45,036 nucleotides of DNA from contig JAFQZQ010000030.1 in the NCBI GenBank assembly GCA_017405845.1, positions 1-45,036 of the forward strand. Reading direction: 5' to 3'. Positions 1 through 45,036 of this stretch are shown piece by piece. The position numbers were made by a program, and so were the translations under genes. Position 1 is the first letter of the stretch, and the number at the start of each line of letters is the position of its first letter. This stretch comes from Mogibacterium sp. (lineage in GTDB: Bacteria > Bacillota > Clostridia > Peptostreptococcales > Anaerovoracaceae). The notes below the pieces were generated by a model that did no database searches, was not told the origin of the DNA, and saw nothing but the letters and a program-made list of their open reading frames with translations.

Positions 1-138
1 AACTATTATGGAAAGAGTTGTGCTGTGGGCTCACAGTAAGCCATGAGGGCACTGCGAGTCAAATTACGGAAAAGAACAGTTTGCGCCCCGCGTTTGCAAG
101 GACTTCAGACATTTTTCGAACAGGCACCGTGAGATTAA

Positions 139-189
139 TGTTGAAAATAGTGCAAAAAATGTCGAAAAAAGGTACGCGAAAATGTCGAA
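139..189 (+). promoter_or_regulatory. Three Spo0A-box-like sites upstream of the BMP-type gene
   Basis: The 243 bases before the first gene contain no convincing coding sequence. Within them TGTTGAA (139-145), TGTCGAA (160-166) and TGTCGAA (183-189) lie 21 and 23 bases apart, about two helical turns, all on the same strand. TGTCGAA matches the core of the Spo0A binding box (TGNCGAA). A possible -10 (TACAAT, 208-213) follows, with only a weak -35. Binding by Spo0A is inferred; a 7-mer match alone is common by chance, but the regular spacing is not. Confidence 0.4.
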
Positions 190-243
190 AAACAGACATG
201 GACAAAGTACAATAAAACAAAACAGATGATAGGATGAAATTGA

Positions 244-2295
244 ATGATCGATGAATATATAAAGGCTCTCAGAGCCGGAGAAAAAGAATATAAAGCAAGG
301 CTGTCGGCGGGTGAGTACCCTTATCTGCCGGCACTCGACGACATATGCCCGGATAACGATACGCTGACGCACAGAAATCTCGGTCTTATTGAGCTACCTG
401 TAGATCTGATCGAAGGCACTAAGACCCGCGCAAGGCAGAATTCATTTGCTCCGGGATTCCTGCCGCTTCTGGATGTTGATACCGAGTTTGCGGCAAAATG
501 GAGCAACCTCTACCAGGCACAGCTTAATGAGGGCTTCAACAGTCCTATAAAGGTCTACGAATACCTGCACAAATTTTACGTGCAGGAGGGCAATAAGCGC
601 GTATCGGTCAGCAGATTCCTTGAGATGCCAACAATAATGGCTAATGTCATACGTGTAGTACCGTCTCCTGAAGTGATGAAGAACAACCCGGTCTATGCGG
701 AATTCCTCGACTTCTACAGGGTGGCTTCTATTTACGATATAGTCTGCGAAGAGCCCGGAGCTTATTCGGAAATAGCGGAACTCCTCGGGATGAGCATTGA
801 TGCTGATGCGGAACCATGGCCTGAGGATCTCGTTAAAGAACTGAAGTCTGCTTTCTGGAGATTCTGCAAGGTGATCGAAACTCTGCAGGGGACAGTCCCT
901 GACATGGAGCTAGGCGATGCCTTTCTTGTATATCTGCGCATCTTTAAGGGTGACGCGTTGACGGGCGGGTCGGACAAGGAAGTTGAAAAGAGGCTGAAGC
1001 GTATACGCAGTGAGCTTCGTACTGCACACAACAAGGACAATGTTTCTCTGGTCGAATCGTCCGATGAAGCCGTAAATGCGGGAAGCATCATAACCAAGGC
1101 TGAGAAACTGGTGACCGGTCCCGATTCGCTGCTGAGCAAGGTGATCCCTGCGGTAAGCTATTCGAGAAAGAATCCTCTGAAGGCGGCGTTTATATACGAT
1201 AAAAGTCCGGAGACGTCGAACTGGTTCTTTGACCATGAGGAGGGCAGGCACTATCTCGAAAAGACATATGGCGGGATAGTAAAAACCGAGAAGTTCGTTT
1301 TAGGGGATGGCTATGCTTCGTTCGATGATGCAGCAGAGGCTGCGGTCGAATGGGGTGCTGATGTCGTATTCACTCCTTCGGTAAGACAGGTGAACGATAC
1401 CCTTCGTGCAGCCATCAAATACAGCGATGTAAAGTTCCTCAACTGCTCGGTCAACCTTGCGCACCACTCTGTGCGCACATACTATGCAAAGCTCTACGAG
1501 GCGAAGTTCCTTGCGGGATTGGTTGCGGGAGCCGCTGCGGCTGCAGACGGGTCGCACCGGATAGGATACTGCTCAGGCGTGCCAGTCTTCGGAGCTGTAG
1601 CGTGCATCAATGCGTTCGCGATCGGTGCGGCAATGGCTGATCCGCAGGCGAAGGTCTATCTAGACTGGTCCGCCAGACAGGATGCCAACTGGTGGTGGAA
1701 TATGGTTAATGACGGTATTCACGTGATATCAGCAGTTGACTCAACGCACAACAAGGACGGAAGCGATGCGTACGGGGTCTGTCACGTTGAAAAATGCGAG
1801 CCGGGCACGGGAAATGATTTATCCGGATCGTGCATGATCACACATCTCGCAGCACCGGTATACAGATGGGGCAAGCTTTACGAAACAATCATCAGGACTG
1901 TTATCGATGGAACCTACAGCTCCAGCGCAGTCGACAAAAAAGACCGCGCAACGAATTACTGGTGGGGAATGATCTCCGGAGTAGTGGATATCGAACTGTC
2001 GGATGCCATATCGCCATACACAAAAAGGTTGGTGGAGATACTGCGCCGCGACATTATCAGCGCCAACATAAACCCGTTCGATGGTGAGCTCCGCAGCCAG
2101 GAGGGTGTGGTCAGACGTATTCAGGACGCACCTCTCACCAGCATGGATGTCATCACAATGGACTGGCTTAATGAGAATGTCATCGGAGAGATACCGAAAA
2201 TCGAATCTCTTGATGACGTCGCCAAGGCGACTGTAAAGTACATCGGAGTTGAGAAGTCAAAGAGCGCATCAAGGCAGCTTACAGATAAGAAATGA
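244..2295 (+). CDS. BMP-family (PnrA-like) binding protein with N-terminal ParB-like domain, cytoplasmic
   Basis: A 683-residue protein. Residues about 50-125 resemble a ParB/sulfiredoxin-type nucleotide-binding fold: a PVDLIEGTKTRARQNSF stretch and then GNKRVSV near 117-122. Residues about 310-640 match the BMP/Med/PnrA family of periplasmic nucleoside-binding proteins (AAFIYDKSPETSNWFFDHEEG; then GADVVFTPS and AKFLAGLVAGAAA). Usual BMP proteins are exported lipoproteins of about 350 residues; this one has neither signal peptide nor lipobox, so it should stay in the cytoplasm, perhaps sensing a nucleoside or related ligand. The start is the ATG at 244; ribosome binding is weak (GGATGAAATTGA). 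The stop overlaps the next start (ATGA), so it is translationally coupled to a phosphoesterase. Upstream Spo0A-like boxes suggest stationary-phase control. The domain calls are by motif memory; the function is inferred. Confidence 0.75.
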   Translation: MIDEYIKALRAGEKEYKARLSAGEYPYLPALDDICPDNDTLTHRNLGLIELPVDLIEGTKTRARQNSFAPGFLPLLDVDTEFAAKWSNLYQAQLNEGFNSPIKVYEYLHKFYVQEGNKRVSVSRFLEMPTIMANVIRVVPSPEVMKNNPVYAEFLDFYRVASIYDIVCEEPGAYSEIAELLGMSIDADAEPWPEDLVKELKSAFWRFCKVIETLQGTVPDMELGDAFLVYLRIFKGDALTGGSDKEVEKRLKRIRSELRTAHNKDNVSLVESSDEAVNAGSIITKAEKLVTGPDSLLSKVIPAVSYSRKNPLKAAFIYDKSPETSNWFFDHEEGRHYLEKTYGGIVKTEKFVLGDGYASFDDAAEAAVEWGADVVFTPSVRQVNDTLRAAIKYSDVKFLNCSVNLAHHSVRTYYAKLYEAKFLAGLVAGAAAAADGSHRIGYCSGVPVFGAVACINAFAIGAAMADPQAKVYLDWSARQDANWWWNMVNDGIHVISAVDSTHNKDGSDAYGVCHVEKCEPGTGNDLSGSCMITHLAAPVYRWGKLYETIIRTVIDGTYSSSAVDKKDRATNYWWGMISGVVDIELSDAISPYTKRLVEILRRDIISANINPFDGELRSQEGVVRRIQDAPLTSMDVITMDWLNENVIGEIPKIESLDDVAKATVKYIGVEKSKSASRQLTDKK

Positions 2296-2990
2296 AGATA
2301 TTGCTGATCTCAGATCACGAAGAAAAATACCTGTGGGACGACTGGACGAAAACCACGGCCGAAAAGCTTTCGGACATCGACCTTATTTTGTCAGCAGGAG
2401 ACCTGCACCCGTTATACCTTGAGTTTCTGGTAACCATGCTTAACGTGCCTCTGGTATATGTTCGAGGCAATCACGACGGATATTATGACGAGAGACCGCC
2501 TGAAGGCTGCGATAATGCGGACGGACAGCTCGTTGAGGTGGCCTGCGGCAGGGGAGAATCGCAGCATAATATCAGGATACTGGGCTTTGGAGGATCGATG
2601 CGATACAAAGACGGCGCCGCAGACATGTATACCGAAGAGGAGATGTACGCGCGTGTCAGAAAGGCCGAACGTGCTCTCCTTAAACGCAGGGCCTTGGATG
2701 TGCTGTTTGCGTCCGCAAAAAAAGGCGGCCGCGCAGGTCTGGACCTGGGACCGGCTTTCGACATACTGCTCACGCACGCGCCGTGCTGCGGATTCGGCGG
2801 CATGGATGACCTGCCGCATCGCGGATTCGAGTGCTTCAATTATCTGCTCAATAAATACAGCCCGCAGCTTCACTGCTACGGGCATGTACATCAGGAATAT
2901 GGTGAATTTGCAAGGAATGTCAGGCACCCGTCCGGAACGCTGCTGATAAATGGCAGCGGCTATCAGATCATCGATTTCGAGACGCCTTGA
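2292..2990 (+). CDS. Calcineurin-like metallophosphoesterase
   Basis: A 232-residue protein with the ordered metal-binding motifs of the calcineurin-like phosphoesterase fold: a D-x-H variant at the N-terminus (SDHEEKY), [16 protein letters not shown], a THAPCCG histidine, and the final [10 protein letters not shown]. The reaction should be two-metal hydrolysis of a phosphoester, but the substrate cannot be told. Its ATG overlaps the stop of the upstream BMP-type gene by four bases, so the two are probably made together. The last 23 bases overlap the end of the convergent smpB gene on the other strand, an antisense overlap of coding ends with no room for a terminator between them. Confidence 0.87.
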
Positions 2991-3444
2991 TGGCCTTATC
3001 CATCTTGCGCTCGGCATCGCGCTTGGCCTGAGCCTCGCGCTTGTCGTAGTTCTTTTTACCACGCGCCAGACCGAGCTCCACCTTACATCTTCCGTTTTCA
3101 TCAAGATAAACAGACAGCGGTATCAGGGTAAGACCCTGCTGTGTTTTGACAATGCCGTAGAGTTTGTTTATCTCTTTTTTATGCATCAAAAGAGTGCGGA
3201 CCCTGAGAGGGTCTACGTTGTAGCGGTTGCCCTGCTCGTAAGGAGCGATATGCATGCCGGTCACCACGAGTTCGCCCTTGCTGGTGATCTTGGCGTAGCT
3301 CTCCTTGATGCTGCAGGAGCCCTTGCGGATCGACTTTATCTCGGTGCCGGTCAGCACGATGCCCGCCTCAAAGCGGTCCTCGATTATGTAATCGTGGAAG
3401 GCTTTCTTGTTATTCGCGACTACTTTGCGTGAACGTTTTGCCAA
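2968..3444 (-). CDS. smpB: SsrA-binding protein SmpB
   Basis: A 158-residue protein with the full SmpB sequence: N-terminal [13 protein letters not shown], the [10 protein letters not shown] and SYAKI segments that form the OB-fold surface binding the tmRNA D-loop side, and a basic tail ([20 protein letters not shown]) that occupies the ribosomal mRNA channel. SmpB carries tmRNA to stalled ribosomes, so its RNA partner is the ssrA gene at 12,687-13,041 in this same window. The gene is last in a reverse-strand operon after the rluA-like gene and lepB, 16 bases from lepB. Its 3' end overlaps the convergent phosphoesterase gene by 23 bases. Confidence 0.96.
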
Positions 3445-3460
3445 AACTTATCCTCTGATG

Positions 3461-4123
3461 CTAAAACCTTTTGATCTTGTTGAACGGGAAGAGCCTTATA
3501 ACGACTTTACCCTTTATTACCTCTCTTTTGACTACGCCGACTTCGTTGCGGCGCGAGTCAACGCTTCCTACACGGTTGTCTCCCAAGCAGTAGTAAGAGC
3601 CTGCTGGAACCTTATACGTACCGCCTTCAGGCGGGATCTCAAATGCCGGTGTGTAGCCGTCCTTGAGATAGCTTTCAGGGTAAGCTTCGCCGTTTATGTA
3701 TACCATTCCGTCGCGGATCATTATTTCATCTCCCGGAAGACCGATTACGCGCTTTATAAGCAGCTTGCCTTTACCGGAATCCTCATTCACCAGACTGCTC
3801 TGGAAGATGATGATGTCGCCGCGCTCAGGATCATGGTTCTTATATGCAAGCCTGTACATGATCATGTAGTCATTCTCGTGGAGGGTATCTTCCATCGACG
3901 TCTGCTTTACTATGGTTGGTCTTATGAAATAGAGAACCGCAGCTGCCAGGCAAACGGCTATAAGAATGTCTACAAGAAGGCTTTTCAGAAAGCTGCCGGC
4001 TTTCTGGCCTGTGGTAGGCGTCTCGGCATGCTCACCAAGAGCGGCACCGTTCCAGAAGTCATCGCGGTCTTCCTGATTCATGTTTGTTTTCAGATCGCTT
4101 GTTTTGTATCTGTCTGATCTCAT
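3461..4123 (-). CDS. lepB: Signal peptidase I
   Basis: A 220-residue membrane serine protease that removes signal peptides from exported proteins. One transmembrane helix is seen at about 49-68, followed by the catalytic serine in QTSMEDTLHEND (Ser76) and the general-base lysine in LLIKRVIGLPGD (Lys124). The later YCLGDNRVGSVDSR box is typical of the family. An in-frame ATG lies further upstream (4,177), but it would overlap the preceding gene and has no ribosome binding site. The ATG at 4,123 is preceded by AAAAGGAAAAACCT and is preferred. It is the middle gene of rluA-like/lepB/smpB. The two secreted proteins at 6,866-10,572 are likely clients. Confidence 0.94.
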   Translation of the reverse strand: MRSDRYKTSDLKTNMNQEDRDDFWNGAALGEHAETPTTGQKAGSFLKSLLVDILIAVCLAAAVLYFIRPTIVKQTSMEDTLHENDYMIMYRLAYKNHDPERGDIIIFQSSLVNEDSGKGKLLIKRVIGLPGDEIMIRDGMVYINGEAYPESYLKDGYTPAFEIPPEGGTYKVPAGSYYCLGDNRVGSVDSRRNEVGVVKREVIKGKVVIRLFPFNKIKRF

Positions 4124-4154
4124 AGGTTTTTCCTTTTTTCTTTTACATCTGTTT

Positions 4155-5186
4155 TCAGAACGGCTTTCTGAAGCCAAGTCCTTTCAATATCTCCCCGAAT
4201 CTTGCAGGTGCAGGCGCATCGAAAGCTCTTTCCGCCAGATAGCCGAGTGTCTCGGAGTCTGCTGCTGAAGAAAGGAATTCGATCCTGTCCGCGTGCAGGA
4301 GCTGAGTCGAAAGACCGAAGCGCTCGCGCACATAGCTGTTTATGGCTGCGGCGCTGCGATTCGCGTATTTGCTGTCACCGATCAGCGGATGACCGATGCT
4401 GGCCAGATGCGCCCTGATCTGGTGAGATCTTCCGGTCACAAGTTCGACTTCGCAGAGGGTCGCTTTGAGGCCATCGCCGAATGTGAGCGCCTCGAGAGGA
4501 CGCACTATGGTCTCAACGCTTTTGCCGTCTCCGTTGTCAACTATCTTTACCTTGTTGGCGGCTTCGTCCTTAACAAGTGATCCGCCGAGCCACAGCTCTT
4601 TCTTTATTTCACCGCAGGCAATGGTCATATAAAACTTGCGTATATCATCATCCCTTATCATGCGGTTGAGCTCGCGCATAGAAGCTGCTGTTTTGCCGAA
4701 CAGTACTATGCCGGTAGTATTGCGGTCGAGCCTGTTTGCCGGTGCCGGCACAAAGACCTTCTCGTTGCGCGGGTTAAAAGCGCCGCTGGCGATGAGATAG
4801 TCCTTCACCTGGTTGGCGAGGTGATCCTTCTTTTCGTGCGAATCGCCATGAGTCAGCAGACCATAAGGCTTACTCACCATCAGAACATTGTCATCTTCGT
4901 AGACGATCTTAAAGCTGCGCTTAGCTCTTGCAGCATTTGCTGCAGAACCCGCACCAATCGAGCCCTTTCCGCGCGAGAACTTATCAAACGTCTCGTCGGA
5001 CAGATAGAGCGTCAGAACATCGCCTTCGTTCAGTATGTATGACTCGTTCCTGCGCTTTGAATCGACCTTTGCGTCCTTGCGTATGATCTTGTATATCTCG
5101 CTGAGAGACGCCCCGGGAAGGTACTTCCTCAGGAACCTGTCGAGCCTGCGCCCGGCGTCATTCGCCGTAATCTGGATCTCTCTCAT
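4155..5186 (-). CDS. RluA-family 23S rRNA pseudouridine synthase
   Basis: A 343-residue enzyme that isomerises uridine to pseudouridine in rRNA. The N-terminal part is an S4-like RNA-binding domain (RRLDRFLRKYLPGASLSEIYK). The catalytic domain has the family box around the essential aspartate, NRLDRNTTGIVLFGKT (Asp154), in place of the commoner HRLDxxTSG. It is followed by the usual GRSHQIRAHLASIGHPLIGD segment. The order and length fit RluC/RluD-type proteins; which uridines are modified cannot be told. The ATG at 5,186 is chosen over a longer frame to 5,249 because homology begins there and a promoter lies just upstream. It starts an operon with lepB (31 bases away) and smpB. Confidence 0.9.
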   Translation of the reverse strand: MREIQITANDAGRRLDRFLRKYLPGASLSEIYKIIRKDAKVDSKRRNESYILNEGDVLTLYLSDETFDKFSRGKGSIGAGSAANAARAKRSFKIVYEDDNVLMVSKPYGLLTHGDSHEKKDHLANQVKDYLIASGAFNPRNEKVFVPAPANRLDRNTTGIVLFGKTAASMRELNRMIRDDDIRKFYMTIACGEIKKELWLGGSLVKDEAANKVKIVDNGDGKSVETIVRPLEALTFGDGLKATLCEVELVTGRSHQIRAHLASIGHPLIGDSKYANRSAAAINSYVRERFGLSTQLLHADRIEFLSSAADSETLGYLAERAFDAPAPARFGEILKGLGFRKPF

Positions 5187-5196
5187 AACAGCACTT

Positions 5197-5225
5197 ATTC
5201 TACCACGCGAAAGCCTCCACCTCAA
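5197..5225 (-). promoter_or_regulatory. Sigma-A-type promoter of the rluA-like/lepB/smpB operon
   Basis: On the reverse strand, -35 TTGAGG (5,220-5,225) and -10 TAGAAT (5,197-5,202) are separated by 17 bases. The expected start of transcription is only a few bases from the ATG at 5,186, so the leader would be very short. No good Shine-Dalgarno sequence is seen before that ATG, which fits a nearly leaderless message. Confidence 0.6.
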
Positions 5226-5235
5226 CAGAGACAGA

Positions 5236-5264
5236 TTGCAAATCTGCATGTAGCGTTTTATAAT
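5236..5264 (+). promoter_or_regulatory. Sigma-A-type promoter of the nicotinate phosphoribosyltransferase gene
   Basis: The -35 TTGCAA (5,236-5,241) and -10 TATAAT (5,259-5,264) are separated by 17 bases. The message would have a leader of about 70 bases ending in AAGGAGAGCAAA before the ATG at 5,341. It stands back to back with the reverse-strand promoter at 5,197-5,225. Confidence 0.7.
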
Positions 5265-5340
5265 AAATTCAGAATACTATATACGGCGAAATCCGCTGTT
5301 GCATCCGTAAAATGCACAATGTTTATTTAAGGAGAGCAAA

Positions 5341-6780
5341 ATGCTTAATGACTACAATCTCACCATGCTGACGGATTTCTATGAGATCACGATGGCAAAT
5401 GGCTACTTCAATTCTGACATAAAGGATGCGGAAGCCTGCTTCGATGTATTCTTCAGACGCGTTCCTGATGGCGGCGGCTTTGCAATCATGGCCGGACTCG
5501 AGCAGATAATCGCATACATGAAACGCCTCAGCTTCACAGAAGAAGATACGGATTATCTGAGAACAAAGGGCTGCTTCAGCGAGGAGTTTCTGCAGTTCCT
5601 GAGGGATTTCAAATTCACATGCGATGTATGGTCGGTGCCTGAAGGATACCCGATATTCCCGCATGAACCAATCATGATAGTCAAGGGACCGCTGATCCAG
5701 GCGCAGTTCGTTGAGACGTTCATTCTCATGCAGATCAACCACCAGAGCCTGATCGCGACAAAGTCAAATCGTATCGTAAGATCAGCTCAGGGCAGACCTG
5801 TAATGGAATTCGGCACAAGGCGAGCTCACGGAGCTGACGCTGCAGTTTATGGCGCAAGAGCTTCCTACATTGCCGGCTGTGTCGGAACAGCATGCACCAT
5901 TGCTGACCGCAACCACCATGTTCCGGCTCTCGGCACCATGGCGCACAGCTGGGTGCAGAGCTTCGACACTGAATACGAAGCATTCTACAAATACACTGAG
6001 CTCTATCCGCAGAACGCAACTCTGCTGATTGACACGTACAACGTACTCAAGTCGGGTCTTCCTAATGCCATCAAGGTGTTCAAGGAGCTCAAACCGGCTA
6101 AGATGGGTGTACGTATCGACTCGGGCGATATCACATACCTTACAAGAGAGTGCCGCAAAGTGCTCGATGCTGAGGGCCTTGAGGACTGCAAGATCGTCAT
6201 CAGCAACTCACTCGACGAGTACATCATCAGAGACGTTATTCTTGAAGGCGCAAAGATCGACTCCTTCGGTGTAGGCGAGAGACTCATCACGGCAAGATCG
6301 GAACCTGTATTCGGCGGCGTATATAAGCTGTCCGGTATATGGAAAGACGGCACCATGGTACCTAAGATGAAGATTTCCGAGAACGTAGAGAAGATTACAA
6401 ACCCGGGCTTCAAGAAGGTCATAAGGTTCTATGGAAATGACACAGGTAAAGCAATTGCGGATCTCATCATGCTGAGAGATGAGCCTATCCCTGACGGCAG
6501 ACCATTCGAGATATTTGATCCTAACGCTGTATGGAAGCGCAAGGTCGTTTACGATTACACTGCAGTTGAGCTTCTCGTGCCTATCTTTGAGAAGGGCGAG
6601 CTGGTGTATGAAGAGCCGGATATCGATCAGATCAAGGCAACATGCACTGAGCAGGTAGACAAGCTTTGGGGCGAGTTCCTCAGATTCGAGAATCCGCAGA
6701 CCTACTATGTCGACCTCAGCAAACCGCTCTGGAATCTCAAGCATGATCTGCTCAACAAATACGGAGCAGACAACCTCTAA
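5341..6780 (+). CDS. pncB: Nicotinate phosphoribosyltransferase
   Basis: A 479-residue enzyme of NAD salvage (Preiss-Handler route): nicotinate, PRPP and ATP give nicotinate mononucleotide. Sequence marks include the N-terminal NLTMLTDFYEITMANGYF, the FGTRRAHG box, the autophosphorylated histidine in LGTMAHSWVQSF (His202), and GVRIDSGD with the later phosphate-binding region FGVGERLITA. The length suits the longer clostridial form. The ATG at 5,341 has a strong ribosome binding site (AAGGAGAGCAAA) and its own promoter at 5,236-5,264. It is transcribed alone and ends at a clear hairpin terminator. Confidence 0.95.
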   Translation: MLNDYNLTMLTDFYEITMANGYFNSDIKDAEACFDVFFRRVPDGGGFAIMAGLEQIIAYMKRLSFTEEDTDYLRTKGCFSEEFLQFLRDFKFTCDVWSVPEGYPIFPHEPIMIVKGPLIQAQFVETFILMQINHQSLIATKSNRIVRSAQGRPVMEFGTRRAHGADAAVYGARASYIAGCVGTACTIADRNHHVPALGTMAHSWVQSFDTEYEAFYKYTELYPQNATLLIDTYNVLKSGLPNAIKVFKELKPAKMGVRIDSGDITYLTRECRKVLDAEGLEDCKIVISNSLDEYIIRDVILEGAKIDSFGVGERLITARSEPVFGGVYKLSGIWKDGTMVPKMKISENVEKITNPGFKKVIRFYGNDTGKAIADLIMLRDEPIPDGRPFEIFDPNAVWKRKVVYDYTAVELLVPIFEKGELVYEEPDIDQIKATCTEQVDKLWGEFLRFENPQTYYVDLSKPLWNLKHDLLNKYGADNL

Positions 6781-6792
6781 CCGTTAACCCTA

Positions 6793-6823
6793 TGAAACAG
6801 GCCTGTTTACAAGACCTGTTTCA
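6793..6823 (+). terminator. Hairpin terminator after pncB
   Basis: TGAAACAGG (6,793-6,801) pairs perfectly with CCTGTTTCA (6,815-6,823) across a 13-base loop, followed by CTTTATATA. The tail is only moderately T-rich, but its position 12 bases after the pncB stop fits a factor-independent terminator. Confidence 0.65.
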
Positions 6824-6865
6824 CTTTATATATCCGTTATAACTTGTTAGGGAAAGGAATGGTAT

Positions 6866-9106
6866 ATGAAAGACAAAAAGGCAACAAGAAGAGTCAGTAC
6901 TGTGCTTCTGTCTCTTTTGCTTTGCATCGCGATGCTGCCTGCAGGAGTCTTCGCTGACAACGAAGGCATTGAGCAGAGTAACGATGCTCAGACAGTTGAA
7001 ATGCAGGAGCAGGATATCGAAAAAGCGGAAGATGAAGCCATAGTGGACGAAGAGGAATCTTCGGCAGATATAGAAAAAGAGCTCGAAGACGCGTCTTCGC
7101 AGGAGCCTGTTGAGACTGATCAGAATCAACCGAAAAAAGAGACTGACCTTGATCTTCAGGCAACCACTGAAAATGATGCACCAAACGCTGATGAAGTTGC
7201 ACCTGAAGATGAGCCGGTCGAGCCGGGTCCAGAAGTGGCGACATCATTCAAACTCAACGGCATACAGGTCGAGTTCAAAAAGCCTGTAGTAAAGAAGCCT
7301 GATACAGCAAGCAAAATTAAGCCGGGCCGCGTTTGGATCACTGGCCAGAAGGCGAGCATGAAGGTCAGTTGGATCAATGCTTCTAACCTTGATCCTGTTG
7401 ACGGAGTGATCCTCCTTAGAGCAACAGGCACAGCCAAAGAGTCTGCCAAGAAATATAAAGAGGTAAAAAGAGTCAAGTTCAAAACGGAAAACGAAGACGG
7501 GACTATCGATATCACTCCTAAGACAACAACTACAGATACAACGGCTAAAACAAAGGATACAGCATATACGTACAGGCTGGTCAGCTACTATAAGAATGAT
7601 GAAAATGGCTGTACCTATATTTCACCTATTTCGGACTGGGCTGCAGGAAAGATAACCACTAGCAAACTCAAGAACGTATACACAGGAACGATGAACAAGA
7701 AGACCGCGAAGCTTCAGTCGAAGGAAACGGTCCAGCTAAAACTAACGATTTCAAACCCGAAGACAAAGTTCATGCCGAACAGCCGCCGCTGGTCATCGAG
7801 CAACACAGATGTTGCATCTGTTACAAGCGGTAAAGTCACTGCCAAGGCACCTGGAACAGCGACGATACGCTGCAGACTTGCAAGCGGTAAGGTCGTTACA
7901 TCCAAGATCACTGTAGTTGGAGCTTTTAAGCCAAAAGCACCAACAATTAAGGTTGACTATGCGAAGACTGACAGAGTAGCGCTCGTTTGGAATAAGGTGA
8001 AGTATGCTACCTCATATGAAGTATACAAATCGAACGACGGGCTTCATTGGGATAAGACTCCAAAGATAACAAAAGAACCAAAATACCTTTATACAGGTCT
8101 GACAAAGGGCCATAGGTATACTTTCTATGTGATCGCGGTCAACACCCATAAGGGAATGGATAAGAACGGAAAATCCAAAACATATACCGCAAAGAGCACA
8201 AATTCCAACGTGATCAATCAGAAAGCTGTTGTAAAGCTGAGACCTACAGCGGTAACAGGATTCCCTACGAAGAAGACCATGAAAGCAGGTAGCACGTATA
8301 AGATTTCAGTCAAGGTCACATATCCTGAAAGCAGAAAAGCCTACCTGCAGATGAAGGTCAATAAAAAATGGACTACGAAGAAAACCATCACACTTCCTAA
8401 GGGAACGGGAACTTCAAAGGTCAGCATAACCTTCCCTAAAGACTGGTGGAACGGAACAACATATTGGCGCTTGTATATCCCTAAGAATAAGACTGCGTCA
8501 ACTTATACATCTAAAACTCTGACAATAAAGTCAACCAGGTATTTCCAGAACCCGAAAGACTATGTGCAAATTAAAAACAGCATTAGTAAGCACGGATACA
8601 GTCACTATGTATCGCCTGTTCTCGTAAACAGCGCGAGCACCAGAGAAGATCATGTCAATGCTATGATAAAAACTGCAAAAAAGTATCTGGGGAACAAATA
8701 TGCACAGAGCAAATCGGGTGCACCGGGAAAGGGTATAGACGAATCCGGACTGGTCATGCAGGCATGTTACGGAGCAGGCGTTGATCTCTGGCCAATCAGT
8801 CCATCTACCAGGCCATACAATTGCGTTCCTAATATCATGAAGTCAAAGCTTGAGAAGGTTACTCCGGGAGCGATTTATGATAAGGACTATGTAAATGTAT
8901 ATCCCGGAGATCTGGTCTTCTTTGCCAGAGAGAAAGAGGCAGGCAATACTCCTATCCATGTTGCAATCTATACTGGCACAGGCGGCCTCATCCATGCTGA
9001 TCCAATCAAGGGGGTAGTCAACACCTCGACTATCAAAACTCTAATAGATCCAAATGGTAAATATCAGTATAAAATTGTAGGTGTAAGGAGAGTATTCCAC
9101 AGATAA
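6866..9106 (+). CDS. Secreted surface protein with Big_2, fibronectin-III and cysteine-less NlpC/P60 domains
   Basis: A 746-residue exported protein. Residues 1-31 are a signal peptide ending PAGVFA. Residues about 32-125 are a very acidic, Glu/Gln-rich spacer. A bacterial Ig-like Big_2 domain (about 265-350, WSSSNTDVASVTSGKVTAKA) and a fibronectin-III-like domain (about 352-452) follow. The C-terminal 150 residues have the NlpC/P60 fold: VNAMIKTAKKYLGNKY, GLVMQACYGAG, YPGDLVFFA and HVAIYTGTGGLIHADP. The catalytic Cys of the usual DCSGLV motif is Glu626 here (DESGLV), while the histidine region is kept. It may therefore bind rather than cut peptidoglycan. The start has GGGAAAGGAATGGTAT before it. 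A similar secreted protein follows after 32 bases, so the two probably form an operon. Confidence 0.82.
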   Translation: MKDKKATRRVSTVLLSLLLCIAMLPAGVFADNEGIEQSNDAQTVEMQEQDIEKAEDEAIVDEEESSADIEKELEDASSQEPVETDQNQPKKETDLDLQATTENDAPNADEVAPEDEPVEPGPEVATSFKLNGIQVEFKKPVVKKPDTASKIKPGRVWITGQKASMKVSWINASNLDPVDGVILLRATGTAKESAKKYKEVKRVKFKTENEDGTIDITPKTTTTDTTAKTKDTAYTYRLVSYYKNDENGCTYISPISDWAAGKITTSKLKNVYTGTMNKKTAKLQSKETVQLKLTISNPKTKFMPNSRRWSSSNTDVASVTSGKVTAKAPGTATIRCRLASGKVVTSKITVVGAFKPKAPTIKVDYAKTDRVALVWNKVKYATSYEVYKSNDGLHWDKTPKITKEPKYLYTGLTKGHRYTFYVIAVNTHKGMDKNGKSKTYTAKSTNSNVINQKAVVKLRPTAVTGFPTKKTMKAGSTYKISVKVTYPESRKAYLQMKVNKKWTTKKTITLPKGTGTSKVSITFPKDWWNGTTYWRLYIPKNKTASTYTSKTLTIKSTRYFQNPKDYVQIKNSISKHGYSHYVSPVLVNSASTREDHVNAMIKTAKKYLGNKYAQSKSGAPGKGIDESGLVMQACYGAGVDLWPISPSTRPYNCVPNIMKSKLEKVTPGAIYDKDYVNVYPGDLVFFAREKEAGNTPIHVAIYTGTGGLIHADPIKGVVNTSTIKTLIDPNGKYQYKIVGVRRVFHR

Positions 9107-9138
9107 GACGAGATAACGGGAAAGAAAGGATGCTTGTA

Positions 9139-10572
9139 ATGAAAACTAAACGAAAAATATATGCGATATTAATGACCGCAGTAATGATCCTGACACTTAT
9201 GCCCGCTATGGCTTTTGCTGAGGGAGAAACACCTGCACAGCCTGTAAAAGCATACTTTTCAGGAGCACCGGAAGGCACTGTAGGTGGTTATGAACTTAAG
9301 GGAATGTATGCAAATGGTTCAACCATTGATGTGTTCTATAGTGACTCAGGTGAAACACCTGATAAGGTTTATGAATACGGAGAGTATGAGTATATAGACG
9401 AAGTCGGAGAAAAGCAGGTGATTCCTGGCTTCCTGGAAAAAGGAGCAGATGAGGCAGATTTTAGCAAGTATGCAAGTGTATATATTGACTACGATCATTT
9501 TGATTCCTTACAGGAAGGGGCAAATGAAGTACCGCTTATCATAAACGTTCCAACCGGTGAGGATGAAAACGGCTATATTAATTACGCGGAATTCACACAA
9601 ACACTTCATATTTGGTGTGGAGTTGACACACCTATAGATGTTAAGTTCATACCAGCCGAAGGATTCGAGATCAAAGGCAATATAGGCTATAACAATTTCG
9701 ATGAAAGAGCTTTTTACGGTGAGGGAAACAAATTCGTAGTTACCGTACAGTATACTGACGATCCTGAATTCGTTACTCCTTCGGTAGGACAGATCGAGGC
9801 TGAATACATGTACTATAAATCAGAGGACGGTTCAATAGAAGGATTCTATGACAACGGCAACCCGGATTATGACAGATTCGATTTGCCTGAAGAGAATGAA
9901 TGCTATCTTGAGAAAGGTATCAATAAAGACGTTGAGTTCACATATTATGCATATGTTGACGGGCAGGATGATCCGATATCACTTCCGTTTGCTGTAGATA
10001 TAAATGCGGAGAAATACGGCGTTTATGCAATTGGCGCTATTGCTACTTTTACGGGATCAGCTATCAAGAAGCCTAAATTCACAGTTTATACTACTGATGA
10101 TGAAATCATTCCTGCCTCAGAGTATACGTACAAGTTGCCTTCTTTCAAAAGCATAGGTTGGCATACTTTAAGAGTCACGATCAAAGACAAGTTTAAGGAT
10201 AAATACGATGTGGATTCATTTACTGTAAGATATGGCATCGGCCCTACGACTCCGAAGGTTGCAGGTATCACGATTGGTAAAAATAAGCTGACTGCAAAAT
10301 GGAAAAAGATGACTGCAAAACAGCTTAAAAACATCGACGGTATCTACGTTGTGTTAGCTACAGACAGACAGTTCTCGAACATTACTAAAAAAATATGGGT
10401 AAGCAAGACAAACTTCAAAGCTGGTAAGAGCGTGATAAAGAACCTCAAGAACCTCAAGAAAGGCAAAACATATTACGTAAAGGTCTACTCATATAAGAAA
10501 ATCAAGCAAAACGGAAAAACCGTTAAGATGCCTTCTGCTGACAGCAAAGTACTGGCTGTAAAGATTGGGTAG
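9139..10572 (+). CDS. Secreted surface protein with C-terminal fibronectin-III-like domain
   Basis: A 477-residue exported protein of unknown role. It starts with a signal peptide (MKTKRKIYAILMTAVMIL, cleavage near AMAFA/EG). A first ATG at 9,130 lies directly on the ribosome binding site (GAAAGAAAGG), whereas the ATG at 9,139 has normal spacing and gives the better signal peptide. The middle is acidic and Tyr/Asp-rich with beta-strand character. The last 100 residues (TPKVAGITIGKNKLTAKWKK onward, then LKKGKTYYVKVYSYKK) look like the fibronectin-III-like end found in many clostridial surface proteins. No sortase motif or cell-wall repeat is seen. It probably shares a message with the preceding NlpC/P60-like protein and may be its partner on the cell surface. 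Confidence 0.72.
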   Translation: MKTKRKIYAILMTAVMILTLMPAMAFAEGETPAQPVKAYFSGAPEGTVGGYELKGMYANGSTIDVFYSDSGETPDKVYEYGEYEYIDEVGEKQVIPGFLEKGADEADFSKYASVYIDYDHFDSLQEGANEVPLIINVPTGEDENGYINYAEFTQTLHIWCGVDTPIDVKFIPAEGFEIKGNIGYNNFDERAFYGEGNKFVVTVQYTDDPEFVTPSVGQIEAEYMYYKSEDGSIEGFYDNGNPDYDRFDLPEENECYLEKGINKDVEFTYYAYVDGQDDPISLPFAVDINAEKYGVYAIGAIATFTGSAIKKPKFTVYTTDDEIIPASEYTYKLPSFKSIGWHTLRVTIKDKFKDKYDVDSFTVRYGIGPTTPKVAGITIGKNKLTAKWKKMTAKQLKNIDGIYVVLATDRQFSNITKKIWVSKTNFKAGKSVIKNLKNLKKGKTYYVKVYSYKKIKQNGKTVKMPSADSKVLAVKIG

Positions 10573-10601
10573 TTTTGTACTGATTGATAGAAAGTACAGA
10601 T

Positions 10602-11597
10602 ATGAAACAAGTGAAGGTTTACGGAACCATCGGCCCTGCATGCAGGGACAGGGAGATCCTGAAGCAGATGTTTAGGGAGGGAATGGATGGTGTAAGGCTC
10701 AATCTTTCCCATACTTCGCTTGAAGAAGCATCCGCACTGATTGAAGATTGTCATGCGGCAGCTCGGGAATGCGGTGTCAGACCCGAGCTGCTTATAGATA
10801 TGCAGGGCCCCGAGCTGAGAGTAGGGATCCTGAAGGATCCGGTCAGGCTGACAGCGGGAGAGCTGATGGATACCGGGGAAATCCCATTCCCTGAAACTGT
10901 TAAAAGCGTTCTTGAAGGCAGGGATCCCGGACAGGAGATACTGCTGGATGACGGGAAGATACTGCTCAGGACTGAGTATTCTTCACATATGCGGGGGATA
11001 CAGCTTCGGGTCGTTCGCGGAGGGCTTCTGGAAAGCAGAAAAAGCGTTGCACTGCCGGGATGCACTTTCCGCACTCCGGCAATGACAGAAAACGACAGAG
11101 ATCAGCTGAAAAGAGCAAAAGAGTACGGTGTGACTGCTGTTATGCAGCCATTTGTCCGCAGCAGAGATGATCTGATCGAAGTGCGCAGCGCACTTGACCA
11201 CGCGGGATGCAAAGACGTCCGACTGCTGGCAAAGATCGAAAACAAAGACGGAGTGGACAGACTCAGAGAGCTTATTCCGCACTGCGATGAGATAGTTATC
11301 GCCAGGGGGGATCTCGGAAATGCTATGGATCTTTGGGAGCTTCCTGCGGTACAGAAGCATATCGCTGCTGTCTGTCGGGAGGCGGGAAGAGACTTTATGG
11401 TCGTGACCCAGATGCTCGATTCCATGATGCACAGACAGGTCCCGACAAGAGCGGAAGTCAGCGACATCTTCAATGCTGTAATGGATGGCGCTTCATCGGT
11501 AATGGTTACAGGAGAGACAGCCGCAGGGGAGTATCCTGTACTTGCGATACGCTATCTGTGCAGAACGGTGCGCGAGGCGGAAATGTTCATAACTTGA
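10602..11597 (+). CDS. Short pyruvate kinase lacking the C-terminal domain
   Basis: A 331-residue protein with the A and B domains of pyruvate kinase: YGTIGPAC, VRLNLSH (Arg32), the catalytic Lys211 in KIENKDGVDRL, IARGDLGNAMDLWELPAVQK with the metal-binding Asp237, and TQMLDSM followed by PTRAEVSDIFNAVMDG and MVTGETAAGEYP. The protein stops after the barrel. The C-terminal regulatory domain of ordinary bacterial enzymes (470 residues or more) is absent. The known catalytic residues are present, so it could make pyruvate and ATP without allosteric control, or act on another enolate phosphate. A TTG start at 10,584 is possible, but the ATG at 10,602 fits the family start and has GAAAG ten bases upstream. 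It is 29 bases after the preceding gene. Confidence 0.8.
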   Translation: MKQVKVYGTIGPACRDREILKQMFREGMDGVRLNLSHTSLEEASALIEDCHAAARECGVRPELLIDMQGPELRVGILKDPVRLTAGELMDTGEIPFPETVKSVLEGRDPGQEILLDDGKILLRTEYSSHMRGIQLRVVRGGLLESRKSVALPGCTFRTPAMTENDRDQLKRAKEYGVTAVMQPFVRSRDDLIEVRSALDHAGCKDVRLLAKIENKDGVDRLRELIPHCDEIVIARGDLGNAMDLWELPAVQKHIAAVCREAGRDFMVVTQMLDSMMHRQVPTRAEVSDIFNAVMDGASSVMVTGETAAGEYPVLAIRYLCRTVREAEMFIT

Positions 11598-11649
11598 TAA
11601 ATTATTGGTTGTTAGTCAGGATGTTTGGGCAGAAAGAGAGGTATTCGGT

Positions 11650-12606
11650 ATGCTTCACGAGGTTTGTTTCGATTCGTATAACAAAAGAGATAAAGTATAC
11701 GGCTGGGTATATGTTCCGGCAGCACCGCCTGCAGGCATCATTCAGCTGGTGCATGGATTCGGTGAACATTCGCGCAGATATCTGCACATGATAGTCGCTT
11801 TCATGGATGCGGGATTCATTGTAGCCGCTGATGACCACGTCGGCCACGGCAAGACCGCTATGGAGAATGACTGCTGGGGCGACTGGGGCGACCAGGGTCC
11901 GCACACGATGATGGAGGACGAGTACACTTTCACCAAACTGGTAAAGGAGATGTATCCTGACCTGCCGTACTTCATGTTCGGACACAGCATGGGATCATTC
12001 ATCGCACGTGACTACATTGCCAAATACGGTGATGAGCTTGACGGAGTGACGATCTGCGGTACTTCCGGAGAATTTCCGGGACTGGACAACAGCATTGAAT
12101 ATATAAAGAAGCTGGTGGATGCCGGCAAAGGCACGGAGGCTGATCCTGATGTCGGAGCAGTCATGATGGGATGGATGTTTGCCCGCTGCGATGAGGGCGT
12201 GAAGCTCGGAAATGAGTGGATCTGCCATGATGAATATGTGCAGAAAGACCATGCTGCTGATCCGTTCGACGCATTCACAAAGCCTACAAGCAACAGATCG
12301 TTCCTCGATTTCTGCAGGATGATCGAAGTCATCACCGGACCTGAATGGGCTGCGAAAGTACCGAAAGATCTGCCTATATACAACATAGCAGGAGATCAGG
12401 ACCCTGTTGGACAGTATGGTGCAGGTGTATATCAGGTATCCAACTGGCTGACGGACGCCGGTTGTGACGTAGAGACAATGCTGTATTCGGGATACCGCCA
12501 TGAGATCCACAACTATGATGACCTGAAAGATATCGTGGAGGACGGGATCATCGAATTCTTCTACAGCTGCATAATCGATCCGGAAGATCTCAATTTCCTG
12601 GATTAA
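11650..12606 (+). CDS. Alpha/beta hydrolase, lysophospholipase/monoacylglycerol-lipase-like
   Basis: A 318-residue serine hydrolase. The oxyanion-loop motif LVHGFGEHSRRY, the DDHVGHGKT turn and the nucleophile elbow FGHSMGS (Ser113) are those of the PldB/monoacylglycerol lipase group. The acid is likely in AGDQDPVG and the histidine in GYRHEIHN. A broad range of ester substrates is possible. The longer frame starting at 11,605 has no ribosome binding site; the ATG at 11,650 follows GAGAGGTATTCGGT. No N-terminal signal is seen, so it is cytoplasmic. It is 52 bases after the pyruvate-kinase-like gene. No terminator precedes the tmRNA promoter, unless the hairpin at 12,651-12,674 serves as one. 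Confidence 0.85.
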   Translation: MLHEVCFDSYNKRDKVYGWVYVPAAPPAGIIQLVHGFGEHSRRYLHMIVAFMDAGFIVAADDHVGHGKTAMENDCWGDWGDQGPHTMMEDEYTFTKLVKEMYPDLPYFMFGHSMGSFIARDYIAKYGDELDGVTICGTSGEFPGLDNSIEYIKKLVDAGKGTEADPDVGAVMMGWMFARCDEGVKLGNEWICHDEYVQKDHAADPFDAFTKPTSNRSFLDFCRMIEVITGPEWAAKVPKDLPIYNIAGDQDPVGQYGAGVYQVSNWLTDAGCDVETMLYSGYRHEIHNYDDLKDIVEDGIIEFFYSCIIDPEDLNFLD

Positions 12607-12618
12607 ACCGGCAGTATA

Positions 12619-12646
12619 TTGACACGGACAAAATAACAATTATAAT
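12619..12646 (+). promoter_or_regulatory. Promoter of ssrA (tmRNA)
   Basis: A consensus -35 TTGACA (12,619-12,624) and a consensus -10 TATAAT (12,641-12,646) are separated by 16 bases. This is the strongest promoter seen in the window and suits an abundant stable RNA. Transcription should begin near 12,653, about 34 bases before the mature 5' end. Confidence 0.85.
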
Positions 12647-12650
12647 AATG

Positions 12651-12674
12651 GAGCGGCAGACAAGTCTGCCGCTC
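12651..12674 (+). other. Hairpin in the 5' leader of pre-tmRNA
   Basis: GAGCGGCAGA and TCTGCCGCTC form a perfect 10-base-pair stem with a CAAG loop. It starts at the expected transcription start of ssrA and ends 12 bases before mature tmRNA. It may protect or shape the precursor 5' end before RNase P cutting. Only TTCATC follows it, so it is a poor terminator for the upstream hydrolase gene, though read-through from there could be slowed. Confidence 0.6.
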
Positions 12675-12686
12675 TTCATCACTTGT

Positions 12687-13041
12687 GGGGGTGTAAAGGT
12701 TTCGACAGGTGTGTGGAACAAAGATAAGCGAGCCGTGGCGGTGATCCACGTAAAAAGTACCCGTTCAAAAGAAACGCTAAAACAAACAACAATTTCGCAC
12801 TGGCTGCATAGTTCAGCTCCGCGCGTCGGCCCCGTGTCACCTGCAGCACGGGAACCCGGCGTCATGCATGCAGGGACCTCTTGCGTGATCTCCCGGTAGC
12901 GTAAGAGTATCCACGGGATAGCGAAGCCCCGAGTTTGCCGCATTGGCGAAGGGTGAGCGAATCAAAAGCAATCGGCTGCGCTCGGAGAAAGTCTTTCGGA
13001 AATACTCTTGGACGTGGGTTCGACTCCCACCATCTCCACCA
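12687..13041 (+). ncRNA. ssrA: Transfer-messenger RNA (tmRNA)
   Basis: This RNA of 355 bases rescues stalled ribosomes with SmpB. The 5' end GGGGGTG pairs with CATCTCC (13,031-13,037) to give a seven-pair acceptor stem, followed by discriminator A and an encoded CCA. The T arm is GTGGGTTCGACTCCCAC. The 5' side has the typical TGTAAAGGTTTCGACAGG. The tag frame starts at GCT 12,776 and ends at TAG 12,809-12,811, coding AKTNNNFALAA; the ALAA end is the usual protease signal. Several pseudoknot-forming repeats lie between tag and 3' domain. The last 35 bases are the apparent attachment site for the accessory DNA that follows, and the gene is kept whole after integration. Confidence 0.96.
13007..13041 (+). 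other. Attachment-site core in the 3' end of ssrA (ssrA-proximal copy)
   Basis: The last 35 bases of ssrA, from CTTGGACGTGGGTTCGAC to the CCA end, recur as a 31/35 match at 43,094-43,128. More decayed versions end at 17,028, 35,951, 40,103, 40,303 and 41,962. Tyrosine integrases of islands and phages commonly use the tmRNA 3' end, leaving the gene intact as here. No integrase lies in the window, so the assignment rests on the repeats. Confidence 0.7.
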
Positions 13042-13108
13042 ATTGGAATGCTTGCGGTATTTTGTACCTACGGTCTTGGACTCATACCGCAAGCGCTTCA
13101 AAGAATAT

Positions 13109-13155
13109 GCTATGGTTATGTCTGTTCAGATGTATCCATAGTTTTATTTTGACTG
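13109..13155 (+). repeat. 47-base repeat, copy 1 (also at 43,137-43,183)
   Basis: This segment matches 43,137-43,183 at 42 of 47 positions. It contains the inverted pair CTATGG...CCATAG followed by TTTTATTTT, so it could be the original ssrA terminator. It also overlaps the end of the reverse-strand IS3 transposase frame, so it could instead be the end of that insertion sequence. The stretch between ssrA and this repeat holds a 10-base inverted repeat, CTTGCGGTAT (13,051-13,060) with ATACCGCAAG (13,084-13,093). Confidence 0.6.
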
Positions 13156-14254
13156 TAATAATCCTCTTCGACCTTGTTAGGTGTCAGATAGCCAAGTCGC
13201 TGATGTGGACGGTAATCGTTATAAAATTCACATATTCATCAACGGCTTTTACTACAGCCTTTTTGGTGGGATAGAAGTACTTTCGAAAGACTTCCTTCTT
13301 AATCGATGCAAAGAATGATTCGGCAACAGCATTGTCATGAGGGGTGCCAGGTCTTGAATAGGAGAGGGTAACGCCTTTTGATCTTAAAAGGGTACGAAAC
13401 GCATAAGATGTATACTGAACTCCCTGATCACTGTGAAATATCAGTCCGACAGGATGTCCTCTTGCTTCAAAGGCTTCAAGAAAGGTTCTCTTTACCAGAT
13501 CAGTATTGATGTTCTTTGACACCCTGTAAGCGATCACTTTTCGTGAATACAGATCAATGACTACACACAGGTATACAAAGGCTTCATCGATTTTCACATA
13601 TGTAATGTCGCTTACCCAGGCCTCGTTCGGTGAATCTGTCAGGAACTTGCCTTTCAGTTTGTTTGGATAGTATTTATAGACCCGATCATTTGCTGAATTG
13701 AGCAAGGGCTTAGGCCCTATGGCACTTAGTCCCATCTCTTTCATGAGCCGGTTGATACGTTTTTCGCTCGTTTTATATCCTTTATCCCGTAGCTTTATTC
13801 TGATTCGTCGTGCTCCGAATGTCTCTCTGCTTTTCTTAAAGATATCGGCAATCAGAGGCTTGAGTTGCTCATCCATTAGCTGGATCTGAGTCTTCTCCGG
13901 AGACCGAAGAGAATGATGATAGTACGTTGACTTCAAAACATCCAGCGTCTTACATAATCGGTATAATGTGAACTCATCCTTATGCTGATCGATGGCACGT
14001 AGCTTATCCGGGAGCGGTGATGATGGTGTGTACCCACAGGTTCGAAAGATTTTGTTCTCTTTTCGAAGTCTCTCCAGCTCGCTTTTCTCCAGATATTCCT
14101 TTCTCGGGATAGCTTTGGGATGATTTGGATCAGCTTGCTGCAGCCACAGATAAAGGGTACTGCGGCCTATGCCAAGGCAGCTGCAGATCTCCGGGACTGG
14201 TGTGCCTCTGGCATGCAGATCAATTGCTCGTTGTCTGATTTCATTTGAATACAT
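13116..14254 (-). pseudogene. IS3-family transposase with a C-terminal frameshift
   Basis: A single-frame OrfA-OrfB transposase: an N-terminal helix-turn-helix (about 1-50), a coiled region, an HTH_21-like segment, and an integrase core with the DDE residues in WVSDITYVK, FHSDQGVQYTS and DNAVAESFFASIKKE. The frame as read ends at 13,184 with a non-family tail after VDEYVNF. Adding one base in the short A run at 13,223-13,226 restores the expected YNDYRPHQRLGYLTP ending and carries on to a TAA at 13,116-13,118, giving about 379 residues. So a one-base deletion has removed the normal C-terminus, although all DDE residues remain. Clear terminal inverted repeats were not found. The gene sits directly after ssrA, at the start of the accessory region. 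Confidence 0.8.
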
Positions 14255-14394
14255 ATGATCTCCTTTCTACTACATTGAGTTTAGAAATAATGCTGTAATA
14301 TAATCAGCACATGAAAGGAAGTATGCATAATTAAAAGCGACAGAAAACAGAGAATTCTTAATTTTCAAGACAAGCACCATTCAAAAGGACGCAC

Positions 14395-14423
14395 TTGAAT
14401 CACCCTGCTGAATAATCTATAAT
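14395..14423 (+). promoter_or_regulatory. Promoter of the Abi-associated small RNA
   Basis: The -35 TTGAAT (14,395-14,400) and -10 TATAAT (14,418-14,423) are separated by 17 bases. Transcription should start near 14,430, directly at the conserved RNA. The same arrangement (TTGATT, 17 bases, TATAAT) precedes the second copy at 37,419-37,447. Confidence 0.7.
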
Positions 14424-14429
14424 ACACAC

Positions 14430-14486
14430 ATGATAAAGATCCTCGCACGCCTCTTAACAATGCGTACCATGCGAGGGTTGTTTTTT
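14430..14486 (+). ncRNA. Predicted small structured RNA upstream of the AbiF-like gene (candidate RNA antitoxin), copy 1
   Basis: The RNA would begin near 14,430 and end in a T run at 14,481-14,486. CCTCGCA (14,441-14,447) pairs with TGCGAGG (14,470-14,476), and ACGC with GCGT forms an inner stem. This hairpin plus T run is a factor-independent terminator 13 bases before the abi start, so most transcripts should stop as a short RNA. The same RNA with three changes recurs at 37,454-37,511. AbiF-type Abi_2 proteins have been reported as toxins paired with a conserved upstream non-coding RNA antitoxin, and this fits that layout. A transcription attenuator is the other reading. Confidence 0.65.
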
Positions 14487-14499
14487 AGGAGAAACTATC

Positions 14500-15378
14500 A
14501 TGGGTAAGAAACTGAAAAAGCATTTATCAATCGATGGGCAAATCGCAAAACTGGCCTCGCGCGGACTGATAATAGAGGATGAAGATTACGCAAGAGATGT
14601 GCTGGATAGAATCAGTTACTACAGATTGACTGGGTATCTTCATGACTTTAGAGAACCGGGTTCTGATTCTTATGTAGATGGGCTGTCATTTAATACTATT
14701 GTTTCAATATACGAGTTTGACACCAGACTAACCAGATTGTTGATGTTTGCATTGGAAGATATTGAAGAAGCATTTAAAACCAGATTTGCATATGTATTAT
14801 CGTCAGAGTTTCCAAATGATCCTCAGATATATACAAGACTGAAGATATATCGTGACGAGGAAGAGTTGAAGAAGTCAAGGAGAATGATTGCTGCTGCAAA
14901 GAGAAACAATCACAGCTTGCCCTTTATAAAACATCATATCGATCATTATGATGGCAAATTACCAATATGGGTCGCTGTTGAAATCATGACAATGGGAACT
15001 ATAAGGGCGTTATATAATAACCTTAAAGGACCATATCAAAAGAAGATTGCTAAGAAATATAACACGAGCTCCGTGATTCTCCAAAACTGGGTCGAGAATA
15101 TTACATATACCAGGAATCATCTTGCTCATTATATGCGAGTTTATAATTACAATTTTGGCAGAATCCCTTCATCTTGCAAAAACCACCCTACATCGGCAGT
15201 TTACAGAGGAAGAATATTTGATCAAATCATGGTCATGAAGTTCATGTACTCAGACGAGAAAGAATGGAATGAATACATTGTTCCTCAGTTAAAGCAGTTA
15301 TTAAATGACTATGATGAAGTAATAGATTTATACTGCCTAGGGTTCCCTGGAGATTGGGAATTACATCTTAAAAAGTAA
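14500..15378 (+). CDS. Abi_2-family (AbiD/AbiF-like) HEPN protein
   Basis: A 292-residue protein of the Abi_2 family. It begins with the family signature (HLSIDGQIAKLASRGL, then DEDYARDVLDRISYYRLTGY). The HEPN ribonuclease-type motif R-N-x3-H lies at Arg205-His210 in YTRNHLAHYMRVYN. Family members cause abortive infection or act as toxins by RNA cleavage, with growth arrest on phage attack. It starts at the ATG 14,500 after GGAGAAACTATC, immediately behind the terminator of a conserved small RNA with its own promoter. It is read in the same direction as the acetyltransferase 18 bases after it. A truncated relative at 37,526-37,630 keeps the same RNA. Codon use is A/T-rich relative to the core genes, in line with acquisition. 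Confidence 0.85.
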   Translation: MGKKLKKHLSIDGQIAKLASRGLIIEDEDYARDVLDRISYYRLTGYLHDFREPGSDSYVDGLSFNTIVSIYEFDTRLTRLLMFALEDIEEAFKTRFAYVLSSEFPNDPQIYTRLKIYRDEEELKKSRRMIAAAKRNNHSLPFIKHHIDHYDGKLPIWVAVEIMTMGTIRALYNNLKGPYQKKIAKKYNTSSVILQNWVENITYTRNHLAHYMRVYNYNFGRIPSSCKNHPTSAVYRGRIFDQIMVMKFMYSDEKEWNEYIVPQLKQLLNDYDEVIDLYCLGFPGDWELHLKK

Positions 15379-15396
15379 GATAAAGGAGAAACAGTA

Positions 15397-15876
15397 TTGA
15401 TCAGATTTGAAGAAATAACAAATAAGAATATTTGGAAAGTATGTATGTTGGAGCCTTTTGATGAGCAAAAGGATTATGTTGCAGAAAACATGCAGAGCCT
15501 GGCGGAAGCTTATGCTACGAGAAATGAGGGCAATAATGCATTGCCGCTGGCAGTATACAATGATGATGAACTTATCGGATTTGTAATGATCGGCAAAGGG
15601 ACCGTGGGCAATGAAAATGAGAGTAATACGATAAAAGAGAATTATAGCTTTTGGAGATTTATGCTCGACAAGAAGTATCAAGGACAAGGTCTGGGAAAAC
15701 AGACAATTGATGCTGTCATGGATTTGATACGCACATATCCGTTTGGCGAGGCAAAAAGAGTATGGCTGTCTTATGAACCAGAAAACACTCATGCAAGAGA
15801 CATATACCGTAAGTACGGTTTTGTGGAAAACGGAGAAATGTGCGGCAATGAGATCGTTGCTGTATATGAATTGTAG
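15397..15876 (+). CDS. GNAT-family N-acetyltransferase, diamine/spermidine type
   Basis: A 159-residue acetyltransferase. The acetyl-CoA loop is KKYQGQGLGKQ (Q/RxxGxG), after the core strands LPLAVYNDDELIGFVMIG; the end is ENTHARDIYRKYGFVENGEM. The N-terminal LEPFDEQKDYVAENMQSLAE is like Bacillus Blt/PaiA-type polyamine acetyltransferases, so a polyamine or small amine is a reasonable but unproven substrate. It starts at a TTG (15,397), supported by TAAAGGAGAAACAGTA. It follows the Abi gene by 18 bases and may be co-transcribed with it. Confidence 0.83.
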   Translation: MIRFEEITNKNIWKVCMLEPFDEQKDYVAENMQSLAEAYATRNEGNNALPLAVYNDDELIGFVMIGKGTVGNENESNTIKENYSFWRFMLDKKYQGQGLGKQTIDAVMDLIRTYPFGEAKRVWLSYEPENTHARDIYRKYGFVENGEMCGNEIVAVYEL

Positions 15877-15952
15877 AAGAGCGCAACTCTATGATACATA
15901 GGATGATTTTATAGTAGCGTAGCGATAGTGTTTCTGCAGGAGGTGAATGATT

Positions 15953-16945
15953 ATGAATAATGATAAAACCGGACGATTCATCGCAGACCTTCGCAGAGAG
16001 AAGCGGTTTACACAGGCCCAACTGGCAGATGCTATACATGTTTCTGATAAGGCTGTCTCACGTTGGGAGACGGGAAGAGGGTTTCCAGACATCGAAAATC
16101 TGGAAGCTCTTTCCGGATGTCTGGATGTCTCAATCGCCGAACTCATCAAGGGGGAAAGGATCAATGAGCCGGTATCCGGAGATGAGTTGAACGATATAGC
16201 TTCAGACGGGCTGTCGCTTACTAGAAGCCTTATTGCAAAAAGAAAGATTACGAGCACACTGCTGGGTTTCGTGTTGGGACTGATTATTATCATTATTGCA
16301 GTGATCCACATGATGAGCCCTATATACATAAAGGATTCGGGCAACGCGCTGACTGTAGAAGAACTATCGGATGGAAGTATCGTGGCTGTATTGGGCGGAA
16401 ATGTCAGCGGTTATGATATTGATCGTTTCAAGGATCAGGACAGCAGCAAAACAATGGCTTTTATAGGATGTTATCGCACAAGATGGGATCAGCTATCTAG
16501 GAAGAGCAATGAGACCCTGGTGAGAATAGGGAATAAGAATGAGATAGACGAAGTGTATTATTACCCTGCTGATGGCGGCGATGTTTTGATTTATGGTGAT
16601 AAAGAAGCAACAGAAAGTGGAGGAGTAGTTACCCTTCCTAGACTTGTCTACAACTACTGGCTGATAATAGGCGGCATACTGTCTGCTGTCGGGATCTTGC
16701 TGTATCTGATCTGTCGCAAAAAATATTATTCAGAAAAGATACTGAATGCAGTTCTGTTCCCGGTTGCCTTTACGATCAGCATTCCGCTCTGTCTACTTGG
16801 AAGATTTGATGAGGTATATAACGCAAGTTACTATTTTACCGGGATACTGCTTCTGACAATCGCGGTATATCTGGTGTTAAGAACCGTCATATTACTCAAA
16901 AAGGGAAAACTGACCTACTCAGACAACACTCAGACCTGCAGCTGA
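15953..16945 (+). CDS. XRE-family regulator with C-terminal membrane domain (copy 1)
   Basis: A 330-residue protein. Residues 1-65 are a Cro/C1-type helix-turn-helix (FTQAQLADAIHVSDKAVSRW). Four membrane segments follow: STLLGFVLGLIIIIIAVIHM near 100-120, then YNYWLIIGGILSAVGILLYL and two more at the end, with an extracytoplasmic loop of about 90 residues between the first and second. It is probably a membrane-tethered transcription factor that senses something outside. The ATG at 15,953 is preferred to 15,947 because of its spacing from GCAGGAGG. A paralogue of about 90 percent identity starts at 44,156, and homology extends upstream to about 15,890. The last codons lie within an arm-like repeat (CAGACCTGCAGCTGAG), so the gene end was probably set by an integration event. 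Confidence 0.85.
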   Translation: MNNDKTGRFIADLRREKRFTQAQLADAIHVSDKAVSRWETGRGFPDIENLEALSGCLDVSIAELIKGERINEPVSGDELNDIASDGLSLTRSLIAKRKITSTLLGFVLGLIIIIIAVIHMMSPIYIKDSGNALTVEELSDGSIVAVLGGNVSGYDIDRFKDQDSSKTMAFIGCYRTRWDQLSRKSNETLVRIGNKNEIDEVYYYPADGGDVLIYGDKEATESGGVVTLPRLVYNYWLIIGGILSAVGILLYLICRKKYYSEKILNAVLFPVAFTISIPLCLLGRFDEVYNASYYFTGILLLTIAVYLVLRTVILLKKGKLTYSDNTQTCS

Positions 16946-17028
16946 GTCCGCAAATGGGTCCGCAGAGTCATCGAAAATGCTAAAAATTCAATACTTTCAA
17001 GCATGCTCGATTCCTCACATCTCCACCA
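16944..17028 (+). other. ssrA-type attachment remnant A: arm repeat pair plus decayed core
   Basis: GAGTCCGCA (16,944-16,952) and GGGTCCGCA (16,956-16,964) are spaced 12 bases apart. After 29 bases comes a decayed copy of the ssrA 3' end (16,994-17,028, 24/35 identical), whose last 11 bases CATCTCCACCA are exact. The order arm repeats, AATACTT, core is the same as at 43,043-43,128. Confidence 0.6.
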
Positions 17029-17035
17029 ATCCCTG

Positions 17036-17068
17036 AAGCTTGAAATTTCAACGGTTTCAAGCTTTTTT
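17036..17068 (+). terminator. Hairpin terminator downstream of attachment remnant A
   Basis: AAGCTTGAAA (17,036-17,045) pairs with TTTCAAGCTT (17,055-17,064) across a nine-base loop and is followed by TTTTCT. It lies eight bases after a decayed ssrA 3' end, as an ssrA terminator would, and also serves the upstream regulator gene. Confidence 0.7.
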
Positions 17069-17243
17069 CTTTGCAAAAACCTACCTACGTGGACCTTTTT
17101 GGGACATATGTCCAAGTCCTCACCGAAGCAAAACACTTGATAAATCTAAACAAAAAAGAGATTCGATTCTGGTGGTGTCAAAAGATAGCTCGATCAGTTC
17201 ATGAAATTTACTGAGCATCACAAAATCTGCAAATCTACCTATT

Positions 17244-17298
17244 CAGACCTGCCAAAACCACGCTCAAACCTACATTTGGGTCTGCAAATGAGTCTGCA
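17244..17298 (+). other. Attachment remnant B: arm repeat pair with little core left; gene-free stretch
   Basis: The 462 bases from 17,046 to 17,507 hold no gene. CAGACCTG (17,244-17,251) is followed by GGGTCTGCA (17,278-17,286) and GAGTCTGCA (17,290-17,298), 12 bases apart, as at the other remnants. After them only a faint core trace is seen (ATACTTGACAGAGACATACC near 17,329). A ribosome-binding-like AAGGAGG at 17,443 leads to only a few codons. I see nothing else. Confidence 0.45.
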
Positions 17299-17507
17299 CT
17301 TTTTTTGAGAAAATGGCAAAAATAGCCGGCATACTTGACAGAGACATACCACTCATACTCACATTCAGACCAGCTTGTGATCATCAAAAACGCACAATTG
17401 TTGGATCCGGGACTTTCATATACACTGAAATCAAAAGAGAACAAGGAGGTGTGCCATGTTCAAGCCTAAGTAAACAACTTATTTCTTAACAGCCGAAAGG
17501 ATTTTTT

Positions 17508-17798
17508 ATGGCAAACACTAACGATGTAACTTTTGAGATCGTTGAACACATTGGAGTTATCGATACGATCGATAACAGAGAGGAGAAGTGGACCAAAGAG
17601 GTCAATGTCGTTGCATGGAACGGCGGTAAGCCGAAAATCGATGTGAGGGACTGGAATAGCGCCCACGACCGCATGAGTCGTGGAATCACTCTGACCGAGG
17701 ATCAAGCAATGAAGATGACCAAGGCTCTTGTAGACAGATACAGATCCAGAGCTAATCAGGAACACTCCACTCCCATGAGAGACGACTACGCAAGGTAG
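17508..17798 (+). CDS. PC4/YdbC-family single-stranded-DNA-binding protein
   Basis: A 96-residue protein of the bacterial PC4 family typified by Lactococcus YdbC. It shows VTFEIVEHIGVID, then WTKEVNVVAWNGGKPKIDVR and DWNSAHDRMSRGITLTEDQA. Family members are dimers that bind single-stranded DNA or RNA, with a role in transcription or DNA repair that is not settled. Such genes are common on clostridial mobile elements. The start at 17,508 is preceded by a weak GAAAGGATTTTTT. It stands between the attachment remnants at 17.0-17.3 kb and a run of small genes on the same strand. Confidence 0.8.
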   Translation: MANTNDVTFEIVEHIGVIDTIDNREEKWTKEVNVVAWNGGKPKIDVRDWNSAHDRMSRGITLTEDQAMKMTKALVDRYRSRANQEHSTPMRDDYAR

Positions 17799-17916
17799 TC
17801 ACAAGGCGGCACCATCTGTGATAAACTTATGGTGTCGCAATACATAGCGACAAGTCGCAGTTTGTAGAGAATAGAAATAATACATGGTAAGCGATGCTAC
17901 TAGAGGATGATTTGCT

Positions 17917-18150
17917 ATGAATATTTTTTCACTATTAGATATACTAACATTACCGTTTCAGAGAAAACTGATAGAAGACACGTGCTTCCGCAACTATAAG
18001 TGCCCGGTCTGCGGTGCGGAATACCGAATACCAAACTCTGTGTCAGAAAGTATTACTAATCTTAGAAACGTAATTAAAGGAAATCTGGATAATGCAAGCA
18101 CACAGACTTTTACATGTCCTAAGTGCGGATATACAGAAGACCAAAAGTAA
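17917..18150 (+). CDS. Small zinc-ribbon protein
   Basis: A 77-residue protein with two CxxC knuckles, Cys29/Cys32 (YKCPVCGAEY) and Cys67/Cys70 (FTCPKCGYTE), which should bind one zinc ion. The N-terminal 20 residues are hydrophobic (IFSLLDILTLPF) but too short and broken for a clear membrane segment. The role is unknown. The ribosome binding site AGAGGATGATTTGCT precedes the ATG. A second zinc-binding protein class is not evident nearby, and no partner can be inferred. Confidence 0.65.
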   Translation: MNIFSLLDILTLPFQRKLIEDTCFRNYKCPVCGAEYRIPNSVSESITNLRNVIKGNLDNASTQTFTCPKCGYTEDQK

Positions 18151-18196
18151 CAGATGAAAGATTTAGATAAATTCCGACTTGCAGGGATGAGACAAT

Positions 18197-18463
18197 ATGA
18201 GCGAGAAGAGCAAATTACTGTATGAATTGATGCTGCGAAAGGGATACCCTGAAGAATTCTCCCGGCTTATTTGTGCTGAAATGAACACGGACTTCACTGC
18301 GGAAAGAATGATCAGCTATATCGGCGGCGAAAAACACAGACTGGAAGATGTAGCTGACGAAATGGTCGCAATCAAAGACCTCAGAGACAGGCTTATCAAT
18401 AAACACATATCCGAGCATGCACAGGTGAGCATCAATAAGCTATACAGAGAGATCAATGAGTAG
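18197..18463 (+). CDS. Hypothetical small helical protein
   Basis: An 88-residue soluble, mostly helical protein that I do not recognise by name. The N-terminal part (LLYELMLRKGYPEEFSRLIC) followed by TAERMISYI resembles a small helical-bundle, UBA-like arrangement. The C-terminal half (LEDVADEMVAIKDLRDRLIN) is charged and helical. The ATG at 18,197 follows GCAGGGATGAGACAAT. Similar short proteins are familiar in clostridial genomes near low-molecular-weight tyrosine phosphatase genes, as here (the phosphatase starts at 18,695), but no function is established. Confidence 0.6.
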   Translation: MSEKSKLLYELMLRKGYPEEFSRLICAEMNTDFTAERMISYIGGEKHRLEDVADEMVAIKDLRDRLINKHISEHAQVSINKLYREINE

Positions 18464-18479
18464 GAGGATCACAGTCAAT

Positions 18480-18662
18480 ATGAAAGAGAAAGCAAAAAGA
18501 TATCTGATTTTCGGTATAGTATTCCTTGCGATCGGAATAACCGCGCTTATGACGGGTTCTGTATCAAGGACGATAGCATACGGAGACTTCGTGATCGCGT
18601 GCGTCTTCCTGGCGTGGTCTGTGCGCGAGAATAAAAAGTCTGATGACGATAAAGACGAATAA
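18480..18662 (+). CDS. Small membrane protein with two helices
   Basis: A 60-residue protein with two hydrophobic segments, YLIFGIVFLAIGITALMTG and YGDFVIACVFLAWSV, and charged ends (KEKAKR at the start, KKSDDDKDE at the end). It is an integral membrane protein of unknown role. A longer frame begins at 18,456, overlapping the previous gene, but AGGAGG at 18,462-18,467 places the ribosome at the ATG 18,480. The spacing of about 12 bases is slightly long. It is probably in one message with the helical protein before it. Confidence 0.55.
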   Translation: MKEKAKRYLIFGIVFLAIGITALMTGSVSRTIAYGDFVIACVFLAWSVRENKKSDDDKDE

Positions 18663-18694
18663 TAATACTTGGCAGCTGGGTTTTACAGTTGTTG

Positions 18695-19165
18695 ATGAAT
18701 ATGACTAAGATTCTTTTTGTTTGTCACGGTTCAATATGCCGCAGCCCGATGAGTATGTTCGTGCTGAAAGATATGGTGCAAAAGAGAGGCATAGAAAACC
18801 GGTTTGAGATCGCATCCGCGGCTACAAGCAGGGAGGAGATCGGCAACCCCGTATATCCTCCTGCCAGAAGGAAACTTGCGGAGCATGGCATTTCCTGTGG
18901 TGGTTATCATGCAAGGCAAATGACGAAGGCTGATTATGATCACTATGACATGATCATCTGCATGGACCATAACAACATCAGAAATATATACCGGATCACA
19001 GGCGGAGATCCGGAAGGAAAGGTAAAGATGCTTCTGGACTTCACGGATAGAGCAGGCGAAGAAGTTGCGGATCCGTGGTATACAGGCAACTTTGACGCAA
19101 CATGGTGCGATGTCACGGATGGCTGCATCGGATTGTTAAAGAAATTAGGAATGGAGAGAAGATGA
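18695..19165 (+). CDS. Low-molecular-weight protein-tyrosine phosphatase
   Basis: A 156-residue phosphatase. The P-loop CHGSICRS (Cys10-Arg16, CX5R) lies at the very start, as in the family, with Ser replacing the usual Asn. The general-acid aspartate is in VADPWYTGNFDATW near the end. It removes phosphate from tyrosine (or arginine) side chains. ATGs at 18,695 and 18,701 are both possible and neither has a good ribosome binding site; TTG codons lie just upstream. Its stop overlaps the start of the thioredoxin-like gene (ATGA), implying coupled translation. Confidence 0.85.
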   Translation: MNMTKILFVCHGSICRSPMSMFVLKDMVQKRGIENRFEIASAATSREEIGNPVYPPARRKLAEHGISCGGYHARQMTKADYDHYDMIICMDHNNIRNIYRITGGDPEGKVKMLLDFTDRAGEEVADPWYTGNFDATWCDVTDGCIGLLKKLGMERR

Positions 19166-19506
19166 AGAAGATAACGATGTTTCACCTATACGATTGCAAA
19201 TACTGCGACTATGCTCGTCAGGCAATCAAGGAACTGACTGAAGAGAATCCTGAGTATAAGAACGTAGAGATCGATATGATCGAAGAGAACGAACATCCCG
19301 AGATCATTGAGAACTATGATTACATGGCAGTCCCAAGTCTGTTTATTGATCACAATAAGATCTTCGAAGCAGCACTCTTTATGCCTTATGAAACAATAAA
19401 AGATGGTGTGAAGATTGCATTCGATAAGGCACTTGAGAAGATTGAACCGGAAGATGAGGACTTCGAAGAAGACATCCATGAGCCATGTCTTCGTTTTCAG
19501 AAATAG
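19162..19506 (+). CDS. Thioredoxin/glutaredoxin-fold small protein
   Basis: A 114-residue protein with a redox CxxC (Cys12/Cys15 in FHLYDCKYCDYAR), a cis-Pro region (MAVPSLFID), and an acidic tail that ends in CLRFQK. The fold and motif fit a glutaredoxin- or thioredoxin-like disulfide oxidoreductase. A longer frame from 19,102 lies inside the phosphatase gene and is not needed; the ATG at 19,162 follows GGAGAGAAG. The four-base overlap with the phosphatase gene suggests that the two work together, perhaps in recovery of an oxidised active-site cysteine, but that is inference. Confidence 0.78.
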   Translation: MKKITMFHLYDCKYCDYARQAIKELTEENPEYKNVEIDMIEENEHPEIIENYDYMAVPSLFIDHNKIFEAALFMPYETIKDGVKIAFDKALEKIEPEDEDFEEDIHEPCLRFQK

Positions 19507-19522
19507 CTGAGAAGAGGAATGT

Positions 19523-19747
19523 ATGGAGACGAGAAAGTCAATTCTTATTAAGGATACCACGCGGGAGGAACGAGAACAGATCGTTTATCAGGCATTATGG
19601 GGCTTTTGCGGTATAGACTGCGAATTTTGCTCCGGCTGTGACAACCGCGGAGGCGGAGTAGTCGAATCCATATATCAGCCATATATAGATGGACAAAAGG
19701 AAATATGCGAGATTAACGCTGAATACAAAGCACCATTCGTTCGCTGA
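19523..19747 (+). CDS. Hypothetical small cysteine-rich protein
   Basis: A 74-residue protein I do not recognise. Its centre is CGIDCEFCSGCDNRGGGVVE, four cysteines within 13 residues, followed by a conserved-looking YQPYIDGQKEICEINAEYKA. This could hold zinc or an iron-sulfur cluster. The ATG follows GAGAAGAGGAATGT and lies 16 bases after the thioredoxin-like gene, so it is probably in the same message. A 21-codon frame at 19,755-19,820 follows but has no support. Confidence 0.55.
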   Translation: METRKSILIKDTTREEREQIVYQALWGFCGIDCEFCSGCDNRGGGVVESIYQPYIDGQKEICEINAEYKAPFVR

Positions 19748-19884
19748 AGGATCTATGGACTTAAGCAAAGGAGTTCTGCCGAAATTATATAAGAAATATA
19801 AAATCAAAAAAGGTTCTTGACTCTGACATTAGTGAAGGCTTTATGGTAATGATGAGCTCAATAAACCCCATGGAGGTAACAAAA

Positions 19885-20694
19885 ATGCTGAAGATAGGTG
19901 AATTTTCAAAACTCTCCAGAGTCAGCATCCGAATGCTTCGTCATTACGATGATATAGGCCTGTTGAATCCCGTTTATATCGACAACTTCACAGGCTACAG
20001 ATATTACAGTCCTGAGCAGCTGCCGGTCATAGGACGCATAACAGCGCTTAGGGATATGGGATTCACGCTGGCGAGTATTGTGAAGATACTTGAGATCTAT
20101 GAAGACAGAGAGCAGCTTGATATGTATCTTGCTGATCGCCAGCTTGAACTGAAAGAGATCATGGAAACGACAGAACATCAGATGCGGCTCCTGGATACAG
20201 CCCGAGAGAGGCTGAGAAAGGAACAGAATATGAGTTACGATGTATCGATCAAGACGATCCCTGAACGTTACGCTGCAACCATCCATATGACCATACCGCG
20301 CTATGAAGATGAAGGAATGGTATGGCAGATCCTGAACGAGGAAACAGGTCCTCTGAATATTATCCCTGCAGAGCCATGCCTTGTGGCAGCAGAATATCTG
20401 GATGATGAATACAAGGAAAATGACGTTGAACTCATCGCCTGGAAGACGGTAAAGGGAGAATACCCAGACACAGAACATGTGAAGTTCAAAATGCTGCCGG
20501 CAGTGAAAGTAGCAAGCTGCATGGTCAAGGGTGGATATGATCAGATGCCCGATGTATACGGAGCGGTGATCTCATGGGTCAACGATAACGGATACGAATG
20601 CGCCGGGCCGATGTTCAACATATATCATGTGAGTCCTCATGAAACACAAAACCCAGACGAGTTTGTTACAGAAGTCTGCTATGCCGTGAAATAG
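19885..20694 (+). CDS. MerR-family regulator with GyrI-like effector domain
   Basis: A 269-residue protein. Residues 1-70 are a MerR winged helix (LKIGEFSKLSRVSIRMLRHY, then DIGLLNPVYIDNFTGYRYY). A coiled dimer helix spans about 75-112 (ADRQLELKEIMETTEHQM), and residues about 115-269 look like a GyrI/Bacterial effector-binding domain, as in BmrR-type multidrug sensors. It would activate a promoter with a long spacer when a small hydrophobic ligand binds. The ATG at 19,885 follows CATGGAGGTAACAAAA; upstream in-frame ATGs lack a ribosome binding site. It ends at a clear terminator. The target is not evident; the nearest large transcription unit is the reverse-strand catabolic operon. Confidence 0.83.
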   Translation: MLKIGEFSKLSRVSIRMLRHYDDIGLLNPVYIDNFTGYRYYSPEQLPVIGRITALRDMGFTLASIVKILEIYEDREQLDMYLADRQLELKEIMETTEHQMRLLDTARERLRKEQNMSYDVSIKTIPERYAATIHMTIPRYEDEGMVWQILNEETGPLNIIPAEPCLVAAEYLDDEYKENDVELIAWKTVKGEYPDTEHVKFKMLPAVKVASCMVKGGYDQMPDVYGAVISWVNDNGYECAGPMFNIYHVSPHETQNPDEFVTEVCYAVK

Positions 20695-20724
20695 CAGAAA
20701 AACCTAATAAGAAAGAAATCTCAC

Positions 20725-20757
20725 GAGCTGTAGTTCACGATGAGCTGCAGCTCTTTT
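20725..20757 (+). terminator. Hairpin terminator after the MerR gene
   Basis: GAGCTGTAG (20,725-20,733) pairs with CTGCAGCTC (20,745-20,753), one G-T pair included, across an 11-base loop, followed by TTTTATT. Confidence 0.75.
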
Positions 20758-20786
20758 ATTGCGGAAAACTGGAAGGAGGATAATTT

Positions 20787-21020
20787 ATGCCGTATTACAC
20801 AGATGAGCAGATCAAGAAGGCCAGGTCTGTGGATCTGCTTACTTATCTTCAGACATATGAGCCTGCAGAACTGGTGAAGCTAAAAGGAAACACTTACTGC
20901 ACCAGGGAGCATGACAGCCTAAAGATATCCAATGGGAAATGGTACTGGTGGAGCAGAGGCTTTGGTGCAAGTTCTGCACTTGACTATCTTATAAAAGTGC
21001 AAGGCATGCCTGAGATATAA
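20787..21020 (+). pseudogene. N-terminal fragment of a DUF3991/TOPRIM-type mobile-element protein
   Basis: A 77-residue reading frame with a good ribosome binding site (GGAAGGAGGATAATTT). The sequence (DEQIKKARSVDLLTYLQTYE, then YCTREHDSLKISNGKWYWWS and GFGASSALDYLIKVQGM) is the zinc-finger-like N-terminus of DUF3991/TOPRIM proteins, primase-like proteins carried by integrative and conjugative elements. Full members run to 300 residues or more; this one stops right after the first domain, with no continuation in another frame before the terminator at 21,039. It looks like a relic of a conjugative element, though a stand-alone small protein cannot be excluded. Confidence 0.65.
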
Positions 21021-21038
21021 AGGCTACGAAAAAGCGGA

Positions 21039-21071
21039 CTGACACAAGAATGATGTGTCAGCCCTTTTTTT
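21039..21071 (+). terminator. Terminator between the DUF3991 fragment and the catabolic operon
   Basis: CTGACACA (21,039-21,046) pairs with TGTGTCAG (21,054-21,061), followed by CCC and seven T residues. On the reverse strand the same stem follows the first fusion gene by about 33 bases, and a later CTTTTTC lies beyond it, so it may work in both directions. Confidence 0.8.
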
Positions 21072-21103
21072 ATAGGTCGATCTGACCCTATAGAAGGAAT
21101 AAA

Positions 21104-23917
21104 CTATTTTCTGCCGGTCACTCCGAACGCACTGAGGTCATACCATGCAGGAATGATCTTAGGCATTACTTCATCAGGATCAGCTTCTTCGCAGAAGAGG
21201 CTGTTTCCGAGGAAGAGATTGTTGTTGGAGTATCCTGCTCCGATGATGGTCTCAACAGGCAGCTCTGCCCATGGATCATCAACGCTTGACTTCAGCTCGA
21301 AGTCCTCAACGAATGCAGGTATCCATCCCGTGTACTCGTACTGGCACAGCACCTTGGTGAGGCATGTGCTGAACTTTGAACCGCCGTTCTCATCAGGAAT
21401 CTGATCGAAGTGGAAGTAGTATCCGAAGCCCTTTGTCTCTTTGCCAGGAGCAGGAGCCTGCATGATAAGGTGCATCATCGGATGGTTGTATTCGCCGAGT
21501 CTCAGCTTCATGTTGATGAGCTGTGTACCTCTTCTTGCAACGCTTACATCGACCTTGCCCTTCTCATCATCTTTCCTGATGACGAATTCAGCATCGACCT
21601 TCTTAGGAATTGCAAGTACGTCGCGTCCGAGGGCGGTTGCCATTTCAGCTCCCTGACCTCCGAGTACGAGGCTGATGCAGTAAAGTCCGAGCTGGCCTTT
21701 GTATGTTGCATAAACACCGAGGATCGATTCGTAGTAGTTATCTGCGAATGTAGGCTCGTTGATGTGGTTGGCAGATACATAAACAAGAGGCAGTGCATAT
21801 GGCTCAAGAGGTGCAGGCAGTATCCTTCTGATAGCTTCCGGATTGGTAGCATACAGCATGTATACGCCTTCCTGCTTCTTCATAGCGCAGTCTTTTGCGA
21901 ATGCAGCCATCTTCTCAGGCGGTGTTACGAAGCTTGGCTTAGGAGCTTTGAACAGCTCAGCGCCGACATCATAACCGGTCCTTGTAGCAGGGCCCATGGT
22001 TCCGTCCTGGATAGCTGATCCTACCAGCTTTACACAGATACCTTTTTCCTCGAGGGCAGCCTTGAGGCTCTGGTCAGGCTTGTAGCCAAGCGACATTACT
22101 ACTGCATCGCATGCGATCTTCTTCTGTTCGCCTGTCTCTACGTTCTCGATGCATACGCCGTCAGCCTCGACAGCCTTCAGAGCATTCTTGAACTCGAAAC
22201 CGATATCCATCTTTTTGATCCTGCCCATAACATCGATCACGTTGGCAATGTAGGCTGTAGGAGCAGGGCGGTCCACCATGTCAACCACAGTGACCTTGAT
22301 TCCCTTTTCACCGAGGAATTCAGCAGCTTCAAGACCTGTGAGGCCGGCGCCTATCATGGCGACGTGCTTGCCTGCGAGGTCGACCTTGCCTGTGAGAGCT
22401 TCTTCTACAGTGAATACATTGGCACCGTCAGCACCAGGAATGCTCTTAGGAACGATGCTCTTTGAACCTGTAGCAAGAACAACTGCATCAGGATTCATAG
22501 CAGCGATATCATCAGCTGTTACTTCCTTGCAGAGCTGAACATCCACACCGAGTTTGCAGAGCTGATTGCCCATGTAGTCGATGTAGTTCTGCATCCTTTC
22601 CTTGAGAGGAGGAAGCTTGGCGAGATTGATGGTGCCGCCGAGTTCTTCCTTGCGATCTACAAGAGTCACCTTTACGCCTCTCTCTGCAAGAGTCTTGGCA
22701 GCCTGCATTCCGCCAGGGCCGCCGCCGACTACTACAGCGCACTTTCCGCCTGTAACCGGCTCAAGGTCGCCGAGCTTGAGCTCTCTGCCCATGCGAGGGT
22801 TGACAGCGCACTGGAACGGCTGGAGCTGGGCGTTGATGGTAAGAAGTGTCTCGAAGCAGCGCAGGCAGTTGATGCACTTGTTGAGCTCATCGATGCGGCC
22901 TTCCTGTACTTTGACGCCCCATTCAGGCTCTGCAAGCCATGTTCTTCCGAACTCTGCGAAGTCGTATACGCCTTCTTCCATGAACTGTGCGGCGATCTCA
23001 GGGCTTCTGATTGCGGCTACAGCCATTACCGGGATATTTACTGCATCCTTGACAGCCTGGATCATAGGTCTTCTCCAGCCTTCAGGGAATGATGTAGGCT
23101 CTATTGCCCAGTTGAGTGTTTCATAGATACCGCAGCTTACGTCGATGAAGTCGATGCCGACCTCTTCGAAGTACTTAACGATCTTAACGCCTTCTTCAAG
23201 ATCGATGAACGGCTCAGTCACGCCGTTGTGCGCGAGCATCTCATCTACGGAGAGTCTCATCCCGACCGGATAGTCAGGACCGCACTTCTCGCGGATCTTC
23301 TCAATGATCTCTTTTACAAAACGCATTCTGTTCTCGAAGCTTCCGCCGTACTCATCCTCACGGAAGTTGGTGTAAGGCGAGAGGAACTGTTCGAGAAGAT
23401 ATCCGTGAGCGCAGTGGAGCTCGATACCGTCGATGCCGGCTTTCTGACATCTTACAGCACCATCGCTGAACTGCTCGATCAGCTCAAGCACTTCGTCATG
23501 TGTCAGAGCTCTGGTAGGCTGCTGGGAGTACAGGCATACTCTGTCGGAAGCGGATACACAAGGCTGGCCCCCGATAAGTCTGGATACACCTTCTCTGCCA
23601 GGGTGGTGCAGCTGGATGAATATCTTAGATCCATGCTTATGGATAGCTGCAGCGAGCTTTGAGAGGCCTGCAATGTGGCGGTCCTTTGTGACTGAAAGCT
23701 GTCTGAATGAACCTGCGCCCGTGGCATCATTGACATGGCAGATCTCAGGCATGATCAGTCCGCAGCCGCCCTTGGCTCTCTCTTCGTAGTAGGCGATCAT
23801 CGCATCTCCGCAGGAGCCGTCCAGCTCAGCCAGATTGCTTCCCATCGGGGACATGACGAGCCTGTTCTTGAGCTCAACGTTACCGATCTTTCCTTTCTGG
23901 AATAGAATATCGTACAT
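21104..23917 (-). CDS. Old-Yellow-Enzyme/dienoyl-CoA-reductase-like flavoprotein fused to an acetoacetate-decarboxylase-family domain (fusion 1)
   Basis: A 937-residue protein of two parts. Residues 1-about 655 match the 2,4-dienoyl-CoA reductase/BaiCD/enoate-reductase group: an FMN barrel (IELHCAHGYLLEQFLSPYTN, DEYGGSFENRMRF), four cluster cysteines at 348, 351, 354 and 370 (CX2CX2CX15C), then FAD- and NAD-binding folds (VVVGGGPGGMQAA, AMIGAGLTGLEAAEFLGEKG). These enzymes reduce activated C=C bonds with NAD(P)H. Residues about 683-930 match the acetoacetate decarboxylase family (NPEAIRRILPAPLEPYALPL), including the Pro-Lys-Lys active-site motif (IPKKV, Lys772 and Lys773), where a Schiff base forms in the true decarboxylase. 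The start has TAAGGAGGTTTTT. It is last in a reverse operon. Its twin is at 28,105. Substrate unknown. Confidence 0.88.
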   Translation of the reverse strand: MYDILFQKGKIGNVELKNRLVMSPMGSNLAELDGSCGDAMIAYYEERAKGGCGLIMPEICHVNDATGAGSFRQLSVTKDRHIAGLSKLAAAIHKHGSKIFIQLHHPGREGVSRLIGGQPCVSASDRVCLYSQQPTRALTHDEVLELIEQFSDGAVRCQKAGIDGIELHCAHGYLLEQFLSPYTNFREDEYGGSFENRMRFVKEIIEKIREKCGPDYPVGMRLSVDEMLAHNGVTEPFIDLEEGVKIVKYFEEVGIDFIDVSCGIYETLNWAIEPTSFPEGWRRPMIQAVKDAVNIPVMAVAAIRSPEIAAQFMEEGVYDFAEFGRTWLAEPEWGVKVQEGRIDELNKCINCLRCFETLLTINAQLQPFQCAVNPRMGRELKLGDLEPVTGGKCAVVVGGGPGGMQAAKTLAERGVKVTLVDRKEELGGTINLAKLPPLKERMQNYIDYMGNQLCKLGVDVQLCKEVTADDIAAMNPDAVVLATGSKSIVPKSIPGADGANVFTVEEALTGKVDLAGKHVAMIGAGLTGLEAAEFLGEKGIKVTVVDMVDRPAPTAYIANVIDVMGRIKKMDIGFEFKNALKAVEADGVCIENVETGEQKKIACDAVVMSLGYKPDQSLKAALEEKGICVKLVGSAIQDGTMGPATRTGYDVGAELFKAPKPSFVTPPEKMAAFAKDCAMKKQEGVYMLYATNPEAIRRILPAPLEPYALPLVYVSANHINEPTFADNYYESILGVYATYKGQLGLYCISLVLGGQGAEMATALGRDVLAIPKKVDAEFVIRKDDEKGKVDVSVARRGTQLINMKLRLGEYNHPMMHLIMQAPAPGKETKGFGYYFHFDQIPDENGGSKFSTCLTKVLCQYEYTGWIPAFVEDFELKSSVDDPWAELPVETIIGAGYSNNNLFLGNSLFCEEADPDEVMPKIIPAWYDLSAFGVTGRK

Positions 23918-23944
23918 AAAAACCTCCTTAGTCCCTAGCAGCGC

Positions 23945-24811
23945 TTACTGCTGGATATTATGATCTATTGGAATGAGCTCAGGATTCTTTCTCGCCAGCA
24001 TGTTCTCGCAACGGAGCTGGATATATTTATCATAGTGCTCATGCGTGATGATGTAGAGCTGGTCATCCTCGATAGCTTTGAACACAATTGGTCCTGACTC
24101 ATCGATAGCGCGTCCTGTTTTGATGAAGTAAGCAGCTGCTCCCTGCATTGCCTGGTGGTACTTGCTCCCATAGTATGGATCATCGATCTTGTACTTATCC
24201 TGCTTGTACTCCTCGGAGTGATCCAGATGTGTCTGTATGAATCCAGGGCAGTACGCGCTCATGTGGATGTCGGCACCGGCATCAGCAAGGTCATAGTATA
24301 CAGATTCTGTAAGAGCCAGTGCGCCGAACTTGGATGCCTGATAAGCAGCAGCGCTCTTTGAAGTGAACGTGCCTGCAGCGGAGCATGTGTTGACGATATT
24401 GCAGTGAGTTCCCTGTTTCATCATGATAGGAATGACCTCATGCATGAAGTAGATGTGGGATTTGAGGTTGGTGTCGATGATCCACTCATATTCGATCGGC
24501 GGGACTGCCCATACCGGACCGAATGTGGCTACTCCTGCGTTGTTCATCAGAAGGTCGATCTGTCCGAACTCTTCCATGACTTTTGCAACAACGCATTTAA
24601 CCTGCTCATACTCGGTTACATCGCAAGGGAAGAGCAAAACCTTTTCAGCGCCGAGTCCCTCAGCGAGAGGAGCGATCTCATTAAGAGCATCTTCCATAAT
24701 ATCCACAGCTGCGATCTTCATGCCGCGCTGTGCTGCCTGCTTTACGAATTCCTTTCCGAATCCGTGAGCTGCGCCTGTTATAAGAGCAACTCTGCCTTTA
24801 AAGTCTTTCAT
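23945..24811 (-). CDS. Short-chain dehydrogenase/reductase
   Basis: A 288-residue classical SDR. The cofactor motif TGAAHGFG is at 12-19, NNAG at 90-93, the catalytic serine in NTCSAAG (144), and Tyr157/Lys161 in YQASK. Asp37 after the second strand (AAVDIM) suggests NAD(H) preference. Such enzymes interconvert a hydroxyl and a ketone, for example on steroids. The C-terminal stretch after CPGFIQTHLDHSEEY is longer than usual and is shared with both halves of the SDR fusion at 31,021. The ATG at 24,811 with GGGAGGAAG upstream is preferred to one at 24,844, which overlaps the preceding gene. It lies between the 3-hydroxyacyl-CoA-dehydrogenase-like gene (22 bases) and fusion 1 (27 bases). Confidence 0.9.
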   Translation of the reverse strand: MKDFKGRVALITGAAHGFGKEFVKQAAQRGMKIAAVDIMEDALNEIAPLAEGLGAEKVLLFPCDVTEYEQVKCVVAKVMEEFGQIDLLMNNAGVATFGPVWAVPPIEYEWIIDTNLKSHIYFMHEVIPIMMKQGTHCNIVNTCSAAGTFTSKSAAAYQASKFGALALTESVYYDLADAGADIHMSAYCPGFIQTHLDHSEEYKQDKYKIDDPYYGSKYHQAMQGAAAYFIKTGRAIDESGPIVFKAIEDDQLYIITHEHYDKYIQLRCENMLARKNPELIPIDHNIQQ

Positions 24812-24833
24812 TTCCGATCTTCCTCCCTTTGCA

Positions 24834-25793
24834 TCAATATTCATAGAATCCCTTGCCGAAATTAACGCCTTTTTCGCCGCGGTCGATCTTTTCTTTAAGG
24901 AGTTGACCGATCTTGTATTCAGTTGTTCCTTCCTGCTGTGCAGCCGGCTTCATCTGGTTGATGTTGTAGGCTGTCTCAAGACCGACTATGTCGAGGATCT
25001 GGAACGGTCCTGCAGGAGCTCCTGTTGCGAGCCTCCATGTCAGGTCTATGGTCTCAGGATCGGAAACGCCGTTTGCCCACAGACCCTGAGCTGCGCTGAG
25101 GAAAGGAACAAGCATCGAGTTGAGGATGTAGCCCGGCTGTTCTTTGTGGAGCTGGAGAGGAACCATTCCGATGTCAGCAGCAAAAGCAACTACCTTCTGG
25201 AATATTTCAGGATCCGTTCCGGCGTGGCCCATGATCTCTGCAGTGTTGTTCTTCCAGATGGTGTTAGCGAAATGAAGCGAGCAGTATTTTCCCGGACGTC
25301 CGGTGTACTCAGCAAACATGCTCGGAAGAAGAGTGGAAGAATTAGTGACCAGGATCGTATCCTCATCGAGGAGATCCTTCATTGCATTGTAGACACCGAT
25401 CTTTGCCTCAGGATTCTCGGACATGGACTCAATAACTATGTACGCATCCTTGACAGCTTTTGCCATGTCGAGCTCGATATGCACGTTCTCTGCAAATCTC
25501 TTCCTTGCTTCTTCAGCCATCTCGTCGATCTTTTCGGCAGTGATTCCGTTCCAGTCACGGATCAGTCCCTTCGGATACATGAACGCACCCATAGGATTGC
25601 CGATAAGAGCTTTTGATTTCAGGAGATCTTCCAGCATGAGAGCAGAGTATCTTTCGATCTTCGGCTGTGTCCTTCCGATGGAACTCTCAGACCTGAGCCA
25701 GAACGTAGTGTCAAAACCCTGATACGCACACATGAGACCTATCTGTGTTCCGAGAACACCGCCTCCTGCAACTACAACTTTTTTAACATCCAT
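24834..25793 (-). CDS. 3-hydroxyacyl-CoA-dehydrogenase-like oxidoreductase
   Basis: A 319-residue protein of the 3-hydroxyacyl-CoA dehydrogenase family. The N-terminal Rossmann motif is VVVAGGGVLGTQIG (10-15 in place of GxGxxG). NSSTLLPS, LHFANTIWKNNTAEIMG (usual HFFNP..KLVEI) and PGYILNSMLVP (usual PGFVxNR) follow, and the end has GVNFGKGFYEY. Histidine, glutamate and asparagine positions of the family are kept, but neighbouring residues differ, so it may act on another 3-hydroxy or hydroxy-acid substrate. The ATG follows AAAAGGAGGTATCTGAAA. It is the second gene of the four-gene reverse operon and supplies a beta-oxidation-like oxidation next to the decarboxylase-like domain of fusion 1. 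Confidence 0.87.
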   Translation of the reverse strand: MDVKKVVVAGGGVLGTQIGLMCAYQGFDTTFWLRSESSIGRTQPKIERYSALMLEDLLKSKALIGNPMGAFMYPKGLIRDWNGITAEKIDEMAEEARKRFAENVHIELDMAKAVKDAYIVIESMSENPEAKIGVYNAMKDLLDEDTILVTNSSTLLPSMFAEYTGRPGKYCSLHFANTIWKNNTAEIMGHAGTDPEIFQKVVAFAADIGMVPLQLHKEQPGYILNSMLVPFLSAAQGLWANGVSDPETIDLTWRLATGAPAGPFQILDIVGLETAYNINQMKPAAQQEGTTEYKIGQLLKEKIDRGEKGVNFGKGFYEY

Positions 25794-25817
25794 TTTCAGA
25801 TACCTCCTTTTCAGATA

Positions 25818-26033
25818 TCACTCAGAAACATCAGATACAGTTTGTTCAGGTTCTAACTCTTCCTTTATAGGCTTCCACCAGAGAAAACCTCTCAGAAGGC
25901 ACTGAGGAAGAGCCTCTTTTACAGGGATCTCAGCAGCGGCTGCGACCTTACGTCCTATAAGGAACCATTCTGCCGTGTGCATTGCACAAAGAGCTGCTGC
26001 ACATCCGAATATACATTTTGCGATCGTTTTCAT
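25818..26033 (-). CDS. Small protein with N-terminal hydrophobic segment
   Basis: A 71-residue protein I do not recognise. Residues about 4-26 (IAKCIFGCAAALCAMHTAEW) form a hydrophobic helix that could be a membrane anchor. The rest is short and ends in an acidic tail (EELEPEQTVSDVSE). Glu, Trp and Lys residues in FLWWKPIKEE lie in between. A GAGGTGACAA site precedes the ATG. It is the first gene of the reverse operon, 24 bases before the 3-hydroxyacyl-CoA-dehydrogenase-like gene, and it is preceded by the palindrome at 26,093-26,105. It could anchor or assist the pathway enzymes; no function can be read from sequence. Confidence 0.6.
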   Translation of the reverse strand: MKTIAKCIFGCAAALCAMHTAEWFLIGRKVAAAAEIPVKEALPQCLLRGFLWWKPIKEELEPEQTVSDVSE

Positions 26034-26092
26034 TTGTCACCTCGATTGCCTCAGACAATAACTATTCATCATACCTAATTATGTGTTGATGC

Positions 26093-26105
26093 GTGCATTC
26101 TGCAC
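26093..26105. promoter_or_regulatory. Candidate operator upstream of the reverse catabolic operon
   Basis: GTGCA-TTC-TGCAC is a perfect 5-3-5 inverted repeat, 60 bases upstream of the first gene of the operon. On the reverse strand it overlaps a possible -35 TTGTGC, with CATAAT 18 bases on. A near match, GTGTA-CGA-TGCAC, lies at 27,844-27,856 in front of the PucR gene and fusion 2, and GTCAT-AAC-TGCAC at 26,141-26,153. The regulator could be the PucR protein encoded between them. Confidence 0.45.
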
Positions 26106-26185
26106 AATATTCAGCGTTACCAAAACAAAAAGGAGCAATTGTCATAACTGCACAAAGACTGTATGGACAGCCTTCCGGACATAAG

Positions 26186-26213
26186 AAAAAGGATGCTCCT
26201 GTGGGAAGCATCC
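26186..26213 (-). terminator. Terminator of the PucR-family gene
   Basis: On the reverse strand GGATGCT (26,213-26,207) pairs with AGCATCC (26,197-26,191) across a nine-base loop, followed by five T residues. It lies 33 bases after the PucR stop and separates that gene from the operon downstream. Confidence 0.85.
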
Positions 26214-26245
26214 GTATGGCTTGTTTGTGCATTGCTGTCAGATTT

Positions 26246-27775
26246 TCATTCTGATGCATGGCCTTTGCCGGACCAGGTTCGCTTTTGATTTATTACATTG
26301 CTGATCGCAAATGACAGCCTGAGCCGGAACCCCGTATCCGTATCTGAAAGATCTATATCACACAGATCTTCGATGCGGTGAAGTCTGTATATCACACTGT
26401 TCCTGTGAAGGAAAAGCGCATCTGCTGTCTCCGTGGTGCTGCATGAACATTTGAGGTAAATGTAGAGCGTCTGTACCAGCTGTGTGCCGTTTTTACTGTC
26501 ATAGTCAGACAGTATCGGAAGAGCAGGGTGAAGGTAGCGGTTCAGGTTTTCCGTTTTCTCAACCGTCCTGAACATGGCATATATGCCGTAATCCTCAAAA
26601 GTATAAATGCTGAGATCCGAATCGAGCATCTGCCCCAGCTCAAGCGCATCGTGAGCTTCATCATAATGAGCCTTGAGCGTTGAGATGTCAGAGAAAGGAA
26701 GACTGACGCCAATTTTTGTGACGCATTCCGCCGGGAAGGCGGAAAGAACAAGCCCCACCTTCTGCAGCATGTCACGGCTCCCGATAATGATGGCGCTGCG
26801 GCGCCTGCCTATGACATGACAGCCCGGTATGATGGTCGTCATCAGCTCTGTAAGAGCCCCCTCCTGCGGGAAGCTGGACTGGTTGCCGGTTGCGCGGCAG
26901 TACAGCACCTGCATTTTGGAAGGGAAGCTGAGATTCATGTATGCCTCAGGCAGAGCGGATGCATCAGCACCTATGACCAGATTGTACAGGAACCGGTGAT
27001 AATCGCTTGTCATATAGAGATAGCTTGGAGCATATTTCATAACGGCATAACCGAGAACACCGCTGAGTACCCTGAGCATTTCAACGTGTTCGGCTCTGTA
27101 TGAATCATATCCTTCTATAACGATCAGAAAGCCTATCCATATGTCACGGCAGTAGACCCTGCATGAAAACTTCTGGAAAGGGGATGATGTGCAGGACACC
27201 TCAATAGGCATCATTGTTGAATCCGCCATCTGAACGGACTTGAGCGACCGAACGGCCTTGATGAATTCATAATCACAGTATCCCTGTTCTATATTATGCT
27301 TCCAGAGTTCATCAGTGACAGGGATCTGAGTGGAATAGCTGAGAATGCGGAAGTCCCTGTCAATGAAAACCAGAGAGGCTCCGAATGAGCGTGACGCTAT
27401 GTCTATCAGGGCGTCAACATTGCGGACCAGATCAAGTGTCCGCATCATGGATTCGTAGTAACCTTCTTTGTGAGAGTCAGCGATCAGCTGGGAGGCGCTG
27501 TTGAATACAAAGCCGAAATCGACCTCGGAAACAACGGCAATGCTGTGCCCTTCTGTGGACAGGTCTTCAATGCTTCCGGCATCGGTGATTATGCACTGAG
27601 GCGGGAGTGCTGTGACGCCGTTAAGGTTGTTGGTGAAGTAAAGGATGCTGCTGCTGAAATCCGTCTGGCGAAGGTCCATGAACCTTACCTCGGTTATCTC
27701 TGAAACGGTGTTGTCAGCAATAAGTTCTACAGGGGAAAGAGTCCTGAGATGTTCGATCAGTTCCCGGAATACCAT
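26246..27775 (-). CDS. PucR/CdaR-family transcriptional regulator
   Basis: A 509-residue regulator. The C-terminal helix-turn-helix (about 430-475: CSTTETADALFLHRNSVIYR, then LHRIEDLCDIDLSD) is the PucR HTH_30 type. The centre, about 290-400, resembles the CdaR GGDEF-like domain, and the N-terminal 120 residues a PucR-type sensing domain. PucR-family proteins are usually activators responding to a pathway substrate. The ATG at 27,775 follows GCAGGAGGACACGCGCC. The gene sits between the two catabolic units and is transcribed away from fusion 2, so it is the likely local regulator of both. It ends in its own terminator, so it is not part of the operon that follows it on the same strand. Confidence 0.87.
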   Translation of the reverse strand: MVFRELIEHLRTLSPVELIADNTVSEITEVRFMDLRQTDFSSSILYFTNNLNGVTALPPQCIITDAGSIEDLSTEGHSIAVVSEVDFGFVFNSASQLIADSHKEGYYESMMRTLDLVRNVDALIDIASRSFGASLVFIDRDFRILSYSTQIPVTDELWKHNIEQGYCDYEFIKAVRSLKSVQMADSTMMPIEVSCTSSPFQKFSCRVYCRDIWIGFLIVIEGYDSYRAEHVEMLRVLSGVLGYAVMKYAPSYLYMTSDYHRFLYNLVIGADASALPEAYMNLSFPSKMQVLYCRATGNQSSFPQEGALTELMTTIIPGCHVIGRRRSAIIIGSRDMLQKVGLVLSAFPAECVTKIGVSLPFSDISTLKAHYDEAHDALELGQMLDSDLSIYTFEDYGIYAMFRTVEKTENLNRYLHPALPILSDYDSKNGTQLVQTLYIYLKCSCSTTETADALFLHRNSVIYRLHRIEDLCDIDLSDTDTGFRLRLSFAISNVINQKRTWSGKGHASE

Positions 27776-27843
27776 GGCGCGTGTCCTCCTGCAAATAGTA
27801 GTTGAGTGCTGCAGAAAACGGCGTTCTTATCCATTACACATTA

Positions 27844-27856
27844 GTGTACGATGCAC
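27844..27856. promoter_or_regulatory. Candidate operator in the divergent PucR/fusion 2 intergenic region
   Basis: The 329 bases between the PucR gene and fusion 2 hold no gene. GTGTA-CGA-TGCAC (27,844-27,856) has the same 5-3-5 form as the palindrome at 26,093. Weaker half matches are GTGCA-ATG-TGCCT (27,893-27,905) and ATGCACAA (27,968-27,975). I could not place -35/-10 boxes with confidence. Confidence 0.4.
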
Positions 27857-28104
27857 AATAAGTCAACTGTCGCAGCAACCAATGTTAACTATGTGCAATG
27901 TGCCTAAAGGGCTTAAAACACATTTAACTGAGAGTCTGAGGACGACTCTCCGGAGGCTTTGGGTATTATGCACAAATGTCTTTCATTGTTTTGGATATCC
28001 ATGATAATGCGGCCCGTGACTCCGGCATATAAAATTTATTCAGGATAACTTATATCTCCAGTTTATTATGCATGCATTTTTTTACTGGAACGAAAGGAGA
28101 ATAT

Positions 28105-30921
28105 ATGTACGATAAGCTTTTTGAAAAGGGAAGGATCGGAAACGTTGAGCTTAAGAACAGACTGGTCATGACCCCGATGGGAACCAATCTTGCTAATCTC
28201 GACGGAACACCTGGTGCTGCAATGATCAAGTATTATGAAGACAGAGCAGCCGGTGGATGCGGACTGATCATGCCTGAGATCTGCAGAGTCAATGAGGCTA
28301 CCGGTGCCGGAATGATGAGACAGATCGCTGCTACCAAGGATTATCACATCCAGGGTATCGCAGAACTCGCAGCAGCAGTTCACAAACACGGTTCCAAGAT
28401 CTTCATCCAGCTGCATCATCCCGGCAGAGAAGGTGTTTCTTCGCTGATCGGCGGACAGCCATGCGTTTCGGCTTCCGACAGAGTATGTAAGGTATCACAG
28501 CAGGAGACAAGACCTATGACGATCGATGAGATCCACGAGCTCGTAGGTCAGTTCGGAGATGCTGCTCTCAGATGCAAGAAGGCAGGCGTTGACGGTGTAG
28601 AACTGCACTGCGCCCACGGCTATCTGCTTCAGCAGTTCCTCTCGCCATACACCAACTACAGAGATGATGAGTACGGCGGAAGCTTTGAGAACAGAATGCG
28701 CCTGATCCTTGAGATCATCGCTGACATACGCGAGAAGTGCGGCCCTGACTTCGTACTCGGCTGCAGAGTATCCGTTATCGAGTTCCTCGACAAGCTCGGA
28801 TATGAGGGAGACCAGATCAGACTTGAAGATGGTATCAGGATCGTTAAGTGCATGGAAGAAGCAGGCATCGACTTCGTAGACGTTTCCGACGGTCTCTATG
28901 AGACAGGAAGCTTCTCGGTAGAGCCTATCTCATTCCCTCAGGGATGGAGAAAGCCATTCGTCAAGGCGGTCAAGGATTCGGTCAAGATCCCTGTTATCGC
29001 TGTATCCGTTATCCGTGAGCCTGAAGTTGCACAGAACTTCCTCGAGGAAGGCGTAGTAGACTTCGTCGGAATGGGCAGGACATGGATCGCAGATGCTGAG
29101 TGGGGAAAGAAAGTACAGGAGGGCAGAGTTGATGAGCTCAACAAGTGCATCGCATGCCTCAGATGCTTCGAGTCACTGCTCGGTCTCAACGCTCAGGGAC
29201 TCCCATATGAGTGCGCAGTCAACCCACGTGCATGCAACGAGCTCCGTTACGGAGATCTTGAGCCGGTAGTAGGCGAGCATAAGGCTGTTGTAGTCGGCGG
29301 TGGCCCTGGCGGAATGTATGCAGCTGCAACACTTGCTAAGAGAGGCGTAGACGTAACACTTGTTGACCGTCAGGAAGAGCTTGGCGGAACAGTCAACCTC
29401 GCTAAGAAACCTCCTCGCAAGGAGAGAATGCAGTGGTTCATCGACTATCTCAAGCAGGATATGGAAAAAGCCGGTGTAAAGATCTGCCTCGGCAAGGAAG
29501 TAACTGTAGATGATATCGCAGCAATGGAGCCTGAAGCAGTAGTACTCGCTACCGGTTCGACTTCGATCTTCCCGTCGAAGATCCCTGGCGTAAACGGCGA
29601 TAACGTATTTGCTGTAAACGATGTGCTGAACGGCAAGGTAGACCTTGCAGGCAAGAAGGTAGCCATGATCGGCGCAGGACTCACAGGCCTTGAAGCAGGT
29701 GAGTATCTCGCTGAGACAGGCGCTGAAGTAACATTCGTAGACATGCTCAAGGTAGCTGCTCCTAATGCTTACAGACTGAATGTAGTAGATGTACAGACAA
29801 GGCTTGCTGCACTCGGCGCCAAGTATGAGCTCGGCAATGCTCTCAAGGAGATCACTGCAGACGGCGTCATCGTTGAGAACGTTGATACGAAGGAAGAGAA
29901 GAAGATCGATGCAGACGCAGTTGTACTGTCACTCGGCTATAAGCCTGATCAGTCACTCAAGGCAGGCCTTGAGGAGAAGGGCATCTGCACAAAGGTCATC
30001 GGCTCTGCTGTAGTTGACGGAACTATCGCTCCTGCAACACGCGGCGGATATGAAGTAGGTGCGTCACTGTTCAAGGAAGAGCCTCTCAGCTTCAAGATCG
30101 GCGACGGACAGTTCAAATCATTCTCGAAGATCAGTCACATGCGCGGACAGGAAGGCACATATGTAGCTTACCTGACACAGCCTGAGGCTATCAGAGAGGT
30201 ACTGCCTGAACCACTCGAGCCATTCTCGGTACCGGTTGTAACAGTATCTGCATGCCACATCAAGAACCCTACATTCGCAGACAACTACTATGAGGCTATC
30301 CTCGGTGTATACTGCACATACAAGGGCCAGCTCGGCATGTACACCATCTCGCTCGTACTCGGGGGACAGGGTGCAGAGATGGCTACACAGCTTGGCAGGG
30401 ATAATTCGGCTATTCCTAAGAAGCTTGACGCTGAGTTCGTCATCAGAAAGGACGATGAGACAGGCAAGGTAACTGTAGGTGTCACAAGAAGAGGTACACA
30501 GCTCATCGATCTCGAGATGCAGCTCGGCCAGTATAACCACCCGCTCATGCACGTGCTCTATCAGACACCGGCTCCTGGTGCTGAGACAGCCGGAAGCGGA
30601 TACTACATCCACTTCGACAGACTGCCTGATGAAAACGGTATGTGGAATTTCGCTAATGTATTCCTGATGAGAAATGTTGTTAAGTACAAATATGATGACT
30701 GGAAGCCTGGCTTCGTAACCAAGTTCGAGCTCAAGTCCAGCATTGATGATCCATGGGGCTGCCTGCCGGTCAACACGATCATCGGCGGAGCTTACGCTGA
30801 GAACAATCTGCTCATCACAGCACTCCAGAAACTGGAGGATGTTGATGCAGAATCCACGATGAAGAAGATCCTGCCTGCATGGTATGACAGGACTGCATTC
30901 ATGGAAGTAGGACGCAAGTAG
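28105..30921 (+). CDS. Old-Yellow-Enzyme/dienoyl-CoA-reductase-like flavoprotein fused to an acetoacetate-decarboxylase-family domain (fusion 2)
   Basis: A 938-residue paralogue of fusion 1, colinear with it and clearly similar along the whole length. The FMN barrel (VELHCAHGYLLQQFLSPYTN), cluster cysteines 348, 351, 354 and 370, FAD motif VVVGGGPGGMYAAATLAKRG and NAD motif AMIGAGLTGLEAGEYLAETG are followed by the decarboxylase-family part (PEAIREVLPEPLEPFSVPVV; SAIPKKL with Lys772/Lys773). That both copies keep the same linker and the Lys-Lys pair argues that the fusion is functional and not a chance read-through. The ATG at 28,105 follows GAAAGGAGAATAT; a longer frame from 28,072 is not supported. 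Codon choice is strongly biased, as in highly expressed genes. A hairpin lies between it and the SDR fusion downstream. Confidence 0.88.
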   Translation: MYDKLFEKGRIGNVELKNRLVMTPMGTNLANLDGTPGAAMIKYYEDRAAGGCGLIMPEICRVNEATGAGMMRQIAATKDYHIQGIAELAAAVHKHGSKIFIQLHHPGREGVSSLIGGQPCVSASDRVCKVSQQETRPMTIDEIHELVGQFGDAALRCKKAGVDGVELHCAHGYLLQQFLSPYTNYRDDEYGGSFENRMRLILEIIADIREKCGPDFVLGCRVSVIEFLDKLGYEGDQIRLEDGIRIVKCMEEAGIDFVDVSDGLYETGSFSVEPISFPQGWRKPFVKAVKDSVKIPVIAVSVIREPEVAQNFLEEGVVDFVGMGRTWIADAEWGKKVQEGRVDELNKCIACLRCFESLLGLNAQGLPYECAVNPRACNELRYGDLEPVVGEHKAVVVGGGPGGMYAAATLAKRGVDVTLVDRQEELGGTVNLAKKPPRKERMQWFIDYLKQDMEKAGVKICLGKEVTVDDIAAMEPEAVVLATGSTSIFPSKIPGVNGDNVFAVNDVLNGKVDLAGKKVAMIGAGLTGLEAGEYLAETGAEVTFVDMLKVAAPNAYRLNVVDVQTRLAALGAKYELGNALKEITADGVIVENVDTKEEKKIDADAVVLSLGYKPDQSLKAGLEEKGICTKVIGSAVVDGTIAPATRGGYEVGASLFKEEPLSFKIGDGQFKSFSKISHMRGQEGTYVAYLTQPEAIREVLPEPLEPFSVPVVTVSACHIKNPTFADNYYEAILGVYCTYKGQLGMYTISLVLGGQGAEMATQLGRDNSAIPKKLDAEFVIRKDDETGKVTVGVTRRGTQLIDLEMQLGQYNHPLMHVLYQTPAPGAETAGSGYYIHFDRLPDENGMWNFANVFLMRNVVKYKYDDWKPGFVTKFELKSSIDDPWGCLPVNTIIGGAYAENNLLITALQKLEDVDAESTMKKILPAWYDRTAFMEVGRK

Positions 30922-30934
30922 TGTTTTTGTGAAA

Positions 30935-30958
30935 GGGGGACCGCTGAATGCGGCCCCC
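30935..30958 (+). other. GC-rich hairpin between fusion 2 and the SDR fusion
   Basis: GGGGG-A-CCGC (30,935-30,944) pairs with GCGG-CCCCC (30,950-30,958) with a bulged A and a five-base loop. No T run follows directly, so it is more likely to slow transcription or set mRNA ends, lowering the second gene relative to the first, than to be a full terminator. Confidence 0.5.
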
Positions 30959-31020
30959 TGCCGCTTTAAAAAAGGGTTTATATATACGAATTAAGACACA
31001 ATACCGGCAAGGGGGGTATT

Positions 31021-32817
31021 ATGAAAGATTTTAAAGGAAGAGTAGCTATCATTACCGGAGCCGCAAACGGCTTCGGAAGAGAATATGTCAAGGAAGCTGC
31101 CAAACGCGGAATGAAGATCCTGGCAGTGGACATCGAGGGTGATGAGGTGCAGCTGGTAGGACCGCTGGCACAGGATCTCGGCGCTGAAGAGATCGTATGC
31201 ATGCAGGCTGACGTATCTCTGTTTGAGGACACTCAGAAGGTAGTAAAGACCGCCATGGAAAAATGGGGACAGATCGACCTTCTGATCAACAACGCAGGAA
31301 CAGGAAAGGGCGGAACCATTTCAAACCTGCCTCTGAGAGACTGGGAATGGATGATGTACGCCAACGTATTCTCACATATCTACATGATGAGACAGGTGAT
31401 TCCTATCATGATGAAGCAGGGCACACACTGCAACATCCTCAATGTATGCTCGATCGCAGGTCTTATTACAAGCAATGCAATGCCGGGCTACTATTCGACA
31501 AAGCACGCTGCTGTTTCGCTGAGCCGTGCTACACGTAACGAGCTCAAGGAGATCGGAGTAGAGAATATCCATCTCAGCATCTTCTGCCCGGGATTCGTAC
31601 AGACCGACCTGCATCATGCAGAACGTCACAGACCGGCAAGATTCTCGGATCCGACCGATCCGTATTATCAGAGTGAGGAGTTCTTCGCCTCTGAAAAGGC
31701 AAGTGAGTATGTAGTCACAACAGGACTGCCAATCGATGGGTTTGGTGAAACATGCTTCAAGGGCATCGAGAACGATCAGTTCTATATCGTGACACATCCG
31801 CAGTATGATCCGATCATCAGAAAGGAGATCTACGACAGCGTCAACAATGTCAATCCTGATCTCCGCAATGTCGGCAAGCAGCGCAAGGAATATGAGCCGG
31901 GCGACAGGGATCTCACAGGCAGAGTTGCGATAATAACAGGTGCTGCCTTCGGTTTCGGTAAGGAATTCGTCAAGGAAGCTGCCAAGAGAAAGATGAAGAT
32001 CGCTGCGGTAGATATCATGGCTGACGAGCTTGCAAAAATAGAGGACGTCGCAAAGGAATACGGAGCTGATGATATCATGATCATCCCTGCAGACGTATCA
32101 CTGTATGAAGAGACTGAAAAGGTCGTAAATGCAGTAATGGATAAGTGGGGACAGATCGATCTTCTTATGAACAATGCAGGCACATGCACACCTGGACCTG
32201 GATTCCTTATCCCGCTTCAGGACTGGGAGTGGATCTTCCGCACAAACTTTCTGTCACATGTTTACTTCATGAGGCAGGTGATTCCTATCATGAAGAAGCA
32301 GGGCACACACTGCAACATCATGAACACTTGCTCCGTTGCCGGACTCATCACCAGCACAGGCATGGCTGCATACTATACGACAAAGAACGCGGCAGTAGCT
32401 CTGTCGGAATGCATCGAATATGAGATGCAGGAGGCAGGAGCAGACATCCACCTCGGAGTATTCTGCCCTGGTTTCGTACGCACCAGCTTCGACCATGCAG
32501 ATGAGTACCGTCCGCCTAGATACGCTCATGGCGATGATCCGTACTACCAGAGTGAGGCATTCGCAAAGGGTAAAGCAGCAGCCCAGTTCGTGATCAGCAC
32601 AGGCTATCCGATCGAAGGATTCGGCGCAAGAGTCTTTGATGCGATCGAAAAGGATGAGTTCTATGTAGTCACACACCGTGAGTATGATGAGCACATCATT
32701 AAACAGGTCGACCAGACGATCGCAAGGGAAAACCCTGAAGTTGCATCGATATCCGAAGCTATCAAGGATGTGACCAATCTTCCGGGAGGTCCGCTGAGAG
32801 GATACCTGAAAGACTGA
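31021..32817 (+). CDS. Tandem fusion of two short-chain dehydrogenases
   Basis: A 598-residue protein with two complete SDR domains in one chain. Domain 1 (1-about 290) has TGAANGFG at 12-19, NNAG, and Tyr158/Lys161 in YYSTK. Domain 2 (about 298-598) has TGAAFGFG at 306-313, NNAG, and Tyr452/Lys455 in YYTTK. Both halves keep all catalytic residues and both share the long C-terminal segment seen in the single SDR at 23,945 (CPGFVQTDLHHAE, CPGFVRTSFDHAD). Two activities in one chain could oxidise and reduce different hydroxyls, or channel one substrate between sites. The ATG follows GGCAAGGGGGGTATT. It is second in the fusion 2 unit and ends at the terminator at 32,857. Confidence 0.9.
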   Translation: MKDFKGRVAIITGAANGFGREYVKEAAKRGMKILAVDIEGDEVQLVGPLAQDLGAEEIVCMQADVSLFEDTQKVVKTAMEKWGQIDLLINNAGTGKGGTISNLPLRDWEWMMYANVFSHIYMMRQVIPIMMKQGTHCNILNVCSIAGLITSNAMPGYYSTKHAAVSLSRATRNELKEIGVENIHLSIFCPGFVQTDLHHAERHRPARFSDPTDPYYQSEEFFASEKASEYVVTTGLPIDGFGETCFKGIENDQFYIVTHPQYDPIIRKEIYDSVNNVNPDLRNVGKQRKEYEPGDRDLTGRVAIITGAAFGFGKEFVKEAAKRKMKIAAVDIMADELAKIEDVAKEYGADDIMIIPADVSLYEETEKVVNAVMDKWGQIDLLMNNAGTCTPGPGFLIPLQDWEWIFRTNFLSHVYFMRQVIPIMKKQGTHCNIMNTCSVAGLITSTGMAAYYTTKNAAVALSECIEYEMQEAGADIHLGVFCPGFVRTSFDHADEYRPPRYAHGDDPYYQSEAFAKGKAAAQFVISTGYPIEGFGARVFDAIEKDEFYVVTHREYDEHIIKQVDQTIARENPEVASISEAIKDVTNLPGGPLRGYLKD

Positions 32818-32856
32818 TACCAGCTATCGATAGATACAGTTATTTCATACCGTATG

Positions 32857-32883
32857 CCCTGCAGAATACTGCGGGGCTTTTTT
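32857..32883 (+). terminator. Terminator of the fusion 2/SDR unit
   Basis: CCCTGCAG (32,857-32,864) pairs with CTGCGGGG (32,869-32,876) across an AATA loop, one G-T pair included, followed by C and six T residues. Confidence 0.85.
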
Positions 32884-32942
32884 GTGCATTGATTATGCTA
32901 TTATTAATAAGGAACCAGACAAAACGAAGCAGATGGAGACAT

Positions 32943-33509
32943 GTGGAATTACAGGCTTTAGTAATGCAACAAGAGATGGTTGACGAGTTACAGTTATATA
33001 TTCCTCATACAGAGGATGGCTGGTTTTATGTAAAAATGATGTCTGATCCGGAGACGATGGCTTATAATGCACCTTGGTTTCCTCCTGACGGATGCATTCC
33101 TGCCCCGGAATCTGAATGGCTGGAACTGCAGAAGTCCTGGATCGGGAAAGCACCGGAGCGATTCTACGCTTATCTTCAAAGAAAAAGTGACGGGGTCTTT
33201 GTCGGAGATGTGAATTACCATCATAATTCGGGACAGGATTGGTGTGATATGGGAATCGTGATTTACGCACCGGAAAGAGGAAAAGGGTACGGCAAGCAAG
33301 GGCTACGCCTTTTGCTGGATCGAGTTTTTGAGGTAGATGGAGTAGCCTGTTTACACAATGATTTTGAAGAAACACGCAATGCTGCATATCACATCCACAA
33401 AGCGGTTGGCTTTCGGGAAACCGGGGTCGTTGATGGAATCATTCATTTAGAAATCACCCGGGATGATTATATTGAGGGATGCTCTGAGAAGAGGAATAAT
33501 ACATGGTAA
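32943..33509 (+). CDS. GNAT-family N-acetyltransferase
   Basis: A 188-residue acetyltransferase of the RimJ/RimL-like or broad GNAT type. It has a family core with APERGKGYGKQGLRLLLDRV (acetyl-CoA loop RGKGYG) and NAAYHIHKAVGFRETGVVDG near the end. The substrate is unknown. A longer frame begins at 32,889, but the GTG at 32,943 preceded by GATGGAGACAT fits better. The stop overlaps the next acetyltransferase start (ATGGTAA), so the two are translated together. It begins a cassette of three acetyltransferases and a transporter behind the catabolic cluster. Confidence 0.8.
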   Translation: MELQALVMQQEMVDELQLYIPHTEDGWFYVKMMSDPETMAYNAPWFPPDGCIPAPESEWLELQKSWIGKAPERFYAYLQRKSDGVFVGDVNYHHNSGQDWCDMGIVIYAPERGKGYGKQGLRLLLDRVFEVDGVACLHNDFEETRNAAYHIHKAVGFRETGVVDGIIHLEITRDDYIEGCSEKRNNTW

Positions 33510-33985
33510 AACTTATTGATGTTACCGAAGATAACTGGCTTGATGTAGCCGATCTGAGAGTCAGGGATGATCAGCTCGGCTATGTTGCACCTGCAATAGG
33601 CATACTGGCAAGAGGGTATGTCTATCGTGATTGTAATGCCAAAATCTACGCTTTTGATAATGATGGAGTCATTGTAGGTATCGCGCTGGTCAGAGAGTTT
33701 GATGATGAACCGTTGGGGTATGACCTGCAGCAGTTTATGATCGACAGACATTTCCAGGGCAAAGGATACGGCTCGGAAGCTCTTAAGCTGATATTGGAAG
33801 AGCTTCGCTGTGAAGGTCGTTACGATCATGTAGAAGTCTGCGTGAAAAAAGAAGATACCGCAGCGATAAGTTTGTACGAGAAGCATGGGTTTTCCGACTC
33901 TGGTTATTACGATGATGGTGCACCGGACTCTCTGAATATGATTTGCTGTCTTGTCCCTAAGAGTATCGACAAGATTTGTACTTAG
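33503..33985 (+). CDS. GNAT-family N-acetyltransferase, spermidine/spermine type
   Basis: A 160-residue acetyltransferase similar to Bacillus BltD/PaiA. MIDRHFQGKGYGSEALKLIL holds the acetyl-CoA loop, and ISLYEKHGFSDSGYYDDGAP ends the core. A polyamine substrate is plausible. It overlaps the gene before it by seven bases and has AGAAGAGGAATAATAC as ribosome binding site. It differs in sequence from the other GNAT proteins here, so the group is a mix, not a tandem duplication. Confidence 0.83.
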   Translation: MVKLIDVTEDNWLDVADLRVRDDQLGYVAPAIGILARGYVYRDCNAKIYAFDNDGVIVGIALVREFDDEPLGYDLQQFMIDRHFQGKGYGSEALKLILEELRCEGRYDHVEVCVKKEDTAAISLYEKHGFSDSGYYDDGAPDSLNMICCLVPKSIDKICT

Positions 33986-34080
33986 GGTGGCAATATGATT
34001 ACAGTATTTTATCGCAAAGAATCAGGAGATATTGTTATTGATTATTCCACTCTTGAGTAATTGCAATTGCCAGTTTAGCA

Positions 34081-34593
34081 ATGGACTATAAGATCAGGAC
34101 GTTGAAAACTGAAGAGGTTCCGTTGCTGGAAGAGTTTCTGTATGAGGCTATATTTATTCCTGCCGGAATGGAGAAGCCCCCAAGAGAGATCGTTAAACAG
34201 CCGGAACTGGAGGTGTATATCAGGGATTTCGGCTGCAAAAAAGATGATCATGCCCTTGTTGCAGAGGCAAAAAACAAAATCATAGGTGCAGTCTGGGTGC
34301 GGATCATGGATGATTACGGTCATATAAATGACGAAACTCCTTCTCTTGCAATATCTGTGCTTAATGAATATAGAGGCAATGGAGTCGGAACGGCTCTGAT
34401 GGAAAAGATGCTGGATCATCTTAGCATGAGCGGTTACACTTGCGTATCACTGTCAGTCCACAAAGCAAATTACGCAGCAAAAATGTATCATAACCTCGGA
34501 TTCAAAGTGATAAGTGAAAATGCTGAAGATTGTATCATGGTACATAAGCTAGATCATAAAAAATGCTCTGAGAAGAGGGATACAGAAGCATAA
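34081..34593 (+). CDS. GNAT-family N-acetyltransferase
   Basis: A 170-residue acetyltransferase. The acetyl-CoA loop is NEYRGNGVGTALMEKML, followed by VSLSVHKANYAAKMYHNLGF, both typical. The N-terminal part (KIRTLKTEEVPLLEEFLYEA) is standard. Substrate unknown. The ATG follows GCCAGTTTAGCA, a poor ribosome binding site. The C-terminal KKCSEKRD is coded by a repeat (ATGCTCTGAGAAGAGG, 34,563-34,578) also found at the end of the GNAT gene at 32,943, which suggests shared ancestry of the gene borders. Confidence 0.8.
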   Translation: MDYKIRTLKTEEVPLLEEFLYEAIFIPAGMEKPPREIVKQPELEVYIRDFGCKKDDHALVAEAKNKIIGAVWVRIMDDYGHINDETPSLAISVLNEYRGNGVGTALMEKMLDHLSMSGYTCVSLSVHKANYAAKMYHNLGFKVISENAEDCIMVHKLDHKKCSEKRDTEA

Positions 34594-34643
34594 CCTTCTT
34601 CATCGCCTAATATCAGATCAGATAATGACTTTTTGAGGTAGAA

Positions 34644-35810
34644 ATGTATTCTTTATTACTGGCAGTAATATATCTGATATTTATTAGTCTTGGATTACCG
34701 GATTCACTTCTTGGCTCCGGATGGCCGACGATGCAGGTGGCTTTTGGAGTGCCGTCTTCATATGCCGGGTATGTATCGATGGCAATATCTTTTATGACGA
34801 TTATTTCAGCACTGATAAGCCCGAGGATGATAAGAAAGATCCATACTAAGTGGATCGTGATTGCATCAATAATGCTGACAGTCATGGGACTTATAGGTTT
34901 TTCCTTCTCAAGATCTTATGCGATGCTGTTCCTTTTTGTTGTGCCTTATGGACTCGGTGCCGGTGCTATAGATGCATCGGTCAATCATTATGTGGCGAAT
35001 CATTATTCGTCCTCGGTCATGAATTTCTTGCATTGCTTCTATGGTGTAGGCGCCGTGATCAGCCCCTGCATCATGGCGCAGGCGCTTAAGGCTGCACGAT
35101 GGAATGAGGGATATAGGTGGACAGCGTATATTCAGATGGGGATCCTGTTGGTGTGTGTTCTGTCCCTACCTTTGTGGAAGCAGAATGAAGCGGCAGCCGA
35201 AGAAAAGAACAGGGACAGCGCCGGTATCAGAGAGACCCTAAAAGTGCCGGGTGTTGTGCTGACTCTGGTCGCTTTCTTTGCCTACTGCTCAGGTGAGGCA
35301 ACCTGCTTTCTGTGGACGCCTAGCTATTTTGCCGGGACAAGGGACGGATTGAGCGATGAAACCATTGCGTCGTTTGGCTCTCTGATATTCGGAGGATTGA
35401 TGCTGGGCAGACTGATCTCCGGATTCATTTCAAATCGACTTGGCGATAGGCGACTTATACGTATAGGGATCACCATTGAGCTGATCGGTATCCTTTTAGT
35501 GATCCTTCCCGCGAAGAGTTATGTTATCGCAGCAATTGGATTCGTTGTCATCGGAGCGGGAATGGGACCTGTATATCCTGCCATTCGGCATATGGCCCCT
35601 GCAAACTTCGGCAAGAAGTACAGCGCTGCTGTGATAGGATTACAGATGGCTTCTGCGTATGTAGGAAGCACATTCATGCCGATGGTGTTTGGGCATCTGC
35701 AGCAGCACATCGGGATCGGTATTATGCCTTCGTATCTGTTATTGTTTGCATTGATAAATATTGGTCTGTTGGAAAGAGCCTACATTGTTTTGAAGAAGCA
35801 AAACAGATAA
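34644..35810 (+). CDS. Major facilitator superfamily transporter
   Basis: A 388-residue membrane protein with about 12 predicted helices. It shows the fold of the sugar/fucose-permease-like MFS branch: LGLPDSLLGSGWPTMQVAFG at the start, YGLGAGAIDASVNHYVANHY in the fifth-helix region, and FGGLMLGRLISGFISNRLGD as the second-half cytoplasmic loop motif. The substrate could be a sugar, drug or pathway compound; its place after the GNAT cassette gives no decision. The ATG follows TTTTTGAGGTAGAA. It is followed by a gene-free stretch with two attachment remnants. Confidence 0.85.
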   Translation: MYSLLLAVIYLIFISLGLPDSLLGSGWPTMQVAFGVPSSYAGYVSMAISFMTIISALISPRMIRKIHTKWIVIASIMLTVMGLIGFSFSRSYAMLFLFVVPYGLGAGAIDASVNHYVANHYSSSVMNFLHCFYGVGAVISPCIMAQALKAARWNEGYRWTAYIQMGILLVCVLSLPLWKQNEAAAEEKNRDSAGIRETLKVPGVVLTLVAFFAYCSGEATCFLWTPSYFAGTRDGLSDETIASFGSLIFGGLMLGRLISGFISNRLGDRRLIRIGITIELIGILLVILPAKSYVIAAIGFVVIGAGMGPVYPAIRHMAPANFGKKYSAAVIGLQMASAYVGSTFMPMVFGHLQQHIGIGIMPSYLLLFALINIGLLERAYIVLKKQNR

Positions 35811-35866
35811 ACAGCATAACAATTAAGAAAAACCAACCTATCCAAGCTGTGCTCAGACATACGGCC

Positions 35867-35951
35867 GAGTCTCCAAATGAGTCTCCAAGGTTTTCAGAAA
35901 CGTTGAAAATCCAATACTTGGACGTGTGTTCTATTTCGGTCACCTTCACCA
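35867..35951 (+). other. ssrA-type attachment remnant C: arm repeat pair plus decayed core
   Basis: GAGTCTCCA appears twice, 12 bases apart (35,867-35,875 and 35,879-35,887), 14 bases after CAGACAT. After GTTGAAAATCCAATA comes a decayed ssrA 3' end at 35,917-35,951 (26/35 identical; the first ten bases CTTGGACGTG exact). The stretch 35,888-35,916 closely matches the same part of the 43-kb site. Confidence 0.6.
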
Positions 35952-35995
35952 GAAAAAACGAGGTCTTGAGAGAATCGACCTAGCTGGGTATTGCT

Positions 35996-36147
35996 CAGAC
36001 ATACGGCTGAGTCCCCAAATGAGTCCCCACTCCTTGAAAGCAGTAGTCAAAAATGCTATAATTTCAATGGGTTGAGGGGTTTTGGACCTAGGTTGGAAGC
36101 ACCTGCACGATTTGAACCCTTGCGGTTTTATCGGCAGGTGCTTTTAT
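35996..36147 (+). other. Attachment remnant D: arm repeat pair and nearby hairpin
   Basis: CAGACAT (35,996) is followed by GAGTCCCCA twice (36,009-36,017 and 36,021-36,029). AGAATCGACCT upstream is shared with the 43-kb site. The core is hardly visible (TTTTGGACCTAGG near 36,080). A hairpin follows: AAGCACCTGC (36,097-36,106) with GCAGGTGCTT (36,134-36,143), then TTAT, which could be a terminator. The stretch 36,148-36,254 holds nothing I can name. Confidence 0.5.
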
Positions 36148-36254
36148 AGTGTTTTCAAGTGATTGGCGATTTTTCGATTTTAGACGACCCTCAAAATTTG
36201 TGCAAATTTTTGATCAAAAATGTCGAAAAGCTGCGATTCGAACCCGGTACATTA

Positions 36255-37397
36255 TCATTCATCTTTCACTGGTTTACCGCCGTTATAGTATTCTGCTTCA
36301 AATTGAACTGGCGTTTTGTAATGCAGTGTTTTGTGTGGTCTATCTTCGTTATAGAATCTCATGTATTCTGCTACAGACTCTTTGAACTCTCTTTCTGAAC
36401 GATATACACGCCTGTATAACTCCTCTTGTTTCAGGCTTTTGAAGAAAGCTTCTGCCACAGCATTATCTGTAGGTGTATGAGGCTTTGAGTAAGATTGCAC
36501 CACATTGTGATTATCCAGGCAGATACCGAAAGCTTTAGATCTGTAATTGGAGCCACGGTCGCTATGGAAAATGAGTTCTTCTTTTGGACGTCTGTAATTA
36601 TAGGCCGAAAGGAAGGCCTTTTTAATGAGAGCGGTGCTGTTTCTATAGCCGATGCTGTATGAGAGTATGCGCCTTGAAAAGAGATCCAGTATGATGCAAA
36701 TGAAATAATAGTGATCATTGATTTTCAAGGTTGTAACATCACTGACCCAGATTTCGTTAGGAGCCTTGGGATTAAAACTTTTTTGAACGAGATTATGTGT
36801 ATGCTGCTGCTCTTTCTTGTACAGGGCCTTTGCTTCCTGCCTGATGCAAGCCAGTCCCATTTCTATCATCAACTCTTTAACCAACTCAGGTGTTGTTCTT
36901 ATCCCTCGATCGCGGAGAACAGCTGTAATCTTTGGGGCACCGTAGCGCTGCTGACTTTCATTAAAAATCTGAGCAATAGCTTCTTTTATTTCAACACGCC
37001 TTATGTTAAACCATGCATCGTCACCTTTGCTGCGAAGCATATGGTTATAATATGTGCCTCTTGGAACTTTCAATGCCTCACATAAGACGTGCACATTATA
37101 ATCACCACCGGATAGTCGCTCTAACTCCTTCAGTTTTATCTTGAGTGGATCATTTGCACTGCACTGTGATTCCTGCAGTACGGATACAACAGATTCGAGG
37201 TGTTTGGATCTGTTGATCAGGAATCTGAAATTGCGCTTGGTAAAGTCCAGACTGTCATACCCAATATTTTTCTGGATATGGAAGTACACGGTGCTTCGTG
37301 GTATTCCCAGTTTCTTAGCAATGGCTTGTCCGGATTTCTCTTCTTTCAGATACATATCCATAATTCGGTCGATAGTATTTTCGTCATACTTTGCCAC
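36255..37397 (-). CDS. IS3-family transposase (second, apparently intact)
   Basis: A 380-residue transposase. The N-terminal part has a helix-turn-helix (KKLGIPRSTVYFHIQKNIGY), the middle the HTH_21 segment (QQRYGAPKITAVLRDRGI), and the C-terminal integrase core the DDE residues in WVSDVTTLKI, FHSDRGSNYRS and DNAVAEAFFKSLKQEE. The typical end FYNEDRPHKTLHYKTPVQFE is present, unlike in the frameshifted one at 13,116. The two share a family but are not close copies. The start is a GTG at 37,397 with CAGGAGGTTTATT; a longer frame to 37,493 would run through the small RNA. Clear terminal repeats could not be fixed. It sits directly upstream of the second Abi-associated RNA and points away from it. 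Confidence 0.85.
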   Translation of the reverse strand: MAKYDENTIDRIMDMYLKEEKSGQAIAKKLGIPRSTVYFHIQKNIGYDSLDFTKRNFRFLINRSKHLESVVSVLQESQCSANDPLKIKLKELERLSGGDYNVHVLCEALKVPRGTYYNHMLRSKGDDAWFNIRRVEIKEAIAQIFNESQQRYGAPKITAVLRDRGIRTTPELVKELMIEMGLACIRQEAKALYKKEQQHTHNLVQKSFNPKAPNEIWVSDVTTLKINDHYYFICIILDLFSRRILSYSIGYRNSTALIKKAFLSAYNYRRPKEELIFHSDRGSNYRSKAFGICLDNHNVVQSYSKPHTPTDNAVAEAFFKSLKQEELYRRVYRSEREFKESVAEYMRFYNEDRPHKTLHYKTPVQFEAEYYNGGKPVKDE

Positions 37398-37418
37398 AAT
37401 AAACCTCCTGAAACGTTC

Positions 37419-37447
37419 TTGATTTGCTTTGATGAATATCCTATAAT
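37419..37447 (+). promoter_or_regulatory. Promoter of the second Abi-associated small RNA
   Basis: TTGATT (37,419-37,424) and TATAAT (37,442-37,447) are separated by 17 bases, the same layout as at 14,395-14,423. It begins 22 bases from the start codon of the divergent transposase, so that insertion left it whole. Confidence 0.65.
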
Positions 37448-37453
37448 ACAAAC

Positions 37454-37511
37454 ATGATAAGGATCCTCGCACGCCTCTTAACAATGCGTACAATGCGGGG
37501 GTTGTTTTTTT
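37454..37511 (+). ncRNA. Predicted small structured RNA, copy 2 (orphan candidate RNA antitoxin)
   Basis: Nearly the same RNA as at 14,430-14,486, with three base changes. CCTCGCA (37,465-37,471) pairs with TGCGGGG (37,494-37,500), the middle T now facing G, so the stem is kept. Seven T residues (37,505-37,511) end it. The protein gene that should follow is broken after 34 codons, while promoter, RNA and terminator remain. That fits an RNA with value of its own, for example protecting against the toxin of copy 1. Confidence 0.65.
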
Positions 37512-37525
37512 AGGGAGAAGATATC

Positions 37526-37630
37526 ATGGGTAAGAAATTGAAAAGGCACTTGTCAATCAATGGACAAATAGCAAAATTGTCATCTCGCGGATTAATTATA
37601 GAGGATGAAGATTATGCTAAAGTATTATGA
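37526..37630 (+). pseudogene. Truncated abi gene (N-terminal remnant)
   Basis: The ATG at 37,526 opens a frame of 34 codons that matches the start of the Abi protein at 14,500 almost exactly (GKKLKRHLSINGQIAKLSSR, then GLIIEDEDYAKVL) and stops at TGA 37,628-37,630. The HEPN part is gone; the sequence after it is unrelated and leads into the next gene's ribosome binding site. The ribosome binding site and spacing to the small RNA are the same as in copy 1. Confidence 0.85.
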
Positions 37631-37720
37631 CTATGGAATGGTATGAGAATTCCATTTGAATGGATCCGGATAATATCGCAATATGGGTAGAGGACAATTT
37701 TTCGGTATTGGAGGAGAAAA

Positions 37721-38650
37721 TTGAAAGACAGAAAAACGGTTGATATCTTGTTGCATAACAGAAAGCGCTGCATATCGGCTATTGTATGCTGCTCAGTTCT
37801 TTCTTTTCTTGTGTTTCTGGCAATCTGCGATCAATTGTTGAGTCAGCCGGATGCCATAGTGCAGGAAGTGGGCTGGAAATCGTACCATATGTTTACGATA
37901 CTGGCAAATATGTTTATGGGAATAGCTTCAGCTATGTGTATCCCTTATGCGGTTGATGGTCTCAGGTATAATAATTATCATTTGCCGCGTTGGATCATTG
38001 ATCTTTTGCTAATGGCGACCACAGGTGTTGCGGTGACATTCCTGATAGCTGTTACGGTGCTTTCGCCTATGACGAGCTATTACCGGATGATGCTGTATTC
38101 CAATAATATTCTGTTTCACACCATTAATCCGATCCTCTCGATACTTCTGTTTATCTTTATCAATTCGGATCACAGAGTGAGCTTCAGATCATCGGTTTTA
38201 GCTACAGTTCCTGTGGCGCTGTATGCTGCGGTTTATTTTGTCATGGTGTTCATTATCGGAGAGGAAAACGGCGGATGGAGAGACCATTACCAGATCAAAG
38301 AAGTGATGGGATATCTGCCCTTGCCTCTGATTATTGTGGCAATGATATTGGTGGACTTTCTTGTTGCGACCCTGCTGAGGTTAGCCCACAATAAGATGCA
38401 CCAGAAGAGAAAAAACGATGTTATGGCTTATTATCAGTTTTCAGAGCTATATGACTATTCCGATATTGGATCAGCTATTAAAGCATTGGCGGATTATAAC
38501 AGAACAAGGGATCTGGGCGGGGAATTGATCGTTCCAAGAAGGATCATAAGTATGATGGAAGAGAAATATCACAGCAATCTTTCTCTTGAAGAACTGTGTA
38601 AAATATATATCGATGCTTATTTTCGTGTGAAAGAAGAGAGGGATAAATGA
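37721..38650 (+). CDS. Pr6Pr-like six-helix membrane protein
   Basis: A 309-residue protein with six predicted helices in residues 15-220 (ISAIVCCSVLSFLVFLAICD, IASAMCIPYAV, LLLMATTGVAVTFLIAVTVL, NILFHTINPILSILLFIFIN and others) and a soluble tail of about 90 residues (YQFSELYDYSDIGSAIKALA). The helix pattern and the NxLFHxxxPIL segment recall the Pr6Pr/FAR-17a-like family, which is of uncertain function. It starts at TTG (37,721), supported by a strong GGAGGAGAAAA. The stop overlaps the YwaF-like gene start (ATGA), so the two membrane proteins are made together. Confidence 0.65.
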   Translation: MKDRKTVDILLHNRKRCISAIVCCSVLSFLVFLAICDQLLSQPDAIVQEVGWKSYHMFTILANMFMGIASAMCIPYAVDGLRYNNYHLPRWIIDLLLMATTGVAVTFLIAVTVLSPMTSYYRMMLYSNNILFHTINPILSILLFIFINSDHRVSFRSSVLATVPVALYAAVYFVMVFIIGEENGGWRDHYQIKEVMGYLPLPLIIVAMILVDFLVATLLRLAHNKMHQKRKNDVMAYYQFSELYDYSDIGSAIKALADYNRTRDLGGELIVPRRIISMMEEKYHSNLSLEELCKIYIDAYFRVKEERDK

Positions 38651-39414
38651 GTGGCAACTATCCTTATTACAATGATGGTTTTTTCGGTTTTGGGAGCCCG
38701 GGTTCATTCAAACCATATAGCCTGATGCATCTTGCGCCGATTGCTTTGTGCATAGCGGCGATACTCTTTGTTTATTACAAGAGAGACGGAATCAGAAACT
38801 GGAAGAATGAGGCGACGTTCAGATATGTTTTGTCATTCTCCATGTTCCTGATGGAGTATGGCTTCTTTGTTTGGTTGCTTTATGTTGGAGACAGCAGCGG
38901 CGATTATCTTATGATGGCCAAGCTGCCGCTGCACCTGTGTGACATTGGGTTGATTTCCTGCATGTATATGATTATCAGCAAGAACGAATCGTTGTTTGGT
39001 TTTAATTACTATGTGACACTTTTCGGTGCAACGCTCGCCTGCATTATCCCGCAAACGGTGTTGAACGATGTTGATCCGTCATACTTTAGATACTACCAGT
39101 ATTTCGGGGAGCATCTAATTCCGGTATTCTGTACTGCTTATATGATGATCGTGCACAATATGAGGCCAAGATACAGGGATATATGGATAAGCATTGTGTT
39201 GCTGTGTATCATGGTCATCCCGTCAATAAGCCTTAATAATGCATTCCCGGGGTCTGATTATTTGTTTCTTAAGCTGGACATCTCAATATTCCCTGTGAAT
39301 CAGTACTATAGAGCTCTTATATATGCCGGCTTACTGGTTGTCATATTCCATTTAATGCTGATGATGCAGCGTCTGATCGCAAAAATAAATATGAAGGAAG
39401 TGATCGACAGATAA
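38647..39414 (+). CDS. YwaF-family integral membrane protein
   Basis: A 255-residue protein with seven or so predicted helices. It has the YwaF/TIGR02206 marks: LMHLAPIALCIAAILFVYYK, AKLPLHLCDIGLISCMYMII, and a YYQYFGEHLIPVFCTAYMMI segment. Family function is unknown. Its ATG overlaps the end of the Pr6Pr-like gene by four bases; Pr6Pr and YwaF proteins both have the feature of short loops around conserved His and Asn residues and may act as a pair. Ends with no clear terminator. Confidence 0.75.
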   Translation: MSGNYPYYNDGFFGFGSPGSFKPYSLMHLAPIALCIAAILFVYYKRDGIRNWKNEATFRYVLSFSMFLMEYGFFVWLLYVGDSSGDYLMMAKLPLHLCDIGLISCMYMIISKNESLFGFNYYVTLFGATLACIIPQTVLNDVDPSYFRYYQYFGEHLIPVFCTAYMMIVHNMRPRYRDIWISIVLLCIMVIPSISLNNAFPGSDYLFLKLDISIFPVNQYYRALIYAGLLVVIFHLMLMMQRLIAKINMKEVIDR

Positions 39415-39506
39415 TACATGTTCTTATGACAGAAGGTGGACTGTGAGTGCTCTTGACACCGTGTGCTATACTAACGTCAAATTGAATATCAAAGGAGGGT
39501 ATAGTA

Positions 39507-39893
39507 ATGGGATTATTTGATGATGTAAAAAAGGCTGCTTACAGTGCAGTGCCAAGAAAGATCAAAACGAATCGTGCAGTCACGATCGAAGAGCTTTATG
39601 ACATGCTGATGCAGCACGAGGATGAATTCGAGGTTTCGTTCAAGCTGAGCGGCATGTTCGGAAAGCACATCACGTTCAAGAGGCATCCTCAGCTCGAGCT
39701 TCAGCTGCTCGTTTCGGTCAAGGGCAATGAGATCACGGTCACACCTAACATTCAGGAAGGAACGATCGAGTCAGACGGGTTCAGAATCAGAACAGCTGAT
39801 CTGAAGAACGGCTTCGGGCTCAAGACTGAGCTGAACAGGGATGACTATGTTGAGGACGTAGTCGCCAAAATCGACAAAATCGTTAATGGCTAA
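39507..39893 (+). CDS. Hypothetical protein
   Basis: A 128-residue soluble protein I do not recognise. The N-terminal amphipathic start (GLFDDVKKAAYSAVP) is followed by an alpha/beta segment (TIEELYDMLMQHEDEFEVSF), a strand-rich core (LELQLLVSVKGNEITVTPN), and a helical end. No signal or membrane part is seen. The ATG at 39,507 follows a strong AAAGGAGGGTATAGTA. Its high share of frequent codons suggests real expression. It stands alone between the membrane pair and a gene-free stretch with attachment remnants. Confidence 0.7.
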   Translation: MGLFDDVKKAAYSAVPRKIKTNRAVTIEELYDMLMQHEDEFEVSFKLSGMFGKHITFKRHPQLELQLLVSVKGNEITVTPNIQEGTIESDGFRIRTADLKNGFGLKTELNRDDYVEDVVAKIDKIVNG

Positions 39894-39952
39894 GGATTAC
39901 ATAATATATAAGGTCACAAAATGTTACCTTATGGAATAATGATTTATCCACG

Positions 39953-40103
39953 CAGACCTATACAGAACTACACAGAACTAGAAATCGGAGGATCAATAGT
40001 CGCGAAAATGGTCGCACTTGGAAAGCATATGACAATCAGAACGCAGTATTTGCAAGGTGTACAGCCTCCTTGGAAGAGAGTTTGAATCTCGCGTCTACCA
40101 CCA
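39953..40103 (+). other. ssrA-type attachment remnant F: arm-like repeats plus decayed core
   Basis: CAGACCTA (39,953-39,960) is followed by CAGAACTA twice and then by GTCGC at 39,999-40,003 and 40,011-40,015, again 12 bases apart. A decayed tmRNA/tRNA-like 3' end lies at 40,069-40,103 (23/35 identical to ssrA; CTTGGA and the last six bases CCACCA are exact), with its own T-stem-like pairing GAG...CTC. The gene-free stretch from 39,894 to 40,309 holds this and the two features after it. Confidence 0.5.
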
Positions 40104-40139
40104 ACTAAAATGGGTCCGTATGGACCCATTTTACGTTGG
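40101..40139. terminator. Long perfect hairpin after attachment remnant F
   Basis: CCAAC-TAAAATGGGTCC pairs with GGACCCATTTTA-C-GTTGG around a GTAT loop, 17 pairs with one bulged base. The T and A flanks would make it a terminator in both directions. It starts within the last bases of the decayed core, as a tmRNA or tRNA terminator would. Confidence 0.65.
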
Positions 40140-40154
40140 TAGAATATGATCGAG

Positions 40155-40303
40155 GTCGAACCCGCGTCCAAGACAATCAAGGTGGGTTTGTATCTGGGTG
40201 TATGATGAAGCGGACACCCGGAAAACCGCAGTCAAGGACGCGACAGCGCCGGCGCGGCCGGTCGAAGATCCTTGACAGCGGGATACTCCCACCATCTCCA
40301 CCA
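40155..40303. other. Inverted partial core and a further direct ssrA core
   Basis: On the reverse strand 40,172-40,155 reads CTTGGACGCGGGTTCGAC, 17 of 18 bases of the ssrA 3' domain, so a piece of core lies here in inverted orientation. At 40,287-40,303 TCCCACCATCTCCACCA matches the last 17 bases of ssrA exactly in direct orientation. The bases between are unusually GC-rich (GCGCCGGCGCGGCCGG near 40,246) compared with their surroundings. A frame through here (YDEADTRKTAVKDATAPARP) could be a lost integrase end, but this is not shown. Confidence 0.55.
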
Positions 40304-40309
40304 GTAACG

Positions 40310-40346
40310 ATGGGGCTGTCGCACAATAAAAGTGTGGCAGCCCCAT
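40310..40346 (-). terminator. Hairpin at the end of the TetR gene, mirrored by one at 41,711-41,749
   Basis: Fifteen pairs between ATGGGGCTGTCGCAC and GTGTGGCAGCCCCAT with a seven-base loop, directly after the TetR stop. Read on the reverse strand it closely resembles the forward hairpin at 41,711, so the pair forms an inverted repeat around the two genes between. There is no T run on the reverse strand. Confidence 0.6.
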
Positions 40347-40931
40347 TTATCCGGCGTTATCCGGCGCATTCCCGGTAGCCAGAGCGTTCTGTATTATCAG
40401 CTCCGCTGACCCTCTCTTGAGCTGGCATATCCTGTGCATATCCTGAACGTACTCTTCGCTCATGCCGCACTGCAGCCAGTCGATGATCAGCCCGAAACAT
40501 GCGCACTTGTGGTACCTGATGAAGAGCTCCCTGTCGCTTTCAGATACAGGCACGTCAGGGAAGACCGTCTCCGAGTATTTTCTGATCACGTGCTCGCATA
40601 TCCTCCACAGGGAAGAAATGTTGGAGTGGCTGCCCGAACTGAATATGTGCATGATGACGCGCTTGTTGGCGCGGGCGAATTCCATTGCCGCAGCAATGCA
40701 CTCATCTATGGAGTTGAGCTGCGGATACTCAAGTACAAAATCATCCGCCTTATCTGACAGGATGCCCTCAAGAAGTGCGGGGATATCCTGGTAGTGGTAG
40801 TAGAAAGTGTTGCGGTTGATCCCGCATCGCTCAGTTATATCTCTTACAGTTATCTTCTCTAGAGGCTTTTCGGCAAGGATATCCAGAAAAGCCTGGTTGA
40901 TCGCTTTCTTGGTAAGCTCAGAAGCGGCCAT
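40347..40931 (-). CDS. TetR-family transcriptional regulator
   Basis: A 194-residue regulator. The N-terminal helix-turn-helix is LTKKAINQAFLDILAEKPLE and ITVRDITERCGINRNTFYYH, with a YQDIPALLEGIL linker; this is the TetR form that lacks long N-terminal arms, similar to DhaS-type regulators. The C-terminal ligand domain is not assigned. The ATG at 40,931 follows AATGAAAGGGGGTTCTCAT; a longer frame to 41,012 is not needed. It is divergent from the membrane-anchored protein at 41,134, with a palindrome (41,064-41,076) between them, and probably controls that gene and itself. Confidence 0.85.
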   Translation of the reverse strand: MAASELTKKAINQAFLDILAEKPLEKITVRDITERCGINRNTFYYHYQDIPALLEGILSDKADDFVLEYPQLNSIDECIAAAMEFARANKRVIMHIFSSGSHSNISSLWRICEHVIRKYSETVFPDVPVSESDRELFIRYHKCACFGLIIDWLQCGMSEEYVQDMHRICQLKRGSAELIIQNALATGNAPDNAG

Positions 40932-41063
40932 ATGAGAACCCCCTTTCATTGCTTTGGCCTGAAAGTCAGGCAAAACCGGTGATTTGCCCGGTTTCTGTGC
41001 ATCACCTGACAATTATCTGTGCAACATCCTTTCCCGGAGAGTTATTATGATGCCGGTAAAAGA

Positions 41064-41076
41064 TGACCATAGGTCA
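41064..41076. promoter_or_regulatory. Candidate TetR operator
   Basis: TGACC-ATA-GGTCA is a perfect 5-3-5 inverted repeat in the divergent intergenic region, 58 bases before the membrane protein gene. A further inverted repeat, AAACCGG with CCGGTTT (40,973-40,994), lies nearer the regulator gene. Either could be the binding site of the TetR protein; a possible -10 (GATAAT) abuts the first. Confidence 0.45.
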
Positions 41077-41133
41077 GATAATGATATCAGATGGCAGTCT
41101 GAAATTAAAGATTCATGAAAGGTCGTGAAAGAT

Positions 41134-41667
41134 ATGAAGATTAGTAAAAGAGCTATAAACGTAGCGGTATTTACAGCTGTGGCTCTGATGTTCGTTATGG
41201 TTTTCGGTTACACATTCAGAATGTTCAGCGAGATCAAAGCTATGGATCTCAGCGGACTTGATTCAGATAAAATGGGCATCGCAGCGACAGATATGACAGA
41301 GGACAGCAGCAAGGCTGAGCCGGGCGAGGCTGATGCGGTCGCCAAAGTTGAGACTGTAATGCTGAACAGCGTGGATGTCAGGGACATGACAGTCAGCATC
41401 AGGGCAGACTATGACAACAACAGAATGGTCCTCCTGATCCTCTCGGACGGAACCGAGGCGGCAGCAAAGGCAGATGACCCGGCAGAGTGGAATAAGGTCA
41501 TCGAACTCGGAGACACCTGCTCAGCAGAAGGTGAGCAGATCCTCAGCAGAAGCGGACTGGAAGGCTGGAGCTTCGATGTTGAGATCCTGAACGATACCTG
41601 TCCGCAGAACGCGCTCCTTACATTCGCAGACGGTGAGTGCACATACAATGCAAGAATTGCAGAATAA
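41134..41667 (+). CDS. Membrane-anchored extracytoplasmic protein of unknown function
   Basis: A 177-residue protein. One N-terminal helix (AINVAVFTAVALMFVMVFGY) anchors it, with the remainder, acidic and Ala/Glu/Asp-rich, outside the cell. The outer part shows a two-sheet-like layout (VRDMTVSIRADYDNNRMVLL, then WSFDVEILNDTCPQNALLTF) and two or more cysteines. No known family comes to mind. A GTG at 41,125 is possible, but the ATG at 41,134 has better spacing from GAAAGG. It is divergent from the TetR gene and ends at the mirrored hairpin. Confidence 0.65.
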   Translation: MKISKRAINVAVFTAVALMFVMVFGYTFRMFSEIKAMDLSGLDSDKMGIAATDMTEDSSKAEPGEADAVAKVETVMLNSVDVRDMTVSIRADYDNNRMVLLILSDGTEAAAKADDPAEWNKVIELGDTCSAEGEQILSRSGLEGWSFDVEILNDTCPQNALLTFADGECTYNARIAE

Positions 41668-41710
41668 CTGATCTGCGTTCACCTGATCCCTGATAACCCG
41701 CATAACTGAA

Positions 41711-41753
41711 ATGGGGCTGCCACATTTTATCCAAATGCGACAGCCCCATTTAT
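41711..41753 (+). terminator. Terminator after the membrane-anchored protein
   Basis: ATGGGGCTG (41,711-41,719) pairs with CAGCCCCAT (41,741-41,749), with further pairs inside (CACATTT with AAATGCG), followed by TTAT. It is an inverted copy of the hairpin at 40,310-40,346. Confidence 0.75.
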
Positions 41754-41839
41754 TATTGATTATGCTATTTTTAGTGCAAAAGCTCGTGGTTCTGTCTTGG
41801 AAACTATTATGGTGAGCCTAACACGGGCGGGCCTTTGCC

Positions 41840-42002
41840 GCGGTAGTAAGACCGCGTATACAGATCGGCGTTACCGCCTGTCCAGGACAGGCATACCGCA
41901 AATCCGCAAGCAGAAGCGAAGCGCTTGCGAACGGCTACAAGCTAACGCCACCATCTCCACCATCGTTATGCTCCAGAGAGAAATCTCCGGAGCTCTTTTT
42001 CT
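41840..42002 (+). other. Attachment remnant G: core with inverted repeats, then a terminator
   Basis: In the gene-free 41,754-42,095, CGCCACCATCTCCACCA (41,946-41,962) matches 15 of the last 17 bases of ssrA. Upstream are inverted repeats: GCCTGTCC-A-GGACAGGC (41,876-41,892) and CGCAAGC...GCTTGCG (41,905-41,929). These differ from the 12-base arm pairs of the other sites. A hairpin CTCC-GAGA/TCTC-GGAG with a T-rich tail (41,971-42,002) follows the core. Confidence 0.5.
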
Positions 42003-42095
42003 TTACTTTTTCATCAGTTGAATCGAAGAATATTTACTTCCAGACGTCAAATTCGCTATAATAAGTAAAGAATTGTAGAAGAGGAGTAAGCAGAG

Positions 42096-43007
42096 ATGTT
42101 TTCATATGAAAAACTGGAAGCAGCTTTAAAAGAAAAAGGGATCAGCAAAACAATGCTATCTGAGGATCTGGGTCTTTCCTCAAGAACGGTCGCCAAGATC
42201 GCAAAGGGCGAAAAGCTTTCCAAAAGGAGCATGCAAAAGATTGCGGATTATCTTGACCTGCCGGCTGATGACTTAGTACGGGAAGTTTCTGACAACATGA
42301 TCCTTCAAACACTTAGGGATGAAAAAGAAATGAAGCTGTCCGGAGGCCTTTACCATGAGCTTCAGGTCAGGATGACTTACAATTCGAATCACATAGAGGG
42401 CAGCAAGCTTTCAGAAGAACAAACACGAATGATCTTTGAGACGAATACCATCGATATAGGTGATGGTATCCCTGTAGATGATATTCTTGAAACGGTGCAT
42501 CATTTCCGAGCCATTGATTATGTGATCGACAATGCTGAAGTCATGCTTTCAGAAGATGTTATCAAGCAGCTGCATTTTATCCTGAAACATGATACAAAAG
42601 ACTCGACTCTTTCATGGTTTGCAGTCGGTGATTATAAAAAGCGCGCAAATGTTGTCGGCGGCAGGGAAACATCAAAGCCGTCCGAAGTGCATAAGAACAT
42701 GAAAGCTTTGATAGATGAATATAACGAAAAGAAGTGTGTCACAATAGAAGATATCATCGCATTCCATGCAGAGTTCGAATATATCCATCCGTTCCAGGAT
42801 GGAAACGGCAGAGTCGGACGGCTTGTGGCTCTGAAGGAATGTCTTCGCCATAATGTGATACCGTTTATTATCGAAGATTCTAAAAAAGCATATTACTACA
42901 GAGGCCTTGCCGAATGGCGTAATGAAAAGGGCTGGCTCATTGATACTTGTCTGGACGGGCAGGATACATTCGGGAGGCTGCTGGCCATGCTGGAGATCGA
43001 TAATTAG
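42096..43007 (+). CDS. Fic-domain protein with N-terminal XRE helix-turn-helix
   Basis: A 303-residue protein. Residues about 5-60 are a Cro/C1-type DNA-binding domain (ISKTMLSEDLGLSSRTVAKI). The inhibitory-helix motif S/TxxxE(G/N) is found as SNHIEG (97-102), and the Fic active site as HPFQDGNGRVGR (231-242) with the catalytic His231. Fic enzymes transfer AMP or another nucleotide part to a hydroxyl side chain; the N-terminal inhibitory motif makes this a class II member, held inactive until released. The DNA-binding front suggests self-regulation or a transcription-linked target. The ATG at 42,096 follows GAGGAGTAAGCAGAG, and TATAAT (42,057-42,062) is a good -10. It fills a unit between two attachment remnants. 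Confidence 0.88.
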   Translation: MFSYEKLEAALKEKGISKTMLSEDLGLSSRTVAKIAKGEKLSKRSMQKIADYLDLPADDLVREVSDNMILQTLRDEKEMKLSGGLYHELQVRMTYNSNHIEGSKLSEEQTRMIFETNTIDIGDGIPVDDILETVHHFRAIDYVIDNAEVMLSEDVIKQLHFILKHDTKDSTLSWFAVGDYKKRANVVGGRETSKPSEVHKNMKALIDEYNEKKCVTIEDIIAFHAEFEYIHPFQDGNGRVGRLVALKECLRHNVIPFIIEDSKKAYYYRGLAEWRNEKGWLIDTCLDGQDTFGRLLAMLEIDN

Positions 43008-43030
43008 AATCGACCTGGGCGGATATCGCT

Positions 43031-43128
43031 CAGACCTGCGGCTGAGTCCGCAAATGAGTCCGCAAGGTTATCAGAAGCGTTGAAAATCCAATACTTGGAC
43101 CCAGGTTCGACTCCCGCCATCTCCACCA
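43031..43128 (+). other. ssrA-type attachment site E: arm repeat pair plus well-kept core (distal end)
   Basis: CAGACCTGCGG (43,031) leads to GAGTCCGCA twice, 12 bases apart (43,044-43,052 and 43,056-43,064). The core at 43,094-43,128 matches ssrA 13,007-13,041 at 31 of 35 bases, including the whole TTCGACTCCC loop side and the CATCTCCACCA end. It is the best-kept copy in the window and is followed by the 47-base repeat that also occurs near ssrA, so it probably marks the far junction of the accessory region. Confidence 0.7.
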
Positions 43129-43136
43129 CATTTTTG

Positions 43137-43183
43137 GCTATGGTTATGTCAATCCAGATGTAGCCATAGTTTTATTTTGGCTG
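43137..43183 (+). repeat. 47-base repeat, copy 2; terminator-like
   Basis: It matches 13,109-13,155 at 42 of 47 bases. CTATGG...CCATAG, followed by TTTTATTTT, begins ten bases after the core at 43,128. This is where the original ssrA terminator would lie if integration had pushed it away from the gene. The alternative is a remnant of an insertion-sequence end. The gene-free 43,184-43,307 holds nothing else I can name except the ribosome binding site AAAGGAGGTACAGACGT of the next gene. Confidence 0.6.
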
Positions 43184-43307
43184 TTTATTTCTGAAGGCCC
43201 CGTGAATTATTATTCATCTTCCGGTCATAATCCTTTTCCGCTCATATGTTAGTATCTCTAAATATACTCAGGTCAGAGCTTGATATCTTTAAAGGAGGTA
43301 CAGACGT

Positions 43308-44072
43308 ATGGCAAGCAGAGAAAAGATAAGGAAGGTGATAAAGGGTCCTACGAGTGTGAATCCTGAAATATCACGACTTGCAGGAGAACTGAACAGAGCG
43401 CTGAAAGACGAGGAGATAATACCATCCATACAGAGCAGGCTCAGACACAACATTTTGATCATGCCAAAAGAGATACGTGAGGCCAGTGGCATATTGATCT
43501 TCGGACGCAGGATAAAAAGCCTGGTCTTTACAACGGATCTGGCTATCATCAAAAACTGTGATGCAGATGCAGTATTCGCTGTTTATCCGTTCACTCCGCA
43601 GCAGTCAATAAGCGACGCTATAATACGAGCCGCTGCAGTACCGGTATTTACCGGTATAGGAGGAGGTATAACCAAGGGCCTCCGCTCGGTGAGGCTGGCA
43701 AAAGACGCTGAGAGCCAGGGCGCGTTTGGAGTGGTGCTGAATGCCCCGACGAGCAACCGCGACCTTAAACTGGTAGCGACTTCAATCGATATACCGGTCG
43801 TGATCACAGTTACCGGCGAGAGGTCAGATATACGTGACAGACTGCGCCATGGTGCATCTATCATAAACGTCGCTGCAGGAGAGAGGACGCCTGACATAGT
43901 CCGGATGATAGACTCAAAGTATCCGGACGTACCGATTATAGCATCCGGAGGGAGTACGCCGGAGAGCATAAGAGAGACGATAAGGGCCGGGGCAAACGCT
44001 ATAACATACACACCGCCGACTACTAAAGAACTTTTCGTGGATGTGATGGAACAGTATAGAGAAAAGTATTAA
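43308..44072 (+). CDS. Predicted TIM-barrel protein of unknown substrate
   Basis: A 254-residue protein that I read as a (beta/alpha)8 barrel. The C-terminal half has the pattern of phosphate-binding barrels: DIPVVITVTGERSDIRDRL, GASIINVAAGE, and VPIIASGGSTPESIRETIRA followed by GANAITYTPP. The middle has PVFTGIGGGITKG and GAFGVVLNAPTS. Similar proteins in clostridia are usually named simply hydrolase. It may be related to ThiE/ThiG or keto-deoxy-aldolase-like barrels. The ATG follows the strong AAAGGAGGTACAGACGT. It lies just outside the distal attachment site and is likely core chromosome. Confidence 0.65.
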   Translation: MASREKIRKVIKGPTSVNPEISRLAGELNRALKDEEIIPSIQSRLRHNILIMPKEIREASGILIFGRRIKSLVFTTDLAIIKNCDADAVFAVYPFTPQQSISDAIIRAAAVPVFTGIGGGITKGLRSVRLAKDAESQGAFGVVLNAPTSNRDLKLVATSIDIPVVITVTGERSDIRDRLRHGASIINVAAGERTPDIVRMIDSKYPDVPIIASGGSTPESIRETIRAGANAITYTPPTTKELFVDVMEQYREKY

Positions 44073-44155
44073 TAGATAAAGCATGATAACTCTATGATAC
44101 ATAGGATGATTTTGTTTTAGTATGGCGATAATGTTTCTGCAGGAGGTGAATGTTT

Positions 44156-45036
44156 ATGAATATTGAAAAAACCGGACAATTCATCGCAGAACTTCGCAGG
44201 GAGAAGCAGTTCACACAGGTCCAACTGGCAGATGCTATACATGTTTCTGATAAGGCTGTCTCACGTTGGGAGACGGGAAGAGGGTTTCCGGACATCGACA
44301 ATCTGGAAGCTCTTTCCGAATGTCTGGATGTCTCAATCGCCGAACTCATCAAAGGGGAAAGGATCAATGAGCCGGTATCCGGAGATGAGCTGAACGATAT
44401 AGCTTCAGACGGTCTGTCGCTTACCAGAAGCCTTATTGAAAAAAGGAAGATCACGAGTACAATACTGGGATTCGTAATGGGACTGATAATTATCATTATT
44501 GCAGTGATACACATGATGAGCCCTATATACATAAAAGATCCGGGTAAAGCGCTGACTATAGAACAACTATCAGACGGAAGTATCGTGGCCGTGCTGGATA
44601 AAAATGTCAGCGGTTATGATATTGACCGTTTTATGGATCAGGACAGCGGCAGATCATTGGCTTTTATAGGATGTTATCGCACGAGGTGGGATCAGCTATC
44701 CGGGAAGAGCAGTGAAACCCTGGTGAGAATAGGTAATAAGAATGAGATAGACGAGGTGTATTATTACCCTGCTGATGGCGGTGATGTATTGATTTATGGT
44801 GAGAAAGGAGCAACGGAAAACGGAGGCGTTGTGACTCTGCCGAGATTGGTCTATAACTACTGGCTGATAATAGGCGGCATACTGTCTGCTGCCGGGATCA
44901 TGCTGTATCTGATCTGCCGCAAAAAATACAACGCAGAAAAGATACTGAATGCAGTTTTGCTCCCGATAGCCTTTACGATCAGCATCCCGCTCTGCCTGCT
45001 CGGAAGATTTGATGAGGTATATAACGCAAGTTACTA
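44156..45036 (+). CDS. XRE-family regulator with C-terminal membrane domain (copy 2), cut by the window end
   Basis: The first 293 residues of a protein closely related to the one at 15,953: the helix-turn-helix FTQVQLADAIHVSDKAVSRW and the same four-helix membrane part with only scattered changes. Homology starts about 65 bases before the gene (ACTCTATGATACATAGGATG), so promoter and ribosome binding site (GCAGGAGGTGAATGTTT) are duplicated too. The ATG at 44,156 is set by that site. The frame is open at 45,036. It lies beyond the distal attachment site, so it may be the parent of the copy inside the accessory region. Both probably respond to the same outside signal. Confidence 0.85.
   Translation, partial: MNIEKTGQFIAELRREKQFTQVQLADAIHVSDKAVSRWETGRGFPDIDNLEALSECLDVSIAELIKGERINEPVSGDELNDIASDGLSLTRSLIEKRKITSTILGFVMGLIIIIIAVIHMMSPIYIKDPGKALTIEQLSDGSIVAVLDKNVSGYDIDRFMDQDSGRSLAFIGCYRTRWDQLSGKSSETLVRIGNKNEIDEVYYYPADGGDVLIYGEKGATENGGVVTLPRLVYNYWLIIGGILSAAGIMLYLICRKKYNAEKILNAVLLPIAFTISIPLCLLGRFDEVYNASY

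Follow-up and report, generated by a model that had tools for sequence, protein, structure and literature searches.

What reaction can be expected from a single polypeptide in which an Old Yellow Enzyme (OYE)-type flavoenzyme is followed by a domain of the acetoacetate decarboxylase (ADC) family? The question was raised by two genes in a stretch of 45,036 nucleotides from Mogibacterium sp. (the window). The two genes and the parts of the second copy are located as follows.

21104..23917, minus strand: fusion copy 1, 937 aa (open reading frame and Pfam), OYE-type Fe-S flavoenzyme plus ADC-family domain with P771-K772-K773
28105..30921, plus strand: fusion copy 2, 938 aa (Pfam PF00724, PF07992 and PF06314; AF2 model)
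28105..30069, plus strand: OYE half of copy 2 (residues 1-655), FMN barrel with H168/H171/Y173, Cys348/351/354/370, FAD and NAD parts
30085..30918, plus strand: ADC-like domain of copy 2 (residues 661-938)
30418..30423, plus strand: codons of K772-K773 of copy 2, placed by alignment to ADC Lys115-Lys116

Both fusion genes are real and intact. The open reading frame listing gave 28072 as the first in-frame ATG of copy 2 (949 aa) and the ATG at 28105 for the 938-aa product; the latter is preceded by AAAGGAGAATAT, and the ATG of copy 1 (937 aa) by AAGGAGGTTTTT. The Pfam search revealed Oxidored_FMN in both copies (E 3e-73), Pyr_redox_2 in both (E 1e-30 or better) and ADC (PF06314) with E-values of 5e-35 and 7e-35, i.e. 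121.5 and 121.0 bits against a cut-off of 29.8. The original prediction of two colinear OYE-type and ADC-family fusions of 937 and 938 residues was thus confirmed by matches to PF00724, PF07992 and PF06314 in each protein, and the Pro-Lys-Lys motif was found in both copies at 771-773, where it had been placed. All four Fe-S cysteines (348, 351, 354 and 370) are also present in both. Identity between the copies is 68% in the OYE halves (447/655) and 60% in the ADC halves (170/282). The full-length AF2 model of copy 2 had a pLDDT of 85.1 and a pTM of 0.73.

The fusion is more than a chance event and belongs to a family of homologues. With the ADC part of copy 2 as query, 323 of 1875 candidates proved to be homologues, 120 of them among the matches listed, and PF06314 and PF00724 occurred together in 120/120 of these. 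Most of the 120 are 934-973 aa long, a similarity that is partly by construction since the search admitted lengths of 0.55-1.75 times the query. The listed carriers include Mogibacterium, Clostridium cadaveris, Hespellia, Anaerocolumna, Robinsoniella and Vallitalea; the spread of the fusion, which had been proposed for checking by full-length searches, covers several genera. Carriers available in culture are, for example, Mogibacterium timidum, Baileyella intestinalis and Hespellia stercorisuis. Among the matches listed, the database names were 'acetoacetate decarboxylase family protein' (several), 'oxidoreductase', '2,4-dienoyl-CoA reductase' and 'FAD-dependent oxidoreductase'. Named genome records held 43 related loci, and Mogibacterium MAGs from the gut of goats and sheep contained loci with best-segment identity of 97-99%. 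Overall, few genomes carry the fusion: of 391 genomes sampled evenly from the class, 10 had a PF06314 match and 2 of these 10 a fused reading frame, namely the window's own genome and one other. In the window's genus, 4 of 11 other genomes gave a match that passed the cut-off; in two of the four it lay at a contig end. A separate homologue search scored 7997 candidates and gave 61 matches, many of them contig-end pieces, of which 9 were aligned. The original prediction had left room for the fusion being an already described enzyme; this did not come true in the open-access literature searched (titles and abstract openings), where no description of an OYE-ADC fusion was found among the matches listed.

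The C-terminal domain was analysed for its fold and active site. A missing structural match to the ADC fold had been considered beforehand; the domain modelled alone showed the ADC fold in the structure comparison, and its fold matches include the aldolase-dehydratases 6eej/4zbo/4zbt and MppR. When the full-length model was compared with solved structures, no ADC entry appeared among the best 50 rows, which were filled by the OYE part. The residues Arg29, Glu61, Glu76, Lys115 and Lys116 were taken to be those of the ADC active site, and this numbering agrees with the alignment to 3bh2. K772 and K773 align with Lys115 and Lys116, supporting the predicted role of K772 as a Schiff-base lysine. 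Conservation was read from 122 rows, i.e. the 120 listed homologues (of 323) and both window proteins, some rows being N-terminally truncated; the structure alignment took 52 of the 122. K772, K773, E730 and R765 are invariant (122/122), E730 standing at the Glu76 place, while position 771 is P in 116/122 rows and A in 6/122. The Arg29 place is occupied by Q682 (Gln in 122/122 fusion rows) and the Glu61 place by S715 (Ser in 122/122), whereas stand-alone ADCs of the same class have Arg and Glu there, each in 4/4. Elsewhere, the Arg29 place holds G, G and A in the solved 4zbo, 4jm3 and 5upb (Swit_4259, which is not known to be a decarboxylase), T in a stand-alone relative outside the clade (L064) and M in a more distant homologue fragment (P0163).

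Both Arg29 and Glu61 have a role in the decarboxylation carried out by ADC. Retention of the lysine pair and Glu76 together with absence of Arg29 and Glu61 argues for Schiff-base chemistry other than decarboxylation, as far as the alignments go. The reaction order first proposed, in which enone reduction by the flavin half precedes decarboxylation of a beta-keto acid by the ADC half, was weakened by the contrast of Gln/Ser in 122/122 fusions with Arg/Glu in 4/4 ADCs. It is distinctly unlikely, even with ADC as the nearest solved family by sequence and with Lys115/116 and Glu76 retained. The other option of the original prediction, a different Schiff-base step on the same ketone, agrees more closely with the residues and operons, except that such a step would more likely come before the reduction than after it.

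That the ADC half is catalytically idle and merely binds substrate or holds an oligomer together was also considered. The C-terminal location of the domain would suit such a role, as would one lineage of four near-identical 734-aa proteins, from which the part corresponding to residues 345-547 of copy 2 (Fe-S/FAD stretch) has been lost while the ADC part is retained. This explanation was rejected as extremely improbable because K772, K773 and E730 are invariant in 122/122 rows, and the same residue set is kept in the unfused homologues.

Comparison with known enzymes of the superfamily placed the domain further. With acetoacetate decarboxylase (EC 4.1.1.4; 3bh2, 3bgt, 3c8w) it has in common the ADC fold, Lys115/116 and Glu76; it differs in the replaced Arg29 and Glu61, in being joined to a flavoenzyme and in an identity of only 18% over the structural alignment. 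Searched against solved chains, the domain profile matched 3bgt, 3bh2 and 3c8w as its only ADC-superfamily entries up to E 10, and the aldolase-dehydratases and MppR were not matched up to the same value. By sequence, the fusion domain is therefore nearer to true ADCs than to aldolase-dehydratases. The ADC-domain tree, which carries long-branch warnings, grouped 17 rows with Gln at the Arg29 place together at 91/82, and the fused rows with the stand-alone P0165 at 100/99; 4zbo, 4jm3, 5upb and P0182 formed one clade (100/97) apart from that of the window. The nesting of P0165 inside the fused clade suggests that it may be a secondary split from the fused form. In the OYE-half tree, made by a quick method and also carrying long-branch warnings, 11 fused rows formed one clade (100) and four unfused rows another (100), while the unfused OYE of locus L063 grouped with an OYE-SDR fusion from the window's own genome. 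The rows of other OYEs represented 23 of 30 loci, seven being omitted as already in the set as fused or unfused rows, and two matches without a locus were left out. The trees are consistent with one fusion event and long joint inheritance of both halves.

These comparisons bear on the possibility that the domain is an aldolase or aldolase-dehydratase, which would couple an aldehyde with a ketone, for instance pyruvate, or cleave such a product, with the flavin half reducing the enone; the module would then build or break C-C bonds. The predicted fold matches 6eej/4zbo/4zbt and MppR, Arg29 is absent in the fusions as in the aldolase-dehydratases and MppR, and an enone acid product would suit the OYE. 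MppR is described in PMC7820114 as an aldolase condensing pyruvate with an aldehyde. However, the window domain has no sequence match to aldolase-dehydratase (4zbo, 6eej), MppR (4jm3) or Swit_4259 (5upb) and lies in a separate clade, and these enzymes are not fused to a flavoenzyme. Except in one glycyl-radical case, the annotated neighbours hold no conserved source of pyruvate or aldehyde. An aldolase or aldolase-dehydratase is considered unlikely.

Four neighbouring genes, which the original prediction had not connected with the fusions, are located as follows.

23945..24844, minus strand: SDR dehydrogenase, 299 aa (PF00106; best solved match 5ig2)
24834..25793, minus strand: 3-hydroxyacyl-CoA-dehydrogenase-type protein, 319 aa (PF02737/PF00725; NF006143)
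26246..27775, minus strand: PucR-type regulator, 509 aa (PF13556), between the copies and divergent to copy 2
31021..32817, plus strand: tandem SDR, 598 aa (PF00106 twice, two adh_short domains)

The 299-aa SDR gene and copy 1 share a strand, the SDR gene lying 27 bp upstream and overlapping the 319-aa dehydrogenase gene by 11 bp; the tandem SDR starts 99 bp after copy 2. Among the related loci, whose counts include several near-copies and are not independent, an SDR stood downstream on the same strand in 26/35 loci with enough flank (missing in 9/35) and a PucR gene divergent upstream in 25/33 (missing in 8/33). A second fusion gene was present in 8/43. The 319-aa dehydrogenase passed model NF006143 (381.9 against a cut-off of 312), with the 4dyd diketoreductase as best solved match. 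Such a diketoreductase-like enzyme could supply or use a beta-keto acid and would favour decarboxylation; but the 3-hydroxyacyl-CoA type was found in only 8/43 loci, some of them with short flanks. No shared substrate theme was apparent in the wider neighbourhood among the ten neighbours scanned. Close Mogibacterium relatives have phospholipase-type and DUF genes after the SDR, and the scanned neighbours of other relatives comprise a PLP decarboxylase, a serine-dehydratase subunit, cobalt uptake and an ABC transporter.

When the unfused ADC of G190 was used as query against 40 genomes from a single bacterial family, relatives turned up in ten, five fused and five unfused, and a wider search of 67 genomes of the same order gave no carriers beyond those ten. 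All five fused cases have the divergent PucR relative and the downstream SDR. Each of the five unfused ADC genes is accompanied on its own strand by an OYE gene coding for the four cysteines. The order is OYE-SDR-ADC in L078 and L079 (near-copies), OYE-ADC-tandem SDR in L080 and L081 (tandem SDR confirmed by Pfam) and glycyl-radical enzyme-activase-ADC-OYE in L063. The five unfused ADCs all carry Q where ADC has Arg29 and Y where it has Glu61, and they keep the lysine pair and Glu76; four of the five unfused OYEs (L078-L081) differ at positions 104 and 265. The L063 glycyl-radical enzyme scored 986.7 bits with the HpfG model, below its cut-off of 1000 (next model 668.7), and the activase 419.6 bits with the HpfH model, below 500. 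According to PMC11489063, HpfG converts dihydroxypropanesulfonate to 3-sulfopropionaldehyde. The L063 operon resembles the HpfG/HpfH dihydroxypropanesulfonate dehydratase operons, as outlined there, in starting with an HpfG-like enzyme and an HpfH-like activase; it differs in having ADC and OYE genes next, where those operons have HpfD/HpfX, and in scores below the cut-offs. The version with a radical enzyme rests on one genome (1 of 10 carriers) since the 67-genome search of the order yielded no further carriers.

The OYE half has the DCR layout, i.e. FMN barrel, four Fe-S cysteines and FAD/NAD domain. Its Y173 aligns with a tyrosine of 2,4-dienoyl-CoA reductase 1ps9 which is given as a key catalytic residue in PMC12238238. 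Compared with 1ps9, His168, His171 and Tyr265 stand in place of other residues, Y265 at a histidine; and the window proteins add an ADC domain to what is found in 1ps9, 2-naphthoyl-CoA reductase 6qkg and BaiCD. H168, H171 and Y173 are present in 118/122 rows, with a gap in the remaining 4, and Y265 in 122/122. A histidine pair of the H168/H171 kind holds the carbonyl oxygen in YqjM-type OYEs, and by this analogy an enone or enal is the likely substrate of the OYE half. H168, H171 and Y173 do not set ADC-linked OYEs apart: the three also occur together in 9/23 OYEs without an ADC partner from the same genomes. Membership in the BaiCD, bilirubin-reductase or mycofactocin OYE groups was rejected, no NCBIfam model reaching its cut-off among the best 25 of 115 and of 103; the two copies scored 465.1 and 454.8 bits with BaiCD model NF041087 against a cut-off of 825.

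The nearest described design found is an OYE-type 5beta-reductase fused to a 3beta-HSDH/delta5-4 isomerase in gut Clostridia. According to PMC12238238, it has a similar OYE layout and a second enzyme that is also C-terminal and acts on the same ketone; its C-terminus is a Rossmann domain, whereas that of the window proteins is PF06314, with the SDR as a separate gene. By the same three-step logic, the ADC half could be an isomerase that shifts a beta,gamma bond into conjugation through a dienamine after oxidation by the SDR, followed by reduction in the flavin half, and the SDR is a frequent neighbour (26/35 loci). The conversion of pregnenolone to epipregnanolone is the model case for such a sequence. 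This explanation is very unlikely: the OYE half falls far under the BaiCD model, the annotated neighbours contain no steroid-specific gene, and the glycyl-radical operon suits elimination better.

Elimination before reduction is the reading put forward here, as a tentative one that is possible rather than probable: K772 would form a Schiff base on a ketone or aldehyde with a beta-substituent, this group would be eliminated, most likely as water, and the flavin half would reduce the resulting enone. The absence of Arg29 and Glu61, unlike in all true ADCs compared, makes it likely that the domain produces the enone for the flavin part. The recurring set of SDR, ADC-like and OYE proteins suggests one path, and the two SDR domains allow an oxidation at the start and a reduction at the end. 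The SDR (or the glycyl-radical dehydratase in one unfused operon) would make a beta-hydroxy or otherwise beta-substituted carbonyl. K772 would convert it to the iminium, deprotonation would give the enamine and the beta-group would leave. The enone would move on to the FMN site; there its carbonyl would be held by H168/H171, with Y173 as proton donor, and electrons would pass from NAD(P)H through FAD and the Fe-S cluster to FMN. The saturated ketone may finally be reduced by a second SDR domain. Overall, the path would amount to an anaerobic reductive dehydroxylation, serving as electron sink or in breakdown of plant or host compounds, and with both halves in one chain the cell would be spared a free reactive enone.

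Several results weigh against elimination. The domain sequence is nearer to true ADCs, its profile matching 3bgt, 3bh2 and 3c8w and MppR-type rows being separate. In the fragment P0163, M stands instead of Q at the Arg29 place. Only one of the ten carriers among 67 genomes had the glycyl-radical neighbour, the downstream SDR is missing in 9/35 loci and the PucR gene in 8/33. H168/H171/Y173 also occur in 9/23 unlinked OYEs, 4/5 unfused OYEs differ at 104 and 265, and a beta-keto acid, which is a decarboxylase substrate, could come from the 3-hydroxyacyl-CoA-type dehydrogenase next to copy 1. We know of no ADC-fold enzyme with elimination from a beta-hydroxyketone as its sole reaction.

The database name 'acetoacetate decarboxylase family protein' is likely wrong about the chemistry. 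A stronger form of the proposal, somewhat doubtful at present, is a one-protein reductive eliminase in which the lysine-enamine of the ADC fold expels the beta-group and passes the enone or enal to the fused flavin reductase; the group would be hydroxyl or, in the glycyl-radical operon, sulfite, with 3-sulfopropionaldehyde giving acrolein. If true, it would be, to our knowledge, the first case of a single chain combining a Schiff-base lyase with an ene-reductase. The unfused operons point to its partners, the SDR and, once, a radical dehydratase. If elimination is the right reading, the two halves could be tested as an enzyme pair that strips hydroxyl or other groups from ketones in the absence of oxygen, and the fusion would be a natural example of how reactive enones are channelled. 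For gut anaerobes, the reductive eliminase would mean a CoA-free route of reductive dehydroxylation or desulfonation in which the elimination step proceeds without a metal.

The alignment of the fusion homologues revealed a shortened form of 734 aa in P0025, P0027, P0029 and P0031, which are at least 99% alike and belong to a single lineage. Missing from these variants are residues 345-547 (numbering of copy 2), a stretch that holds the Fe-S cysteines together with most of the FAD part; the FMN and ADC parts are retained.

The tandem SDR of the window is a single-chain pair that was found again in the operons L080 and L081, there accompanied by unfused OYE and ADC genes. Four of the unfused operons also carry, upstream of the OYE gene, a gene for a membrane-type protein of 322-343 aa; these proteins are 35-96% alike, and the three scanned (L078, L080 and L081) gave no Pfam or NCBIfam match at the thresholds used.

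Tandem SDR and membrane-type protein genes
Window 31021-32817: tandem SDR, 598 aa, two adh_short domains on a single chain
L078:5461-6489: membrane-type protein gene
L079:5335-6345: membrane-type protein gene
L080:12371-13339: membrane-type protein gene
L081:301-1332: membrane-type protein gene

The tandem SDR is followed in the window by four consecutive genes (32889-35810), three for GNAT acetyltransferases and one for an MFS transporter. The window also encodes a protein bearing integrase-core (transposase-type) domains (36255-37493) and a TMEM164-family protein (38647-39414). The stretch 12687-15378 holds a tmRNA gene with the tag AKTNNNFALAA and, at most 1.5 kb further on, an Abi_2-family gene.

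Another type of OYE fusion is encoded in the same genome (G000:C35, L116:5199-8234), a protein of 1011 aa joining the OYE-FAD part to a C-terminal SDR domain. It is adjoined by two 2-hydroxyglutaryl-CoA-dehydratase-D-type genes, a tocopherol-cyclase-type gene and an iron alcohol dehydrogenase. In the OYE tree, built by a quick method and carrying long-branch warnings, the OYE part of this fusion and the OYE of the glycyl-radical operon L063 are sisters. This operon (L063:5909-12562) encodes consecutively an HpfG-like glycyl-radical enzyme, an activase, an ADC and an OYE, a gene row that may be a new branch in the degradation of sulfonates or polyols.
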